From the NCBI RefSeq assembly GCF_003957295.1, contig NZ_RQPJ01000005.1, positions 306,282-370,281 on the forward strand: DNA of 64,000 bases. Reading direction: 5' to 3'. Shown here piece after piece: positions 1 through 64,000 of this stretch. The notes below the pieces were generated by a model that did not search any database, was not told the DNA's origin, and saw only the letters and a list, made by a program, of their open reading frames with translations. The position numbers and the translations under genes were made by a program. Origin of the DNA: Arenibacter aquaticus. GTDB lineage: Bacteria; Bacteroidota; Bacteroidia; Flavobacteriales; Flavobacteriaceae. Each line of letters opens with the position of its first letter. Position 1 is the stretch's first letter.

Positions 1-2
1 CC

Positions 3-1010
3 TTAAATCACTTGAAAGCCATGTGCGTAGGGATCATCATCATCTATTATAATATTATTATAACCAATAACCCTAGCCCATCCCTGAATACTGGGGATTA
101 TGGCCTTTCTCCCATCCAAAACGGTCTCCTCTTCTATGCAACCCGTAAATTTACTACCTATAAAACTCTCGTGTACAAATGACTCTCCAAGTTTCAATTT
201 GCCCTTTGCATGCAATTGAGCCATACGGGCAGATGTTCCAGTACCACAAGGGGAACGATCTATGGCCTTTTCCCCGTAAAAAACAGCATTTCTTCCAGAG
301 GAGGAAGGATCCAAGGGGTCTCCTGTCCACAGCATATGGCTTACATTCCTGATAGTATCATTTTCAGGATGCACAAACATACCTGGGTACTTTAGATTAA
401 TCCGATTCCTAACCAACTGCGAATACTGTATAATCTTGGCAGCGGTAAAATTATGCACCCCACTAAAATTCTCCTGGGGATCCACTATTGCATAATAGTT
501 GCCACCATAGGCAACATCAAAGGTTATTTCCCCCAGTTCCGGACAATCTACAGTTAAGTTTTGGGCCGCCAGATAGGATTTAACATTCACCAATTTCACC
601 CAATCTACCTTTTTCCCTGTTTGTTGGTATTCTATTTCCACCAATCCTGCGGGAGCCTCCATTCTAATCTTTCCGGGTACTTTTGGTGTAACCAAACCTT
701 CTTCTATAGCAATGGTTATGGTACCTATAGTACCGTGCCCACACATTGGCAAGCAGCCTGAAGTTTCTATAAAAAGGATAGAAAAATCATTTTCAGGGTC
801 ATGGGGCGGATACAATATGCTTCCGCTCATCATATCATGCCCCCTTGGCTCAAACATTAACCCTCTCCTGATCCAATCATATTCCTTTAAAAAATGCTGA
901 CGCTTGTCGCTCATACTGTTGCCCAGGAGGTTTGGGCCTCCTCCAGCAACCACCCTAACGGGATTACCACAGGTATGGGCATCTACACAAAAAAAAGTTT
1001 TTCTCCCCAT
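3..1010 (-). CDS. 4-hydroxyproline 2-epimerase (proline racemase family)
   Basis: A 335-residue member of the proline racemase family. These enzymes move the alpha proton with a pair of Cys residues. Both are present: Cys90 in MCGHG and Cys255 in SPCGTGT. The pair fits racemase/epimerase rather than the dehydratase branch, which replaces the second Cys with Thr. The expected reaction is trans-4-hydroxy-L-proline to cis-4-hydroxy-D-proline in the cytoplasm. It sits 29 bp downstream of a ketoglutarate-semialdehyde-type dehydrogenase and a DapA-family gene on the same strand, which is the standard hydroxyproline degradation set and decides between proline racemase and hydroxyproline epimerase. 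The stop codon lies at the very edge of the window, so the gene is complete. The D-hydroxyproline oxidase expected in the pathway is not seen and could lie just beyond the left edge. Confidence 0.88.
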   Translation of the reverse strand: MGRKTFFCVDAHTCGNPVRVVAGGGPNLLGNSMSDKRQHFLKEYDWIRRGLMFEPRGHDMMSGSILYPPHDPENDFSILFIETSGCLPMCGHGTIGTITIAIEEGLVTPKVPGKIRMEAPAGLVEIEYQQTGKKVDWVKLVNVKSYLAAQNLTVDCPELGEITFDVAYGGNYYAIVDPQENFSGVHNFTAAKIIQYSQLVRNRINLKYPGMFVHPENDTIRNVSHMLWTGDPLDPSSSGRNAVFYGEKAIDRSPCGTGTSARMAQLHAKGKLKLGESFVHESFIGSKFTGCIEEETVLDGRKAIIPSIQGWARVIGYNNIIIDDDDPYAHGFQVI

Positions 1011-1038
1011 TATAAGATCCAGTCTTAATTACACTTAC

Positions 1039-2565
1039 TTATCTTTTTAAGGCAGATGGCAGCAACGATTCTGGAAAAGATTGATAACTAATAGGTCGCA
1101 CCCATCTCTTTATTGAATCCGTCCCAACTGCAGTAAATCTAGAATCTGTAGAGGCCGGATACGGACCACCATGTTGCATGGACGGACAGACTTCCACTCC
1201 AGTGGGCACCCCGTTAAAAATAATTCTCCCAACACGATTCTCAAGTGCATCCACAATATCTGCCAGGGTGTTACAATCTTCTTCTTCAGCTATAATAGTA
1301 CCGGTTAATTGACCTTCCAAACCTTCTATTATACTAAGCAACTCCTGCTCATCCTTACTTCTCACTACAACGCAAAAAGGACCAAAAACTTCTTGGTGTA
1401 TTTTGGGGTTTGCCAAAAATTCTGCTCCACTAACACTAACAATTTGTGAATCGGCATAATTTTCCTTAACTCCTACCTCTACCTTACCTTCTACTTGCAC
1501 TCCATCTTGAGCCACTACAGCAGTTCCGTTTTCTTTAAAACCCTTTTTAATTCTTGGGTGCAGCATACATTGGGGTTCAATAGCTATGGTCTTCTCCGCC
1601 AAATCTTTTATAAAAGCTCCGGTATTACCATCCTCTATGGTCAATAGCAATCCAGGGTTGGTACAAAATTGCCCGGCCCCCAAGGTAATGGAACCAGCAT
1701 AGGTACTGGCAATTTCCTCAGATCTGGCAGCTATGGCATTAGGAGTAATCAACACAGGATTAACGCTTCCCATCTCGGCAAATACAGGAATAGGCTCTTT
1801 GCGCTGCGAGGCTAGATCAAACAAGGCCCTACCTCCTACTATACTACCTGTAAACCCAACAGCTTTCAGTTTAGGATGATTTACAAGATTGGTTCCTACC
1901 GTTATTCCCCTCCCTACCAGATTGGAAAATACTCCGTTTGGCATACCGGTTTTTTCTGCCGCCTTTATAATGGCAGAAGCTACCAGTTCTGCCGTTCCGG
2001 AATGCATCTCATGCGCCTTGGACACCACAGTACATCCTGCAGCTAGGGCACTAGCCGTATCACCTCCAGCAGTAGAAAAAGCCAATGGAAAGTTACTGGC
2101 CCCAAAAACAGCAACAGGACCTAGGGGAATTAAAGTCTTTCTTAAGTCATCTTTAGGCAATGGCTCCCTATCCGGAATGGCCTCATCAAAAGTATTCCCC
2201 CTCCAATCCTCATTGGACACCAATGTAGCAAAGGATCTAAGTTGAAATATAGTCCTGCCACGTTCCCCTACGGCACGACCTTCGGGAAGACCTGATTCTG
2301 TTGTATAGGCATCTATTAATTCCTGCCCCAACTCCATGATCTCATCTGCTATGGCATTTAAAAATTCAGCTCTTTTTTCACCAGAAACTTTTCTGTATTC
2401 CTTAAAGGCAGACCAAGCCAAGTCTACGGCCTGGTCAACCTCATCATTCGTAGCTTCTACAAATATTGTTGGATTCTCTGTATTTAACTTAGGGTCAATT
2501 GTCTTATGTGTATTGCTTCCCGAAGCTTGTAGGGAGTTACCAATATAATTCTTTCCTGTAATCAT
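1039..2565 (-). CDS. NADP-type aldehyde dehydrogenase, probable alpha-ketoglutarate semialdehyde dehydrogenase
   Basis: Aldehyde dehydrogenase superfamily protein of about 508 residues. The catalytic Glu lies in the FAEMGSVNP segment and the nucleophile Cys in GAGQFCTNPG. The AEMGSVNP signature is typical of the 2,5-dioxovalerate (ketoglutarate semialdehyde) dehydrogenase subfamily, the last step of hydroxyproline and sugar-acid oxidation. The reading frame is open 16 codons further upstream, to 2613. I chose the internal ATG at 2565 because family members begin close to the ITGKNYIG segment and the extra residues look unrelated. The gene lies between the DapA-like gene and the epimerase, all in one direction, so an operon is likely. 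An alternative would be a general fatty aldehyde dehydrogenase, but the context argues against it. Confidence 0.85.
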   Translation of the reverse strand: MITGKNYIGNSLQASGSNTHKTIDPKLNTENPTIFVEATNDEVDQAVDLAWSAFKEYRKVSGEKRAEFLNAIADEIMELGQELIDAYTTESGLPEGRAVGERGRTIFQLRSFATLVSNEDWRGNTFDEAIPDREPLPKDDLRKTLIPLGPVAVFGASNFPLAFSTAGGDTASALAAGCTVVSKAHEMHSGTAELVASAIIKAAEKTGMPNGVFSNLVGRGITVGTNLVNHPKLKAVGFTGSIVGGRALFDLASQRKEPIPVFAEMGSVNPVLITPNAIAARSEEIASTYAGSITLGAGQFCTNPGLLLTIEDGNTGAFIKDLAEKTIAIEPQCMLHPRIKKGFKENGTAVVAQDGVQVEGKVEVGVKENYADSQIVSVSGAEFLANPKIHQEVFGPFCVVVRSKDEQELLSIIEGLEGQLTGTIIAEEEDCNTLADIVDALENRVGRIIFNGVPTGVEVCPSMQHGGPYPASTDSRFTAVGTDSIKRWVRPISYQSFPESLLPSALKR

Positions 2566-2776
2566 TTGCTTAACAACTTTTGTATTATATAGTACACCCC
2601 AATCTATCCACAAAGAACAAACCTAAAAAAGTTACCATTGGAAGATGGGGCTATTTATCAATTATTATAGTACCAAGTCCGCCAACCCTACACAGGGCGG
2701 CACAGAAATAAAGACTGTACCGCCATGCATTTTAATTGAGGACTACTATTATGTATTCTTAAAAAGAAGAACGTTT

Positions 2777-3709
2777 TTAAGCGGTAACGCTCAAAGCCTT
2801 ATAATCTGGCAATTGTGGTCTGTTTTCAAGGCTATCCTCAATAATCTTAACCACTGCTTCGCGCTCTTTACCCGATAAAGGTTTCCTAGGAGCCCTAACA
2901 TATTCAGATCCAATTTTAGTATAGACAGAGGCAAGTTTAATATTTTGCACCAACTGAGGACTAATATCCAACTCCAACAAAGGCATAAACCACCTATAAA
3001 TATCCAAGGCCTCCTTGATTCTCCCTGCTTTTTGAAGTTCATAGATAGCTACAGTTTCTTCAGGAAAAGCATCCACCAAACCAGCTACCCAACCATCGGC
3101 TCCAAGAAGCAAGCTCTCCAATGCCAAGGTATCTACCCCAGTCATTATAGCCAACCTATCCCCAAACCTGTTCTTAATACGGGTAATATTTGTAGTATCA
3201 CGGGTAGATTCTTTTACCGCCTGGATATTTGGACATGCCTCCAATAATTCTGCAAACATATCAAGTGTTACCTCAATTTTATAATCAACCGGGTTATTAT
3301 AAATCATTATAGGCAAGGAAGTACTGTTTGCAACCTCCTTAAAATAGGCTACCGTTTCGGCATCCGTGGCTTTATAACGCATTGGCGGCAACATCATTAA
3401 CCCCTTGGCGCCATCTTCTTCAGCAGTTTTTGCCAAATTTATAGCCGCTTTGGTAGTTTGTTCCGCAATGTTCATTAGCACAGGGACTTTCCCCTCTACC
3501 AATTTAACCGCTTCCCTTGTAAGAACACGTCTTTCTTCATCTGTTAAGGTACTTGCTTCACCTAGCGTACCGCCTAAAACAATCCCATGAACACCGGCAT
3601 CCAATTGCGCCTCAATGTTCACTTTGAACAAATCTAAATCCAATTCATCTTTAGAGGTGAATTGCGTAGTTACTGCTGGCATTACGCCTTTCCAATTTAC
3701 CATGATCAT
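2777..3709 (-). CDS. DapA-family lyase, probable 1-pyrroline-4-hydroxy-2-carboxylate deaminase
   Basis: A 310-residue dihydrodipicolinate synthase/N-acetylneuraminate lyase family TIM barrel. The Schiff-base Lys is Lys166 in AVKES and the catalytic Tyr is Tyr137 in MIYNNP. The GGTLGE segment near residue 46 is the substrate carboxylate-binding loop. In hydroxyproline catabolism a DapA-like enzyme deaminates the pyrroline made by the oxidase to alpha-ketoglutarate semialdehyde, the substrate of the dehydrogenase encoded next. It is the first gene of the minus-strand set and diverges from the AraC regulator. A second ATG lies two codons in (3703), and either could be the start. True lysine-pathway DapA is less likely given the neighbours. 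Confidence 0.83.
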   Translation of the reverse strand: MIMVNWKGVMPAVTTQFTSKDELDLDLFKVNIEAQLDAGVHGIVLGGTLGEASTLTDEERRVLTREAVKLVEGKVPVLMNIAEQTTKAAINLAKTAEEDGAKGLMMLPPMRYKATDAETVAYFKEVANSTSLPIMIYNNPVDYKIEVTLDMFAELLEACPNIQAVKESTRDTTNITRIKNRFGDRLAIMTGVDTLALESLLLGADGWVAGLVDAFPEETVAIYELQKAGRIKEALDIYRWFMPLLELDISPQLVQNIKLASVYTKIGSEYVRAPRKPLSGKEREAVVKIIEDSLENRPQLPDYKALSVTA

Positions 3710-3838
3710 ATATTTTTACACAAAAGTATATGTTACCTCAATAAAGGAAGCTACATAAATTAGCCTAATATCATACTATATTACCAAATTATATGACCTA
3801 AGTGATATTTTTAAGTAATATTTACAAAAAATTAAACT

Positions 3839-4684
3839 TTGAAAGTTTTACCCTTTAAAATACCCAAGCCTAAAAACGAAGCCTTGGTCTACCAAGAAGA
3901 CCGGGGAAGGATATTTTATGACGAACTTCACCAACACAGTGAGATACAAATAAGCCTTATCATAAAAGGACGCGGATCCTTTATAGTTGGGGACACCATA
4001 AATGAATTTCAGGAGAACAACATCTTGGTATTGGGTGCCAATGTGCCCCATGTTTTTAAAAGCGACCCAAACAAAACCGAAGAATCCATTATGTACAGCC
4101 TATTTTTCACACAAACATCCTTCGGAAACGTTTTTTTTGAATTGAGTGATATGGCCGATATCCGTGAATTCTTTAAAGATTCGGAATATGGCATGAAGGT
4201 GCTTACCAACAAAAAGAAAATCATTAAGCATTTCCACAAACTAAACCAACAAAATAAAATAGAACGCATTGCTTCACTGCTTAAAATCATCAGTTTGATC
4301 AGCGAGGCCCAAACCAGACCTCTTTCTTCATTTGTTTACAAAAAGAAATATACGGATGATGAAGGGAAACGAATGAACACAGTCTTTAAATATGCAATGG
4401 AACACTATTTTGAACCCATCACCCTGGATGAAATAGCAGACAAGGCAAATATGAGCAAAAATTCATTTTGCCGGTATTTTAAAAAGCGAACCAACAAAAC
4501 CTTTTTTCAATTCTTAATTGAAATTCGTATCGAAAATGCCTGTAAAATTATTTATGAAAACCCAGATGTATCCATCTCTATCATTTCCGAACAATGTGGA
4601 TTTAAGAACATTGCCAACTTCAACAGAAAATTCAAGGAAATAAAAGGCGTAACCCCTAGACAATACCGTACCAAGAGGTTTTGA
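3839..4684 (+). CDS. AraC family transcriptional regulator
   Basis: A 281-residue regulator. The N-terminal half (about 10-100) is a cupin-like effector domain with the HQHSEIQ motif, and the last 100 residues hold the double helix-turn-helix. The GFKNIANFNRKFKEIKGVTP segment near the C-terminus is the second recognition helix with the usual PxxYR ending. The start is TTG at 3839. No ATG or GTG occurs in frame before the cupin domain, and the KVLPFKIPK beginning matches how such proteins start. It diverges from the hydroxyproline genes across about 130 bp, so it probably controls them with hydroxyproline or an intermediate as signal. That assignment is inference from position. Confidence 0.85.
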   Translation: MKVLPFKIPKPKNEALVYQEDRGRIFYDELHQHSEIQISLIIKGRGSFIVGDTINEFQENNILVLGANVPHVFKSDPNKTEESIMYSLFFTQTSFGNVFFELSDMADIREFFKDSEYGMKVLTNKKKIIKHFHKLNQQNKIERIASLLKIISLISEAQTRPLSSFVYKKKYTDDEGKRMNTVFKYAMEHYFEPITLDEIADKANMSKNSFCRYFKKRTNKTFFQFLIEIRIENACKIIYENPDVSISIISEQCGFKNIANFNRKFKEIKGVTPRQYRTKRF

Positions 4685-4698
4685 CTCCTAATACACTA

Positions 4699-6141
4699 CT
4701 ATTTATCTTCTTTCAAAAAATTTTTCCTTAGACGAACCGGGCTTTCCGGCACCCTGTTAATAAGTTGCTTTTTATCATCTTTTTTAACAAGATCAAAGGC
4801 ATCGTACAAATTACCTATAGGTGTATAGGCCTCATACTTTACCGTATCCTGGGCCACGGTAATAATTTGAAACAGTTGGGTATACTCACCCCTCCTTACC
4901 ATCCAGTCCTGATCCTGGGATTCATACATTTTAGGACCACTTACTGAAACTGCGTACACGGTACCCGCATCATCAACCAAGGTTAACCCCTTGCCTTTAT
5001 TATCCGCATAGCCGCGAGCATAGGTGTGATCATGTCCCTGCAGTACCAGATCCACCTTATATTTATCTATTAAAGGTTTTATACCTTCTCTCAACTCCCA
5101 ATTGTCCCGCCCTTCTTTGGTTGAATAAACCGGATAATGCGTGAAAATGGTTATCCATTTTTTAGTGTTCGATTGTAAAACGGAATCTAGCCATTTTATC
5201 TGCGCCGACCGTGCTTCCATACTTTCATCATAACCTTCGCTATCAATAGAAATCAATTTCATTTCTTGATAATCAATTACGAAGCACGTTTCTTGCAATT
5301 CCTCAATGGGGCCATTTTCGGGCAAAGTGAATTGTGGTTTCCATAAAGAGGTTAGTACACCATCCCTATATTCATGGTTCCCCGGGGTCATCACACTAGG
5401 AACCGTTGCATGAATAAAACTACCGGCATAAAACCATTCTCCCCATTCCAGATTGGCATCCCTATCATTGATAAGGTCTCCGGCATGAAGCATAAAATCT
5501 ACCTCCGGAAATTTTCTATAAGAATTTCTAATTACCCTTGACCAAAGCGATTTTACATTGTTCTGGGCATCGCCAAAATATATAAAACTAAAGGGCTCAT
5601 CCGGGGCAGCACTGGCCGTAGTAAACTGGAACCATTCACTCCACCCATCATTACCATCCTTGCCATCACCAACCCTATAGACATAGGTGGTCTTTGGTTT
5701 TAAACCATCTACCACAACTGAGTGATAAACCGCTTTTACGAGAGGCTCCTTTCTATTCTGGTTCTCAAATATTTGACTTTTGGCCCTGATCTTCCTTACC
5801 CCTTCCAATAAAAACTCTGGACCATCCGTGGCAAGGGCTATCTGGAGCTCCCCCGATTTAACATGTTGGTCCGTTCTCCAATTAACCGCAAAACTATGCG
5901 CTGGATCTGCTGTTAAATTAGCAATAACCCTATCGGGCACTTGGGAAGGAAATATCAACTTATGGGCGGCAATGGAATCGTACACTGGATAATGTGAATG
6001 TGAATGCGAATGTGGATGGGAATGCCCATGTTCCACTTCGGTCAACTGTTTACTATCCAATTTTTCATGTTGCGTCTTGCAAGCAATAAAAAATACCAAT
6101 ATAATTAAACCCCATTTTTGTTTAATGCCCAATAATCCCAT
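4699..6141 (-). CDS. Purple acid phosphatase-like metallophosphoesterase, lipoprotein
   Basis: Protein of about 480 residues with an N-terminal fibronectin-like purple acid phosphatase domain and a calcineurin-type metallophosphoesterase domain. The metal motifs appear in order: FGDAQ, HAGDLIND, TPGNHEY, THYP and QGHDHTYA. The first 25 residues are a signal ending in the lipobox FFIAC, so the protein should be a lipoprotein at the cell surface or in the periplasm. Directly after the lipid-anchored Cys is a His-rich run in which His alternates with Ser, Pro or Gly, likely able to bind metal. The frame is open to 6204, but the ATG at 6141 gives a clean signal peptide. It could hydrolyse phosphomonoesters or phosphodiesters; the substrate is unknown. 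It converges on the AraC gene with a 14-bp gap. Confidence 0.85.
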   Translation of the reverse strand: MGLLGIKQKWGLIILVFFIACKTQHEKLDSKQLTEVEHGHSHPHSHSHSHYPVYDSIAAHKLIFPSQVPDRVIANLTADPAHSFAVNWRTDQHVKSGELQIALATDGPEFLLEGVRKIRAKSQIFENQNRKEPLVKAVYHSVVVDGLKPKTTYVYRVGDGKDGNDGWSEWFQFTTASAAPDEPFSFIYFGDAQNNVKSLWSRVIRNSYRKFPEVDFMLHAGDLINDRDANLEWGEWFYAGSFIHATVPSVMTPGNHEYRDGVLTSLWKPQFTLPENGPIEELQETCFVIDYQEMKLISIDSEGYDESMEARSAQIKWLDSVLQSNTKKWITIFTHYPVYSTKEGRDNWELREGIKPLIDKYKVDLVLQGHDHTYARGYADNKGKGLTLVDDAGTVYAVSVSGPKMYESQDQDWMVRRGEYTQLFQIITVAQDTVKYEAYTPIGNLYDAFDLVKKDDKKQLINRVPESPVRLRKNFLKEDK

Positions 6142-6319
6142 TAGCTTCACCTTTAAAAAGTTTAAATCCAGAAATAATACAACCCCCAATATAATAGGAA
6201 TCATTGTAATTACCTAAACTCAAAAACAACCAACATTAATCATTACAATATTTTAATAACAGGATCACACTTACCTACCGGAGTCCACCTACACCCTGGC
6301 AATCAAAAAAACATATTAC

Positions 6320-6350
6320 AAAAAAAACGCCCATTCTTGCGAATGGGCGT
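6320..6350 (-). terminator. rpsT terminator
   Basis: A perfect 10-bp stem (6327-6336 with 6341-6350) and TTGC loop, followed on the minus strand by a run of eight T. It lies about 25 bp past the rpsT stop codon. Confidence 0.9.
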
Positions 6351-6375
6351 TTCCTATAATGAATTTTCAAATTTC

Positions 6376-6627
6376 TTAAAGCGCAGCTACTTGCTTAGTT
6401 AATTTGCTCTTTAAATTGGCAGCTTTATTATTATGAATAATATTTCGCTTTGCCAACCTATCAATCATACTAACTACACTTGGCAATAACGTTTCAGCAG
6501 CCTTCTTATCCTCCTCTGAACGCAATTTTCTAATAGCGTTACGAGTTGTTTTATGCTGGTATCTATTACGCAACCTAACCGCTTCGTTCCTTCTAATCCT
6601 CTTTAATGCTGACTTATGATTTGCCAT
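6376..6627 (-). CDS. rpsT: 30S ribosomal protein S20
   Basis: An 83-residue basic protein beginning [15 protein letters not shown], the standard S20 start, and rich in Lys and Arg throughout, as expected for a helical protein that binds the 5' domain of 16S rRNA. It follows two tRNA-Glu genes on the same strand and ends at a strong terminator, so it may share transcripts with the tRNAs. No promoter of its own is apparent in the 49 bp between it and the nearer tRNA. Confidence 0.97.
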
Positions 6628-6676
6628 TTTCTATTTAATTAATTTTTTATCGGGATATCTCCCTACATTCACTATG

Positions 6677-6748
6677 TAGTCCGTAGGGGAATCGAACCCC
6701 TGTTACCAGGATGAAAACCTGGCGTCCTAACCCCTAGACGAACGGACC
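6677..6748 (-). tRNA. tRNA-Glu (UUC), copy 2
   Basis: A 72-nt cloverleaf on the minus strand. The 7-bp acceptor stem pairs 6742-6748 with 6678-6684, the T arm carries GGTTCGATTCC, and the anticodon loop TTTTCAT gives UUC. CCA is not encoded. The sequence is identical to the copy at 6820-6891. Confidence 0.95.
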
Positions 6749-6769
6749 ATTATTTGGTTAACTATTGAA

Positions 6770-6801
6770 CAAAAATATAACCTTCTTGTCAATACTCCAA
6801 A
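6770..6801 (-). promoter_or_regulatory. Promoter for the second tRNA-Glu
   Basis: Read on the minus strand, a TATTTTTG -7 box (6770-6777) lies 20 bp from a TTTG (6798-6801). It sits between the two tRNA genes, so the second copy and rpsT may have their own promoter. Confidence 0.5.
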
Positions 6802-6819
6802 ATTTCAAATTTACTCTTG

Positions 6820-6891
6820 TAGTCCGTAGGGGAATCGAACCCCTGTTACCAGGATGAAAACCTGGCGTCCTAACCCCTAGACGAACGGACC
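6820..6891 (-). tRNA. tRNA-Glu (UUC), copy 1
   Basis: A 72-nt tRNA identical in sequence to the copy at 6677-6748, with anticodon UUC and no encoded CCA. It is the first gene after its own promoter. Confidence 0.95.
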
Positions 6892-6914
6892 ATTATATTG
6901 CTTAATTGCGGATG

Positions 6915-6944
6915 CAAAAATACAATTATTTTTTACTATCGCAA
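6915..6944 (-). promoter_or_regulatory. Promoter for the tRNA-Glu/rpsT unit
   Basis: On the minus strand, TTG (6942-6944), 19 bp and TATTTTTG (6915-6922) form a near-ideal Bacteroidota housekeeping promoter, 23 bp before the first tRNA-Glu. Confidence 0.65.
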
Positions 6945-6970
6945 GAGCAAAATAATTTTTTTTAAAATTT

Positions 6971-8446
6971 TTAATACGCCTTGGCAAAAAGCACCCTTTT
7001 TAGGGAAGGCTTTCCACTTACCATACAGCTTCCTTCCTCCTCTTCCGCATCAATGGGAATGCAACGTATAGTGGCTTTTGTCTCCTCTTTGATACGTTCT
7101 TCAGTTTCCGGGGTACCGTCCCAATGAGCCGAAAGAAAACCTCCTTTATTTTCCAATACCTCTTTAAATTCCTCATAGGAATTAACTTCGGTAATATGAT
7201 TTTCCCTATGCTCCAAAGCCTTTTTGTGAATATTCTTCTGAATATCCTCCAATAAAAACTCTATTTTCCCAACAATTCCATCGGCAGCTACAGTCTCTTT
7301 TTCAAAAGTATCCCTACGTGCCACCTCATAAGTACCATTTTCCATATCCCTTTGACCTATGGCCAAACGCACCGGAACTCCTTTTAGTTCATATTCATTA
7401 AACTTAAAGCCGGGCTTATGGGTATCCCTGTTGTCATATTTAACCGATATGCCCTTGGATCGCAATTCTTTTACCAATGGTGCTACTCGTTCCGAAATGG
7501 CATCCAACTGATCTTCCCCTCTATAAATAGGAACGATCACCACTTGTATGGGCGCCAATTTTGGTGGCAATACCAATCCGTTATCATCACTATGCGTCAT
7601 AATCAAAGCCCCCATCAAGCGGGTAGAAACCCCCCATGAGGTAGCCCACACATGCTCTTGCTTTCCTTCTTTATTTGCGAACTTAACATCAAAGGCTTTG
7701 GCAAAATTCTGGCCTAAAAAATGGGAAGTACCTGCCTGCAGGGCTTTTCCATCCTGCATCAAGGCCTCTATGCAATAGGTCTCCACAGCACCTGCAAAAC
7801 GCTCACTGGCCGTTTTGGTTCCTTTTATAACCGGAACCCCCATATACTCCTCAGCAAATTCGGCATACACATGCATCATCTGTTCTGCTTCGGCTATAGC
7901 TTCCTTTTCCGTAGCGTGGGCCGTATGACCTTCCTGCCACAAAAATTCCGCGGTCCTTAAAAACAAGCGCGTTCTCATTTCCCACCTAACCACATTGGCC
8001 CATTGATTCACCAGTAGTGGCAAATCCCTGTAAGATTGTATCCACCTTCTATAGGTGTCCCAAATAATGGTTTCAGAGGTTGGTCTCACAATAAGTTCTT
8101 CCTCCAACTTGGCATCAGGATCCACTATAATACCGCTTCCATCTTCGGCATTTTTTAACCTATAATGGGTAACTACAGCGCATTCCTTGGCAAAACCTTC
8201 AACATGACTGGCTTCCTTACTAAGGTATGACTTGGGTATAAACAACGGAAAATAAGCATTCTCATGACCTGTTTCCTTAAACATCTTGTCTAATTGGGCC
8301 TGCATCTTTTCCCATATAGCATAACCATAAGGCTTAATAACCATACAGCCCCTAACCCCCGAACTCTCAGCCAGATCCGCTTTTACAACAAGTTCATTAT
8401 ACCATTTAGAATAATCCTCTTCTCTTTTCGTTAACTTTTTACCCAT
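6971..8446 (-). CDS. proS: Prolyl-tRNA synthetase (short, eukaryote/archaeal-like type)
   Basis: About 491 residues starting [20 protein letters not shown]. It is a class II synthetase that charges tRNA-Pro, with the [15 protein letters not shown] segment around motif 2 and the C-terminal ProRS extension ending in a Tyr (FAKAY). The length and the lack of a large internal editing insertion place it in the short type found in Bacteroidota rather than the E. coli type. An in-frame ATG exists at 8503, but a promoter -7 box overlaps it (8501-8508), so I chose the ATG at 8446. Confidence 0.95.
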
Positions 8447-8500
8447 ACTAGTAAGTTTGGCACAAAACTTGCGACCTTTTATTAATATAAAATAGTTCGG

Positions 8501-8528
8501 CAAAACTAACTATTTTTACAAAGTTCAA
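8501..8528 (-). promoter_or_regulatory. proS promoter
   Basis: On the minus strand, TAGTTTTG (8501-8508) lies 17 bp from TTG (8526-8528). It would start transcription about 50 bp before the chosen proS ATG. Confidence 0.5.
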
Positions 8529-8545
8529 CAATTAAATTTACAGCG

Positions 8546-9772
8546 ATGATACATTCTCTACCCCACCGAAGAATACATATAGCGATAACCGTTGTATTCC
8601 TGAGTGTAATATTGAGTTCTTGCGGGTCTTACCAGCAAGCATCATATTACGATAACGATGGTATTTACACGGATAGAACGGAACAGGTTAGGGTTACCCA
8701 GCAGCCTAGGACCAGCCAACCTGCACCCAAACAGGATGCTTTTGGCGATTATTTTGATCAAAAGGCCAACGAATATGGGGAAATTTTGGAGAGCGAAGTA
8801 TTTACCGATGTGGACGGATATTATTCTGATGTAGAGAACGACAGTATATATGTTGATCAAAGTTTTCAATATAATGGCGACAATAACGATTACAACGGAT
8901 ATGCTGCTTGGGGAGACAACCCAACCAATGTAAACATTAACGTATACGATAACAATTGGGGATGGGGCGGTTACCCATTTGGATGGGGATATAGTGGATT
9001 TTACGGTGGCTTCTATGGAGGCTATTACGGGCACTACAATCCTTGGAGATGGAACCGTTACGGCTACGGATGGAACAATTGGGGCTGGGGAGGTTATGGA
9101 TACTACGGCTGGGGAGGCTATTACCACCCTTATTATTACTCTCCCTATTATTACAGACCCTATCGCCATTATCCCTACTACTATTCCCGTAGTAGATATG
9201 GCAACCTTTACAACAGAAGCTATGCTTACAACGCCAGTAGAAGAGGCACTTACAACTCCCGTAGCACCCTAAATAGCACTGCCCTAAGGGGAAGGTCCAA
9301 TCAAAATACCACAGCACAACAAGCTACCAGTAGATATAGGAGCACTCCTTCACGTAGCAATGTAAACAGAAGCAATACCACTAGTCGCTATAGCAGGTCC
9401 AACACAGGAACTACCTCTAGGAGCAAAGTTGGGGTAGATGCAATGGAAAGAAACAGGTCTTACAGGACTAGTAGAAGCACAAGGGCAGTCCCAAAATACA
9501 ATAGCAGCACACGCAGCAATCAGACCTATAGAAGTAGTTCTCCCAACAGAAGTACGTACAAAAGCACAACTCCAAGAACTTCTACCTACAACAGGAGTTC
9601 CTCTACAAGATCTTCAAACAGCACCTATAGGAGTAGTTCTCCCACAAGGTCCTCTTCCAGTGGAACATATAGAAGTTCCAGTAGCTCTAGAAGCTCTAGT
9701 GGAAGTGTGAGAAGCTCCAGTAGCAGCAGGTCGTCCTCGAGCAGTGGAAGAAGTAGCGGAAGACGTAACTAG
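8546..9772 (+). CDS. Low-complexity lipoprotein (Gly/Tyr/Trp-rich core, Ser/Arg-rich tail)
   Basis: A 408-residue protein of unknown function. A signal peptide ends in the lipobox LSSCGS (about residue 26), so it should be a lipoprotein. Residues about 25-125 are acidic and ordinary. About 125-220 is dominated by Gly, Tyr, Trp and Asn in short repeats (GWGGY, YYGGY type). The last 180 residues are mostly Ser, Arg, Thr and Tyr, with many RSSS and TYRSS units, and are strongly basic. I recognise no catalytic domain. Such composition suggests an extended or phase-separating surface polymer, or an adhesion/matrix component. It diverges from proS and lies 45 bp before the FadL-type porin gene, so the two are probably co-transcribed. 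Confidence 0.75.
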   Translation: MIHSLPHRRIHIAITVVFLSVILSSCGSYQQASYYDNDGIYTDRTEQVRVTQQPRTSQPAPKQDAFGDYFDQKANEYGEILESEVFTDVDGYYSDVENDSIYVDQSFQYNGDNNDYNGYAAWGDNPTNVNINVYDNNWGWGGYPFGWGYSGFYGGFYGGYYGHYNPWRWNRYGYGWNNWGWGGYGYYGWGGYYHPYYYSPYYYRPYRHYPYYYSRSRYGNLYNRSYAYNASRRGTYNSRSTLNSTALRGRSNQNTTAQQATSRYRSTPSRSNVNRSNTTSRYSRSNTGTTSRSKVGVDAMERNRSYRTSRSTRAVPKYNSSTRSNQTYRSSSPNRSTYKSTTPRTSTYNRSSSTRSSNSTYRSSSPTRSSSSGTYRSSSSSRSSSGSVRSSSSSRSSSSSGRSSGRRN

Positions 9773-9817
9773 ACTCTATGCCCATTATTCAACGAATATT
9801 TTCTAAATAATTTTACA

Positions 9818-11326
9818 ATGATAAGGAACTACACTTTCATACTACTATTGGTATGTGCTTTTGCCAGCGGCCAGAACATTAATGATGTTTTGCGGTATAG
9901 CGGAGAGAACTCTTATGGCACGGCGCGCTTTCAAGGTTTAAATGGTGCCTTCGGTGCCCTGGGCGGCGATATGTCGTCCTTAAATGTAAATCCAGCGGGA
10001 TCCGCCGTTTTTAACAACAGCCTCTTTTCCGTTACCGGATCCAATTACAACGCAAAAAATGATGCGATGTACTTCAACGGATCCAGCCAGGCTTCCTTAA
10101 ATTCGGTAGACATTAACCAAGTAGGTGGTGTATTTGTTTTTAAAAGTACCAATAACAATACGGAATGGAAAAAAATATCCTTGGCCTTTAATTACGATCT
10201 GGTAAAGAATTTTGATGACGAACTGTATATCACCGGAAACAGTAATCAAGGTATAGATAATTATTTTTTGGATTATGCCAACGGAGTGCCCTTTGGTCCA
10301 TTACTGATAAAGGACGGAGAGTACATTGAGGAGGCCTACCTGGATATTGGAAACACCCTGGGCTTTGTAGACCAACAAGCATTTTTAGGCTACTACGGCG
10401 GTATCATAGACCCGGTAGATTTCTCGGACGATAATAATACAGATTATATATCCAACGCAAAATACAGTAGTGTAAATCAGCAGTACTCCCAAAGTACCGC
10501 TGGTTACAATAGTAAATTTACCGCTAACCTAGCATCACAATATGGTGACAACCTATACCTTGGTGCCTCTTTAAATTTTCACAGCGTATTTTTCGACAAA
10601 CTCAGCCAACTTACAGAAAGGGGCTTTGATTCGGATTCTGAAATACAAACCATAACCTTTGACAATCTTCTAAGAACAGAAGGTGGCGGTTTTTCATTTA
10701 GTCTTGGAGCCATAGGCAAACTCAATGAAAACTTTAGAATAGGTGGTAGCTATCAGTCTCCCACTTGGTACAACTTAACGGACGAAACGTCCCAAAAGAT
10801 TAATTCGGACCTGGCCGACAACGATATTTCATATATCAATTTCAATGTCGTTAACATATATGAAGACTACACCATTAAAATACCGGAAAAACTTACCGGT
10901 AGTTTGGCCATTATCTTTGGGCGCCAAGGCCTTTTAAGTTTCGACTACAGTTATCAAGATATGTCCAAAGCAGAATTAAGACCTAATTCAGACCCTAGTT
11001 TTGCTGCAGAAAACAATTATATTTCCGACAAATTAAGCGCCGTTTCCACTTTTAAATTAGGTGGCGAATACCGCATTGAAGCAGTAAGCCTAAGAGCAGG
11101 ATACCGCTTTGAACAAAGTCCGTATGCCAACGGTGGGACCATAGGCGACCTAAACGGTTATTCAGGAGGTATTGGTTATAATTTTGGCGGAAGCAGATTA
11201 GACCTATCCTACAACTATGCCACCCAAGACACAGACAAACATTTATATGACACTGGCCTGCCTACAGCGGCGGCCATCACCAACAAAAATACAGTAGTAA
11301 GCTTAGGGTATACACTAAACTTTTAG
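9818..11326 (+). CDS. OmpP1/FadL/TodX-family outer membrane transporter
   Basis: A 502-residue outer membrane beta-barrel protein. A signal peptide is cleaved near AFASGQN. The conserved N-terminal plug segment follows, with FQGLNGAFGALGGDMSSLNVNPAG, a family hallmark given here in part by its positions (about residues 38-62). The rest alternates polar and aromatic strands and ends in an aromatic Phe, as needed for barrel insertion. FadL relatives let long-chain fatty acids or other hydrophobic compounds cross the outer membrane. The substrate here cannot be told. It follows the low-complexity lipoprotein and is closed by a hairpin terminator. Confidence 0.88.
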   Translation: MIRNYTFILLLVCAFASGQNINDVLRYSGENSYGTARFQGLNGAFGALGGDMSSLNVNPAGSAVFNNSLFSVTGSNYNAKNDAMYFNGSSQASLNSVDINQVGGVFVFKSTNNNTEWKKISLAFNYDLVKNFDDELYITGNSNQGIDNYFLDYANGVPFGPLLIKDGEYIEEAYLDIGNTLGFVDQQAFLGYYGGIIDPVDFSDDNNTDYISNAKYSSVNQQYSQSTAGYNSKFTANLASQYGDNLYLGASLNFHSVFFDKLSQLTERGFDSDSEIQTITFDNLLRTEGGGFSFSLGAIGKLNENFRIGGSYQSPTWYNLTDETSQKINSDLADNDISYINFNVVNIYEDYTIKIPEKLTGSLAIIFGRQGLLSFDYSYQDMSKAELRPNSDPSFAAENNYISDKLSAVSTFKLGGEYRIEAVSLRAGYRFEQSPYANGGTIGDLNGYSGGIGYNFGGSRLDLSYNYATQDTDKHLYDTGLPTAAAITNKNTVVSLGYTLNF

Positions 11327-11350
11327 CGCTGAAAACTTTATAAACAAGAA

Positions 11351-11384
11351 GCCGTTTCAATAATAATATTGGGACGGCTTTTTA
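11351..11384 (+). terminator. Terminator of the porin unit
   Basis: An 8-bp stem (11351-11358 with 11371-11378, with two G-U pairs) is followed by TTTTTATT, 25 bp after the porin stop codon. Confidence 0.75.
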
Positions 11385-11918
11385 TTATGGCCAGTGCAGA
11401 CCATAAGCCGGACTTTTTACCAATACCCACTCTTGCAGTCCGCTATTTCAACCGGACACCAATAATACAAATGCATAGGCAGAAGGCCAACTCCCCAAAT
11501 AACATACACCCCACGAACACATCATCCACTATAGGCCAGCTTACCCACCCTAAGTATTGTAGCTACATCTGTCCGTTACCATCTGCTATTGGTACCCTTG
11601 GATAAGTTAATTTCACCATTAATAGACAACATTTCTGAAAAAGCCCTAGGATCAATCAATAATGCACCTATCCTAAATCTTAATAGTTTTTTACAGTCAC
11701 AATATCCCAAAAAATGGGTTGGGAATACCTATAAATTTGCCGTGACATTCTATTAATTTGATAATGAAACAATGAATAAAAATGTCACTGATAATTTTTG
11801 ACAAAAACAGTACAGTACAGGATGGTTGTAAAAAGAATACCTATTAAAGTTGCAAATGGAAACCTTTAAAAAGTAGACAACTGTTGTTTATTTTTTCTAA
11901 AATCATTAAACCCAAAGA
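11385..11918. other. Intergenic region without a credible gene
   Basis: About 530 bp between the porin terminator and the dehydrogenase-like lipoprotein. Open frames here are short and without recognisable features. A TAAATTTG -7-like box occurs at 11732-11739, but no TTG lies at the right distance. No repeat or RNA gene is recognised. Confidence 0.5.
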
Positions 11919-14192
11919 ATGAGTCACTTAAAATGCCACCCCCTTCGTTTTGCCGTATTACTATTCACTTTGTTGATTTTATCCTGTAAACAACAACCAA
12001 AAACAAATACAGTAGATGTTCTAGGACATATTCCAAGACCCTCCGTGGCTGAGACCAAGCCCATTTACACTCCACAAAGCCCTGAGGAGACCATAAAATC
12101 AATTTCAGTACCCGAGGGGTTTGAATTGCAATTAGTAGCCAGCGAACCAATGATATCGGAGCCTGTGGCTATTTCCTGGGATCCCAACGGACGATTATTT
12201 GTGGCTGAAATGAGAACCTATATGCAGGATGTGGATGGAACCGGCACCAATGAACCTGTTAGCAGGATTTCCATGCTGGAAGACCTTGATGGGGACGGCA
12301 AAATGGACAAAAGCACGGTATTTATTGACAGTCTTTTACTTCCACGTATCATTTTGGCATTAGACGATAGGCTTTTGGTTGGGGAAACATATACGAACAA
12401 CATTTGGAGTTATAGCGACTCCAATGGTGATGGTAAAGCCGATGAAAAAAAACTGGTTTACAATAACCCCAAAAGGGATACAAGAAACCTGGAACACCAA
12501 CGTAGTGGACTTGCTTGGAACTTGGATAATTGGATTTATATGGCCCGGTCCCCTGTTAGGTTCAAATTTAAAGACAACAAAATGGTAGCAGACACCTTAA
12601 TGGATGCTCCGTTTAACCAATGGGGCATTGGCAAAGACGACTATGGTCGCCTTTTCTTTTCTATAGCAGGACGGGAAGTACCAGCCAATGGCTTTCAATT
12701 AAATCCTAAATACGGTAACCTAGACCTTGAAGGACAGTTAGAGAAAGGCTTCGAAGCTACTTGGCCAGGAGTAACCACTCCCGATGTACAAGGTGGGCAA
12801 AAGCGACTGAGGGAAAACATAACCCTAAACCATTTTACAGCGCCCTGTGGGCAAACGGTGTATAGAGGAGATACCTTACCAGAGAGCATGAAAGGGGACC
12901 TGTTTGTCTGTGAGCCTGTAGGCCGACTCATTAGAAGGGCCAAGGTAACCGACAAGGATGGGAAAATTGTACTAAAAAACGCTTATGACCAACAGGAGTT
13001 CATAACCTCCAACGATATGAATTTTAGGCCGGTAAACACCTACACAGGGCCAGATGGATCCCTATATATCGTAGATATGTACCGAGGAATTATCCAGGAA
13101 AGCAACTGGACAAAAGAGGGGAGCTATTTACGACCCGTGATCGTGGAACATGGGTTGGACAAGAATATTGGGCGTGGACGTATTTATAGACTTGTTAAAA
13201 AAGATCATCAGCAGACACCAAAACCACAATTATTGGACACACCCACCAATCAACTACTGCAATACTTATCCCATCCTAATGGTTGGTGGCGGGACAATGC
13301 CCAAAAACTAATTATTCTGCGGGAAGACAAATCTATTGTTCCACAACTGGAGGAGTTGGTCTTAGGAAAATCTTCTATTGCCGACAAACTCATGTTTTGG
13401 AAAGACCCAGCATCCCATCTTGGCCGTATACACGCGCTATGGACATTGGAAGGATTGGGAGCGCTAGACAAATCTGTGATTCTTTCAGTAATGGACGATG
13501 AAGATCCACAGCTGCAAAAGGTAGCTTTGGAACTAGGAGAGCCCTATCTTCAAAATAACGACACTGAAGTATTGGCCAAGTTTAAAAAATTAGCCAACAC
13601 TTCCAATATAAACGTACGTAAACAAGTTATCCTCTCCCTGCAATATGCACAACCCAAAGGTGGAAATGACCTATTAAATGATCTTAAAGCGAAAGAAAAC
13701 AATGAAAATCTATTGGCCTTTGCCAATAGAAAATTACTGGGAAGCAATAGTGACCCGTGGAAAGACTTAAGGGCAAAGCTTGTGGACAAACACCCATACT
13801 ATAGAGATATGGTCATAAATGGTGCCAAAAACTTTTCTCAATTATGCGCTACCTGTCATGGTAAAAACGGAAAAGGCGTACCGGTAGAAGATGGTGGGTA
13901 TTTGGCTCCACCACTATCCGGATCGGCATTTGTGAATGGAGATCAAGAAAAATTGATCAGTATTCTTCTCCACGGACTAACTGGTCCCATAAACGGTAAA
14001 GAGTACTCAGATGTAATGCCTTCACTTAAAGGACAGACCAATGAATATATAGCTTCGGTTCTAAGTTATATACGGACCAATTTGGACAATAAGGCCGGAA
14101 TAATTAACCCACAAACAGTGCAGAAGGTCAGGGAAAAGACCAAGGACAGACAAAAATACTGGACCGAAGAAGAATTAAAGAATTACAAATAA
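11919..14192 (+). CDS. Sorbosone-dehydrogenase-like propeller + HEAT + cytochrome c lipoprotein
   Basis: A 757-residue lipoprotein (lipobox LILSCKQ near residue 24). Residues about 60-430 resemble the membrane-bound dehydrogenase/L-sorbosone dehydrogenase-like beta-propeller family common in Bacteroidota and Planctomycetes, with Asp-rich loops such as DLDGDGK and DSNGDGKAD. Residues about 440-600 look like HEAT repeats (LMFWKDPASHLGRIHALWTLEG). A C-terminal class I cytochrome c domain carries the haem motif CATCH near residue 643 and a probable Met axial ligand in DVMPSL near residue 698. It likely oxidises a sugar or alcohol in the periplasm or at the surface and passes electrons through its own haem. 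The substrate is unknown. It appears to stand alone. Confidence 0.82.
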   Translation: MSHLKCHPLRFAVLLFTLLILSCKQQPKTNTVDVLGHIPRPSVAETKPIYTPQSPEETIKSISVPEGFELQLVASEPMISEPVAISWDPNGRLFVAEMRTYMQDVDGTGTNEPVSRISMLEDLDGDGKMDKSTVFIDSLLLPRIILALDDRLLVGETYTNNIWSYSDSNGDGKADEKKLVYNNPKRDTRNLEHQRSGLAWNLDNWIYMARSPVRFKFKDNKMVADTLMDAPFNQWGIGKDDYGRLFFSIAGREVPANGFQLNPKYGNLDLEGQLEKGFEATWPGVTTPDVQGGQKRLRENITLNHFTAPCGQTVYRGDTLPESMKGDLFVCEPVGRLIRRAKVTDKDGKIVLKNAYDQQEFITSNDMNFRPVNTYTGPDGSLYIVDMYRGIIQESNWTKEGSYLRPVIVEHGLDKNIGRGRIYRLVKKDHQQTPKPQLLDTPTNQLLQYLSHPNGWWRDNAQKLIILREDKSIVPQLEELVLGKSSIADKLMFWKDPASHLGRIHALWTLEGLGALDKSVILSVMDDEDPQLQKVALELGEPYLQNNDTEVLAKFKKLANTSNINVRKQVILSLQYAQPKGGNDLLNDLKAKENNENLLAFANRKLLGSNSDPWKDLRAKLVDKHPYYRDMVINGAKNFSQLCATCHGKNGKGVPVEDGGYLAPPLSGSAFVNGDQEKLISILLHGLTGPINGKEYSDVMPSLKGQTNEYIASVLSYIRTNLDNKAGIINPQTVQKVREKTKDRQKYWTEEELKNYK

Positions 14193-14385
14193 GAAAGGAT
14201 TTAACATATTTTCTGTAATGGGTTAGTACCACCATTGACCTATTTTAATGCAGATTACATGCATCTATTTCTTGTTGCGCATCATTACAGATAATCCAAA
14301 TCAAGGCTATGCCCTTGGAAGGGGTGGGGTATTTTACTTTATAAAATCACGGATAATTGGTTACAGGCAGTCCCTTTTTAAGGGA

Positions 14386-15807
14386 TTATCGCTTTAAGCT
14401 AAAGTGACTCCTTACGGATCTGGCCACTATTACTCCGCCCTCATTTTGGGAATAGTCCATTTTAAACCAGTAATCGGAGGCGGGCATAGGCCTACCATTA
14501 AAGGTGCCGTCCCAACCAATGGTTGTATCATCTATTTGTTTGAGAAGCTTTCCGTAGCGATCAAAAATAAACACTACGGGATCAGTTAGTGTAGAGATGC
14601 CATATACATTCCAACGATCGTGGATACCGTCTGCATTGGGCGTAAAGAACTTGGGGTACCCCACCACCAAAAATTCGATAGGTTCTGTAGTCCCACATCC
14701 ATTCTTATCATTAATAATTACCGTATTGAGACCTGGCGGTACGTTATTAAAAACGGGGTCATCCTGAAATTCCCCTCCATTAAGCGCATATTCATACTTT
14801 CCATCGGGATTGGCCACCACAATTTCCACTATGTTGTTATCCGAGAGATCATCCCTAACAATAACTTCTTGCAGTACGGGTGTTCCAAAATAGGTTATCA
14901 ATATGTCATCCCCAACATTATTTCCGAAACTATTGGTCAATTCAACAAAGTAACGCCCAGAATCAGGGCTACGTACTACCAATTCTGCTCCCGATGGCCC
15001 AGATCCTGGCAAAGTAGCATCTATGGTGCCATCATCATCATAGTCTACCGTCCATGTTGCACTGGCAATATCCGGACCAAAGGGGGAGTTCAACGCAGAC
15101 AAAGTGATATCCGGATCGTCCTCACAGGCCACAATATCCAAGCCTAAAAACTCATCCCTAAGGGTGCAATCCAATGCATTATCCTGATCGGCATCCACAC
15201 TACTTCCTGTAAACGTCAACATAAAGGATTCTGGGTCCCCATCAAAATTGGTATTCCAGTTATTAATAAGGATATAATAAATTTCCCCTGCTTTAACATC
15301 CAACCATTCATCATAGGTATTCTGACTTTGCTTAACAAAGGGGGCGCCTACCTCTCCATTCTCAGGATTAACCCCTACCCCGGTATAACGGGTATTATTG
15401 GTCTCATAATTACAACGAATTGGCTCTACCGCTGCCGTACCTATTTCCAGACAATCTATATCCGGGCCATATACCGCAAAATCCCATTCCGCAGTAATTG
15501 TATTACCGCTCACAGGCAATGCTTCAATATCAAAGCCCACTTGGCCGTCCGTTCCCGCTCTAAATACATACCAGGAGGTATTGTTTTCTATATTGGCAGA
15601 AATATTACTCCCTTTTTCCAAGCAGCCTGTCTGCCTAACCTGATCGGGGTCAAAATCATCAATTCCAGAACCGTCAGCGGTACCCATTATAGTCTCATCG
15701 GCACAAACAGGAATAGCAGACCTACAATCCGGGGAATTTTGCGCACTTACACCACTAAAAATCAACAAAATAAAACACAGTGAACAGCTAAATGCTCGCA
15801 TAGACAT
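14386..15807 (-). CDS. Secreted protein with T9SS type B (gliding-associated) sorting domain
   Basis: About 473 residues, with a signal peptide ending near VSAQN and a C-terminal domain of about 85 residues (from YPKFFTPNADGIHD) that is the gliding-motility-associated/type B sorting domain, ending in Lys-Arg. Such proteins are exported by Sec and then by the type IX system to the surface. The N-terminal half, from SPDCRSAIPVCADE to about residue 210, is a Cys-containing adhesion-like module; the middle has Ig-like features. It is paralogous to the next gene upstream. I chose the ATG at 15807 over 15822 because a TATATTTG -7 box at 15831-15838 would put the transcription start almost on 15822. 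It has no enzymatic motif. Confidence 0.82.
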   Translation of the reverse strand: MSMRAFSCSLCFILLIFSGVSAQNSPDCRSAIPVCADETIMGTADGSGIDDFDPDQVRQTGCLEKGSNISANIENNTSWYVFRAGTDGQVGFDIEALPVSGNTITAEWDFAVYGPDIDCLEIGTAAVEPIRCNYETNNTRYTGVGVNPENGEVGAPFVKQSQNTYDEWLDVKAGEIYYILINNWNTNFDGDPESFMLTFTGSSVDADQDNALDCTLRDEFLGLDIVACEDDPDITLSALNSPFGPDIASATWTVDYDDDGTIDATLPGSGPSGAELVVRSPDSGRYFVELTNSFGNNVGDDILITYFGTPVLQEVIVRDDLSDNNIVEIVVANPDGKYEYALNGGEFQDDPVFNNVPPGLNTVIINDKNGCGTTEPIEFLVVGYPKFFTPNADGIHDRWNVYGISTLTDPVVFIFDRYGKLLKQIDDTTIGWDGTFNGRPMPASDYWFKMDYSQNEGGVIVARSVRSHFSLKR

Positions 15808-16033
15808 TGGGGCTAAATACATTATTAAGTCAAATATAATAACTCTATTGCAATAGATTTAGTATTCCCTCCATTACATATTACACCTAAAAAAGCTGGA
15901 ATTGGACATCAAAAACCGGACACCTACCCATAACAAGCATGAAAAATGATTTAACAAAAAATAACAATACCCGAGATGTACACCTACAATTTTGATGCCC
16001 CTTGAGCAATACAGGAACCTCATCTATATACCA

Positions 16034-17839
16034 TCATCGCTTTAGGGAGAAATGATTATTTATGTATTTGGCCATTGTCCGCTGCCCATCTTTATCCAAA
16101 TAACTCAGTTTAAACCAATAATCGTCCGAAGGCAAGGATTTGCCATTATAGGTACCATCCCAACCTAAATTATTTTGGGACAACTGTTTTAGCAATTTTC
16201 CATACCTATCATATACCAGCACCATTGGGTCTTCCAAACTTGAAAGCCCTATAATGTGCCAACTGTCGTTTACCCCATCACCGTTAGGCGTAAAAAATTT
16301 TGGATACCCTACCACCACTATGCTTTCGGTAGCAGTTCCACAACCATTTAGATCTAACATGCTTAGCTTATGGGCTCCAGGCAATACCTCATAAAAAACA
16401 TTATCGGACTGAAAGCTGCCCTCATCAAGGGAATATTCAAAATCGCCTTCCCTATCGGGAATTACAGTTACGGTATTTTGGGCCTGTAAATCCTCAATAA
16501 CCACTTCTTTAATATGTGGTGTTTTGGAAGCGTATACCTGCACCACAAAGGTGTTGTCGCAAACCGGTCTTCCCATTCTATCGTTAATAACTACTTTATA
16601 CTGCCCCCCCGTACTTACCGTTATGCCCGAAGTATTCTCACCACTACTCCACTGATAATCATAATCCGGGTTTGGAGATGACTCCCCAATAAAAGCATTG
16701 AGTTCTCCTTCACATAAAAACACTTCAAGAGGAAAATTGGGTACCAAAGGCTGATACACCTCTATATTAAAACGCTGGGATGCATCATAGCATTTAGGGT
16801 TTAGTACCGATGTTGTCCTAACATAAATTGTATGCTCCCCTTCCACCAGGCCATATTGTCCCGGCAATGGATTTATTCCCGCTTCCGCATCGGCATTACT
16901 GTTATGATAACTAACACGAACCTCTTGGGAAGATTGACCACCCAAAACCGAAGGATCCTTAGAGGTCAAGTCAAAAAATTCCATATCCGCACAGAGATAC
17001 TCATCGGTCACCGCAAAGGATGAGGGTGCCGTGGAAAATCCTACTTGCACATCACTAATAATATTATTTGAGGATGGCACAATTACTTCTACCCTATAAA
17101 AAGCCTCTTCCATAACCGTTAAAGTAGCACCGCTTTCTCCAGGGATTACGGCAAAGCCACCCCCAATATCCTTATACCAGGAATAACTTATCGCATTGGG
17201 AGTGGAAGCATCAAGCACCACATTTTCATTGTCACAGGCAGCAATGGGCGGCCCTAGTAGATTACTAACAATGGAACAATCCAAGGCATCATAAGGATTG
17301 GTAACAAAAATATGACCTGTAAACTGTATTGAAAATCCAGAATTAACATTACTGAAGTTATTTACCAAGAGGTAATAATCTTCTCCGGGCAGTACCTCTA
17401 GCCATGCCTCATATTGCACATTGTCCTCCGCCCCTTGTGGATCTTCCCCAACACCAATATAGTTGTTGCCGTCCCTATTATCAAAAAAGTTGCATCTTAT
17501 GGGGTCTCCCAGGGAACCACAATCACTTGCCTTGTACAGGGCAAAATCCCAATCCTCATTGGCATCAAAACCTATATCAAAACCCAATTGCCCGGATGCA
17601 CCGGTCCTAAACCTATACCAAGCCGCATTAGACTCAATAGCCCCAGAAAGTGTTTTTTCCAAGCAACCAGATTTGGCCTCATTATTAAAATCATCAATCC
17701 CAAAACCATTGGTACCCCCATTAACCGGAGTATTGTTGCATATAGGAACGGCATTGGCACAATCTGGGGCAACTTGGGCCAATATCAAAGCGGTACCCAT
17801 TAACCACACAATTCCAAAAACCATGACCAACCTTCTCAT
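16034..17839 (-). CDS. Secreted protein with T9SS type B sorting domain, paralogue of the downstream gene
   Basis: A 601-residue protein with the same architecture as its neighbour: a signal peptide ending near ILAQV, an N-terminal module (PDCANAVPICNN, GFGIDDFNNEA), Ig/PKD-like middle repeats, and a C-terminal type B sorting domain starting at YPKFFTPNGDGVND and ending SLKR. The extra length comes from an additional Ig-like section in the middle (about residues 290-430). It is probably a surface adhesin or structural protein secreted by the type IX system. The two genes lie head to tail about 225 bp apart, as expected after tandem duplication and divergence. The T9SS machinery itself is not in this window. 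Confidence 0.82.
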   Translation of the reverse strand: MRRLVMVFGIVWLMGTALILAQVAPDCANAVPICNNTPVNGGTNGFGIDDFNNEAKSGCLEKTLSGAIESNAAWYRFRTGASGQLGFDIGFDANEDWDFALYKASDCGSLGDPIRCNFFDNRDGNNYIGVGEDPQGAEDNVQYEAWLEVLPGEDYYLLVNNFSNVNSGFSIQFTGHIFVTNPYDALDCSIVSNLLGPPIAACDNENVVLDASTPNAISYSWYKDIGGGFAVIPGESGATLTVMEEAFYRVEVIVPSSNNIISDVQVGFSTAPSSFAVTDEYLCADMEFFDLTSKDPSVLGGQSSQEVRVSYHNSNADAEAGINPLPGQYGLVEGEHTIYVRTTSVLNPKCYDASQRFNIEVYQPLVPNFPLEVFLCEGELNAFIGESSPNPDYDYQWSSGENTSGITVSTGGQYKVVINDRMGRPVCDNTFVVQVYASKTPHIKEVVIEDLQAQNTVTVIPDREGDFEYSLDEGSFQSDNVFYEVLPGAHKLSMLDLNGCGTATESIVVVGYPKFFTPNGDGVNDSWHIIGLSSLEDPMVLVYDRYGKLLKQLSQNNLGWDGTYNGKSLPSDDYWFKLSYLDKDGQRTMAKYINNHFSLKR

Positions 17840-17944
17840 AAATAGCTACATAATTAGGGTAATTCAAAAATAAGCCCCTAGTTTCCTTAACACTAATTTA
17901 TGTTGTGTAACGAAGTAAACATGGTATAAAGTGGCATATAATGT

Positions 17945-17952
17945 ATATCTTT
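17945..17952 (+). promoter_or_regulatory. folE -7 box
   Basis: TATCTTTG 24 bp before the folE ATG matches the TAnnTTTG -7 consensus. No clear TTG is seen at the usual distance, so the promoter may be weak or regulated. Confidence 0.4.
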
Positions 17953-17976
17953 GCACCCTTAAAAAGTCATATCTTA

Positions 17977-18657
17977 ATGAAAATTAACAACGCGTTGGAA
18001 AAGCATTTTGAAGAGTTGGGAGACGATCACGCTTCTGCTGCCCAGGATACGCCTTTACGTAAGGATGCATTTGTGCTAAGCGATGAAGAAAAAATTGAAA
18101 GTATAAAGGGAAATGTCACCCAGATAATGCAAACCTTGGGGCTTGACCTGGAGGATGACAGCCTTAAAGGCACCCCAAACAGGGTTGCCAAAATGTTTGT
18201 CCAGGAAATTTTCGCTGGGCTGCACCCAAAACGTAAACCGAAATCATCTACATTCAGCAATAAATACAAGTACGGTGAAATGTTGGTTGAAAAAAACATC
18301 ACCCTATACTCCACTTGCGAACACCACTTATTGCCCATCGTTGGTAAGGCCCATGTAGCCTATATTTCAAAGGGTACTGTAGTGGGACTCTCCAAAATGA
18401 ACAGGATTGTAGATTATTACGCCAAAAGACCACAGGTACAAGAGCGACTAAATATCCAGATTGTCAGGGAACTGCAAGAGGTTTTGGGTACCGAAGATGT
18501 AGCCTGTGTTATAGATGCCAAACATTTATGTGTGAATTCCAGAGGTATACGCGATATAGAAAGCAGTACCGTTACGGCCGAATATGGTGGAAAATTTAAG
18601 GATGAGGCCGTTAGACGAGAATTCTTGGACTATATAAATATTGACACTAAATTCTAA
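17977..18657 (+). CDS. folE: GTP cyclohydrolase I
   Basis: About 226 residues starting MKINNALEKHFEELGDDH. GTP cyclohydrolase I opens the GTP ring to give dihydroneopterin triphosphate, the first step of folate and pterin synthesis. The zinc and active-site motifs are visible: YSTCEHHLLP (Cys and two His), and the later AKHLCVNSRG segment with the second Cys. An in-frame ATG exists at 17941, but it lies upstream of the TATCTTTG promoter box, so the ATG at 17977 is preferred. It is followed 14 bp later by cysS in the same direction. Confidence 0.96.
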   Translation: MKINNALEKHFEELGDDHASAAQDTPLRKDAFVLSDEEKIESIKGNVTQIMQTLGLDLEDDSLKGTPNRVAKMFVQEIFAGLHPKRKPKSSTFSNKYKYGEMLVEKNITLYSTCEHHLLPIVGKAHVAYISKGTVVGLSKMNRIVDYYAKRPQVQERLNIQIVRELQEVLGTEDVACVIDAKHLCVNSRGIRDIESSTVTAEYGGKFKDEAVRREFLDYINIDTKF

Positions 18658-18671
18658 TTGTCAGCTAAAAA

Positions 18672-20153
18672 ATGCCATTGTACCAAAACCAAAAACTAAA
18701 AGTTTACAATTCCCTTACCGGAAAAAAAGAAGATTTTAAACCGCTTAATGAAGGCCATGTGGGCATGTATGTGTGCGGACCTACGGTGTATAGCAATGTA
18801 CATTTGGGAAACTGCAGGACCTTTATGTCTTTTGACATGATCTTTAGGTATTTAAAACATTTGGGGTACAAGGTTCGCTATGTTAGGAACATAACAGACG
18901 CTGGGCATTTGGAGAACGATGCGGAAGACGGCGAGGATAAGATTGCAAAAAAAGCCAGGTTAGAGCAGTTAGAACCTATGGAAGTGGTTCAGCGTTACAC
19001 CTTGGACTTCCACAGCATCCTGGAGAAATTTAACTTTCTACCCCCTAGTATAGAACCCACTGCCACTGGGCATATAATAGAGCAAATAGAGATTATAAAA
19101 AATATCCTGGAAAAGGGGTACGCATATGAGATTAATGGATCGGTTTATTTTGATGTAGAAAAATTCAACGAAACCAATGATTACGGCAAGCTAAGTGGCA
19201 GAAAGTTAGAGGACATGATAGCCAACACCCGTGAATTGACCGCTCAGGACGAAAAAAAGAATCCGCAGGATTTTGCTTTGTGGAAGAAAGCCGAAAGTCA
19301 GCATATTATGAGATGGCCTTCACCCTGGGGTGACGGTTTTCCTGGTTGGCATTTGGAGTGTACGGCTATGAGTACAAAATATCTTGGGGAGACCTTTGAT
19401 ATTCATGGAGGGGGAATGGACCTTAAATTTCCCCATCACGAATGCGAGATTGCACAGGCAGAAGCCAGCAACGGGCATGCTCCCGTAAAATATTGGCTCC
19501 ACGCCAATATGCTGACATTAAACGGAAAAAAAATGGCCAAGTCTACGGGCAACAATATTTTGCCCAATGAAATGTTTTCTGGAGAAAACACCATTTTAAG
19601 CAAGCCTTACGCACCCGCTGTAGTCCGTTTTTTTATGATGCAGGCGCATTATACCAGCATATTGGACTTAAGTGATGAAGCCCTTTCCGCTTCTGAAAAA
19701 GGCTATAACAAATTAATGGATGCCCTGAACAGTCTAGATAAACTACCAACCGCTGCAACATCCAATTTTGATGTAGAAGCCTGGAAGCAAAAAGGCTATG
19801 ATGCCATGAACGATGATTTTAACACCCCCATGTTAACAGCGAATTTATTTGAAGGGGTAAAACACATCAATCTAATTAAGGAAGGCAGGGAAACCATTTC
19901 CAAAGCGGATAAAGACCTCCTTAAAGAAGCCATGCAGGTTTTTGTTTTTGAAATTTTAGGCCTGGAAAATCAAGATAGTATTTCACAGAATTCTGATAAG
20001 TTGTCCAATGTAATTGGACTTTTAATACAACTGAGAAATGAGGCTAGGGCCAATAAGGATTTTTCTACCTCTGACAAGATCAGGGACCAATTGGCCGAAA
20101 TGGGAATACAGCTTAAGGACGGCAAGGAGGGTACTACTTTTAGTCTTTCCTAA
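18672..20153 (+). CDS. cysS: Cysteinyl-tRNA synthetase
   Basis: A 493-residue class I synthetase. The HIGH-type signature is HLGN at residues 44-47, the KMSKS-type loop is KMAKS near residue 288, and a zinc-binding Cys (Cys35 in VCGPT) is present together with the later Cys/His ligands in LECTAMS and FPHHECE. It charges tRNA-Cys. Closely spaced after folE; the same gene order with yidD and lgt downstream is common in flavobacteria. Confidence 0.97.
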
Positions 20154-20284
20154 TAGTCGCCTTCAGGAATTAACATATACGGCAATAAATGCCCCCCATA
20201 CCTAATGCCCCTTATAAATAGGCCCAGGGTTTGACGAGCGTTTTTTTTTAAGTTGTCTTAAAGTGGAACCAAAACAGTAAACAG

Positions 20285-20506
20285 GTGAAAAAAATTTTAA
20301 TAGCTCCTTTTGTTCTTTTGGTTAAGTTTTACCAAAACTTCATATCGCCACTCACCCCTGCCAGTTGTCGCTATTCCCCCACCTGTTCTCAATATAGCCT
20401 GGAAGCACTTCAAAAGCATGGACTCTTTAAAGGCGGATGGCTGGCCATAAAAAGAATTTTGAGCTGCCATCCTTGGGGCGGAAGTGGTTATGACCCAGTA
20501 CCCTAA
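20285..20506 (+). CDS. yidD: Membrane protein insertion efficiency factor YidD
   Basis: A 73-residue protein of the YidD/DUF37 family, which assists YidC-dependent membrane insertion. The three conserved Cys are present ([12 protein letters not shown] and SCHPW), with the characteristic GGWLAIKRI and GYDPVP ending. An amphipathic N-terminal helix should lie on the inner membrane. It starts with GTG at 20285; there is no in-frame ATG upstream of the conserved FYQNFISPL segment. It lies in the folE-cysS-yidD-lgt group. Confidence 0.93.
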
Positions 20507-20655
20507 TCCCTGTATACACACTCCATTGGTTACTACAGCCAGGCGAAGACCGTTAAATTAACGTAGGTTTAATATTTACAGGGAATAATTCCTATTTACC
20601 TAAACCCGTTTCTTTAGACTATTTACTTATCTTAGTCCCTTAAAATAAATTCTTG

Positions 20656-21621
20656 ATGTACTTTTTAGGTTTTACTTGGAACCCTGCCGACACACTTTTC
20701 AAAATTGGGGTATTACAGATAAAATATTACAATCTTCTTTGGATAATAGCCTTTGCCTTGGGCTGGTACCTTATGAAAAAGATTTTTTTAAAGGAGAACA
20801 AATCTTTGGAACAATTGGATTCCCTTTTCATATATACCGTCTTGGCCACCATGTTGGGAGCACGTTTAGGCCACGTATTCTTCTATGATTGGCCCTATTA
20901 TCAAAACCATTTGCTGGAAATTTTACTTCCTATTAGAGAAAACGCAGATGGTAGATTATTTGGTCTTTTCAGAGGCTACGAGTTTACAGGTTTTACAGGC
21001 TTGGCCAGTCATGGTGCGGCCATCGGAATTATCATAAGCATGTACCTATATACAAGAAAATTCCCCGAATTTAAAATCCTTTGGATCTTGGACCGAATAG
21101 TTATCCCCGTATCCATTGGCGCCTTTTGCGTACGCTTGGGTAACTTTTTCAATTCGGAAATCAATGGAAAACCAGTAGAGAAATCTTTTGCCTTTGCCAC
21201 AAAATTTATACGAGATTCCGATGATATGCCCGCCTATAAAGCCTTGTCCATAACCAAGGAAAAAACGGTTAATGCGGCCTATAACCTTATTGAAAAAGAC
21301 CCTAGGTTTTCCGAATACCTGGAAGCTATCCCCTACAGGCATCCTGCACAATTGTATGAAGGGGTATGCTATATCTTTGTATTTGCCCTCTTGTATTTCC
21401 TTTATTGGAAAACAGATAAAAAAGAAAAGCTAGGGTATCTATTTGGCCTTTTCTTGGTACTGCTGTGGACCATTCGCTTCTTTGTAGAATTTGTCAAAAA
21501 AAGTCAGGGTGGCTTTGAGGAGTCCTTAGGGCTGCTATCTACCGGACAATGGTTGAGCGTCCCTTTTATTTTGGTAGGATTATATTATATGTTCAGACCT
21601 AGCAAAGGAACGGTTAAATAG
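20656..21621 (+). CDS. lgt: Prolipoprotein diacylglyceryl transferase
   Basis: About 321 residues with several membrane segments. Lgt transfers diacylglycerol from phosphatidylglycerol to the lipobox Cys of prolipoproteins, the first step in maturing the many lipoproteins of this window. The Lgt signature is seen in FCVRLGNFFNSEINGKP (Arg and Asn after Gly). The HGAAIGI segment holds the essential His. The frame opens at a TTG one codon earlier; the ATG at 20656 is taken as start. About 55 residues of insert between the NSEINGKP signature and the HPAQLYEG segment are typical of Bacteroidota Lgt. Confidence 0.95.
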   Translation: MYFLGFTWNPADTLFKIGVLQIKYYNLLWIIAFALGWYLMKKIFLKENKSLEQLDSLFIYTVLATMLGARLGHVFFYDWPYYQNHLLEILLPIRENADGRLFGLFRGYEFTGFTGLASHGAAIGIIISMYLYTRKFPEFKILWILDRIVIPVSIGAFCVRLGNFFNSEINGKPVEKSFAFATKFIRDSDDMPAYKALSITKEKTVNAAYNLIEKDPRFSEYLEAIPYRHPAQLYEGVCYIFVFALLYFLYWKTDKKEKLGYLFGLFLVLLWTIRFFVEFVKKSQGGFEESLGLLSTGQWLSVPFILVGLYYMFRPSKGTVK

Positions 21622-21666
21622 CCTAGTCATTCCAAAAGTATTGAACCGCATTGGAAAAACCACACT

Positions 21667-22158
21667 ATGAGAAGTAATAGCATTTATATCCTTTTAATAG
21701 CCTTTTTTATACTTCAAATCTCGTGTAAGGAAGGTTCCAAAAAAGAAATAAAAACCACCACGGTTGCCTTTAAAAAAGAAGGAACACTCCAAATTCTACA
21801 AAAGGATACCGACTCTATTCTAGCGCATTTGGATATAGAAATAGCCGATACTGATTACGAAAGGGAAACAGGCCTTATGTACCGTAATGCCATGGAAATT
21901 AATCAGGGAATGCTATTTGTCTTTGAAGACCTGTCTATGCATTACTTTTACATGAAGAATACCAAAATTCCGTTAGACCTCATTTACCTGGACGAAAATA
22001 TGAAAATTGCCAGTTTTCAAAAAAATGCCCAGCCAATGAACGAAAGCAGTCTATCCTCCAAGGTACCTGTAAAATACGTTTTGGAAGTCAATGCAGGTTT
22101 GGCAGATAAATGGGCCTTGGCCATAGGGGATTCCATTACATACCAAAAAAACCCTTAA
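21667..22158 (+). CDS. DUF192 family lipoprotein
   Basis: A 163-residue protein with a lipobox signal (ILQISCKEG, Cys near 21) followed by a DUF192 domain. The conserved block runs from ETGLMYRNAMEINQGMLFVF to KNTKIPLDLIYLD, and ends with the VLEVNAGLADK segment shared by the family. The function of DUF192 is not established. It follows lgt by 45 bp in the same direction, so it is probably the last gene of that unit. Confidence 0.85.
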   Translation: MRSNSIYILLIAFFILQISCKEGSKKEIKTTTVAFKKEGTLQILQKDTDSILAHLDIEIADTDYERETGLMYRNAMEINQGMLFVFEDLSMHYFYMKNTKIPLDLIYLDENMKIASFQKNAQPMNESSLSSKVPVKYVLEVNAGLADKWALAIGDSITYQKNP

Positions 22159-22262
22159 ACCAGCTTCTATCTGCCATCCGTCGGACCTCAAGAAGTCGCA
22201 ACCCTGGCCTCCCATACTATTTAATTCCGTATTTTAGTGCTTAGAACCAACAATAACATCCC

Positions 22263-24446
22263 TTGTCAACCAACCGCACAGCATTTCTAAGCTTCATCAT
22301 CAGCCTTCTTGCGCTTTCTGTCCATTCCCAGAAAAAAAACGAAAACTACAAACTAAATATCAGGAAGACTACAGGGCCAATCACCATAGATGGCTATGGT
22401 GATGATAAGGCTTGGCAGCATACAGATGTAGCCAAAGATTTCTTTATGGTGTTGCCCATGGACAAGGGCAAAGCCAATGAACCCTCTGAAATCAGGATGA
22501 CCTATGATGATGAAATGCTGTACCTATTGGCCATTTTTTACCAAGGCACCAAGGGTCCCTACTATGTAGAGTCGCTAAGAAGGGATTTTTCATTTGGTAA
22601 AAATGATAATTTTCTGTTGTTTATGGACCCCTTCAACAATCAGACAACCGGTTATTCCTTTGGCTCCAATGCCGCTGGGGCCCAATGGGACGGCACCATG
22701 TACGGTGGGGGCAGCGTGGACCTGAATTGGGATAGCAAATGGATTTCCGAAGTAAGCAGTGATGAGAATAAATGGATTGTTGAAATGGCCATTCCCTTTA
22801 AATCTATCCGATATGAAGATGGAGTGATGGAATGGGGAATTAATTTTAGCAGATTGGATTTAAAAGCAGGAGAAAAATCGAGTTGGACCCCTATTCCCCG
22901 GCAGTTTCCAACCGCTTCTTTGGCCTATACCGGCACCTTGGTCTGGGACTCCCCTCCACCTTCCCCAAAAACCAATTTTTCTATTATCCCTTATGTCCTA
23001 ACTGGCATGAATGGGGACAAAGAAAACAACCTGGACACCCAATACGACAAAAAATTTGGTGGGGACGCTAAAATAAGCCTGAGTACCTCCCTGAACCTGG
23101 ACTTGACCATTAATCCAGATTTTTCCCAAGTAGAGGTAGACAGACAGGTTACCAACCTTGACCGCTTTGAACTTTTTTTCCCGGAAAAAAGACAGTTTTT
23201 CCTGGAAAATGCCGATTTGTTCGCCAATTTTGGATATTCCACCATTCGGCCTTTCTTTTCAAGAAGAATAGGTTTGGGGGTACCCATAAGAGCAGGAGCC
23301 CGTGTAAGCGGCAACCTCAATAATAAATGGCGCATGGGACTCATGGATATGCAGACCGCCAGTATTGAGGAAACAGGGCGCCCCGGTCAAAATTTTGGAG
23401 TACTCTCCCTACAGCGGAAAGTCTTCTCCCGTTCCAGTATTGGATTAATGTTCGTAAACAAGGAGTCTACCCATTACCCCAATGAACAAGATTCCCTTAA
23501 GACCCTTTTCCCTAAATACAATAGAAACTTGGGACTGGAATACAATTTAGCCTCTCCCAACAACCAATGGACCGGAAAAGCTTTCTTACTACAGTCCTTT
23601 GCCCCGGACAAGAAAGGCAAGGGCATTAGCCAAGCTGCCCATTTAGAATATAAGAGTCGAAAATGGAATTGGAGAATACAGGAAGAAATGGTTGAGGACG
23701 ACTACAGGGCCGAAGTGGGTTTTGTACCCAGGAATGGCTACGTTAATATAACCTCCCATGTAGGGCACCTATTCTTTCCCAAAAAAAGCAAAGTAGTTAG
23801 TCACGGTCCAAAAATTAGTTCCACCTATTTCTTCAATGAAAAAATGCAACGAACAGATAATGCGAATGTATTTTCATACCTACTGGACTACCGCAATAGA
23901 TCCTCATTAAGTTTATCCGTATCGGATGAATACGTAGAATTGTTATCACCTTTTGACCCTACTAGGTCCGGAAAGAAAACTTTAGAAACAGGAAGCACAC
24001 ACCACTGGAACGCTTATATGTTCGATTATATTTCCAAGCCACAAAGCATGTTCACCTATAGCTTGGGAGGCCGCTTTGGCGGATACTACGAAGGCGGAAA
24101 CAGAACCAGTCTTATCAGCGAACTTGGCTATAGGTTTCAGCCATTTGTAAGCCTCAGCTCTACTCTTAGCTATAACCATATTCACCTTCCTGCACCCTGG
24201 AACAATACCGAATTTTGGCTTATAGGGTCCGAGGTGGACATCACCTTTACCAATAAGTTATTCTTTGCGACCCTGTGTCAATACAACGAACAATCCAAAA
24301 ATTTTAACCTAAACTCCCGTTTTCAATGGCGCTATAAACCCGCCTCAGATCTTTACCTGGTGTATACCAACAATTACCTCATAGACCCCTTGGAAGGCAG
24401 AAACTGGGCGCTTACTTTAAAATTTACCTACTGGTTCAACAATTAA
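22263..24446 (+). CDS. CBM9-like + DUF5916 outer membrane protein
   Basis: A 727-residue protein with a signal peptide (LLALSVHSQ), a CBM9-like carbohydrate-binding or cellulosomal-dockerin-type beta domain (about residues 35-220, starting ITIDGYGDDKAWQ), and a DUF5916 region to the end that looks like a beta-barrel with alternating aromatic strands. The conserved FFPEKRQFFLENADLF motif near residue 305 is typical. The start is TTG at 22263: no ATG or GTG precedes the signal peptide in frame, and the signal peptide begins right there. Function unknown; it may bind glycans or transport at the outer membrane. Confidence 0.8.
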   Translation: MSTNRTAFLSFIISLLALSVHSQKKNENYKLNIRKTTGPITIDGYGDDKAWQHTDVAKDFFMVLPMDKGKANEPSEIRMTYDDEMLYLLAIFYQGTKGPYYVESLRRDFSFGKNDNFLLFMDPFNNQTTGYSFGSNAAGAQWDGTMYGGGSVDLNWDSKWISEVSSDENKWIVEMAIPFKSIRYEDGVMEWGINFSRLDLKAGEKSSWTPIPRQFPTASLAYTGTLVWDSPPPSPKTNFSIIPYVLTGMNGDKENNLDTQYDKKFGGDAKISLSTSLNLDLTINPDFSQVEVDRQVTNLDRFELFFPEKRQFFLENADLFANFGYSTIRPFFSRRIGLGVPIRAGARVSGNLNNKWRMGLMDMQTASIEETGRPGQNFGVLSLQRKVFSRSSIGLMFVNKESTHYPNEQDSLKTLFPKYNRNLGLEYNLASPNNQWTGKAFLLQSFAPDKKGKGISQAAHLEYKSRKWNWRIQEEMVEDDYRAEVGFVPRNGYVNITSHVGHLFFPKKSKVVSHGPKISSTYFFNEKMQRTDNANVFSYLLDYRNRSSLSLSVSDEYVELLSPFDPTRSGKKTLETGSTHHWNAYMFDYISKPQSMFTYSLGGRFGGYYEGGNRTSLISELGYRFQPFVSLSSTLSYNHIHLPAPWNNTEFWLIGSEVDITFTNKLFFATLCQYNEQSKNFNLNSRFQWRYKPASDLYLVYTNNYLIDPLEGRNWALTLKFTYWFNN

Positions 24447-24485
24447 AACAATACAAAAACACTTAAAGATTACAACACCACATTT

Positions 24486-25724
24486 ATGAATAAAAAAGAA
24501 CACTGGGCCATATTTATAAATAACGATTCCCGAAAGTCACTGTTTATAAAAAATATTCTAGAAGGGCCTACCCCCTTGGAATTTAAAAGCCTAGAGCATA
24601 AGAAAGGGCTACTATTCTCAAAAATTACCTTGAATAAATTTATAGATGAAGAAGAAAGGCATGACATCAAGATCATAAACAAGAATACGGCACAAAAACT
24701 AAAAACCATGTCGAGCGGGGAACAAAAGAAAGCCTTGCTCGCCTATATTTTTCAATTAAAGCCCGACTTTATTGTATTGGATAATCCGTTTGACAATTTG
24801 GACACTGATTCCCAAAAGGACCTAAAGGTTTCCCTTCAAAATATATCCAAGACTACTTCTATCATACAGCTCATCAGTAGAAAAGCAGATATGTTGCCCT
24901 TTATTTCCAATCTAATGCTATTAGATAAGTCTACACTACGCCCACAGCCTCAAAGTATAGGAAAGGAAGACGCCAATACAGGCATCAACTTTTCAGGAAG
25001 GATCCCTTTACCACTGACTCCAACAGACTACAAGGGTACCGTCTTGATAGAATTCAAGAACATAAACGTTGCCTATGGCGAGAAAAAAATACTTCAAAAT
25101 ATAAATTGGACCATTAAAAAAGGGGAATTCTGGCAACTTATTGGTAAAAACGGAAGTGGAAAATCTACTTTATTGTCCATGATTACAGGAGACAACCATA
25201 AAGGATACGGGCAACAGCTATACCTATTTGGCCAACGCAAGGGAAGCGGTGAGAGTGTATGGGACATAAAGAAAAGAATTGGCTACTACACCCCAGCCAT
25301 GACCGATAAATTTTCAGGATTGCATTCTGCAATGAACATGGTAATCTCAGGCATGAACGACTCCATAGGACTCTATTTAAGGGCTACAGAGAACCAAAAG
25401 GCACTAGCCAAGGAATGGTTGACCATTTTGGACCTTTGGCATCTTAGGGACGTTTATTTTGCAGAATTGAGCACAGGACAACAACGAATGATCATGACCG
25501 CCCGTGCCATGATAAAACATCCACCACTGCTTATATTGGATGAACCTACTGCCGGTCTTGATGATGGGAATGCCCGCCTTTTTATAGCTTTGGTAAATAA
25601 AATAGCCAAGGAGAGCGAAACAGCCGTTGTCTTTGTATCCCACAGAAAAGAAGAAGGCCTGGAACCCCAACACACCTACGAATTAATTCAGTCTCCTCAA
25701 GGCTCCATTGGCAAAAGAATATAA
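24486..25724 (+). CDS. Tandem ABC ATPase, ModF/PhrA-like, with degenerate N-terminal half
   Basis: A 412-residue soluble protein with two ABC domains and no membrane segment. The C-terminal domain (about 185-412) is intact: Walker A GKNGSGKST, signature STGQQ, Walker B LLILDEPTAGLDD and a switch His in VFVSHRK. The N-terminal domain (about 1-160) lacks any Walker A GxxxxGK(S/T); only a signature-like MSSGEQKKA and a Walker B-like FIVLDNPFDNLD remain. This is the layout of ModF-type proteins with the first site decayed. The role is unknown; ModF relatives are linked to molybdate transport, but no transporter genes are next to it. It converges on secDF over a shared terminator. Confidence 0.82.
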   Translation: MNKKEHWAIFINNDSRKSLFIKNILEGPTPLEFKSLEHKKGLLFSKITLNKFIDEEERHDIKIINKNTAQKLKTMSSGEQKKALLAYIFQLKPDFIVLDNPFDNLDTDSQKDLKVSLQNISKTTSIIQLISRKADMLPFISNLMLLDKSTLRPQPQSIGKEDANTGINFSGRIPLPLTPTDYKGTVLIEFKNINVAYGEKKILQNINWTIKKGEFWQLIGKNGSGKSTLLSMITGDNHKGYGQQLYLFGQRKGSGESVWDIKKRIGYYTPAMTDKFSGLHSAMNMVISGMNDSIGLYLRATENQKALAKEWLTILDLWHLRDVYFAELSTGQQRMIMTARAMIKHPPLLILDEPTAGLDDGNARLFIALVNKIAKESETAVVFVSHRKEEGLEPQHTYELIQSPQGSIGKRI

Positions 25725-25757
25725 CAAAAAAAGGCCGCTAATTAGCGGCCTTTTTTT
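25725..25757. terminator. Bidirectional terminator between the ABC ATPase and secDF
   Basis: An 18-bp perfect palindrome (25733-25750) is flanked by A and T runs, so it ends transcripts from both sides of a convergent gene pair. Confidence 0.93.
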
Positions 25758-25775
25758 ATATAGTTGAATAGAGAC

Positions 25776-28742
25776 TTATTTCTCTTCTTCTCCAATTTGC
25801 GTTTTACCTTTCAATGTATCGAACATTACAGGTGTTGCAATGAACAATGAAGAATAGGTACCCACAATAACACCAACGATCATTGCGAACATAAATCCTC
25901 TTAAAGACTCACCACCAAAAATAAAGATGGCCAATAGCACTACCAAGGTAGTCATAGACGTATTCAATGTTCTACTTAAAGTACTGTTAAGTGCCAAGTT
26001 TGTATTCTGACCGGCTTTCCATCCTTTTTCACTTATAATTTCCCTAATACGGTCAAATACTACTACCGTATCATTCAATGAATATCCAATAACGGTTAGA
26101 ATAGCCGCAATAAAAGCCTGATCGATTTCCATGTTGAAAGGCATTAGCTTTCCAAAAATGGAGAAAACACCCAATACAATCAAAATATCATGGAATACCG
26201 CAGCAACCGCTCCCAAAGAGAACTGCCATCTACGGAATCGTAGCAAAATATATAGGAAGACAACTGCCAAGGAACCAATAATGGCCAAAAAGGCATTCTT
26301 CTTAATATCATCGGCAATGGTTGGTCCTACTTTCACTGATTGAAGGATACCAATTGATTTTTCTCCACTTCCAATAACAAAATCGTCAAAGGTGGTACCA
26401 TCCGGCAAATATTTTTGAAGGGAAGTATAAAGCTTATCCTGGATTTCGTTATCCACTTCTATTCCTTCCACATCTACTTTATAAGGAGTGGTAATCTTAA
26501 TTTGATTGGCTTCCCCAAAGGTCTTAACATTGGTACCACTACCAAAGACCGTATTTAATTCCGAAGCTATTTCAGAAGGGCTTACCATTTTTTCAAATCT
26601 AACGGTATAGGAACGCCCTCCTACAAAATCTACCCCCTGTTGCAAACCTTGGGTAAATAAAGAGAACAAACCTATGGCCACCAATATGGACGATATGATA
26701 TAAGCTATCTTTCTTTTGGCCAAGAAGTTTATATTTATGTTCTTGAACAAGCCTTTGGTCACAGGAGTAGAAAAATCCAATCTTCTTCCTTTTCCTCCAA
26801 GATACCAATCTACCAACAATCTGGTAATAAAAATAGCGGTAAACAAGGAAGTAACAATACCTATCAATAAGGTTGTTGCAAATCCTTTAATGGGTCCAGA
26901 ACCAAATACAAAAAGTATCAAAGCGGTAAGACCTGTAGTTATGTTGGCATCCAAGATAGAGGAAAGTGCATTTCCAAAACCATCGGAGATAGCCTGGGCC
27001 TGACCCTTGCCTTTAGCCAATTCTTCTTTAATACGTTCAAATATAAGAACGTTGGCATCCACAGACATACCAATGGTCAACACAATACCGGCAATTCCAG
27101 GAAGGGTTAATACCGCATTTAAGCTTACTAGTACTCCAAAGATCAATAAGATATTCAATAGAAGGGCCACATCTGCAAACCCACCCGCTTTTCCGTAATA
27201 GAATACCATCCATATCAATACTATTGCCATGGCGATCATAAAGGAAGAAAAACCACTGCTAATAGCCTCTTGCCCAAGTGAAGGACCAACAATTTCGGAT
27301 TGAATAATTTCTGCCGAAGCAGGTAATTTACCAGCTCTAAGAACATTGGCAATATCCTTGGTCTCGTTAACGGTAAATGTTCCTGTGATTTCGGAACGAC
27401 CACCGGAAATTGGACCGGAGGAAACTCCAGGGGCAGTATAAACCTTATTATCCAATACAATGGCAATTCCGGTCTGATTATTAAAGGCATCACCAGTTAA
27501 TTTCTCCCATTCCTTGGCGCCTTTGGTATTCATGGTCATGGATACCGCAGGTTTGTTATATTGGTCAAAGGTATCCGAAGCATCAGAAACCACATCCCCG
27601 CTAATTCTAGGTGTATTGTCGCGGTTTGATTTTAAAGCGTACAATTCAACAATTTCAGAACCTTCGGTTGGGCGTTCCCAAACAAATTTCACAAATTGTA
27701 TATCCGCAGGAATCAATCTACGGATTTCTTTCATTCTAAGGTATTCCCCTATTTGGGCAGTATCTTTTATTGCGGCACTTACCAATGCATTTCCGTTAGG
27801 ATTAGCTGGCAACAACAAGCTGAACAAAGGATTTACATCTTGGGAAAAATCCAATGAATCCTGAGCCACATCAGACAACAAAGAATCCAATTCCGATTCT
27901 GGCTTGGCTTCCTCTTGAGGTTTTTCAACCTCTACCAAGGTCTTTAATTTTTCATTGGCAGCCTGTAAAAAGTTGCTTAAACTTGGATTGCTCTGTTTGT
28001 ATGTTTCCCAAAACTCCAATTGTGCCGTACTGGAAAGCAGGTCCTGAGCCCTAGCTATATCCCTTGCACCAGGAAGTTCTACCAAGATACGACCAGAATT
28101 CCCTTCACGCTGTATATTGGGTTGGGTAACACCAAAACCATCAATACGCTCACGAAGTACTTCAAAAGCGGAAACGATGGATTCATCTATCTTAGTTCTT
28201 ATTATTGGCTTAACCTGATCATCGGTCATTTGAAAATTAATGACATCACTAAGGCCTTTATTTGCAAAAATATCTGGAGAGGCCAATTTGGTATCCCCTT
28301 TTATATTGTCAAATGCCTCAAAAAACAAGTCTATATACGTTGCATCACTATTTTTGGAAGCGGCATCCGCATCGGCCAAGGCTTTGTTAAAAACCGGGTT
28401 TTTGGAATTGTTGGCCAAACCTTTCAATATATCCTTTACAGAAATTTGTAAGGTTACGTTTATACCCCCTTTTAAATCCAGACCCTTATTAAGCTCCTTC
28501 TTTTTCGCTTCATTATAGTCGGTAAAACCTAGGATAGGCTCATTACCTATGGAGTCTAAATACTTAGCTTCCAGCGCCTCCCTCTTCTCTAAATAATCTT
28601 CTTCGGATTCCGAAACACTGTTGGCAGCAAAGACAGTTGCTTCCTTTTCAACTTTACTGGTAATAAAAGTGTAGGATAGCTGATAAATACTAACTAACCC
28701 AAACAAAAAAGCGAAAAGCTTTATAAGTCCTTTATTTTGCAT
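25776..28742 (-). CDS. secDF: Protein translocase subunit SecDF, fused
   Basis: A 988-residue inner membrane protein joining SecD and SecF. The N-terminal SecD part has the GLDLKGGINVTLQI motif near residue 90 and the TIGMSVDANVLIFERIKEE transmembrane motif near 560. The SecF part begins near residue 690 with GVDFVGG and later has SLNDTVVVFDRIRE. SecDF uses the proton gradient to pull secretory proteins across the membrane. The fusion and the long periplasmic insert (about residues 280-340) are usual in Bacteroidota. It stands between two terminators and is likely transcribed alone. Confidence 0.96.
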   Translation of the reverse strand: MQNKGLIKLFAFLFGLVSIYQLSYTFITSKVEKEATVFAANSVSESEEDYLEKREALEAKYLDSIGNEPILGFTDYNEAKKKELNKGLDLKGGINVTLQISVKDILKGLANNSKNPVFNKALADADAASKNSDATYIDLFFEAFDNIKGDTKLASPDIFANKGLSDVINFQMTDDQVKPIIRTKIDESIVSAFEVLRERIDGFGVTQPNIQREGNSGRILVELPGARDIARAQDLLSSTAQLEFWETYKQSNPSLSNFLQAANEKLKTLVEVEKPQEEAKPESELDSLLSDVAQDSLDFSQDVNPLFSLLLPANPNGNALVSAAIKDTAQIGEYLRMKEIRRLIPADIQFVKFVWERPTEGSEIVELYALKSNRDNTPRISGDVVSDASDTFDQYNKPAVSMTMNTKGAKEWEKLTGDAFNNQTGIAIVLDNKVYTAPGVSSGPISGGRSEITGTFTVNETKDIANVLRAGKLPASAEIIQSEIVGPSLGQEAISSGFSSFMIAMAIVLIWMVFYYGKAGGFADVALLLNILLIFGVLVSLNAVLTLPGIAGIVLTIGMSVDANVLIFERIKEELAKGKGQAQAISDGFGNALSSILDANITTGLTALILFVFGSGPIKGFATTLLIGIVTSLFTAIFITRLLVDWYLGGKGRRLDFSTPVTKGLFKNININFLAKRKIAYIISSILVAIGLFSLFTQGLQQGVDFVGGRSYTVRFEKMVSPSEIASELNTVFGSGTNVKTFGEANQIKITTPYKVDVEGIEVDNEIQDKLYTSLQKYLPDGTTFDDFVIGSGEKSIGILQSVKVGPTIADDIKKNAFLAIIGSLAVVFLYILLRFRRWQFSLGAVAAVFHDILIVLGVFSIFGKLMPFNMEIDQAFIAAILTVIGYSLNDTVVVFDRIREIISEKGWKAGQNTNLALNSTLSRTLNTSMTTLVVLLAIFIFGGESLRGFMFAMIVGVIVGTYSSLFIATPVMFDTLKGKTQIGEEEK

Positions 28743-28835
28743 TGGTTATATTATTTTAAAATGGTATTCTTAAATAGCGTGCAAATATATTATTTCCCAT
28801 AGGAACTAACAATTTATTTACAAGTTTTATAAAAC

Positions 28836-28895
28836 AAGGGCATCCGTCCCGCTCCGATACTGATCGGAAACATTTTGGACGGATGCCCTTTTTAC
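28836..28895 (-). terminator. mdh terminator, nested hairpins
   Basis: A 14-bp outer stem (28836-28849 with 28877-28890) encloses a second 6-bp stem (TCCGAT/ATCGGA, 28853-28868). It lies just downstream of the mdh stop. T tracts are present on both sides. Confidence 0.8.
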
Positions 28896-28912
28896 ATGTT
28901 AGCTACTGATTC

Positions 28913-29839
28913 TTAAAGGGATAAGAGACCGTTTGTCTTTCTTACTCCTTCTGCACTTTCCTGCATTTTTGCCTTTTCAGCCTCGGTCAAATCTATATTT
29001 ACAATTTTTTCGATACCATTTTTACCCAAAAGTACTGGCACTCCAATGCAAATATCGTCCAAACCGTACTCTCCTTCCAACAAGGCAGAGCATGGGAACA
29101 TTTTCTTCTGATCACAGGCTATGGCCTGTACCAATCCCGATACAGCAGCACCTGGAGCGTACCAGGCACTTGTGCCCAATAATTTGGTAAGGGTAGCACC
29201 ACCTACCTTGGTATCTGCTGCTACTTGCTCCAATCTTTCTTCTGACAAAAATTCGGATACCTTAATACTGTTTCTTGTGGCATGGGCCGTAAGCGGTACC
29301 ATTCCGGTATCACTATGCCCCCCAATTACCATACCATCCACATCAGAGATAGGTGCTTCCAATGCTTCGGCCAATCTGTATTTAAACCTGGCACTATCCA
29401 AAGCACCACCCATTCCTATAATTCTATTTTTAGGCAGCCCAGTGGTCTTATGCACTAGATACGTCATAGTATCCATAGGGTTACTTACCACTATCAATAT
29501 TACGTTAGGGCTATGCTCTATTAGACTGGAGGATACCGTTTTTACGATTCCGGCGTTTATTCCAATCAATTCTTCACGGGTCATTCCAGGCTTACGAGGA
29601 ATACCAGAAGTAATAATAGCGATGTCGCTTCCAGCGGTTTTGCTATAATCATTGGTAACTCCTGTTATCTTGGTATCAAAACCATTTAACGAAGCCGTTT
29701 GCATTAAATCCATGGCCTTACCTTCAGCAAAGCCCTCCTTAATATCCAACACAACTACTTCTGATGCAAAATTCTTTATAGCAATGTACTCTGCACAACT
29801 TGCGCCCACAGCACCTGCCCCAACAACGGTAACTTTCAT
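28913..29839 (-). CDS. mdh: Malate dehydrogenase
   Basis: A 308-residue LDH-like malate dehydrogenase of the TCA cycle, interconverting malate and oxaloacetate with NAD. The Rossmann motif GAGAVGAS is at residues 7-14, an acidic Asp (VLDIKEG) marks NAD preference, substrate Arg residues occur in PRKPGMTREEL, and the catalytic His is in VIGGHSDTGMVP. Malate rather than lactate specificity is supported by the Arg in the mobile loop region. A promoter box precedes it (29872-29898) and a strong nested terminator follows. Confidence 0.95.
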   Translation of the reverse strand: MKVTVVGAGAVGASCAEYIAIKNFASEVVVLDIKEGFAEGKAMDLMQTASLNGFDTKITGVTNDYSKTAGSDIAIITSGIPRKPGMTREELIGINAGIVKTVSSSLIEHSPNVILIVVSNPMDTMTYLVHKTTGLPKNRIIGMGGALDSARFKYRLAEALEAPISDVDGMVIGGHSDTGMVPLTAHATRNSIKVSEFLSEERLEQVAADTKVGGATLTKLLGTSAWYAPGAAVSGLVQAIACDQKKMFPCSALLEGEYGLDDICIGVPVLLGKNGIEKIVNIDLTEAEKAKMQESAEGVRKTNGLLSL

Positions 29840-29871
29840 TATAAGGTTATTTTAAATTAAATTTTATCGTC

Positions 29872-29898
29872 CAAAAATACAGAATTTTAACAGAACAA
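29872..29898 (-). promoter_or_regulatory. mdh promoter
   Basis: On the minus strand, TATTTTTG (29872-29879) lies 16 bp from TTG (29896-29898). It is 32 bp upstream of the mdh ATG. Confidence 0.45.
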
Positions 29899-30136
29899 TA
29901 CCACCATATACCAAGAAAACCCCTTAATTTTTTAATATGTGGGAATTCTGTCCAAAAGGTCCCAAACCCAAAATTAAAGGTCTAAAAACACCCTATTCAC
30001 CGCGCACACTTAACGCCGTTTTAACACTCTTTATCGAAAAAAGTTAAAATATGATACCATACATCGATTTAATATAATAGAAAGATGAAATAGTGCGTTC
30101 AATACTAAGTACCCAAATTCAGAAAATTCCTACAAA

Positions 30137-30508
30137 ATGAAAAAAGTATTTTCATTCTTAGCTATTATTGGCATCCTACTTGGCAGTAATTGCACTAGAA
30201 TTACAGAGAACAACGATCCTGTCATTGGCATATGGTCACACATATCCGCAGAAGGAGGCACCACTCAAAAACAGACAACCATTAAACAGGAGTGGATCTT
30301 TAACGATGCCTATTTAGGCAGATACCACACCTATCAAAACAACGAACTGGATATTATATCGGATTTTAAATGGGTCCACAAAGACAGTGTTTACACAATT
30401 TCTTACCCTGGACTGGAAAAAGAAGAGGATGTCGTAATCATGACACAATCCGAAAACGAGACCATACTCACCAATGAGAATGGTGATATTTTAGCTATTC
30501 GCGAATAA
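30137..30508 (+). CDS. Small lipoprotein, lipocalin-like fold possible
   Basis: A 123-residue protein starting MKKVFSFLAIIGILLGSNCT, a signal with a Cys at a lipobox-like LGSNC. The remainder (VIGIWSHIS, then alternating beta segments such as EWIFNDAYLGRYHTY) resembles the small lipocalin-like/DUF families of Bacteroidota, where a GxW motif starts the barrel. I cannot assign a function. It is a single gene divergent from mdh and convergent with the DUF6588 gene. Confidence 0.65.
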   Translation: MKKVFSFLAIIGILLGSNCTRITENNDPVIGIWSHISAEGGTTQKQTTIKQEWIFNDAYLGRYHTYQNNELDIISDFKWVHKDSVYTISYPGLEKEEDVVIMTQSENETILTNENGDILAIRE

Positions 30509-30545
30509 AACCAGCAACAGCACAACTGGAAAGTGAATTTTGGAT

Positions 30546-31556
30546 TTATCTAAATCCAAAATTCACTCCTACAGTAAGGTTATTGAATTCCGCAAATGAA
30601 TAATCTGCATTTAATCTAAAGAAACCTATTTTCAACTTGGCGCCTAGCGTCCCCACTACCCCATTGGCCTTTCTAGTCAGGGAAAAGGGATCGGTATAAG
30701 TCTCTTGAAAAGGTCCTGATTGCACACGGTAGGTTCCCAATACGTCTGTAGTGGAATTCCCGGACACATATCCCAATCCTCCATAAAAATTAATTACAGG
30801 AAGCTTGGTAGAGGCCACGGCCTGAAAAGACCACACATTCATATCTACTTCCACCCGTTGATCACTACCATCCACTATTTTTGAATTGGTAAAATCATAG
30901 CTAGCATCCATGTGGGTATACCCAGCAACAGCCGAAAGTGCTATTGGCAAAAGTTTATCGGCAGGCAATAGCTTTGTAAAATCATATTGCAATCCGGCAC
31001 CATACAAGCCGAAACCTACATCCTCTGTGTCTATTTTAGGTAAAAATCTAGCCTTTAGCTCCAAGCCCTTTACAAGGCCCACACCAACCTGAACAAAACC
31101 CGTAGGAATAAAATTTATATTTTCCGATGCCAATCCTGTTGGCAATTCAAATTCTTCCTTTATAGGAATGGGCCCTATACCCCCCTCCACAAATACATTT
31201 ATTCCCTGCAAGTCTCCCAAGGCAGTGGAAACAGGTTTGGATGTACTCCCATCAACAAATTGAAGGTTCTCGTAATCGGCAGTGTTTAAAACAAATTGCT
31301 TCTTATCTTCTTTATTTTTAAATGATGTCATATTCCCAATTATGGAAATTTCGAACCCTCCGAGGGGTTTGGAATCGGCAGAATTGTACCAGCCGTTTGC
31401 AAGACTGTAGATAGCACCTTCGGACACAGGGCCAAAATAACTATCGGAAAATCGCTCCGCATCTTCTACACCGGCCGCAAACACTTCATTCACATTGGAC
31501 TGGGAATACCCCAATACACTTGAGAACAAAAGAGCTGTAATATATATATACTTCAT
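30546..31556 (-). CDS. DUF6588-type outer membrane protein
   Basis: A 336-residue protein with a signal peptide ending near LGYSQS. The mature part is a predicted outer membrane beta-barrel, with repeated GxG turns (GVGLVKGLELKARFLP, GLYGAGLQYDF) and a C-terminal aromatic segment ending GFR. I recognise the DUF6588 pattern (FSDSYFGPVSEGAIYSLANGWYNS near residue 37). Function unknown. It follows gyrB on the same strand beyond a terminator, so it is probably separately expressed. Confidence 0.7.
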   Translation of the reverse strand: MKYIYITALLFSSVLGYSQSNVNEVFAAGVEDAERFSDSYFGPVSEGAIYSLANGWYNSADSKPLGGFEISIIGNMTSFKNKEDKKQFVLNTADYENLQFVDGSTSKPVSTALGDLQGINVFVEGGIGPIPIKEEFELPTGLASENINFIPTGFVQVGVGLVKGLELKARFLPKIDTEDVGFGLYGAGLQYDFTKLLPADKLLPIALSAVAGYTHMDASYDFTNSKIVDGSDQRVEVDMNVWSFQAVASTKLPVINFYGGLGYVSGNSTTDVLGTYRVQSGPFQETYTDPFSLTRKANGVVGTLGAKLKIGFFRLNADYSFAEFNNLTVGVNFGFR

Positions 31557-31583
31557 AGCTTATAGATTTTTGTTAAAACTAAA

Positions 31584-31610
31584 AAACCCGCACCAATGGC
31601 GCGAGTTTTT
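31584..31610 (-). terminator. gyrB terminator
   Basis: On the minus strand, an 8-bp stem with two G-U pairs and an ATT loop is followed by TTTTTT. It lies 20 bp after the gyrB stop codon. Confidence 0.8.
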
Positions 31611-31629
31611 GTTGTGAAAACACTATTTT

Positions 31630-34011
<2,382 letters not shown>

Positions 34012-35682
34012 TTATTTTACATAGGCATCCGAGTGGACTTTTGACACAGCCCTACCAGATGGATCGTTCATGTTTTTAAAGGCCTCATCCCATTCCAGGG
34101 CAATTTTGGTACTACAGGCCACAGAAGGCTCCTGAGGCACGCATAATGCCGCCGCATCTGAAGGGAAATGCTCTTCAAAAATAGCACGATAATAAAACTC
34201 CTCCTTGGAGGTTGGTGTCTGTAACGGGAACCTGTACTTGGCATTCGCCAGTTGCTCATCCGTAACTTCCTTCTCCACAATCTCCTTAAGCGTATCGATC
34301 CAACTATACCCTACACCGTCCGAAAATTGTTCTTTTTGTCTCCAAGCAACGCTTTCTGGCAACATATCCTCAAAAGCTTTACGCACCACCCATTTCTCCA
34401 TGCGTTCTCCGTTGATCATCTTATCTTCTGGGTTAATCCTCATGGCCACGTCCATAAATTCCTTGTCCAGGAATGGCACCCTGCCCTCAATTCCCCAAGC
34501 AGCCAATGACTTGTTGGCCCTTAGACAATCGTACATATGGAGCTTATCCAATTTACGCACAGTTTCTTCATGGAAATCCTTGGCACTAGGCGCCTTGTGG
34601 AAATATAGGTAGCCACCAAAAAGTTCATCGGCCCCTTCCCCGGAAAGTACCATCTTAATACCCATAGACTTTATCACCCTAGCCATAAGGTACATAGGAG
34701 TAGAAGCCCTAATGGTAGTAATATCATAGGTTTCCAAATTGTACACCACATCTTTAATGGCATCTAAACCTTCCTGTATGGTAAATTTAATTTCATGGTG
34801 CACAGTACCGATATGATCTGCTACTTTTTGTGCAGCCGCCAAATCTGGAGAACCCTCCAATCCAACAGAAAAAGAATGTAATTGAGGCCACCAAGCTTCC
34901 TTGGTATCATCTGATTCTATCCTTTTTTGCGCGTATTTTTTAGCAACAGCAGAGGTTACCGAAGAATCCAATCCGCCGGACAGCAATACGCCATAAGGCA
35001 CATCTGACATTAATTGTCTGTGAACCGCTGCCTCCAATGCCTCTTTCACCTCTTGTATACTGGTCTCGTTTTCCTTAACCGCATCGTATTCCATCCAATC
35101 CCGGGAATACCATCTCTTAAACTCCCCATCCTTACTGTGCATATAGTGTCCTGGAGGAAACAACTGTATTTTGGAACAAGTGCCTTCCAAAGCTTTCAAC
35201 TCGGAAGCTACATAAAAGGTACCGTTAATATCCCATCCCACATACAATGGAATGATCCCCATATGATCTCTGGCAATAAAATATTCATCCTTTTCAGAAT
35301 CATAAATAGCGAAACCAAAGATACCGTTCATCTCATCTAAGAAATCGACCCCTTTTTCTTGGTATAGCGCCAATATCACTTCGCAATCCGACTCGGTCTG
35401 AAAATTATATGTCCCGTCAAATTGCTTGCGCAACTCCCTGTGGTTATATATTTCACCATTGGCAGCCAGCACCAACTTACCATCTTCACTAAACAACGGT
35501 TGCTTTCCAGAAGCTGGATCTACGATCGCCAGACGCTCATGGGCCAAAATAGCCTTATCATTCGCATAAATTCCACTCCAATCCGGCCCCCTATGTCTAA
35601 TTTTCTTGGACATCTCCAACAACTGAGGCCTTAAAACCTCGGTACTCTCCTTTACCTCAAAGGCACATACAATTCCACACAT
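34012..35682 (-). CDS. asnB: Asparagine synthase B (glutamine-hydrolysing)
   Basis: A 556-residue enzyme making asparagine from aspartate, ATP and glutamine. The N-terminal glutaminase nucleophile is Cys2 (MCGIV), which fixes the start. The ammonia-transfer half has the ATP pyrophosphatase loop LSGGLDSSVTSA near residue 230 and the SGEGADELFGGY motif. The length matches the E. coli AsnB class. It is transcribed alone, with its own terminator. Confidence 0.95.
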   Translation of the reverse strand: MCGIVCAFEVKESTEVLRPQLLEMSKKIRHRGPDWSGIYANDKAILAHERLAIVDPASGKQPLFSEDGKLVLAANGEIYNHRELRKQFDGTYNFQTESDCEVILALYQEKGVDFLDEMNGIFGFAIYDSEKDEYFIARDHMGIIPLYVGWDINGTFYVASELKALEGTCSKIQLFPPGHYMHSKDGEFKRWYSRDWMEYDAVKENETSIQEVKEALEAAVHRQLMSDVPYGVLLSGGLDSSVTSAVAKKYAQKRIESDDTKEAWWPQLHSFSVGLEGSPDLAAAQKVADHIGTVHHEIKFTIQEGLDAIKDVVYNLETYDITTIRASTPMYLMARVIKSMGIKMVLSGEGADELFGGYLYFHKAPSAKDFHEETVRKLDKLHMYDCLRANKSLAAWGIEGRVPFLDKEFMDVAMRINPEDKMINGERMEKWVVRKAFEDMLPESVAWRQKEQFSDGVGYSWIDTLKEIVEKEVTDEQLANAKYRFPLQTPTSKEEFYYRAIFEEHFPSDAAALCVPQEPSVACSTKIALEWDEAFKNMNDPSGRAVSKVHSDAYVK

Positions 35683-35922
35683 ACGATAATATTTATGTCA
35701 ATTTTAAAGCAAATATCCGCCTAATATCTACATAACGAAACACATAATACTATTTTAATTATAATATGAAACTATTTGAGACATATTGCATACACAATGA
35801 AAGCACATAAAGGAATTTACTTAGCATAATACACTATTTTGTAAGTTGTATAAAATTTACCGACTTTTTATATTAATTAAAAGGAATACTCATTAAATTT
35901 GAAAATCACTAAAACATTTAAA

Positions 35923-36462
35923 ATGAAAAATTTATTTACAATTACCCTTATGGTCATTGCCTTGACTTTCAGCACGGAAGCGATGGCTCAAAAATTCAGC
36001 GGCTTGGATAAGAGTCCTGCAGATATTGCCTCTTACCCATCAGATTATAAAGTTTCAGAAAAATTGGTCCGTATAACCTATAGTAGACCACAATTAAAAG
36101 GTAGGTCTATTTCAGAACTGGCCCCAGCCGGGAAAGTATGGAGGACCGGTGCAAACGAAGCACCAGAAATTACCTTTTACAAGGATGCCACGGTAGGAGG
36201 AAAATCGGTTTCTGCCGGTACATATTCCTTGTTCACTATACCTGGCAAAAGCGAATGGACAGTGATTTTAAACAAAAACTTAAACCAATGGGGAGCCTAT
36301 TCCTATCAAGAAAGTGCAGATGTTGTTAGGGTTCCGGCCAGCGTTAGCAAAGGCTCAGAATCCTTGGAAGCCTTTTCTATAGCCTATAAAGATGCCGACA
36401 ATGGCGCACATATGGTTCTTGGATGGGGAACAACAAGAGTATCCCTTCCTATTAGCTTTTAA
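35923..36462 (+). CDS. DUF2911 family secreted protein
   Basis: About 179 residues. A signal peptide (MKNLFTITLMVIALTFSTEA) is cleaved near AMAQ, and a single DUF2911 domain follows, with the conserved SRPQLKGR, WRTGANEAPEITF and AGTYSLFTIPG segments. DUF2911 proteins are abundant in Bacteroidota and of unknown function. The frame is open to a TTG at 35899, but the ATG at 35923 gives the normal signal peptide. A strong hairpin terminator follows. Confidence 0.85.
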   Translation: MKNLFTITLMVIALTFSTEAMAQKFSGLDKSPADIASYPSDYKVSEKLVRITYSRPQLKGRSISELAPAGKVWRTGANEAPEITFYKDATVGGKSVSAGTYSLFTIPGKSEWTVILNKNLNQWGAYSYQESADVVRVPASVSKGSESLEAFSIAYKDADNGAHMVLGWGTTRVSLPISF

Positions 36463-36482
36463 GACCATTACAGCAAACCCAT

Positions 36483-36514
36483 AAAAAAGCCCCGTAATAG
36501 CGGGGCTTTTTTTA
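36483..36514. terminator. Bidirectional terminator
   Basis: A 12-bp stem (36483-36494 with 36501-36512) contains GCCCCG/CGGGGC and has A and T runs at its ends. It separates the convergent DUF2911 gene and the 144-residue gene. Confidence 0.92.
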
Positions 36515-36552
36515 TATCGTACTGCCTAAAAAAAAAGGAAATTGATTACCCG

Positions 36553-36987
36553 TTATTCAGGATCCAATCTTCTTTCGCCTTTCAATGCAAACACCCCATC
36601 GTAGGAACTGGCCTCTCCACTTATTTTATCGCCATCTACCTTAATGGTCACCGAAACCAGCTCGCCTTCAAGGTCTAGATTAAATGTCAAGGTCTTACCG
36701 TCTACCTTTACATTTTTGGCTTTTCGCTCACCACCAGCCAAGGCAACCACTACATTTAGATCTCCCTTCTCTTTGGTAATAAACAATATTCCATTAGCAT
36801 ACTCATAGGGAACATTTTCTGCCGAATATTTCCAATTTCCAATAAAATCTTCCTCCCCATAGAATTTATATATTTTAACAGGACTATCCTTACCCGAATT
36901 AAAAGATGTACTGGCCATTGCTGTAAATCCACATAACAAAGCGAACATAGCCAAACCTAATTTTAAAAAAGCATTAATTTTCTTCAT
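36553..36987 (-). CDS. Small secreted protein of unknown function
   Basis: A 144-residue protein with a signal peptide (LALLCGFTAMAS type, cleaved near residue 25). The mature part is mostly beta, with IGNWKYSAENVPYEY followed by a string of strands rich in Lys and Val and the closing VFALKGERRL. The GNW start and small size suggest a lipocalin-like or DUF barrel, but I do not recognise the family. It is convergent with the DUF2911 gene. Confidence 0.65.
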   Translation of the reverse strand: MKKINAFLKLGLAMFALLCGFTAMASTSFNSGKDSPVKIYKFYGEEDFIGNWKYSAENVPYEYANGILFITKEKGDLNVVVALAGGERKAKNVKVDGKTLTFNLDLEGELVSVTIKVDGDKISGEASSYDGVFALKGERRLDPE

Positions 36988-37172
36988 TGCTGAATAATTA
37001 TTGATTTACAATCATTTACTTCACCTAATGTACTAAAAAAAACATTTAAGCTGTGGCCAATAAAAAATTTAATTTGGATAGTCTTATATACCTACATAAA
37101 AACGAAGCTTTTGTGGAACACTAGCAATAATGTTTAAATTCGCATCCAAGATAATCCCGTATATACACCCCC

Positions 37173-37883
37173 ATGAGCGAGCCACAACTTCCCAGTCCTC
37201 CCAACGACCCGGCTATATTGCTACAAGAGGAGATTAACAAAATACAACAGGAACTCACTGGAATAAATGAAAAAACTACTGCTTTTGAAAATATACTTCG
37301 ATCAAAATTAGAGGATGAGCTCATTGAAGAGCAGGAACTAATTATTCTCTATAAACAACAAAAAAAAGCAAAGAAAGAAAAAAGGCTGGCCCAAAAAAGA
37401 CGTGGAAAAAACTATAAGGAGCCTACTGGCATCAAAACTGTTCACAAGACCTCCGTTCCCGAAAAAAGCCCAAAGGAACAAGAACAAAAGAAACGATTGT
37501 ACCGAGAAGCAATGCTGCAGGTACACCCTGACAAATTTTCAATGCAAAGTGATAAATTGGACATGGCCACCCAAATAACCACCAAACTAATAGAAATCTA
37601 TCGTTCTGGGGACCTTGCCAGCTTGGAGGCCTATCACGCGCACATCTTCAATACCCCCAATCTGTTGGGAACCAACATCACCCCTAAGGCCGAAACGGGT
37701 TCGGGCCTAGCCTATTTACAAATGGAATTGAAAAACATAAAAGAGGAATTGGATCTTGCCAAAAACAAATACACCTACAAGGTACTTATGGAATACGACA
37801 ACCCTATGTCTTTTTTAGATGAGTTGAAAGCATATTATAAAGATAGGATCAAAAAGCTCCGAAAACGCACAAGGACCAAATGA
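37173..37883 (+). CDS. J-domain-like protein with N-terminal coiled coil
   Basis: A 236-residue soluble protein. Residues about 12-90 form a probable coiled coil rich in Glu, Lys and Gln. Around residue 117 is the sequence AMLQVHPDKF, containing the His-Pro-Asp tripeptide that defines J domains and contacts DnaK, with helix-like segments on both sides (KRLYREAML before, MATQITTKLIEIYRSG after). Another helical stretch ends the protein, with Lys/Arg-rich tail. This could be a DnaK co-chaperone of an unusual type or just a J-like fold. It lacks the Gly/Phe and zinc regions of DnaJ. No signal peptide. Confidence 0.65.
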   Translation: MSEPQLPSPPNDPAILLQEEINKIQQELTGINEKTTAFENILRSKLEDELIEEQELIILYKQQKKAKKEKRLAQKRRGKNYKEPTGIKTVHKTSVPEKSPKEQEQKKRLYREAMLQVHPDKFSMQSDKLDMATQITTKLIEIYRSGDLASLEAYHAHIFNTPNLLGTNITPKAETGSGLAYLQMELKNIKEELDLAKNKYTYKVLMEYDNPMSFLDELKAYYKDRIKKLRKRTRTK

Positions 37884-38048
37884 TGGATCAGTTTGAGTCT
37901 GCCGTAGGTATTACGTTTTGGCAAACCATATCTACCCATTACATGTCTTCCACGCTTTTCCTCCAATTCATGGCCTTGGTTAAGAATACATTATAGTATT
38001 ACCAAAGTGGCCATATTAAAAACTTCATTTGCTCATAATTAAACCTCC

Positions 38049-38075
38049 TTGGTATTGCCCTTTTTTATAGTTTTG
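38049..38075 (+). promoter_or_regulatory. Promoter for the ABC-F gene
   Basis: TTG (38049-38051), 16 bp and TAGTTTTG (38068-38075) lie 19 bp before the ATG at 38094. Confidence 0.45.
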
Positions 38076-38093
38076 CACACTTAAAATCCGAAT

Positions 38094-39731
38094 ATGATTT
38101 CAGTAGATGCAATAGCAGTAGAGTTTAGTGGCGATACCTTGTTTAGTGATGTTTCCTTTGTTATAAACGAAAACGACAAGATTGCCCTTATGGGGAAAAA
38201 TGGTGCCGGTAAATCTACTATGATGAAGATTATAGCCGGGCAGCAAAAAGCCAGTCGTGGTCATGTTCGCTTTCCCAAAGATGCCGTAATTGCCTATTTG
38301 CCCCAGCATTTATTGACCGATGACAGCTGTACCGTTTTTGAAGAGGCCTCCAAGGCCTTCAAGGACATTTTTGAAATGCGCGATGAAATGGCGCGGTTGA
38401 ACAAAGAATTGGAAACCCGTACGGATTATGAATCGGATGCCTATATGTCTATCATCGAAAAGGTGTCCGATCTAGGAGAGAAATTTTATGCCCTTGAAGA
38501 AATAAACTATGAGGCCGAAGTAGAAAAAGCCTTGAGGGGACTGGGGTTTAAACGTGAGGATTTCCATAGGCTTACCAGCGAATTTAGTGGTGGATGGCGC
38601 ATGCGAATAGAATTGGCCAAAATATTATTGCAAAAGCCAGACCTTATCCTATTGGATGAGCCCACCAACCATGTGGATATTGAATCGGTAATTTGGCTGG
38701 AAGACTTCTTGATCAATAAGGCCAAGGCCGTACTGGTCATATCACACGATAAGACCTTTATAGATAATATTACCAATAGGACAATTGAGGTAACCATGGG
38801 CCGTATCTATGATTATAAGGCCAACTACACCCACTACCTTCAATTAAGGGAAGAGCGTCGCAGCCATCAGATCAAGGCCTATCAGGAACAGCAGAAGTTT
38901 ATAGCCGATAACCAGGCGTTTATAGATCGATTTAAAGGAACCTATTCCAAGACCAATCAAGTAAACTCCAGGGAGAGGATGCTGGAGAAACTGCAGATCA
39001 TTGAGATTGATGAAATAGATACCACTGCCTTGAAACTGCGTTTTCCGCCGTCCATACGCTCCGGGGATTACCCGGTAACCGTAGAGGGACTTACCAAAAG
39101 TTATGGGGAGCACACGGTATTCAGTAATGCCAATCTCTCCATTTCAAGGGGAGAAAAAGTGTCCTTTGTAGGGAGAAACGGCGAAGGTAAATCTACCATG
39201 ATCAAAGCCATAATGGGAGAAATTGAGGTAGAAGGCCAATGTAGCCTTGGACACAACGTAAAGGTTGGGTACTTTGCCCAAAACCAAGCTTCCTTATTGG
39301 ATCCCAATCTAACAATTTTTCAGACGGTGGATGAAGTAGCGGAAGGGGATGTTCGCACACAGATAAAGAATATACTTGGCCGCTTTATGTTCAGTGGCGA
39401 TGATCTGGAGAAAAAAGTAGGGGTGCTCTCTGGAGGAGAAAAAACCCGTTTGGCCATGGTGAAATTATTATTGGAACCTGTAAACCTATTGATCCTGGAT
39501 GAACCCACCAACCATTTGGATCTAAAATCCAAAGATGTGCTTAAGGAGGCCCAATTGGCTTTTGACGGTACTTTGATCTTGGTTTCTCACGATAGGGATT
39601 TTCTACAAGGACTTTCCCATAAGGTCTTCGAATTCAAGGATAAGCGTGTTATAGAACATTTTGAGACTATAGATGCCTTTTTAGTACGAAACCGAATTGA
39701 AAATCTAAAGGAAATAGACTTAAAGGCATAA
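38094..39731 (+). CDS. ABC-F family ATPase (ribosome-associated)
   Basis: A 545-residue protein with two ABC domains and no membrane segment. Domain 1: Walker A GKNGAGKST, signature SGGWRMR, Walker B LILLDEPTNHVD. Domain 2: Walker A GRNGEGKST, signature LSGGEKTRLA, Walker B LLILDEPTNHLD. The linker between them (about residues 245-320, charged and helical, HQIKAYQEQQKFIADNQAFI) matches the P-site-reaching linker of ABC-F factors. Length and linker resemble the YbiT/EttA group, which acts on stalled ribosomes. There is no sign that it is an antibiotic-resistance member. Confidence 0.9.
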   Translation: MISVDAIAVEFSGDTLFSDVSFVINENDKIALMGKNGAGKSTMMKIIAGQQKASRGHVRFPKDAVIAYLPQHLLTDDSCTVFEEASKAFKDIFEMRDEMARLNKELETRTDYESDAYMSIIEKVSDLGEKFYALEEINYEAEVEKALRGLGFKREDFHRLTSEFSGGWRMRIELAKILLQKPDLILLDEPTNHVDIESVIWLEDFLINKAKAVLVISHDKTFIDNITNRTIEVTMGRIYDYKANYTHYLQLREERRSHQIKAYQEQQKFIADNQAFIDRFKGTYSKTNQVNSRERMLEKLQIIEIDEIDTTALKLRFPPSIRSGDYPVTVEGLTKSYGEHTVFSNANLSISRGEKVSFVGRNGEGKSTMIKAIMGEIEVEGQCSLGHNVKVGYFAQNQASLLDPNLTIFQTVDEVAEGDVRTQIKNILGRFMFSGDDLEKKVGVLSGGEKTRLAMVKLLLEPVNLLILDEPTNHLDLKSKDVLKEAQLAFDGTLILVSHDRDFLQGLSHKVFEFKDKRVIEHFETIDAFLVRNRIENLKEIDLKA

Positions 39732-39792
39732 GCCATAGCTACATCAAAAGACTAAGGTACAGGAGCATAAAATCCCCCAAAAAATAGTACCC

Positions 39793-40605
39793 CTAGCCTT
39801 TAAAAAACTTATCAAAAAACATTAATTGATATGTAATGGCATTGGCCCAATAGTCCCAATTGTGACTTCCTGGGCGCTCTATATAATCGTGAGGTATATT
39901 TCTTTCCAACAATTTATGATGCATACGCTTATTGGCATCATAAAAAAAATCATTTACCCCACAATCAAAGATCAGTTTTAAATTATCCTTTTTTAATAAA
40001 TGTACCATATTGATTACGGTATTTTCTTCCCAATGTTCCGGGTATTGGGCGTAACCCCCCAATCTTTTGGGTAGGTCCCAATTCCCTGGAAAAGGCCTTA
40101 TGTCCAGTCCACCACTCATACTTCCCGCAGCACCCCATACTTCCTGATGTTTAAAGGCCAAATAAAATGCTCCATGGCCACCCATGCTCAGGCCTGTAAT
40201 GGCCCGGGATTCCCTTTCTGCCCTTGTCTTGTACGTCCTATCCACTGCGGCTACCAATTCTTGGGAAACATAGGTTTCGTAACGCATCTCCTTTTCTATA
40301 GGACTATCCAGATACCAGCTTGTTTTATTGCCATCAGGGCATACGATAATCATTCCCAACTCATCGGCATATTCCTTTATTGAGCTAACCTTGGACACCC
40401 AATCTGTATGGTCGCCTCCTGCCCCATGCAGTAAGTACAAAACGGGAAAACGTTGGTTTTGGGCGCTGTAAGCATCGGGTAAAATAACTACGTTGGCAAT
40501 CTGTTTGTTCATGGATCTACTCATTACCATTAGGGTATCTATCTGGGAAGCTAATACGTTAGGTAGATTGGCAAAAACAAAAAGTAGGGTCAATATTAAT
40601 CTCAT
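39793..40605 (-). CDS. Secreted esterase, S-formylglutathione hydrolase/EstA-like
   Basis: A 270-residue alpha/beta hydrolase with a signal peptide (LLFVFANLPNVLAS). The oxyanion segment is LLHGAGGDHTDW, the nucleophile elbow is GLSMGGHG (Ser near 144), and the catalytic His lies near the C-terminus in GSHNWDYW. This is the esterase D/FrmB-like family, many secreted members of which act on esterified polysaccharides such as acetyl- or feruloyl-glycans. The signal peptide and nearby sulfatase and sialidase genes suggest a role in glycan de-esterification, but this is inference. Confidence 0.8.
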   Translation of the reverse strand: MRLILTLLFVFANLPNVLASQIDTLMVMSRSMNKQIANVVILPDAYSAQNQRFPVLYLLHGAGGDHTDWVSKVSSIKEYADELGMIIVCPDGNKTSWYLDSPIEKEMRYETYVSQELVAAVDRTYKTRAERESRAITGLSMGGHGAFYLAFKHQEVWGAAGSMSGGLDIRPFPGNWDLPKRLGGYAQYPEHWEENTVINMVHLLKKDNLKLIFDCGVNDFFYDANKRMHHKLLERNIPHDYIERPGSHNWDYWANAITYQLMFFDKFFKG

Positions 40606-40783
40606 AGGTTGTGGGCTATCTGGTTATACCTTTATCAAGGTGTTCTTTATAATATAAAATTGAGCTTTTGTAGCGTATGGTCTTTATTTAGTAAACATAC
40701 TTATCCCAATATTGGTTTCCAAATTAAATTAAGTTCACCTCAGCGACCAATGAATTTTGTCCCTATAAAAAGTAGTTATTGCT

Positions 40784-41407
40784 CTAGAATTGGGATGGGT
40801 TGGCAGATCCCTTATAACTTTCTGGTAATGGACGATAGGCATAGTAGTGGAGCACTTCTTCAATAGCAAGTACCATGGCTTTATTAATAGGTTCTATGGT
40901 ATTGCCCAACCTAAAATCGATTTGATTCAGTTTCATGTAATAATCGGTAAATACGGGGACATACAGCCCATTTTTCATGGCTTCTTGTGCACTCTCATAA
41001 AGGTCGTGCTGATTTTCTTTTATAATCTTACAGGTTGCCAAACGGAGTGACCCCAATTTATCCCTATTGGCACCATATCCAAAGAGCCTACATATTAATC
41101 CACGATACTTATAATGTCCACAGCTACCCTTACTAGTGTCCGATGCTGAATGTGGCCGATACAAAAAACAGCTGGATCCCAGTTTGGTTTGCAAGTCGCT
41201 GAGGGTGGCTTCTGCTGTTCCATTTAAAAAAATATGGAAGGCCCAAGGTAAAAATTCCAAGGGAGAAGCATTAATATCCGGGTGGGCACAACATTTTCCA
41301 CAACCTGCCAAACAACTTAGGCCAGAATGGGACTGGAAAGTTTTAATTTCTTGGTCTAAACCTGCAAACAACTCCTCAACTGCATTTACCCTCCGCTCTA
41401 TGGACAT
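40784..41407 (-). CDS. YkgJ-type cysteine cluster protein
   Basis: About 207 residues from the ATG at 41407 (the frame is open further, to 41500, but MSIERRVNAVEELFAGL is the natural beginning). The CxxxCxxCC cluster (CLAGCGKCC near residue 32) and two further Cys pairs (SCFLYRP, SCGHYKYRGLICRLFG) identify the YkgJ/UPF0153 family, thought to bind zinc or an Fe-S cluster. Function is not established. It sits between the esterase and the sulfatase on the same strand but has no obvious functional link with them. Confidence 0.78.
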   Translation of the reverse strand: MSIERRVNAVEELFAGLDQEIKTFQSHSGLSCLAGCGKCCAHPDINASPLEFLPWAFHIFLNGTAEATLSDLQTKLGSSCFLYRPHSASDTSKGSCGHYKYRGLICRLFGYGANRDKLGSLRLATCKIIKENQHDLYESAQEAMKNGLYVPVFTDYYMKLNQIDFRLGNTIEPINKAMVLAIEEVLHYYAYRPLPESYKGSANPSQF

Positions 41408-41539
41408 ATATTTTATTTTACACGAATGTACGCTAATAAAGCCCCCCTTTAACAAACACCCCTTATAAAACCAAAAACAAGTACGTCCTAAAATCCTCAA
41501 AACAAATAAACTAAGACCAAGGATTACAGCCTAAGGCCG

Positions 41540-43303
41540 TCACTGATCCAACTTTTTCAATTCCATCCAAAAAGGGAAGATGTTTTTATTGTTTACGGCA
41601 TAAAATGGTATTAGCTCGCCCGTCATTTTGGGGAAGTAAACCCGCTTCATTTGAACAACATCGGTGTTATCCTCTTTATTTACCATTTGCCTAACCAGCG
41701 TATTGGCTTCCAAAACCATTCGGCCATTTGCCTTTATAGGTTTTACAAATTTATAGGTTATATCATAATACCCCTCTTCTATATCTACCTCCCAATTGCC
41801 ATAAACCTCTTCTTGATTCCATATTCCGCGCTCCCCTCCCGCATCGTTCCTATTAAGTATAATGGGGTTTTCATGGGGATTGCCTACTATGATCTTAGGG
41901 GGATTTACAAGGTTCTCCGAAAATACCAATTCCTTATAAATATCATCCAATTCCTTTTTTAGATCCATGGCCAATTCTTTCTTGTCGCTTATCAAATTAT
42001 TTTGTTCATAAGGATCCTGCCTTAGGTGAAACAATTCAAAACCCTCAATATTCGCATTATAATCTGTCTTCCCCACCAACTTATAGCCTCCTTTTTGCAG
42101 GGCCATATTGTTGTACAACTCGGGATAGCGACGGGACCAATAAAAAAACAGGGAACGATCTTCCCAATCCACAGTCTTACCCTTGATAAGAGGCACCATA
42201 CTTTTGCCATCTATTACCCTATCTTTGGGCATTTCTACCTTACATATCTCAGATAGGGTTGGCAGTACATCCAAATGGGCCGTCATCGTTTCTATATCTT
42301 TATTACCCTTGGTAAGCGAAGGATATTTTAGAAAAAACGGCACTCTTACACCGCCGTTGTAAACATTTCCCTTTAACCCCCGCATTCCGCTTACATACCT
42401 TGTTTGCTGTGGCCCGTTATCGGTCATAAAAATAACAAGCGTATTATCGGATAGCTTTAGTTCATCCAATTTTTGAAAGAGGCGCCCTAAATTATCATCA
42501 ATATTATGGACCATGGCATATACTTTTCGCGCATCTTCCTTATCCTTTTCGCTCATTGGAGAAAAAGGCCTATCATCCCCAACAAAACCCGAGGATGGAT
42601 CTATATCCTTGTATTTTTGATAATAGGAATCAGGAACTTGTAAAGGGGTGTGGGGAGCGTTAAAGGCCAGGTAACAGAAAAATGGCTTCTCCTTATTTTC
42701 ATCAATAAAATTGATAGCTTGGTCCGTAAAGATATCTGAGCAATAACCTTGGTAAGCTTGCTGTTGGTTATTATGCCAAAGTACCGGGTCAAAATAACTC
42801 CTATCTCCCTGGAAATAGGTGGTGATATCCCCTACCTGTCCCATCCCTCCGGACAGATGGATTACGGATTCATCAAAACCTTGATCGGTAGGCCTAAACG
42901 GATAGTTATCTCCCAAATGCCACTTCCCAAAAGCACCCGTCCTGTAGTTGGCCTGCTTCAACATTTCTGCTATTGTGACCTCATTGGAAGCCATAATAGC
43001 TCCTCCATTATAGGTATCCCTCATACCCGTACGCAAGGAATAGCGACCCGTCATTAAACTGGAACGGGTGGGGGCACATACCGGAGAAACATAAAAATTA
43101 TTAAAACGGATACTTTCCTTGGCCAGAGCGTCTATAACAGGAGTTTGAACATGTGGGTTCCCAGTGACCCCCAAATCCCCGTATCCTTGGTCATCTGTAA
43201 TAATCAGAATTACATTGGGCCTTTGCTTTTGTTGTGCCCCAACAGTTGCGGCCATTATTAAAGTTGCAAAAAGAAGGAAATAAGTATTTCTATTGAATAT
43301 CAT
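41540..43303 (-). CDS. Secreted sulfatase (arylsulfatase A-like)
   Basis: A 587-residue family S1 sulfatase. Its signal peptide ends near VGAQQ. The formylglycine signature is CAPTR, with Cys76 converted to formylglycine, followed by SSLMTGRY. The paired metal Asp residues are in ITDDQGYGDLG (37-38), and further metal ligands in FMTDNGPQ. A C-terminal extra beta domain of about 130 residues follows. It should remove sulfate esters from a glycan outside the cytoplasm; subfamily and substrate cannot be told here. No formylglycine-generating or anSME enzyme is visible in the window. The two sialidase-like genes lie directly upstream in the same direction. Confidence 0.88.
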   Translation of the reverse strand: MIFNRNTYFLLFATLIMAATVGAQQKQRPNVILIITDDQGYGDLGVTGNPHVQTPVIDALAKESIRFNNFYVSPVCAPTRSSLMTGRYSLRTGMRDTYNGGAIMASNEVTIAEMLKQANYRTGAFGKWHLGDNYPFRPTDQGFDESVIHLSGGMGQVGDITTYFQGDRSYFDPVLWHNNQQQAYQGYCSDIFTDQAINFIDENKEKPFFCYLAFNAPHTPLQVPDSYYQKYKDIDPSSGFVGDDRPFSPMSEKDKEDARKVYAMVHNIDDNLGRLFQKLDELKLSDNTLVIFMTDNGPQQTRYVSGMRGLKGNVYNGGVRVPFFLKYPSLTKGNKDIETMTAHLDVLPTLSEICKVEMPKDRVIDGKSMVPLIKGKTVDWEDRSLFFYWSRRYPELYNNMALQKGGYKLVGKTDYNANIEGFELFHLRQDPYEQNNLISDKKELAMDLKKELDDIYKELVFSENLVNPPKIIVGNPHENPIILNRNDAGGERGIWNQEEVYGNWEVDIEEGYYDITYKFVKPIKANGRMVLEANTLVRQMVNKEDNTDVVQMKRVYFPKMTGELIPFYAVNNKNIFPFWMELKKLDQ

Positions 43304-43345
43304 AAATTGGCATTTATTTTTTCTGATAAATATTTTATTAGGTTC

Positions 43346-44524
43346 TTATTTTAAGGGTGTCATGGCCCATTCTCTGGATAAAACGGTGATACTGCTGGTC
43401 TCCAATCCGTTCCCTGAAGTCCTATTGCCTGAGCAATAGGCCATAATAATATTTTGCGGATCTACAAAGTATAGGGCTGTATAGCAATACCACCCATTGG
43501 GGTCCTCTTCAATATTTTTGATTGCTGTCCATGTTTTCCCTTCATCTTTGGAGATTGCCATTGTTAAAGGGGTTCTCTTATTCTTTGTAGCAGGATTGGA
43601 ACCATCATTATTGTTCCACACCATTATCCAATTATTGCTTCCCGGAATTTTTTCGATTGTAGCAGGGGAAAGCGGCGAATATATACTACTAGGCGTAAGT
43701 GGGCTCCAGCTTTCCCCACTATCCTGGGAATAGGACAAGTGTTGAACACCTCCACTTGCCCTAATATACATCATAATTTGGCCATCCTCCATCTCTATTA
43801 CCCCAGGTTCTTGGGTAATAATATCTGAATCGTTGGGTACTCTTGTACTGGAAGACCATGTTTTACCATTGTCGTCCGAATAATAACTATATAGATTACC
43901 CTTGGCCCTAAAGCCCTCTTCGGTTGTGGGATGTTCCGCCACCGCCAACAGCAATCGCCCATCTGCCAACTGAATCACCCGGTCGTTATTTAATACAAAA
44001 TACCCTTTCTTGTCCGTGATACAGGCTATGGGGTCGCTCCAACTCTGCGCCTCATCCATAGATAATCTCATCATGGGCACACAATCTAAGGTACTATTCT
44101 TTCTAAGATAAAATAGGGCTATAGCACCGTTTTGCAATCGCAAAAGGGAAACCGACATCACATTCATCTGCCCTTCATTGGGGACAATTACCTCATCTTC
44201 CACACTCCAGGTTATACCCCCATCCAAAGAATATCTGCTAGCCAGATGGGCAGGGTCATGATCTGTACCGGATCCCTCGCTATAATGGGTGTAGACATAA
44301 AGTAGTTTCCCGTTATTGAGCATTATAAAATCACCTTCGCTATTGCGGGGATTATCATCGTTAGGAGGCAATCGCAGCACCGTCCTTGGAGACTTTACCC
44401 CTTGCACCTTTTCTCCCGTATAATCTTTCTTCAATTTACAGGAAGCAATGCTTCCAATCAATAAAAATAATAAGATTCCAAAAACAACATATTTTAATGA
44501 AACGGTCTTACCTTTTGCCTTCAT
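43346..44524 (-). CDS. Sialidase-superfamily lipoprotein with Asp boxes
   Basis: A 392-residue lipoprotein (lipobox GSIASC near residue 29). The body is a six-bladed propeller of the sialidase/BNR superfamily; at least five Asp boxes are seen: SLDGGITW, SMDEAQSW, SDDNGKTW, SQDSGESW and SKDEGKTW. The RNSEGDF and catalytic-like Asp-rich segments are present, but I cannot confirm a full sialidase triad. It may be an exo-acting glycosidase or a glycan-binding propeller. The next gene upstream ends three bases before its start codon, so the pair is probably co-transcribed and co-translated. Confidence 0.82.
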   Translation of the reverse strand: MKAKGKTVSLKYVVFGILLFLLIGSIASCKLKKDYTGEKVQGVKSPRTVLRLPPNDDNPRNSEGDFIMLNNGKLLYVYTHYSEGSGTDHDPAHLASRYSLDGGITWSVEDEVIVPNEGQMNVMSVSLLRLQNGAIALFYLRKNSTLDCVPMMRLSMDEAQSWSDPIACITDKKGYFVLNNDRVIQLADGRLLLAVAEHPTTEEGFRAKGNLYSYYSDDNGKTWSSSTRVPNDSDIITQEPGVIEMEDGQIMMYIRASGGVQHLSYSQDSGESWSPLTPSSIYSPLSPATIEKIPGSNNWIMVWNNNDGSNPATKNKRTPLTMAISKDEGKTWTAIKNIEEDPNGWYCYTALYFVDPQNIIMAYCSGNRTSGNGLETSSITVLSREWAMTPLK

Positions 44525-44527
44525 AAT

Positions 44528-45580
44528 TTAATTTTTCAAAGCTTGGTTCAGTTCCCTCAAGGGTATTTCTGCAAAATAAATAGACGTTTTTTCGGTTTCA
44601 TGGGAAGAATAGTAGCTCATGTACAGGGTATCATTTTCAAAGACAAAGCCGGGATAGCTACTATCAGAATTGGAAGGTAATTTTAGTACCTCTTTAAAAT
44701 TACCATTTTTATTAAAAGAAAGCAGTCCGGTATACTCCCTGTTTATTCTTCCCCCGCCAATATATTGCTCCTTTCCTACCGACACAAAATCTGGCCCTCC
44801 TATAAAATATGGCGATTCGGTAAAGGTCCATTTGGTATAGGGAGGATAACTGTGCCCTAAGTACGCTCTTTTATTCCCATTTTCCCGTCTTATGAGCATA
44901 ATTGCCTCACCCTTGTCATTGAACCTAATGGTAGATTCATTGGGGTTGCCCTCAATTTCCAAATTGCTAAGCAGTGAATAATCCACCCCGTTAGTAGTCT
45001 TCACCAATTTAATAGTAGTCTTATTTTTACCATCACCAATTTCCTCCCTGGAATAGAGTCCGCCATAACCAGCCCCTTGAAACCATGTTAAACTCCAAAG
45101 CCAATCAAACTTACCCTTTAACCCTTTCTCCAAATTAATGGGCTGGGGATTGGAAAATTTTGTTCCTTCTTCATTTGAAAATGCTATATGGGGTATTCCC
45201 CCCAACAAGGTCTTGCCCTCATAAATAGACCCTCCCATAGTGGCCATTATAAGCCCATTGGGCGTAACCGACAATTTGGGGTCCCTTAGATCGAATCCGT
45301 TGAGGACAATTTGATCCACTTCTTTCCAGACCTTACCATCTTTGGAAGCTATTATTTTTATAATTCCATCCTTACCATGTACATGCTTTTCCCCAGCGCG
45401 GAAGGCACAGTAAAATTTACCCTTAAACTTAATAAGGGAAGTAAATGCATTATAATTTTCATCAGAATAGATTTTGGACACCTTAATATCCTTGGCGGTA
45501 GACTGGGCGGTTGCATTGGTATAAAGCAGCATCAAAAAAAATAGCTGACATAAAGCACCCACAATTTTGTGTTTTCTCAT
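44528..45580 (-). CDS. Second sialidase-superfamily protein, secreted
   Basis: A 350-residue protein with a signal peptide ending near NATAQS. It also looks like a BNR-type beta propeller, but with fewer clear Asp boxes (SKDGKVW, SNEEGTKF). Features such as KFYCAFRAGEKHVHGKDG and NPNESTIRFND fit the exo-alpha-sialidase-like family that includes many enzymes of Bacteroidota glycan loci. The first gene of the sialidase-sialidase-sulfatase set, which reads as a mini-locus for an acidic or sulfated glycan. The precise activity is unknown. Confidence 0.75.
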   Translation of the reverse strand: MRKHKIVGALCQLFFLMLLYTNATAQSTAKDIKVSKIYSDENYNAFTSLIKFKGKFYCAFRAGEKHVHGKDGIIKIIASKDGKVWKEVDQIVLNGFDLRDPKLSVTPNGLIMATMGGSIYEGKTLLGGIPHIAFSNEEGTKFSNPQPINLEKGLKGKFDWLWSLTWFQGAGYGGLYSREEIGDGKNKTTIKLVKTTNGVDYSLLSNLEIEGNPNESTIRFNDKGEAIMLIRRENGNKRAYLGHSYPPYTKWTFTESPYFIGGPDFVSVGKEQYIGGGRINREYTGLLSFNKNGNFKEVLKLPSNSDSSYPGFVFENDTLYMSYYSSHETEKTSIYFAEIPLRELNQALKN

Positions 45581-46042
45581 TATTTGGTTTGGTTATGGTC
45601 TGTGGTCATAGTCGCCCAAAAGGCGATATTACATCAAGTATTATAATCCCATCAAAATCAATGGGGACAGATTTATGATATCTCCTTTTAAACCTCCATT
45701 ATATCCCTGCCAAAATTCAATTGATGATATTTTAAGGCTAGCTTGGGTATTGACCATTGCTCCATCATGTTTAAAAAGACAAAAAAACGCGCACATCTTC
45801 CCTGGCAGCGGACACCAATACTACACACTTTTGGATCAAAATCTGTTGCCTAAAGTTAAACTAATTTAACATAAGGAAAAAAATAATCTTTGTGTACCAC
45901 TTTCCGGTCTATTGGAATATCCCCATAGGCCATGGCCCAATAGAAGCGTAAGCAAAATCTATTCCAATCAACAAATGCGGCCGCACCCTATAAAGCCTTA
46001 ACCTACAATGGAATAGATCTTTCAAAACCTTGACATATGACA
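45581..46042. other. Intergenic region with a long inverted repeat
   Basis: The 460 bp hold no credible gene. Close to the end of the RraA-like gene is a 10-bp perfect inverted repeat (45957-45966 ATCTATTCCA... with 46009-46018), a possible weak transcript end. A second copy of the half-site (ATTGGAATA, 45911-45919) pairs with the same arm. No -7 box is convincing for the minus-strand sialidase unit. Confidence 0.4.
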
Positions 46043-46762
46043 CTAAACAGTCCTAGTTTCCTTCCAGTTCTCAAACGCTAGTCTAATCTTTTCGTCGACA
46101 AGGGGATAAAGTCCGATTATAGATTTACCACTTTTCACTTCTTCCATCACATATTCCTCAAACAGTGTCATTTGCAAACATTCATCGGCCACCTCAGCAG
46201 CAATTCTGGCCGGAATAACCATAACACCATCATCGTCACCTACCAAAATATCACCGGGAAATACTGCCACATCGCCGCACCCAATAGGTTCATTAATGGC
46301 TATGGCTTGGTGAAGGGTCAGGTTGGTGGGTGCGGACGGTCTGTTGTGGTAGGAGGGCAAATCCAATTCTGCAATTTCCGCCGAATCCCGGAAACCGCCA
46401 TCGGTTACAATTCCTGCTACCCCTCTTACCATTAATCTAGTAACCAATATAGAACCTGCCGAGGCCGCTCTGGCATCCTTTCTGCTATCGATGACCAGAA
46501 TAGCCCCTTCTGGACATTTTTCAACGGCCACCCGCTGCAGATGCTTGGGGTCCTTGAAAACTTCTATCGGGTTTAAATCTTCCCTGGCCGGTATGTACCT
46601 CAAGGTATAGGCCTCCCCTACCATGGTAGGTTTTCCCATTTTTAATGGCTTAACATCCTGTATAAATTGTTTTTTCAATCCTTTTTTAAAAAGACAGGTA
46701 GCTATGGTAGCTGTACTGACTCCCTTTAGTTTTCCTATTGTGGAATGGGTATTGTAATCCAT
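46043..46762 (-). CDS. RraA-family protein (aldolase-like)
   Basis: A 239-residue protein of the RraA/4-hydroxy-4-methyl-2-oxoglutarate aldolase family. The GDDDGVMVIPARIA ending motif and GIVTDGGFRDSAEI segment are typical, as are GCGDVAVFPGDILVGDDDG residues that bind a metal and the oxaloacetate-like substrate. Members act as pyruvate-forming aldolases or oxaloacetate decarboxylases, and others inhibit RNase E. Context (a TIM-barrel isomerase next to it and an alginate locus divergent from it) suggests a sugar-acid role here. It ends the two-gene minus-strand set. Confidence 0.78.
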   Translation of the reverse strand: MDYNTHSTIGKLKGVSTATIATCLFKKGLKKQFIQDVKPLKMGKPTMVGEAYTLRYIPAREDLNPIEVFKDPKHLQRVAVEKCPEGAILVIDSRKDARAASAGSILVTRLMVRGVAGIVTDGGFRDSAEIAELDLPSYHNRPSAPTNLTLHQAIAINEPIGCGDVAVFPGDILVGDDDGVMVIPARIAAEVADECLQMTLFEEYVMEEVKSGKSIIGLYPLVDEKIRLAFENWKETRTV

Positions 46763-46788
46763 AGTATTGTTTATTGGTTATCTTTAAT

Positions 46789-47754
46789 TTATTCAGCTTT
46801 TTGCCAAGCCTGTTGAACAAAGGCCAAGTCCTTTTTCATTTGCTTAAAGACCTCTTTTTTATCAATTGTAATAGTAGATGCCCCGTGCTCCGCGCCTCCT
46901 AAACCGTATTCTAAATGAAGGGATACGGGCACATTGATCTTATATTTCTTAAGCAAGGAAAAGTAGCGGTCAAAATCTACCATCCCTTCTCCCAAGGGGG
47001 TATTCACTGGCTTCCATTTTCCTTTCACGATTCCCCACTTAAAATCTTTGATAACTATAGATTTTATGAACGGTTGTATCAACCGCAGTCCAAGTTCCCA
47101 GCTGCTTCCACCTTCCACAACAGCATGCCTTATATCATATTGGCACCCCATATGCACATTTTTGGTAGCCTTGAGAATTGGGGGCAAATCCCAAATAGGA
47201 GCCCCTACATGATTGCCTGCATGATTTTGATAACACCCTATTAGTCCAAGCTCCTTATTAAACTCCTCCAAATTATTGAACTGTTGACCGTATATATTCT
47301 GACTCTGGGAGATTTCCCTATCTTCGGGATAGGTTAACCAGCCAGTACGATAGTGAGTAATCCCCAGCTTGCTTGCCGTTTCCAAAACCGTCCTATGCTC
47401 CTTGTTTTCAACGTCTACAACGTTGGTGGTCATCATCCTAGGAGTTAGACCATATTTTTTCATAGCCATAACGGCCTTGGGCAAATCCTCATCCACCTGG
47501 CTTGGTAACACATGCCCCTTAGGCCTAACCGTTAAATCCAGACCATTAAACCCCATTTCGGCGGCCACCTCGGACATGTCATTATAATTCAGGAACTGCA
47601 GGTGTTTGGAAAATAAATGCACCTCTAAGTTTCCAGGTGTATTGGAAAAGGAATTTAAGTTGTATTGTTCAAATCCCATCAGCGGAAAGGCTAGGCCTGC
47701 CATTGCTGAAAGCTTAACAAAATCTCTTCTAGAAAAATTTACAGTATTATTCAT
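46789..47754 (-). CDS. Sugar phosphate isomerase/epimerase-like TIM barrel, Tat-type signal
   Basis: A 321-residue xylose isomerase-like TIM barrel protein. It begins with a twin-arginine-type signal (SRRDFVKLSAMAGLAFPLMG), so it is predicted to be exported folded, probably to the periplasm, perhaps with a bound metal. Conserved segments are FNGLDLTVRPKGHVLP and the HLEYGL near the C-terminus; metal ligands are in YQNHAGNH and IRHAVVEGG. Substrate unknown. It precedes the RraA-like gene by 26 bp, and diverges from the PL6 lyase gene across 138 bp containing the shared operator. Confidence 0.75.
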   Translation of the reverse strand: MNNTVNFSRRDFVKLSAMAGLAFPLMGFEQYNLNSFSNTPGNLEVHLFSKHLQFLNYNDMSEVAAEMGFNGLDLTVRPKGHVLPSQVDEDLPKAVMAMKKYGLTPRMMTTNVVDVENKEHRTVLETASKLGITHYRTGWLTYPEDREISQSQNIYGQQFNNLEEFNKELGLIGCYQNHAGNHVGAPIWDLPPILKATKNVHMGCQYDIRHAVVEGGSSWELGLRLIQPFIKSIVIKDFKWGIVKGKWKPVNTPLGEGMVDFDRYFSLLKKYKINVPVSLHLEYGLGGAEHGASTITIDKKEVFKQMKKDLAFVQQAWQKAE

Positions 47755-47802
47755 TTTTTACAAGTTGGTTAATTTATTAATTAACAGTTTTTATGTTAAA
47801 AA

Positions 47803-47854
47803 TTTGTTAGTCTTACAAATATACGTATTTTTGGTCAACCAATCTGGTTAACCA
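47803..47854 (+). promoter_or_regulatory. PL6 promoter with two 13-bp-spaced operator copies
   Basis: TTTG (47803-47806), 19 bp and TATTTTTG (47826-47833) form a full promoter. It overlaps two TGGT-N2-ACCA elements at 47832-47841 and 47845-47854, 13 bp apart start to start. A minus-strand TATATTTG (47816-47823) could serve the divergent TIM-barrel gene from the same region. Thirty bases (47825-47854) are identical to 51445-51474. Confidence 0.8.
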
Positions 47855-47892
47855 GTTTGTAATTATAAGTGGCCCTAAAAAATCTATTAATT

Positions 47893-50202
47893 ATGAGGAG
47901 AAAAGTAACGCTACTGTACTTTTTATTTGTTCTAAGCGCTTGTACGGACAAGACCAATCAGAATACCAAAATGGTTAACACACCTGAAGAATTGGAAACA
48001 GCTATAAAAAAGGCACAGGCCGGAGACAATATTGTTATGGCCAACGGTATATGGAAAGATCTTCAAATTAAATTTATAGGTGAAGGAACGGAAGACAATC
48101 CAATAGTTATTAAAGCTGAAACCCCTGGAAAAGTCATTATAGAAGGAGTGTCCGATTTAAAATTAGGGGGAAAGTATTTAGTGGTCAAGGGTCTACACTT
48201 TAGAAATGGCTATTCGCCGAGTGATGCCGTATTGGAATTTAGAATTGACGAAAAAACAATAGGAAATCACTGTACCGTTACCAATTGCGTAATTGAAGAT
48301 TTTAATAAAATGCAACGTGATGATACAGATCTTTGGGTTCAATTCTGGGGAAGACATAATACGCTTAGTAACAGTTACATTGCCGGAAAAACCAATCGCG
48401 GACCAACTATTAGAGTTGACTTAGAGGGCAATGAGAGCATAAATAATCACCATCAAATAATTAAGAACCATTTTGGACCAAGACCTCCCAAAGGTGGTGC
48501 TAGTGCGGAGACCATTCAAATTGGCAATAGTTATACTTCAATGTCTCCCAGTTATACCAAGGTTGCCAATAATTTGTTTGAAGCCTGCAATGGAGAAGTT
48601 GAAATTATTTCCAGTAAAGCAAACTTCAACGAGTTCAGAAATAATGTCTTCTATAAAAGCGAAGGTTCTTTGGTAACAAGACACGGAAATTATTGCACTA
48701 TAGATGGCAATTACTTTATTGGAGATGGTAAAAACGAAAATATAGGAGGTATCAGAATTATCAATACTGGACATTGGGTAACCAACAATTATTTCTACAA
48801 TATAAAAGGAAAAAATTTTAGAAGTGCATTGGCCGTAATGAACGGAATTCCAAAATCGCCCCTCAACAGATACAATCAGGTTACAGATGTAGTGGTAGCA
48901 TACAATACCTACATAAATTGCGATTCCCCTTTTCAATTTGGGGTTGGTCAAAATTTAAATCAGCAAGATGTTTTGCCACCCTCCGAAATTCGCTCTGCAC
49001 GACCTATAAGGACCATTATTGCAAACAATGTAATTTACAATGAAAAAGGTGATGCGTCACCAATTGTGGAACACGATAAGGCGGATGGTGTGAGCTTTAA
49101 AAGTAATGCCATCAACAATCAAGGTTTGGATTTTAAAGCTAATGACGGATTGGAGGCTATAAATTTTGATATCAAGGAAATTGAAGAATATATATATATC
49201 CCTTCGTCCAAGTTGGATATTGAACCTTATCAAGGGTTCGAATTTGAAAATATATCTACAGATTTAGTTGGAAATCCCAGAGCACACAACAATTCCATTG
49301 GAGCCTTCACTTATACCGATTTTAAAGACCCGAATATAATGGATAGATCCCAATACGGTCCAAGTTGGTATATGGCCGAAACAGCAGTTCAAGAGCCTAA
49401 AACGGAAATTGTTGAGAAGGCAGAAAACCTTCAAACAAAAATAGATGAAGCGGAAAATGGGGATATCATTTCGCTGGAAGCAGGAAATTATGATATCCCC
49501 CATTCTTTGATAATAAATAAAAAGTTGACCATTCAGTCCTCTGATAAGTCCAAAGTTATCCTAAATTATTCAGGAGTAGAAAATTCACCCCTATTCCAAC
49601 TTCAACCTAAGGGTTTTTTAAATCTGAAAAATATCGACTTAAAAGGAAGTAATTCCCAATTTGCATTCGCCAGTTTAAAGAAAAATATGTATACACATTT
49701 CGGGTTAACAGTTTCGAATTGTGACATCAGTAATTTTAAATATGTCCTAAAGGTCTATAAAGAGTCCTTTGCAGAGCGTATTACTTTTGTAAATACTTCC
49801 ATATCCAATTGTGAAAATGGTTTGGAACTATCGGAAGAAACCAATGACAAAGGAGATTATAACACTGAATATCTAACAATAGACCATTGCAGGTTTCACA
49901 ATGTAAAAAGCAATGTGATAGATTACTATCGCGGGGGCTATGACGAATCTACCATTGGCGGCAATCTATTGGTCACCAATAGCACCTTTACCAATTGTGG
50001 ATCAGAAAAAAGAAATGGAATTTTGATCAACTCCCATGGCATTGTAAATGTTGATATTTCCAAAAACACTTTTAACAACAATCCGGTAAAACTAGTGGCC
50101 TTACTTTGGGGAGCAAAAAACAATACACACGGGAACAATGAATTTAACAATTCAGGAGAAATCAGGGTTGAAGAAAATTTAGAAATGAAATTAATGTATT
50201 AA
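47893..50202 (+). CDS. PL6 alginate lyase, lipoprotein
   Basis: About 769 residues. The signal ends in the lipobox LSACTDK, so it should be lipid-anchored. The N-terminal two thirds form a parallel beta-helix of polysaccharide lyase family 6. Catalytic Lys242 lies in ISSKAN and Arg263 in TRHGN, 21 residues apart as in chondroitinase B (Lys250/Arg271), and the calcium-binding Glu lies in GEVEIISS. The C-terminal third (about residues 500-769) is a second beta-helix like that of AlyGC-type PL6 enzymes. The frame is open to a GTG at 47869, but the ATG at 47893 starts the signal peptide. PL6 members act on alginate or chondroitin/dermatan; the other genes here decide for alginate. SDR follows on the same strand. 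Confidence 0.86.
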   Translation: MRRKVTLLYFLFVLSACTDKTNQNTKMVNTPEELETAIKKAQAGDNIVMANGIWKDLQIKFIGEGTEDNPIVIKAETPGKVIIEGVSDLKLGGKYLVVKGLHFRNGYSPSDAVLEFRIDEKTIGNHCTVTNCVIEDFNKMQRDDTDLWVQFWGRHNTLSNSYIAGKTNRGPTIRVDLEGNESINNHHQIIKNHFGPRPPKGGASAETIQIGNSYTSMSPSYTKVANNLFEACNGEVEIISSKANFNEFRNNVFYKSEGSLVTRHGNYCTIDGNYFIGDGKNENIGGIRIINTGHWVTNNYFYNIKGKNFRSALAVMNGIPKSPLNRYNQVTDVVVAYNTYINCDSPFQFGVGQNLNQQDVLPPSEIRSARPIRTIIANNVIYNEKGDASPIVEHDKADGVSFKSNAINNQGLDFKANDGLEAINFDIKEIEEYIYIPSSKLDIEPYQGFEFENISTDLVGNPRAHNNSIGAFTYTDFKDPNIMDRSQYGPSWYMAETAVQEPKTEIVEKAENLQTKIDEAENGDIISLEAGNYDIPHSLIINKKLTIQSSDKSKVILNYSGVENSPLFQLQPKGFLNLKNIDLKGSNSQFAFASLKKNMYTHFGLTVSNCDISNFKYVLKVYKESFAERITFVNTSISNCENGLELSEETNDKGDYNTEYLTIDHCRFHNVKSNVIDYYRGGYDESTIGGNLLVTNSTFTNCGSEKRNGILINSHGIVNVDISKNTFNNNPVKLVALLWGAKNNTHGNNEFNNSGEIRVEENLEMKLMY

Positions 50203-50303
50203 ATCCATCTCTCCCGTCCCTAAACCGACCTACATGGACTACGTCCAATGATTACAATAAAAAAGAACTAAGCAAAATTGAAAACCTATATTTCAGAGAA
50301 AAA

Positions 50304-51074
50304 ATGAAAAACAAGAATAAATTAGCTGGCAAAAATGTTCTCGTAACTGCTGGTGCCCAAGGAATTGGAGAATCAATCACAAGACACTTTATTGATAATG
50401 GAGCTAATGTAGCCATCCATTATTTTTCCAGTGCAGATACCGCCAACCAATTGGTTGAATACTCAACCAGCAAAGGACAAAAAGCGGTTGCCATAGCTGG
50501 TGACCTAACAAACGAAGCCGATGCAAATGCAATGGTCGAAAAAACAATAGAAGCATTTGGTGGACTAGATATACTTATTAATAACGCAGGTTCACTTGTT
50601 GCACGTAAAATGCTTGGCGAAATTAAGGCCGAGTTCTGGCACAAGGTAATGGATATAAACCTTACATCCATGATGTTTGTAACACGGGCCGCTGCTCCAT
50701 ACCTAGCTAAAAATGACAACAGTAGCATTGTTAATTTGGCATCTCTAGCAGGACGTAAAGGCGGTCACCCCGGGTCATTGGCTTACTCTACCAGCAAAGG
50801 TGCGATTCTAACACTAACACGAGCGCTTTCGTCAGAATTAGGGCCTCAAGGCATACGTGTAAACGCCGTTGCCCCAGGGCTTATCCTGGGCACCTCATTT
50901 CACAACACCCATACAACTAAAGAATCAGCAGCTGCAACAACAGCAGGCATTCCAATCCAACGAGCTGGTAATGCATCTGATGTAGCACGAGCTGTTTTGT
51001 ATCTGGCGTCAGAATACGATGGCTTTATTACTGGGGCAACACTAGACATTAATGGGGGTGTTTACAATATGTAG
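50304..51074 (+). CDS. SDR reductase, probable DEH reductase
   Basis: A 256-residue classical short-chain dehydrogenase: cofactor-binding TAGAQGIGE, NNAG, and the catalytic Ser plus YSTSK (Tyr and Lys). C-terminal SDR features include GFITGATLDINGG. In alginate breakdown an SDR reduces 4-deoxy-L-erythro-5-hexoseulose uronate (DEH) to 2-keto-3-deoxygluconate (KDG) using NAD(P)H. It lies 101 bp after the PL6 lyase in the same direction. It is related to the decayed SDR near 54.2-54.8 kb (the shared segment is AG-[SN]-LVARK). Confidence 0.78.
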   Translation: MKNKNKLAGKNVLVTAGAQGIGESITRHFIDNGANVAIHYFSSADTANQLVEYSTSKGQKAVAIAGDLTNEADANAMVEKTIEAFGGLDILINNAGSLVARKMLGEIKAEFWHKVMDINLTSMMFVTRAAAPYLAKNDNSSIVNLASLAGRKGGHPGSLAYSTSKGAILTLTRALSSELGPQGIRVNAVAPGLILGTSFHNTHTTKESAAATTAGIPIQRAGNASDVARAVLYLASEYDGFITGATLDINGGVYNM

Positions 51075-51422
51075 TTTCTTGTTGAAACATAAATAAATGA
51101 TTGTTTTAAAATTACTGGATGAAACTTCGTGGATCGGAATAAAACGATGGTCTTTCTACGACAAAACGAGGGATCTTGCCACCACTTTAATTACTCTAAT
51201 AGGTGACCAGCTCCCCTTATCTAATTAAATACTAAGGTGGGTATCGTAAAAATGGTAAAAGAAAAAGGAATCTTAGACGAAATGACCTTATTTATAAATT
51301 CATTTTTTAAGTACCCCAACACCTCCTTCGTTTTACGCCAAAATACACATTTGCCAAATTATCAATTCACCCCCTTACCAATTATTAATTATAAATAAAA
51401 TGGAAGTAATTATTGTTAAATA
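51075..51422. other. Leader region before the PL7 operon
   Basis: The region from the SDR stop to the PL7 promoter has a 43-residue open frame at 51097-51228 (ATG start) without similarity I can recognise. No repeat or RNA gene is visible. The promoter of the PL7 gene begins at 51423. Confidence 0.4.
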
Positions 51423-51474
51423 TTTGGCAGTTCCACAAATTTGTGTATTTTTGGTCAACCAATCTGGTTAACCA
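51423..51474 (+). promoter_or_regulatory. PL7 promoter with two 13-bp-spaced operator copies
   Basis: TTTG (51423-51426), 19 bp, TATTTTTG (51446-51453). Operator elements are at 51452-51461 and 51465-51474. The 30-base block 51445-51474 is identical to the one before the PL6 gene. The ATG is about 165 bp downstream, so the leader is fairly long. Confidence 0.82.
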
Positions 51475-51640
51475 ATTTTATAAATTCAATTTCGATATGT
51501 TTTTTCGCGGCTTTCGTTATCGCATAAATACGGCTAAAACCATCTAGTAGAAGGTTTTGTTTAGATTGTAGAAGAAATTATCATAACCGATAAAAGCATT
51601 GACTTTATACGATTTTTATTGTAAACATAACCCACATAAT

Positions 51641-53695
51641 ATGAACTCTAAAGTATTCCATTCGGTTTCTGTACGGCATTTATTCATGATAGGTACCATC
51701 TTGCTATTTTTTAGCTGTAAGGAAAACAAAAAACAAAAATCTACGGACAACACTAAAAATGTAGCGATAGGTCCTTCTGCAAACGACATCATACCATTTT
51801 TCCAACATTGGAATTTGATCTTAGGTGATGGTTCCAATGTAGGCAAGGCTATGGACTATGAGAACAAAGATTTCTTTTATACAGCGAGTGATGATGGTGG
51901 GGATTGGGTAGTATTTAAAGCTCCAAATGCAGGAAATACCCATGGTACTTCGAATAATACGAGAACCGAATTGGCCCAATTAAAGAAGTGGTCACCAATG
52001 ACCGAAGCTAAAATGAAAGCCACCCTAAAGATAATGAACGTTTCATCAACGGGCGATGCCCGTGTTGCTTCCACCTATTCCGTAGTAGTTGGTCAGATAC
52101 ACAGTGCAGATGGGCACGAGAACGAACCGCTTAAAATATTTTACAAAAAATTTCCTGGCCATAAAAACGGCTCTGTCTTTTGGCATTATGAAATAAATAC
52201 CGCAGGTGATGATAATTCAAAAAGATGGGATTACTCCACTCCCGTATGGGGACATGATTTTTCTGTTGTTGGTACTGATGCAAATACCTATCCCCCAGAA
52301 CCAGTAGATGGAATTGCTTTAGGTGAAGAGTTTAGTTACGAAGTGGTTATTAAGGACGGTATTATGTATCTTACATTTACTAGTGACGGCCATGAGACCA
52401 AAAAATTTACTAAAAATCTTATTTCCTCTGAATATGCGAATCGTTCAGACATGCCAGAGCAAACCAAAAAATTATTTGTACCCATTGGTCAGGATGGCCT
52501 TGAGCGTAAAGAAGGATATGCCGGTGAGGGCCTCTTTTTTAAATTGGGCACGTACAACCAAACCAACGGAAAAGACCCTAAGGTCAATAAAGTCTGGTGT
52601 TCTGGTGCCGAAACCCATGGCGGTGATATACAAAAGCAATATGCCGATGGCAATTACGCCGAGGTGTGGTTTAAATCGGCAGATATCACCATCAGCGATG
52701 ATGCCATTTCCAATGCAGGTTATTTCCAAGCCAATGATGGCTTAAGTGCGAAAACTGTTTATCCACATGAAGTGATTCCCTTTATGGATAAATTTAAAAT
52801 ATTGTTGGGTGACGGAACCCATGTGGAAGATATCACGGAGTTTGAACACAAAGATTTCTTTTATACCGTGATTGACGGTACCAGGCGTTGGGTAGTTTAC
52901 AAAACCCCAAATTCAGGTGTCACTTCAAAAAACTCAAGTAATACAAGAACCGAACTACATGAAAAAAGAGAATGGCTCCCTAAAGATGGTGGTAAACTAA
53001 CAGGCACCTGCAAGGTAATGCAGGTCTCCATTTCTGGGGATGCCAGGGTTGCTGCCTCCTATTCAACTGTTGTTGGGCAAATTCACAGTGGTGAAGGACA
53101 TGAAAATGAACCACTAAAAATATTCTACAAAAAATTTCCTGGTCACACAAAAGGTTCCGTATTTTGGAATTATGAAATCAATCCAGAAGGGGACGACAAT
53201 TCTGACAGGTGGGAATATTCCTATGCTGTTTGGGGACACGATATGTCTGTCATTGGAAAAACCAAAAACGACTATCCCACTGAGCCTACCAATGGAATTG
53301 AACTTGGTGAAGAATTCAGCTATGAGGTAAATGTTTACAAGGGAATAATGTATCTGACCTTTAGAAGTCCAGATCACGAAACTAAAACATTTACCAAAAA
53401 TCTAATCTCATCTGAATATGTAGAAAGATCGGACTTTCCTGCGCAGATGAAGAAATTATTTGTCCCCATAGGGCAAGATGGGACTGAACGTGCCAACGCT
53501 TATAGTGGAGAGTTGAATTATTTTAAACAGGGGGCGTACAACCAGACAAATGGAAAAAGTCCGGAAACCAATATGGTTTGGTTTGCAGGTGCAGAAACCT
53601 ATGGAGGTGATATCGCCAAACAATATGAAAATGGCTGTTATACTGAAGTATGGTTTAGGGAAGCAACAGTAGGTATGGGTACTCCACCCGAGTAA
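51641..53695 (+). CDS. Tandem-domain PL7 alginate lyase, lipoprotein
   Basis: About 684 residues with a lipobox (LLFFSCKEN). Two PL7 (alginate lyase 2) domains lie in tandem, about residues 46-350 and 373-680. Each carries the three family blocks: RTEL with the catalytic Arg, VVGQIHS with Gln and His, and a final F-K-x-G-x-YNQT with the catalytic Tyr. The two halves share long stretches such as PLKIFYKKFPGH and EFSYEV, so they arose by internal duplication. Such enzymes cut alginate by beta-elimination at the surface. The in-frame TTG at 51599 is rejected; ATG 51641 begins the signal peptide. KdgF follows 71 bp later. Confidence 0.88.
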   Translation: MNSKVFHSVSVRHLFMIGTILLFFSCKENKKQKSTDNTKNVAIGPSANDIIPFFQHWNLILGDGSNVGKAMDYENKDFFYTASDDGGDWVVFKAPNAGNTHGTSNNTRTELAQLKKWSPMTEAKMKATLKIMNVSSTGDARVASTYSVVVGQIHSADGHENEPLKIFYKKFPGHKNGSVFWHYEINTAGDDNSKRWDYSTPVWGHDFSVVGTDANTYPPEPVDGIALGEEFSYEVVIKDGIMYLTFTSDGHETKKFTKNLISSEYANRSDMPEQTKKLFVPIGQDGLERKEGYAGEGLFFKLGTYNQTNGKDPKVNKVWCSGAETHGGDIQKQYADGNYAEVWFKSADITISDDAISNAGYFQANDGLSAKTVYPHEVIPFMDKFKILLGDGTHVEDITEFEHKDFFYTVIDGTRRWVVYKTPNSGVTSKNSSNTRTELHEKREWLPKDGGKLTGTCKVMQVSISGDARVAASYSTVVGQIHSGEGHENEPLKIFYKKFPGHTKGSVFWNYEINPEGDDNSDRWEYSYAVWGHDMSVIGKTKNDYPTEPTNGIELGEEFSYEVNVYKGIMYLTFRSPDHETKTFTKNLISSEYVERSDFPAQMKKLFVPIGQDGTERANAYSGELNYFKQGAYNQTNGKSPETNMVWFAGAETYGGDIAKQYENGCYTEVWFREATVGMGTPPE

Positions 53696-53766
53696 ATTAA
53701 ATGGGTTCAGATTGAAGAGTTGACTCCTATTATTAAAGAGTAAATACATATTAAAATCATAAAAAA

Positions 53767-54141
53767 ATGAAACGATTTAGTGAAAAATACCTCATCTCAA
53801 AAGAAATGAAATGGGAAAAACTTGGAGGAGGAGTATCAAGACAGTTTTTGGGTTACGATAACCAAATCATGATGGTAAAGGTGAAATTTGAGAAAGGAGC
53901 ATTGGGTGCCCCTCATCAACATTTTCACACGCAAGCTACTTATTGCGCTTCAGGTAAATTTGAATTCGAAATTAACGGAGAAAAGAAAATTGTAGAAGCA
54001 GGAGATGGCGTTTATATTGAACCAAATCTATTGCATAGTGCCGTTTGTTTGGAAGAAGGGATACTAATTGACACATTTAGTCCCGTAAGAGAAGATTTCC
54101 TAAGCGGTGGAGAGGTATCCTATTTTGGAGATAAAGAGTAA
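53767..54141 (+). CDS. kdgF: KdgF-like cupin (unsaturated uronate to DEH)
   Basis: A 124-residue cupin. The metal-binding residues are in PHQHFHTQ and the later LLHSAV; GDGVYIEPN is the second cupin motif. KdgF helps convert 4,5-unsaturated monouronates from alginate or pectin into the linear keto sugar DEH, removing the need for slow spontaneous opening. It lies right after the tandem PL7 lyase and before the SDR remnant, in the alginate context. Cupins are a diverse family, so position supports the call more than sequence alone. Some of the family are about 110 residues; this one is slightly longer. Confidence 0.83.
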   Translation: MKRFSEKYLISKEMKWEKLGGGVSRQFLGYDNQIMMVKVKFEKGALGAPHQHFHTQATYCASGKFEFEINGEKKIVEAGDGVYIEPNLLHSAVCLEEGILIDTFSPVREDFLSGGEVSYFGDKE

Positions 54142-54193
54142 TAATAGGACAAGCGGCTCTTTATGGGAAGACTTTAATTCATAAACAACATAT

Positions 54194-54820
54194 ATGAATT
54201 AAATAGGATAAATAGCCATTGTTACTGGAGGAACCAGAGATATTGGAAAGGCCATTTCCATAATATTGGCCAAGGAAGGCGCACAGGTTGTAGTAAATTA
54301 TTGTAGCAACTATGGTGACACCAAAAATCTTCGGATAAACAAGGCCGGTAACTTGGTTGCCAGAAAGACGGTAGCCAAGATGGATGAAGCTTTTTTTGAT
54401 AAGTTGATATAATTAAATCTCAATTCTACTTTCCTTTTTACACAAGCGGCATTGCCACCAATGAAATCCGCACCCTCCGTCATAAACATTGCCCCCAGGC
54501 CGGCAGGGATGGCGGGGGCGTTGGATCCGTAGCCCAGGCAACACCACAAGGAACCATCATGACCATCACAGGCGGTCTGGAGAAAGCAGTTGGCCCAAAA
54601 AATATTCGGTAACATAGCCTTTGCCCTAAAATGATAGCCACCGCCTTTCAGGACATCTTCATCACAGATGAGATGGTAAAAAGTAACAGGTTTGACTCCT
54701 CTTCGCCAAGTAGGAAGAGTTAAAGAAATTGCCAATACACTAATCTGCCACGCTTCGTCCGAAACTTCATTCATTACAGGAGCCAACTTCTACATAAACG
54801 GCGGACTTGCTTTTTCGTAA
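54194..54820 (+). pseudogene. Decayed SDR reductase gene (former DEH reductase)
   Basis: Reading across frames gives clear pieces of a short-chain dehydrogenase: [72 protein letters not shown] and SFITGANFYINGGLAFS at the end. Stops follow the ATG within a few codons (MN*IG*) and occur again after LI, at DP and after KNIR; at least two frameshifts separate the pieces. About 40 codons between NY and NKAG are missing compared with the intact SDR at 50304. The gene is dead. It lies directly after kdgF, where alginate loci usually carry an SDR, and its loss is probably covered by the SDRs at 50304 and 62283. Confidence 0.85.
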
Positions 54821-54910
54821 ACATTAAGCTTAGCACTGTTAATTTAACAATGACCACGGAACCAATTTAGCAGATCTTTAAAAAAACCGAACAATACTTG
54901 TAAAAAAATT

Positions 54911-54974
54911 TTTGATTAACGAATAAATAATATATATTTGGTAAACCAAACTGGTAAACCACTTTGGTTTACCA
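54911..54974 (+). promoter_or_regulatory. susC promoter with three 13-bp-spaced operator copies
   Basis: TTTG (54911-54914), 18 bp, TATATTTG (54933-54940). Three TGGT-N2-ACCA elements follow at 54939-54948, 54952-54961 and 54965-54974, each 13 bp from the next. This is the densest operator in the window. Confidence 0.83.
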
Positions 54975-55035
54975 GACGAAATTAATAACACCAGCCATGT
55001 TAAAAGAAAAATATTTAAAAATAGACCATAGAATT

Positions 55036-55137
55036 TGACAAAAAAAGGACGGGCGCACACCCATCCTTTATAAAAAAGATTACTTCATTCTGAAGGGAAG
55101 TAATAACTCGGACATAAAATAATATACCATTTTACGC
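55036..55137 (-). ncRNA. Predicted antisense RNA in the susC leader
   Basis: A minus-strand -7 box (TATATTTG, 55144-55151) would start an RNA of about 100 nt that ends at the minus-strand terminator at 55040-55069, antisense to the susC leader. No good -33 box is seen. Antisense RNAs near susC genes are known in Bacteroides (DonS-type), but this one is only a prediction. Confidence 0.35.
55040..55069 (-). terminator. Minus-strand terminator inside the susC leader
   Basis: Ten-bp stem (55044-55053 with 55060-55069), 6-nt loop. On the minus strand the stem is fully paired, with one G-U pair, and is followed by TTTTTTT. On the plus strand the same position is a C-A mismatch and no T tract follows. 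It is therefore oriented for minus-strand transcripts, although no minus-strand gene is present. Confidence 0.65.
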
Positions 55138-55285
55138 CAAGTGCAAATATAATAAAAACATTGACTTTAAACCGATTGGGCGATTTGGTATATAGCGGGA
55201 AAAATGTGTATGCACAAGCACATTTACAAGCTGATTTCGATTATCGAAATTGGAAATTGATAATTCTAACTCAATACAAACAGCA

Positions 55286-58200
55286 ATGAATTTAAGAAAG
55301 AAACTCATTTTAGGAGCGTTATTGCTCATTAATGTCGCCTTGTTCGCCCAAGATGGTTATATACTGTCCGGAACGGTAACGGACGCTGCAAACGTTCCAG
55401 TACCCGGAGTTAATGTGATTATCGCCAATACAACTACAGGAACGGCAACAGACTTCGACGGAAATTACCAAATTACGGTAAAAAACGGGGATGTATTACA
55501 GTTTTCATCCTTGGGATTTGTAACCCAATCAATTACGATAGCAGGCCAAGAACAGCTAAATATAACCTTGGCCGAAGACTCCAGTCAACTAGATGAGGTA
55601 GTTGTAGTTGGTTATGGTACCAGAAAAAAATCACATCTTACTGGAGCGGTCGCAAAAGTAGGTGGAGATGAAGTTGCCGCTGTTCAAGTGGCTCGTGTAG
55701 ATGATGCCCTTGCAGGTAAGTTATCCGGGGTACGGATTCAAAATCAAAGTGGAGAACCCGGTGCGGATCCCAAAATCCAAATTAGGGCGGCATCATCTGT
55801 TTCAGGTGACTCTGGACCATTAATTGTAGTGGATGGATATCCAATTTCAGGTAATTTGGCAACGGTAAACCCCAACGATATTGAAAGTTTAGAGGTTTTA
55901 AAAGATGCGGCATCTGCTGCTATCTATGGTTCTTTGGGTGCCAATGGTGTTATTTTGGTTACCACCAAAAAAGGAAAAGCAGGAAAAGTTAATTTTAATT
56001 ATAATTCATATGCAAGTACTTCAAGTAAGTATATAAAGGACATAGAAATGCTGAAGACAGCAGGAGAATGGGCCAAAGAATTACAAACCGGTGCCTATGA
56101 TCTTTCCGAAACCGACCCAGGTTTATTGGCTTATAGACTAGATGCATACGCCAATGCCCCCGATGTCATTAGCGTAGAAGATTGGCTATTCAAAAATGGG
56201 AGTACCACCAATCATGATTTTAGTGTGAGCGGTGGATCAGAAAACTTAAAGGCCTTTGCTTCGCTTGGTTATTTGAATACCGATGGTATCGTAAAAGGAC
56301 AAGGTTATGAAAGGTATAACGGTCGTATGAATCTCGATGCCAACTTGAGTTCCAAATTAAAGGCCGGATTGAGTATGAATGGTTATTATGGCAAACAAGA
56401 TATTGTTCCTTGGGAAATGAGAGATCTATTGAGAGCATATAGCATTAGTCCTATATACCATACGCAAGCCTCAATAGATTTCGTTCAAGAATTGGATCGT
56501 AAGAGACAGGCATTAGCGGATACTGGTTTTACAGGAAATAATATCGGTAGATCTTTTGACCAAGATTATAGAGGTATAGGGTTAGATCCAACCAGTATAT
56601 ATGATTTGCAACCAGGCGATGTAGTTCACGATTGGCAATACGGCAGAAATCAAAATGGTATTGGAGGAACAGGGGATGCAGGTGTAGCCGCTAAGTTTGA
56701 CAATTCCAGAAGATGGAAAAAGACATATTTTGGAAACCTAAGTTCTTATTTGCAATATGAAATTCTAGATGGTCTAAATATAAAAACCGTTTTCGGAGCA
56801 GATTTGGAAGACACCCAGACTTACGTATATGAGGGAATATTGTCGGACGGCCGACAACGTTCCAATCAAACTGAGTTGGATATATCCAATATAAAAAAAT
56901 CTACTGTATTAAGTACAACCACTTTGAGTTTTGCAAAAATCATTGCTGAGAAGCATGACATCTCTGCCGTGGCTGGGATGGAATTTGTAAATACCTATTA
57001 TAAGGGAATTGTGAATAATGGATCGAACGTACCATATGGTCTACCTTTGAACTATGATTTTTTTGACCCTGCAGATGTAATTACCAACGAGATAGATGAA
57101 ACTCAGTCCAGAAATGGCTTTTTTGGAAGAATTGCTTATGCCTTTGATGATCGTTATCTTTTATCGGCATCAATAAGAAGAGATGGTGATTCACGATTTG
57201 GAGCAAATAAAAAATATGCAGTATTCCCTGCTCTATCTTTGGGATGGAATATTCACAATGAATCTTTTTTCGGAAATGCTGATGCGTTTAGCCTATTTAA
57301 ACTTAGGTTTAGCACCGGATCTTTAGGAACTGCCTCTTTCTTGGGTACATATAACTCATTAAGTATTTTGGGCACCTCCCCAACAGCTTTCGGGACAGGA
57401 TTTCTTATTCCTGAAGATATAGCCAACCCAGATTTAACCTGGCAGACCAATAAAGAAACCAACTACGGTGTTGATTTAGGTTTTGCTAGTAACCGAATTA
57501 GATTTAGTGTAGATTATTATACGTCCGATGTCCAAGATATGTTGATCAATCAAAGTGTATCTGAGGTTCTTGGGACCCCTGCTATAAAACTAAATCGCGG
57601 TGATGTTACCAGTTCTGGATTGGAATTTGAACTTAGTACAAAAATAGTTACCAATCCAAACTTCTCTTGGAGTGTCAACGCCAATTTATCAACTGCCAAT
57701 TCAGAAATTACCAATCTTGGTGATTTGGACGAGCTGCCCAGGCAAATTTACGGTGGACCCAGTGGTAGAGGCCCTGAATTTAGAAACTATGTAGGAGGTG
57801 AAATTGGTGAAATGTGGGGATATGAAGTAACTGGTGAGGTGGAAACAATACATATGTCAGATCCTTCCAGGGGCGTTGGATTTGGCAGCTCAGAGTGGTA
57901 TGTTGTTGATCAAAACGGTGATGGTGAAATTACCTATGAAGGTGATTACGTAAAGCTAGGGTCGGCCACACCGGATTTTTATTGGGGACTTTCAAGTTCT
58001 ATGAATTTCAAGGATTTTGATCTGTCGTTCCAATTCCAAGGCTCCCAAGGAGCAGAACTTTACAATATAGACCCAATTTACTGGAAATCACAATTTGGCG
58101 GTAGATTAAAGTCTAGTTTTGACGCGAATGATGATGGTATAGCTGATGCCAGTGGGAAGTTCTATCAAGAGACCAGAAATGCCCATGGCTCAGGAATTCA

Positions 58201-58468
58201 AGATGCTTCTTATACAGCCTTGAGAAACCTAACTTTAGGGTATACCCTTAATCCGGATTTAACCGATAAAATTGGCTTAAGTTCAATGAGGATTTATGTT
58301 GCAGCTACCAATTTGTTATATATAATGGCAGATGATTATACCTCATTTAACCCTGAAGGTGTAGAGATCGAAAATAGTGGTTATGCAGGTCCAACCACTT
58401 ACGGATACCAAGAAGGTGCGAGTCCGATTGTAAGAAGTTTTACTTTGGGTATAAATGTAAATTTTTAA
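55286..58468 (+). CDS. SusC/RagA-like TonB-dependent transporter
   Basis: About 1060 residues. A signal peptide (ending LFAQDG) is followed by a carboxypeptidase-regulatory-like domain (about residues 20-100), a TonB-box-like region (DEVVVVGYGTRKK), a plug domain and a 22-strand barrel ending in NVNF. It carries oligosaccharides across the outer membrane with its SusD partner, here most likely alginate oligomers made by the lyases. The frame extends upstream to 55250, but the ATG at 55286 starts the signal peptide. SusD follows 10 bp later. The long leader with an operator triplet and a putative antisense RNA suggests tight control. Confidence 0.92.
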   Translation: MNLRKKLILGALLLINVALFAQDGYILSGTVTDAANVPVPGVNVIIANTTTGTATDFDGNYQITVKNGDVLQFSSLGFVTQSITIAGQEQLNITLAEDSSQLDEVVVVGYGTRKKSHLTGAVAKVGGDEVAAVQVARVDDALAGKLSGVRIQNQSGEPGADPKIQIRAASSVSGDSGPLIVVDGYPISGNLATVNPNDIESLEVLKDAASAAIYGSLGANGVILVTTKKGKAGKVNFNYNSYASTSSKYIKDIEMLKTAGEWAKELQTGAYDLSETDPGLLAYRLDAYANAPDVISVEDWLFKNGSTTNHDFSVSGGSENLKAFASLGYLNTDGIVKGQGYERYNGRMNLDANLSSKLKAGLSMNGYYGKQDIVPWEMRDLLRAYSISPIYHTQASIDFVQELDRKRQALADTGFTGNNIGRSFDQDYRGIGLDPTSIYDLQPGDVVHDWQYGRNQNGIGGTGDAGVAAKFDNSRRWKKTYFGNLSSYLQYEILDGLNIKTVFGADLEDTQTYVYEGILSDGRQRSNQTELDISNIKKSTVLSTTTLSFAKIIAEKHDISAVAGMEFVNTYYKGIVNNGSNVPYGLPLNYDFFDPADVITNEIDETQSRNGFFGRIAYAFDDRYLLSASIRRDGDSRFGANKKYAVFPALSLGWNIHNESFFGNADAFSLFKLRFSTGSLGTASFLGTYNSLSILGTSPTAFGTGFLIPEDIANPDLTWQTNKETNYGVDLGFASNRIRFSVDYYTSDVQDMLINQSVSEVLGTPAIKLNRGDVTSSGLEFELSTKIVTNPNFSWSVNANLSTANSEITNLGDLDELPRQIYGGPSGRGPEFRNYVGGEIGEMWGYEVTGEVETIHMSDPSRGVGFGSSEWYVVDQNGDGEITYEGDYVKLGSATPDFYWGLSSSMNFKDFDLSFQFQGSQGAELYNIDPIYWKSQFGGRLKSSFDANDDGIADASGKFYQETRNAHGSGIQDASYTALRNLTLGYTLNPDLTDKIGLSSMRIYVAATNLLYIMADDYTSFNPEGVEIENSGYAGPTTYGYQEGASPIVRSFTLGINVNF

Positions 58469-58478
58469 TTCAGAAATC

Positions 58479-59813
58479 ATGAAAAATATGAAATCTATAT
58501 ATTTAGTAATAGTATCCCTGTTGTTGATAACATCATGTGATAACGATTTGGATCAAACGCCACCCTTATTACTTGAATCCAGTGGTTTGGAGGAATTTGG
58601 ACCCGTATTAAATGCAGCGTATTACTATCAGACCGGCGGTGCAACACCAATGGGTGTGATGGGCGACTTTAGGGCCGACAATATGCTGATGTTAGAAAGC
58701 CCATATACGGCTTTTGACACCTACAACGCAGATTTGGGAGGCTTGGATTTGGTTGAGCAATTTTTTAGACCCCTCTATAGCAATATGTACAAGGCCATCT
58801 TAAGTGCCAATAATGTAATTGATAATTCAACTGACGCCACTGAGATTGCTGAAGCCAAATTCTTAAGAGCATTGTCTTACTTTAAATTGGTGATGGTTTT
58901 TGGAGATGTCACAGTGAATTTATCTCCTTCCCCTAGCCCATCGGATTTGTCCATTTTAACAAGACAACCGGCTGCCGACGTGTACAATAACGTGATTATT
59001 CCGGACTTTCAAGCCGCAATAGCCGGTTTAGACAATTCTGGATTGGCCAGTGGACGCGCATCCAACATCGCTGCCCAGGCCTTTCTCGGCAAAGTATATC
59101 TACACAGAGGTAATTTTTCCGAAGCTGCCACAACGCTCGGAACTGTAGTTAACAGTGCTGCCGATGCAGGGATTAGTTTGGAAAGCGACTTTGCCAACGT
59201 TGTAGTAGACGGTAGTTCAGAAGTCATTTTTGCAACCCAATTATCAACTTCGGTTCCAAATGCATATGGATCCGCCACCACCTTCGTAGGATGGGTCAGC
59301 GGGGCCGATACAAAATCCCTTACCCCCCTAGACCCAAGCTTAATTGCCGCTTTTGATGCCAGTAGTGCTAGTGGTGGAGGTACGGATTTAAGAAAGGCAC
59401 TTACTATTGATACCGATAATATGAATGGTAGTAGGAAATATACTGGCGGACTTGAACAGGATTATATAGAATTAAGATTATCCGATGTTATTCTAATGTA
59501 CGCCGAAGCTCTGAATGAAACTGGCTCCGCTGCAGCCACTGTACTTCCGTTATTGGATCCTATAAGAACGAGAGCGGGTTTAAATAGTTTAAGTGGAACT
59601 ATAAGTTCGCAGGCCGACGTGAGACAAGCGATCTATGACGAAAGAAGATTGGAATTGGCCTTTGAAGGACACAGATGGTTTGATTTGGTAAGAACGGGTA
59701 CCGTTGATGCTGAAATGGGTGAAACGATTAATAATAATTATTATGTATTTCCAATACCGAACTCGGAAATACTTGCCAGTGATGGGGTAATAACCCAAAA
59801 TGATGGTTACTAA
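58479..59813 (+). CDS. SusD/RagB-like nutrient-binding lipoprotein
   Basis: A 444-residue lipoprotein (lipobox LLLITSCDN). Typical SusD features are seen: the N-terminal LNAAYYYQT and DNxM segment, the TPR-like EAKFLRALSYFKLVMVFGDV block near 130, the RxSDVILMYAEALNE motif near 330 and the DERRLELAFEGHRWFDLVRTG motif near 390. It caps the SusC channel and captures glycan at the surface. The PL7 and PL6 lyases and the operator suggest the ligand is alginate. It lies 10 bp after susC and is closed by a terminator. Confidence 0.92.
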   Translation: MKNMKSIYLVIVSLLLITSCDNDLDQTPPLLLESSGLEEFGPVLNAAYYYQTGGATPMGVMGDFRADNMLMLESPYTAFDTYNADLGGLDLVEQFFRPLYSNMYKAILSANNVIDNSTDATEIAEAKFLRALSYFKLVMVFGDVTVNLSPSPSPSDLSILTRQPAADVYNNVIIPDFQAAIAGLDNSGLASGRASNIAAQAFLGKVYLHRGNFSEAATTLGTVVNSAADAGISLESDFANVVVDGSSEVIFATQLSTSVPNAYGSATTFVGWVSGADTKSLTPLDPSLIAAFDASSASGGGTDLRKALTIDTDNMNGSRKYTGGLEQDYIELRLSDVILMYAEALNETGSAAATVLPLLDPIRTRAGLNSLSGTISSQADVRQAIYDERRLELAFEGHRWFDLVRTGTVDAEMGETINNNYYVFPIPNSEILASDGVITQNDGY

Positions 59814-59867
59814 AATTTAGAGAAGGTTATAAATACTAGTAAGTAGAGTTAGTTAATAATTGGAGTT

Positions 59868-59897
59868 TACCGGCCTAAGGTCTGGCCGGTAATTTTC
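59868..59897 (+). terminator. susCD terminator
   Basis: A perfect 8-bp stem (59868-59875 with 59884-59891) and 8-nt loop are followed by ATTTTCTT. It is 55 bp after the susD stop. Confidence 0.85.
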
Positions 59898-59971
59898 TTA
59901 AAACTGGATGGATAAGACTTATATTTTAAAATCCTAGATTATTAATATTTCTTTCGGCTATTGTTTTTATG

Positions 59972-60000
59972 TAGTTTTGACAAACCAATTTGGTAAACCA
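59972..60000 (+). promoter_or_regulatory. gntR promoter with two operator copies (one degenerate)
   Basis: -7 box TAGTTTTG (59972-59979). Operator elements: degenerate TGACAAACCA at 59978-59987 and perfect TGGTAAACCA at 59991-60000, 13 bp apart. No clear -33 TTG. It ends 19 bp before the regulator ATG, pointing to autoregulation. Confidence 0.75.
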
Positions 60001-60019
60001 GTTTTAGAAATACTTTATT

Positions 60020-60727
60020 ATGACAACAGAAATTCTCCCAAAAAACGAAAACGACTCTATTCAGAAAGAGATTATATCCAAGATCAGGGATTATATTAAT
60101 TTTAAAAACCTTGAGCCAGGAGACAAATTACCCTCGGAAAGAAAGCTTTCCGAAAAATTTGAGGTAAGCAGGGGCAATGTAAGGGAAGCTATACAAACCT
60201 TGGAGTCCTACGGACTATTATACTCCAAGCCCCAAAGTGGCACCTTCATTGCCGACATTGGCCCCGTAGCCATGAACGGAATGATCAATGACATTTTGCG
60301 CCTGGAGGAACCCGATTTTAAGACCCTGGTAGAGACAAGGATACTTTTGGAATTAAAGACAGTGAGGCTGGCAGCTTTAAGAAGAACCGAGGAGGATCTT
60401 AAAGAAATAGAGGAGGCCCTAGAGGCCTATGCCGAAAAGGTAATGAAAGGGGAAGATGCTGTTCAGGAAGATCTATTGTTCCACCTAGCTATAGCAAAAG
60501 CAGCTGGTAATAGTACCATTAACACCTTTATGTTAACCATCACCCCGGAGATCATAACCAATTTTGCCAAATACCATGTATGTGACAAGAATGTAGCTTT
60601 TACCGGAATACAAGAACATAGGGATGTTTATGAAGCAATAAAGAAAAAAGACCCCCAATTGGCCAAGGAAAAAATGAAAATACACTTTAAATTGTTATAT
60701 CAATACTGCTATAACATTAATGATTAA
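60020..60727 (+). CDS. FadR-subfamily GntR regulator of the alginate locus
   Basis: A 235-residue regulator. The N-terminal winged helix-turn-helix carries the GntR signature (LPSERKLSEKFEVSRGNVREAIQTLE), and residues about 95-230 form the helical FCD effector domain with metal/ligand residues in DLLFHLAIAKA (Asp and His), EHRDV and MKIHF. FadR-type regulators of hexuronate genes (UxuR, ExuR) bind TTGGT-N2-ACCAA sites, and this is the form of the elements before its own gene and three other promoters of the locus. The effector is probably a uronate intermediate such as KDG or DEH. Repressor action, released by the effector, is the expected mode. Confidence 0.85.
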   Translation: MTTEILPKNENDSIQKEIISKIRDYINFKNLEPGDKLPSERKLSEKFEVSRGNVREAIQTLESYGLLYSKPQSGTFIADIGPVAMNGMINDILRLEEPDFKTLVETRILLELKTVRLAALRRTEEDLKEIEEALEAYAEKVMKGEDAVQEDLLFHLAIAKAAGNSTINTFMLTITPEIITNFAKYHVCDKNVAFTGIQEHRDVYEAIKKKDPQLAKEKMKIHFKLLYQYCYNIND

Positions 60728-60968
60728 CTGAAATAAAACAAGTGATGGAATCGCACACTTTTGTCACTTTAAGAATAAATATCTGAAGGGAAATAATGCT
60801 TGGAACACTATCATAAAATTACAATGTATTTAAACTTCGGTTTTAGGTACTCCTAGTAATTTATAGATCCAGTTAAAGTATATTAATAAACACGGGCATA
60901 AGGCCTGCAAGGCATCTATTGCCTAGAATAAAGAAACAGCGATTAATAATTAACCAAAAATATACAGT

Positions 60969-62252
60969 ATGAAAGTCAAAGGTTTAAGATGGTGGATAAT
61001 AGGGCTGATCTTTATAGCAACTGTTATCAATTATATAGATAGGAGTGCTTTGTCTATTATGTGGGGCAATGAAAATGTAGAAGGCTCCATATCGCATTCA
61101 TTGGGTCTAACCAAGGATCACTACAGCTATATCCTAAACATTTTTATGGTCGCATATGCGCTGGGACAATTATTCTCGGGTAAATTGTTCGATAAGGTGG
61201 GTACTAGAATTGGATACGTGATAAGTATAGGTATTTGGAGTTTATCTACCGTCATGCACGCCACTGTTAGAGGTTTTTTGTCATTAGCATTTTTTAGAAC
61301 CACCTTGGGTTTATCCGAAGCCGGTAACTGGCCAGGAGCTGTAAAAAGTAATGCGGAATGGTTTCCAATAAAGGAGCGCGCCATTGCCCAGGGACTTTTT
61401 AATGCAGGCGCTTCCATTGGCTCGGTCATTGCCCCACTCTTAATTGCCCTTCTTTTTGTAGCCTATGGCTGGGAGGTAACCTTTATAATAGTTGGGGGCT
61501 TAGGGCTTTTATGGATTATCCCTTGGCTTATAATTAATAAAACAGGTCCCAAAAAGCACCCGTGGATTAAGGAAGAAGAGCAAAATTTTATTTTGGAAGG
61601 ACAAAGTAAGGCAGATCAAAATGCTACGGAAGACCAGAAAGGCCTAAGCCTAAAAGAAATACTTTCCTATAAAGAGTCCTGGTCCATTGTAGCAAGTAGA
61701 TTTTTCTTGGAGCCCATTTGGTGGTTATTTGTTGGCTGGATGCCCATATATCTTTTTGATGTATATGGTTTTAATGTAAAAGAGGTAGGTATGTTTGCTT
61801 GGGTCCCGTATGTAGGTGCGGCTATTGGGAGCATTGCAGGAGGCTATGTGTCCGGTGTTATCATTGCAAAAACAAATTCGATAAACAAGGGGAGGAAAAC
61901 CACAATTTTCATAGGAGGTCTCATTATGGTCTTAGGCCTTATCTCAACTATATTATTTGCGGACACCCCGGAAAAATTTGTTGCAATTGTATTTATAGTG
62001 TTGTTCGGTTTTCAGTTTGCAATAGGAAATATCCAAACACTTCCTAGCGACCTATTTAGTGGCAAGTCTGTTGGATCATTGGCCGGCTTAGGGGGTATGG
62101 TAGGCGTGTTTTCTGTAATTATCATGAACTTCTTGGTTCCTGTAATTGCAAAAGTTTCCTACACACCAATTTTTATAGCCATTGCCATATTTGTGCCATT
62201 GGGAGTTGGGTCTATATACTATTTCGCAAAAAATATTAAGTCAGTAGAATAA
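60969..62252 (+). CDS. MFS transporter, ExuT-like (hexuronate/DEH uptake)
   Basis: A 427-residue transporter with about 12 membrane segments, of the anion:cation symporter family that includes ExuT and related hexuronate permeases. The NYIDRSALS in the first helix and the RTTLGLSEAGNWPGAVKSNAEWFP segment near residue 115 are family marks. The central loop (about 200-240) is charged. In alginate loci this transporter takes up DEH or related uronates over the inner membrane. It begins 240 bp after the regulator; no operator element is seen in that gap. It is followed 30 bp later by an SDR gene. Confidence 0.87.
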   Translation: MKVKGLRWWIIGLIFIATVINYIDRSALSIMWGNENVEGSISHSLGLTKDHYSYILNIFMVAYALGQLFSGKLFDKVGTRIGYVISIGIWSLSTVMHATVRGFLSLAFFRTTLGLSEAGNWPGAVKSNAEWFPIKERAIAQGLFNAGASIGSVIAPLLIALLFVAYGWEVTFIIVGGLGLLWIIPWLIINKTGPKKHPWIKEEEQNFILEGQSKADQNATEDQKGLSLKEILSYKESWSIVASRFFLEPIWWLFVGWMPIYLFDVYGFNVKEVGMFAWVPYVGAAIGSIAGGYVSGVIIAKTNSINKGRKTTIFIGGLIMVLGLISTILFADTPEKFVAIVFIVLFGFQFAIGNIQTLPSDLFSGKSVGSLAGLGGMVGVFSVIIMNFLVPVIAKVSYTPIFIAIAIFVPLGVGSIYYFAKNIKSVE

Positions 62253-62282
62253 TTAAATAATAATATAATTAAAATTAGAAAT

Positions 62283-63047
62283 ATGAGTAATTCAAACGGT
62301 AAAGTAGCAATAATAACCGGAGCTACCGGAGGTATAGGTTTTGAAGTAGCAAAAAGATTGGGTAAAGACGGGTATACAGTAGTATTAAATGGTATTGATA
62401 ACGAAGCAGGAGTTAAAAGGATAAAAGAGCTTACCGCAGATGGGATCAATGCCGAATATTATGGATTTGACGTGACAAAAGAAGAAGAAGTCACTAAAAA
62501 CATCACCGCTATAGGGGAAAAGTATGGAAAAATTGATGTTCTTGTCAATAATGCCGGTGGATTGGGCGGAAGGTCCAGGTTTGAAGAAATGACAACGGAC
62601 TTTTACCGCTTTGTGATGGCATTAAACCTTGATTCTGTTTTTTTCGCATCAAGAGCCGCTATTCCTTTTCTAAAAAAAGGGGAGCTTCCTACTATTATTA
62701 ATTATACTTCAATTGCGGGTTGGAATGCCGGAGGTCCCGGAGCAGGGATCTATGGCACCTCCAAAGCAGGGGTGCATGCCATTACCAGGGCACTGGCAAA
62801 AGATCTTGCCGAATATGGGATTAGGGTAAACGCCGTATCTCCTGGTACCATTGACACACCTTTCCACGCCCAGATAAAATCGACAAAACCAGAAGTATTT
62901 GCTTCATGGAAAAACAACATTTTATTGGGCAGGTTGGGACAACCGGAGGAAGTTGCCTCTGTTATTTCGTTCCTAGCAGGTAAAGATGCGGCTTTCCTTA
63001 CTGCCGAAACCATCCAAATTGGAGGCGGACAAGGTTTGGGAATATAA
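62283..63047 (+). CDS. SDR reductase, probable DEH reductase (second copy)
   Basis: A 254-residue classical SDR: TGATGGIGF cofactor loop, NNAGG, the catalytic Ser in INYTSIAG with Tyr and Lys in YGTSK, and the C-terminal TAETIQIGGGQG. It probably reduces DEH to KDG, as the adjacent ExuT-like transporter suggests. It differs clearly from the SDR at 50304. Two SDRs could have different cofactor preference (NADH versus NADPH) or different substrates. Co-transcribed with the MFS gene. Confidence 0.8.
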   Translation: MSNSNGKVAIITGATGGIGFEVAKRLGKDGYTVVLNGIDNEAGVKRIKELTADGINAEYYGFDVTKEEEVTKNITAIGEKYGKIDVLVNNAGGLGGRSRFEEMTTDFYRFVMALNLDSVFFASRAAIPFLKKGELPTIINYTSIAGWNAGGPGAGIYGTSKAGVHAITRALAKDLAEYGIRVNAVSPGTIDTPFHAQIKSTKPEVFASWKNNILLGRLGQPEEVASVISFLAGKDAAFLTAETIQIGGGQGLGI

Positions 63048-63517
63048 TAACACAGATAACTGTATGTGACATAGCAAATAGATTCCGGGAAATCCCGCCT
63101 CCCCCGAAAGGGACCTTTCCGGATCTATTTGTACTTACAACACACATACTTCCATATTGTATTAGGGACCTACAGTGTAAATAGATCGGCTACTCATCAA
63201 ATTCAACCGAATGTTACCCTACAAAGCCCTTAAACAACCAATAAATGTATATGGCAGCATATAAAGGAAAACAGGTATTTACCCCTTATAGTACGATTAG
63301 CTAAAAGACTTGGTAAAATTGTTTAACACAATACTACATAAAAATGGCAAACTTTGGGCATTACAGTCCAAAAGCTCGGGCCAGTGGTACTGCAATATAA
63401 TGTATTGGAACTCTCTCAAATAGAGGGCTAATAACCTATTACCTTACTAGGTCCTATTAAATAAAAGATACCTTTTACAAAAATTCAGGCTCCGGTTAAA
63501 AACCAAAAACAGCATTC
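63048..63517. other. Intergenic region before the Nramp-related gene
   Basis: The 470 bp hold a long imperfect palindrome at 63075-63131 (outer arms CAAATAGAT and ATCTATTTG, with inner CCGG arms and two single-base bulges). It lies 27 bp after the SDR stop and could end its transcript. No open frame of note and no operator element are visible. Confidence 0.5.
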
Positions 63518-64000
63518 ATGGAAAGTATAAGCACTAAAAAATCATTTTTTAAAAAGATTTTAGCCTTGATACTGGCATTTGGCCCAGGAATATTTGCCAT
63601 TGGATACACCATAGGAACGGGCAGTGTAACCTCCATGATAGTGGCTGGCAGCACTTATGGCATGCAGTTGCTATGGGTTTTACTATTAAGCTGTGTGTTC
63701 TCCGGCATTTTGATGTTTACTTATGGGCAATACGCCTTGGTCACCGGGGAAACTGCATTGTATGCGTTTAAAAAACACCTAAAATGGGGGAAAACAATTG
63801 CCATTCTAATAGTATTGGGCGTTTCCTTTGGGCAATGGAATTCCTTGATGGGTATCTTAGGGATTTCTGCCAATATTATCTACGAAATCTTCCTGATCTA
63901 TTTTCCCCAGATTCAGGGCTACAAATATGAAACGGTACTTATTGTAGCCATTGTGGTCATTGGCATTATGTACGCCCTATTGTGGGTTGGAAAATATACT
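63518..64000 (+). CDS. Nramp-family-related transporter (5' part, runs off the window)
   Basis: The first 161 residues start MESISTKKSFFKKILALILA, then FGPGIFAIGYTIGTGSVTS, MIVAGSTYGMQLLWVLL and further membrane segments. The overall order of hydrophobic segments follows the Nramp (NRAMP/MntH) family. However, the first helix reads GTGS at the place of the DPGN metal-binding motif, so Asp and Asn ligands of classical Mn/Fe transporters are absent. It may carry another ion or a solute. The gene is cut by the window edge. Confidence 0.7.
   Translation, partial: MESISTKKSFFKKILALILAFGPGIFAIGYTIGTGSVTSMIVAGSTYGMQLLWVLLLSCVFSGILMFTYGQYALVTGETALYAFKKHLKWGKTIAILIVLGVSFGQWNSLMGILGISANIIYEIFLIYFPQIQGYKYETVLIVAIVVIGIMYALLWVGKYT

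Follow-up and report, generated by a model that had tools for sequence, protein, structure and literature searches.

Tandem TGGT-N2-ACCA arrays at four promoters in a likely alginate locus of Arenibacter as candidate operators of an AusR-type GntR repressor

Which regulator reads the short palindromes that recur in front of the genes of a likely alginate locus in Arenibacter aquaticus, and is their arrangement a new one? Our analysis of a 64-kb stretch of this genome (the window) showed nine elements of the form TGGT-N2-ACCA, eight perfect and one degenerate, in a 13-bp register at four promoters. The genes concerned are the following.

47893..50202, + strand: Pfam Chondroitinas_B protein, which we take to be a PL6-type lyase (ATG picked by eye in ORF 47869-50202)
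50304..51074, + strand: SDR-family oxidoreductase
51641..53695, + strand: PL7 alginate lyase containing two catalytic stretches (ATG picked by eye in ORF 51599-53695)
53767..54141, + strand: small cupin protein, presumably KdgF-like
55289..58468, + strand: SusC-type TonB-dependent transporter (ATG picked by eye in ORF 55250-58468)
58479..59813, + strand: SusD-type protein
60020..60727, + strand: GntR/FadR-type regulator with FCD domain, candidate AusR orthologue
60969..62252, + strand: MFS transporter, possibly co-transcribed with gntR
62283..63047, + strand: SDR oxidoreductase, assumed here to be a DEH reductase; shares 83% identity with the homologue from the inferred Zobellia galactanivorans genome

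The perfect elements (TGGTNNACCA) start at 47832, 47845, 51452, 51465, 54939, 54952, 54965 and 59991, and the degenerate one (TGACAAACCA) at 59978. Consecutive starts within an array are exactly 13 bp apart, and on re-reading the sequence all nine coordinates and the spacing given in an earlier note on this DNA proved correct. The arrays and their promoter elements are listed below.

47826..47833, + strand: -7 box of the PL6 promoter, TATTTTTG (-33 element TTG at 47804, spacing 19)
47832..47854, + strand: two-copy operator array of the PL6 promoter (47832-47841 and 47845-47854)
51446..51453, + strand: -7 box of the PL7 promoter, TATTTTTG (TTG at 51424, spacing 19)
51452..51474, + strand: two-copy operator array of the PL7 promoter (51452-51461 and 51465-51474)
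54933..54940, + strand: -7 box of the susC promoter, TATATTTG (TTG at 54912, spacing 18)
54939..54974, + strand: three-copy operator array of the susC promoter (54939, 54952 and 54965)
59972..59979, + strand: -7 box of the gntR promoter, TAGTTTTG
59978..60000, + strand: operator array of the gntR promoter, with decayed TGACAAACCA at 59978-59987 and perfect TGGTAAACCA at 59991-60000

PL6 and PL7 thus have two copies each, susC has three, and gntR has one perfect copy next to the decayed one. The promoters take the form TTG-N19-TAnnTTTG at PL6 and PL7 and TTG-N18-TAnnTTTG at susC, and no TTG was found 17-21 bp upstream of TAGTTTTG at gntR. Each array starts on the last two bases of the -7 element and runs downstream across the presumed transcription start. 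The earlier claim that all the elements overlap the -7 box applies to the first copy of each array only, copies two and three lying downstream. The PL6 and PL7 promoters have in common an identical 30-bp stretch that spans the -7 box and both operators. The whole window contains 10 perfect elements against 1.20 expected from dinucleotide shuffles, and none of 100 shuffles reached 10. The two perfect elements outside the arrays, at 3885 and 25416, are isolated.

A scan of the whole genome had been named as a check in the earlier note, and it found the exact 13-bp pair confined to the alginate locus. The 5.23-Mb genome (G000) holds four such pairs, the triple counting as two, while the reversed pattern occurs nowhere in it. 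When up to two mismatches were allowed, there were eight matches to the pair and three to the reversed pattern. A genome-spread uronate regulon with paired sites was not supported, because exact pairs are restricted to this locus; single sites could still occur elsewhere. As candidates for single operators outside the locus, the sole two exact matches to TANNTTTGGTNNACCA, at C16:46148 and C16:91100, were treated as chance. Both lie within ORFs, one on the opposite strand and one on the same strand, and the flanking sequence viewed held no second copy 13 bp on from either. With one mismatch allowed, the TANNTTTGGTNNACCA pattern is unable to find single operators, since it gave 60 matches against 59 for the controls. 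TTGGTNNACCAA alone gave 26 matches against 4 for the controls.

The arrays are very probably the operators of an AusR-type GntR/FadR repressor encoded at 60020-60727, a gene that sits inside the locus together with the alginate lyases and SusCD. Its product has an N-terminal GntR winged helix-turn-helix domain (PF00392) and a C-terminal FCD domain (PF07729), both above the cut-offs, which is the architecture of the FadR subfamily; UxuR is likewise built of GntR and FCD domains. In an alignment of 81 sequences (that of the window and 80 relatives), identity reaches 97% or more at each of D151, H155, H200 and H222, which may be the metal/ligand-site residues of the FCD domain. Among PDB entries, the protein also has matches to NanR chains (6on4, E 3e-12). 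The TGGT-N2-ACCA element agrees with the TKGT/ACMA palindrome consensus of the FadR subfamily given in excerpts of PMC4494728.

Comparison across genomes strongly supported the earlier assignment of the sites to this regulator. With regulator presence defined at E<=1e-40, the exact 13-bp pair was found in 35 of the 37 family genomes with the regulator and in none of the 112 without it (149 genomes; Fisher p 4.6e-32, kinship ignored). The two exceptions, G019 and G132, have arrays anchored to the box in which one or two of the copies carry a single mismatch, and the reversed pattern was absent from every listed genome of the set. In the class sample, pair and regulator were both present in the same 2 of 198 genomes, namely that of the window and G240 from another family, whose regulator is 56% identical and whose exact pair is located some 300 bp past the 3′ end of the regulator gene. 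An AlyA5-type PL7 match (E<=1e-100) was missing in 12 of the 37 regulator genomes, and 11 of these 12 keep the exact pair, the two genome sets being matched up by eye. The regulator is thus a better correlate of the arrays than the AlyA5-type PL7.

The system itself is most likely not new, as judged from how well the arrays fit the operators of the published AusR. AusR of Z. galactanivorans DsijT is described as a GntR-type repressor of alginate utilisation genes in excerpts of PMC7874173, PMC8286568 and PMC8073546, and as the first identified regulator of alginate catabolism in PMC8286568. Binding of AusR to single, double or triple operator copies is reported in part of an account citing Dudek et al. 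2020 (doi 10.1093/nar/gkaa533). The earlier note had known of no such arrangement for alginate regulators of Bacteroidota, and this published record of one to three copies corrects it. One comparison genome was taken to be Z. galactanivorans from its 100% identity to the AlyA5 query. Its regulator is 67.5% identical to that of the window over 231 aa, and orthology was judged by identity and context. As in Arenibacter, homologues of the MFS transporter and the SDR oxidoreductase come after the regulator gene. Five exact pairs of TGGT-N2-ACCA with 13-bp spacing occur in this genome, and its susC array has three copies, the third with one mismatch; genus and locus order differ from those of the window. 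Neither the 13-bp spacing nor the -7 offset was found in the literature searched, in which AusR is covered through citing papers, and we do not claim their absence from print.

Two other GntR-type systems bear likeness to this one. The earlier note had given TTGGT-N2-ACCAA as the site used by UxuR and ExuR. Excerpts of PMC4494728 list a GT-N2-AC core for UxuR, as in the window sites, but ExuR with 3 nt. The word 'tandem' does not occur in this paper, in which no tandem 13-bp arrays were seen described, and its table appears to count no FadR-subfamily members in Bacteroidetes (column order inferred). E. coli NanR, according to excerpts of PMC8012715, is a GntR-type repressor of which three dimers bind cooperatively to tightly spaced (GGTATA)3, a sugar effector weakening the binding; the cooperativity requires a 32-residue N-terminal extension. 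The window units are full palindromes rather than GGTATA repeats, and the GntR domain match of the window regulator starts at residue 15, which does not fit a long extension of the NanR type.

The geometry of the arrays was then compared in 80 named loci, several of which come from close relatives. Among neighbouring exact sites no more than 60 bp apart, 76 of 86 were spaced at 13 bp, nine at 26 bp and one at 45 bp. With one mismatch per site, 163 pairs had a spacing of 13 bp and 58 a spacing of 26 bp, and no other distance between 8 and 40 bp was represented more than three times. The reversed-sequence control gave none at 13 bp and 11 at 26 bp, so that the count at 26 bp, taken by itself, carries little weight. 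Of the 65 exact arrays, 57 have a TAnnTTTG box that begins 6 bp ahead of the first copy, none of them on both strands, and the first copy in these 57 takes in the TG of the box; the other eight lack a box at the usual offset. One locus (L120) has an exact pair without a TAnnTT box, and one (L144) has neither an exact pair nor a box-anchored array. Three or more copies were found in 55 of 75 susC-labelled arrays against 10 of 57 others (Fisher p 1.1e-10, nominal because the loci are related). Decay of the first copy at the gntR promoter is common to relatives. At the regulator promoter this copy was broken in all 34 of 34 cases, compared with 15 of 104 at other promoters, and it was reduced to the ACCA half in 32 of 42 scored regulator promoters, which leaves three half-sites. 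The autoregulation proposed earlier is strongly supported by the comparison across genomes, but it is not universal, as in 36 of 78 loci the 300 bp upstream of the gene for the regulator hold no box-anchored array.

It might be argued that another regulator, either a paralogous GntR protein or a hexuronate regulator of a generic kind, binds the arrays and that the gene at 60020 is merely nearby. The genome does hold 14 loosely GntR-like candidates at first look, and several FadR-type regulators share GT-N2-AC cores (excerpts of PMC4494728). However, array-free genomes have such candidates too, and the arrays track the orthologue of this very gene both in the family and at class level. Its 67.5% identity to the regulator of the inferred Z. 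galactanivorans genome, together with the standing of AusR as the first reported regulator of alginate catabolism, also speaks against a different binder, which we consider improbable. Chance or local promoter duplication devoid of regulatory meaning has next to no probability. The 30-bp identity does suggest that one promoter of PL6 and PL7 was copied from the other, but exact pairs occur in 35 of 149 genomes with no reversed match in any listed genome, and the constancy of spacing and -7 offset over many genera excludes this as a full explanation.

Another view concerns stoichiometry only and is compatible with AusR as the binder. The sites may form one composite operator, TGGT-N2-ACCA-N3-TGGT-N2-ACCA, bound by one tetramer or by a single dimer at a time in alternative registers; copy number would then govern avidity rather than how many dimers are bound. 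An operator of the FadR type spans about 17 bp, so footprints on neighbouring 13-bp sites would overlap, and there may be no room on these sites for two dimers to bind simultaneously. The three half-sites left at most scored regulator promoters point the same way. On the other hand, whole palindromes recur at 13 bp in most promoters, and three dimers of the GntR-type NanR assemble side by side on (GGTATA)3 (excerpts of PMC8012715). We regard the composite operator as rather unlikely.

If AusR is the binder, its dimers on each TGGT-N2-ACCA would bar RNA polymerase from the promoters of the lyases, susC and gntR. Products of alginate breakdown would free the dimers from the operators, so that the alginate genes would remain silent as long as alginate is missing. 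With two or three dimers at 13-bp intervals (about 1.24 helical turns, or about 86 degrees on B-DNA), repression would become stronger, most of all at susC, while the decayed first gntR copy would make autoregulation leaky, and some repressor would always be made. A broader proposal, which we put forward tentatively and hold to be slightly more doubtful than probable, is that Flavobacteriaceae share a fixed AusR array code. It would run in 13-bp steps from the -7 TG, with mostly three copies at the transporter, two at the lyases, and at the regulator promoter a first copy broken in its left half followed by an intact second. Copy number and decay would then set a hierarchy (susC tight, gntR leaky), and the dimers would interlock at about 86 degrees without an extension of the NanR type.

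These results carry the AusR model over from Zobellia to Arenibacter, and the genome comparisons carry it to many more genera of the family. Possible refinements of this model are the near-constant 13-bp spacing, the overlap with the -7 TG, the three-copy bias at susC and the broken copy at the regulator promoter. A TAnnTT box followed by TGGT-N2-ACCA every 13 bp is a searchable signature that marks likely AusR-controlled promoters and would allow alginate regulons to be read from sequence. That operator copy number would set repression strength in polysaccharide loci of Bacteroidota is a testable rule.

The gene labels of the arrays are the best downstream tblastn matches. Ten MFS-labelled arrays are situated some 50 bp ahead of the regulator gene and belong to its own promoter. 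Two GntR-labelled arrays (L124 at 9632 and L142 at 9268), which precede the regulator gene by 369 and 733 bp, possibly act on a different gene. The susC comparison for three or more copies is independent of relabelling these MFS and GntR arrays.

Analysis of the window sequence showed that the nine TGGT-N2-ACCA elements which an earlier note had assigned to four promoters are all present where it placed them. Ten perfect elements were observed in the window, against 1.20 expected. In each array, the TG of the first copy coincides with the last two bases of a TAnnTTTG box, the −7 element of Bacteroidota, and the later copies follow downstream in 13-bp steps.

Probable operator arrays at the four alginate-locus promoters
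PL6 promoter: two copies
PL7 promoter: two copies
susC promoter: three copies
gntR promoter: one decayed copy (TGACAAACCA) and one perfect copy

The locus comprises genes for a PL6-type lyase, an SDR, a PL7 lyase, a cupin, SusC, SusD, a GntR/FCD regulator, an MFS transporter and a second SDR. Exact pairs (two perfect copies 13 bp apart) were confined to it in a scan of the whole 5.23-Mb genome, and the reversed pattern gave no match in that genome. These arrays are real, and the interpretation first put on them is largely correct. The PL7 lyase (51641-53695) has two PL7 catalytic stretches in a single open frame, both matching the 4be3 chain (C16:358063 and C16:359035). A single-frame double PL7 was also found in genomes G026, G073, G096, G102, G104 and G130, whereas other genomes in that search have separate genes.

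The sites had been attributed to the GntR gene at 60020, whose closest named relatives lie in nine Arenibacter loci (86-90% identity), which makes Arenibacter the most likely source of the window. An even draw of 149 Flavobacteriaceae genomes contained 37 with the regulator (E≤1e-40) and 35 with the exact pair, all of them within the 37 when the two sets were compared by eye. The exact pair was absent from all 112 genomes that lack the regulator (Fisher p 4.6e-32, kinship ignored), and the reversed-pattern control gave 0 in every family genome listed. Judged from this co-occurrence of sequences, the attribution is very probably right. The two regulator-bearing genomes without an exact pair, G019 and G132, have arrays anchored by a TAnnTT box, in which one or two of the copies carry a single mismatch. 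The exact pair tracks the regulator more closely than it does an AlyA5-type PL7, because 11 of the 12 regulator-bearing genomes without a match to this lyase (E≤1e-100) still carry it. Among 198 genomes drawn from the class, only two carried the regulator (E≤1e-60), and these two, G240 and the genome of the window, were also the only ones with the exact pair. G240 belongs to another family; its regulator is 56% identical, and its exact pair lies about 300 bp past the 3′ end of the regulator gene. Locus L120, on a contig titled Saprospiraceae, has a regulator with 73% identity, together with an exact pair that no TAnnTT box accompanies, the result of either horizontal transfer or a binning error.

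The earlier note knew of no such arrangement described for alginate regulators of Bacteroidota, but this kind of system is known. According to PMC7874173, AusR, a GntR repressor of the Zobellia galactanivorans alginate system, is reported to bind promoters at one, two or three copies of its operator, and metabolic intermediates inhibit the binding. AusR also appears as regulator of this system in PMC8286568 and PMC8073546. Genome G152, which carries a 100% match to the PDB 4be3 sequence, is inferred to be that of Z. galactanivorans; its regulator is 67.5% identical to that of the window, and it has five exact 13-bp pairs.

Exact pairs in the presumed Z. galactanivorans genome
Pair 1: part of a three-copy array ahead of a susC, its last copy carrying one mismatch
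Pairs 2 and 3: before PL6-type matches (60.7% and 34.0% identity to the window PL6)
Pairs 4 and 5: at sites with no gene assigned; one in each retrieved half of the larger locus

Exact pairs were present in all nine genomes searched of its presumed genus.

Most likely, AusR dimers would occlude the −7 element and the start region, and alginate breakdown products would release them. If two or three dimers bind together at this 13-bp step, neighbours would be turned about 86 degrees around the helix. As PMC8012715 shows for NanR, GntR-type dimers can sit next to one another on closely spaced repeats; there the packing relies on a 32-residue N-terminal extension, which the window regulator lacks.

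Comparison with related genomes showed that the 13-bp register is nearly always kept. In the 1.59 Mb of the 80 named loci, neighbouring exact sites no more than 60 bp apart were spaced by 13 bp in 76 cases, 26 bp in nine and 45 bp in one. With one mismatch allowed per site, the 13-bp spacing accounted for 163 pairs and the 26-bp spacing for 58, and no other spacing between 8 and 40 bp for more than three; for reversed sequences, among the six spacings reported, there were 0 at 13 bp and 11 at 26 bp. In 57 of 65 exact arrays, the first copy is preceded by a TAnnTTTG that starts 6 bp ahead of it on one strand; no array has this on both strands. No box was required in this count or in that of exact-site spacings. 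Box-anchored arrays were found in 78 of the 80 loci (the exceptions being L120 and L144). In 67 of 132 such arrays a TTG lies upstream of the first copy, starting 27, 28 or 29 bp from it (9, 44 and 14 cases). For the counts of box-anchored arrays, of TTG and of copy number, the TAnnTT box was a search requirement, so they do not prove the offset.

For copy number, each copy was allowed up to two mismatches, and an array had either to include a perfect copy or to total no more than two mismatches. Three or more copies were found in 55 of 75 susC-labelled arrays, against 10 of 57 others.

At the regulator's own promoter, 78 of the 80 loci had enough upstream sequence. A box-anchored site pair with at least one perfect copy was identified within 300 bp in 42 of these and was not found in that interval in 36. 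In all 42 the second copy is perfect and the left half-site of the first has at least one mismatch, while its right half-site remains perfect in 32 promoters and is lost in the other 10. When every promoter was held to the same criteria (a box, one or more perfect copies and no more than four mismatches per pair), the first copy had a broken left half in 34/34 regulator promoters and 15/104 others (nominal Fisher p 6.9e-21, the loci being related). The regulator promoter of the presumed Z. galactanivorans genome follows this pattern too, with TAACAAACCA followed by TGGTTAACCA. On sequence grounds, this half-broken operator may indicate weakened autoregulation. Together with the fixed geometry and the three-copy bias at susC, it may extend the published record.

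Genome-wide, TTGGTNNACCAA occurred 26 times in the window's genome and its reversed pattern four times, an excess beyond what the alginate arrays explain, with the reversed pattern perhaps a poor control inside coding DNA. At 47816-47823, CAAATATA on the plus strand forms a −7-like box, TATATTTG, on the minus strand, facing the divergent gene at 46789-47754. The PL6 operator array, just upstream of this box, might affect that gene too. Adjoining the alginate locus, at 43346-45580, are two neighbouring minus-strand genes that, judged by eye, resemble sialidase/BNR-repeat secreted proteins.
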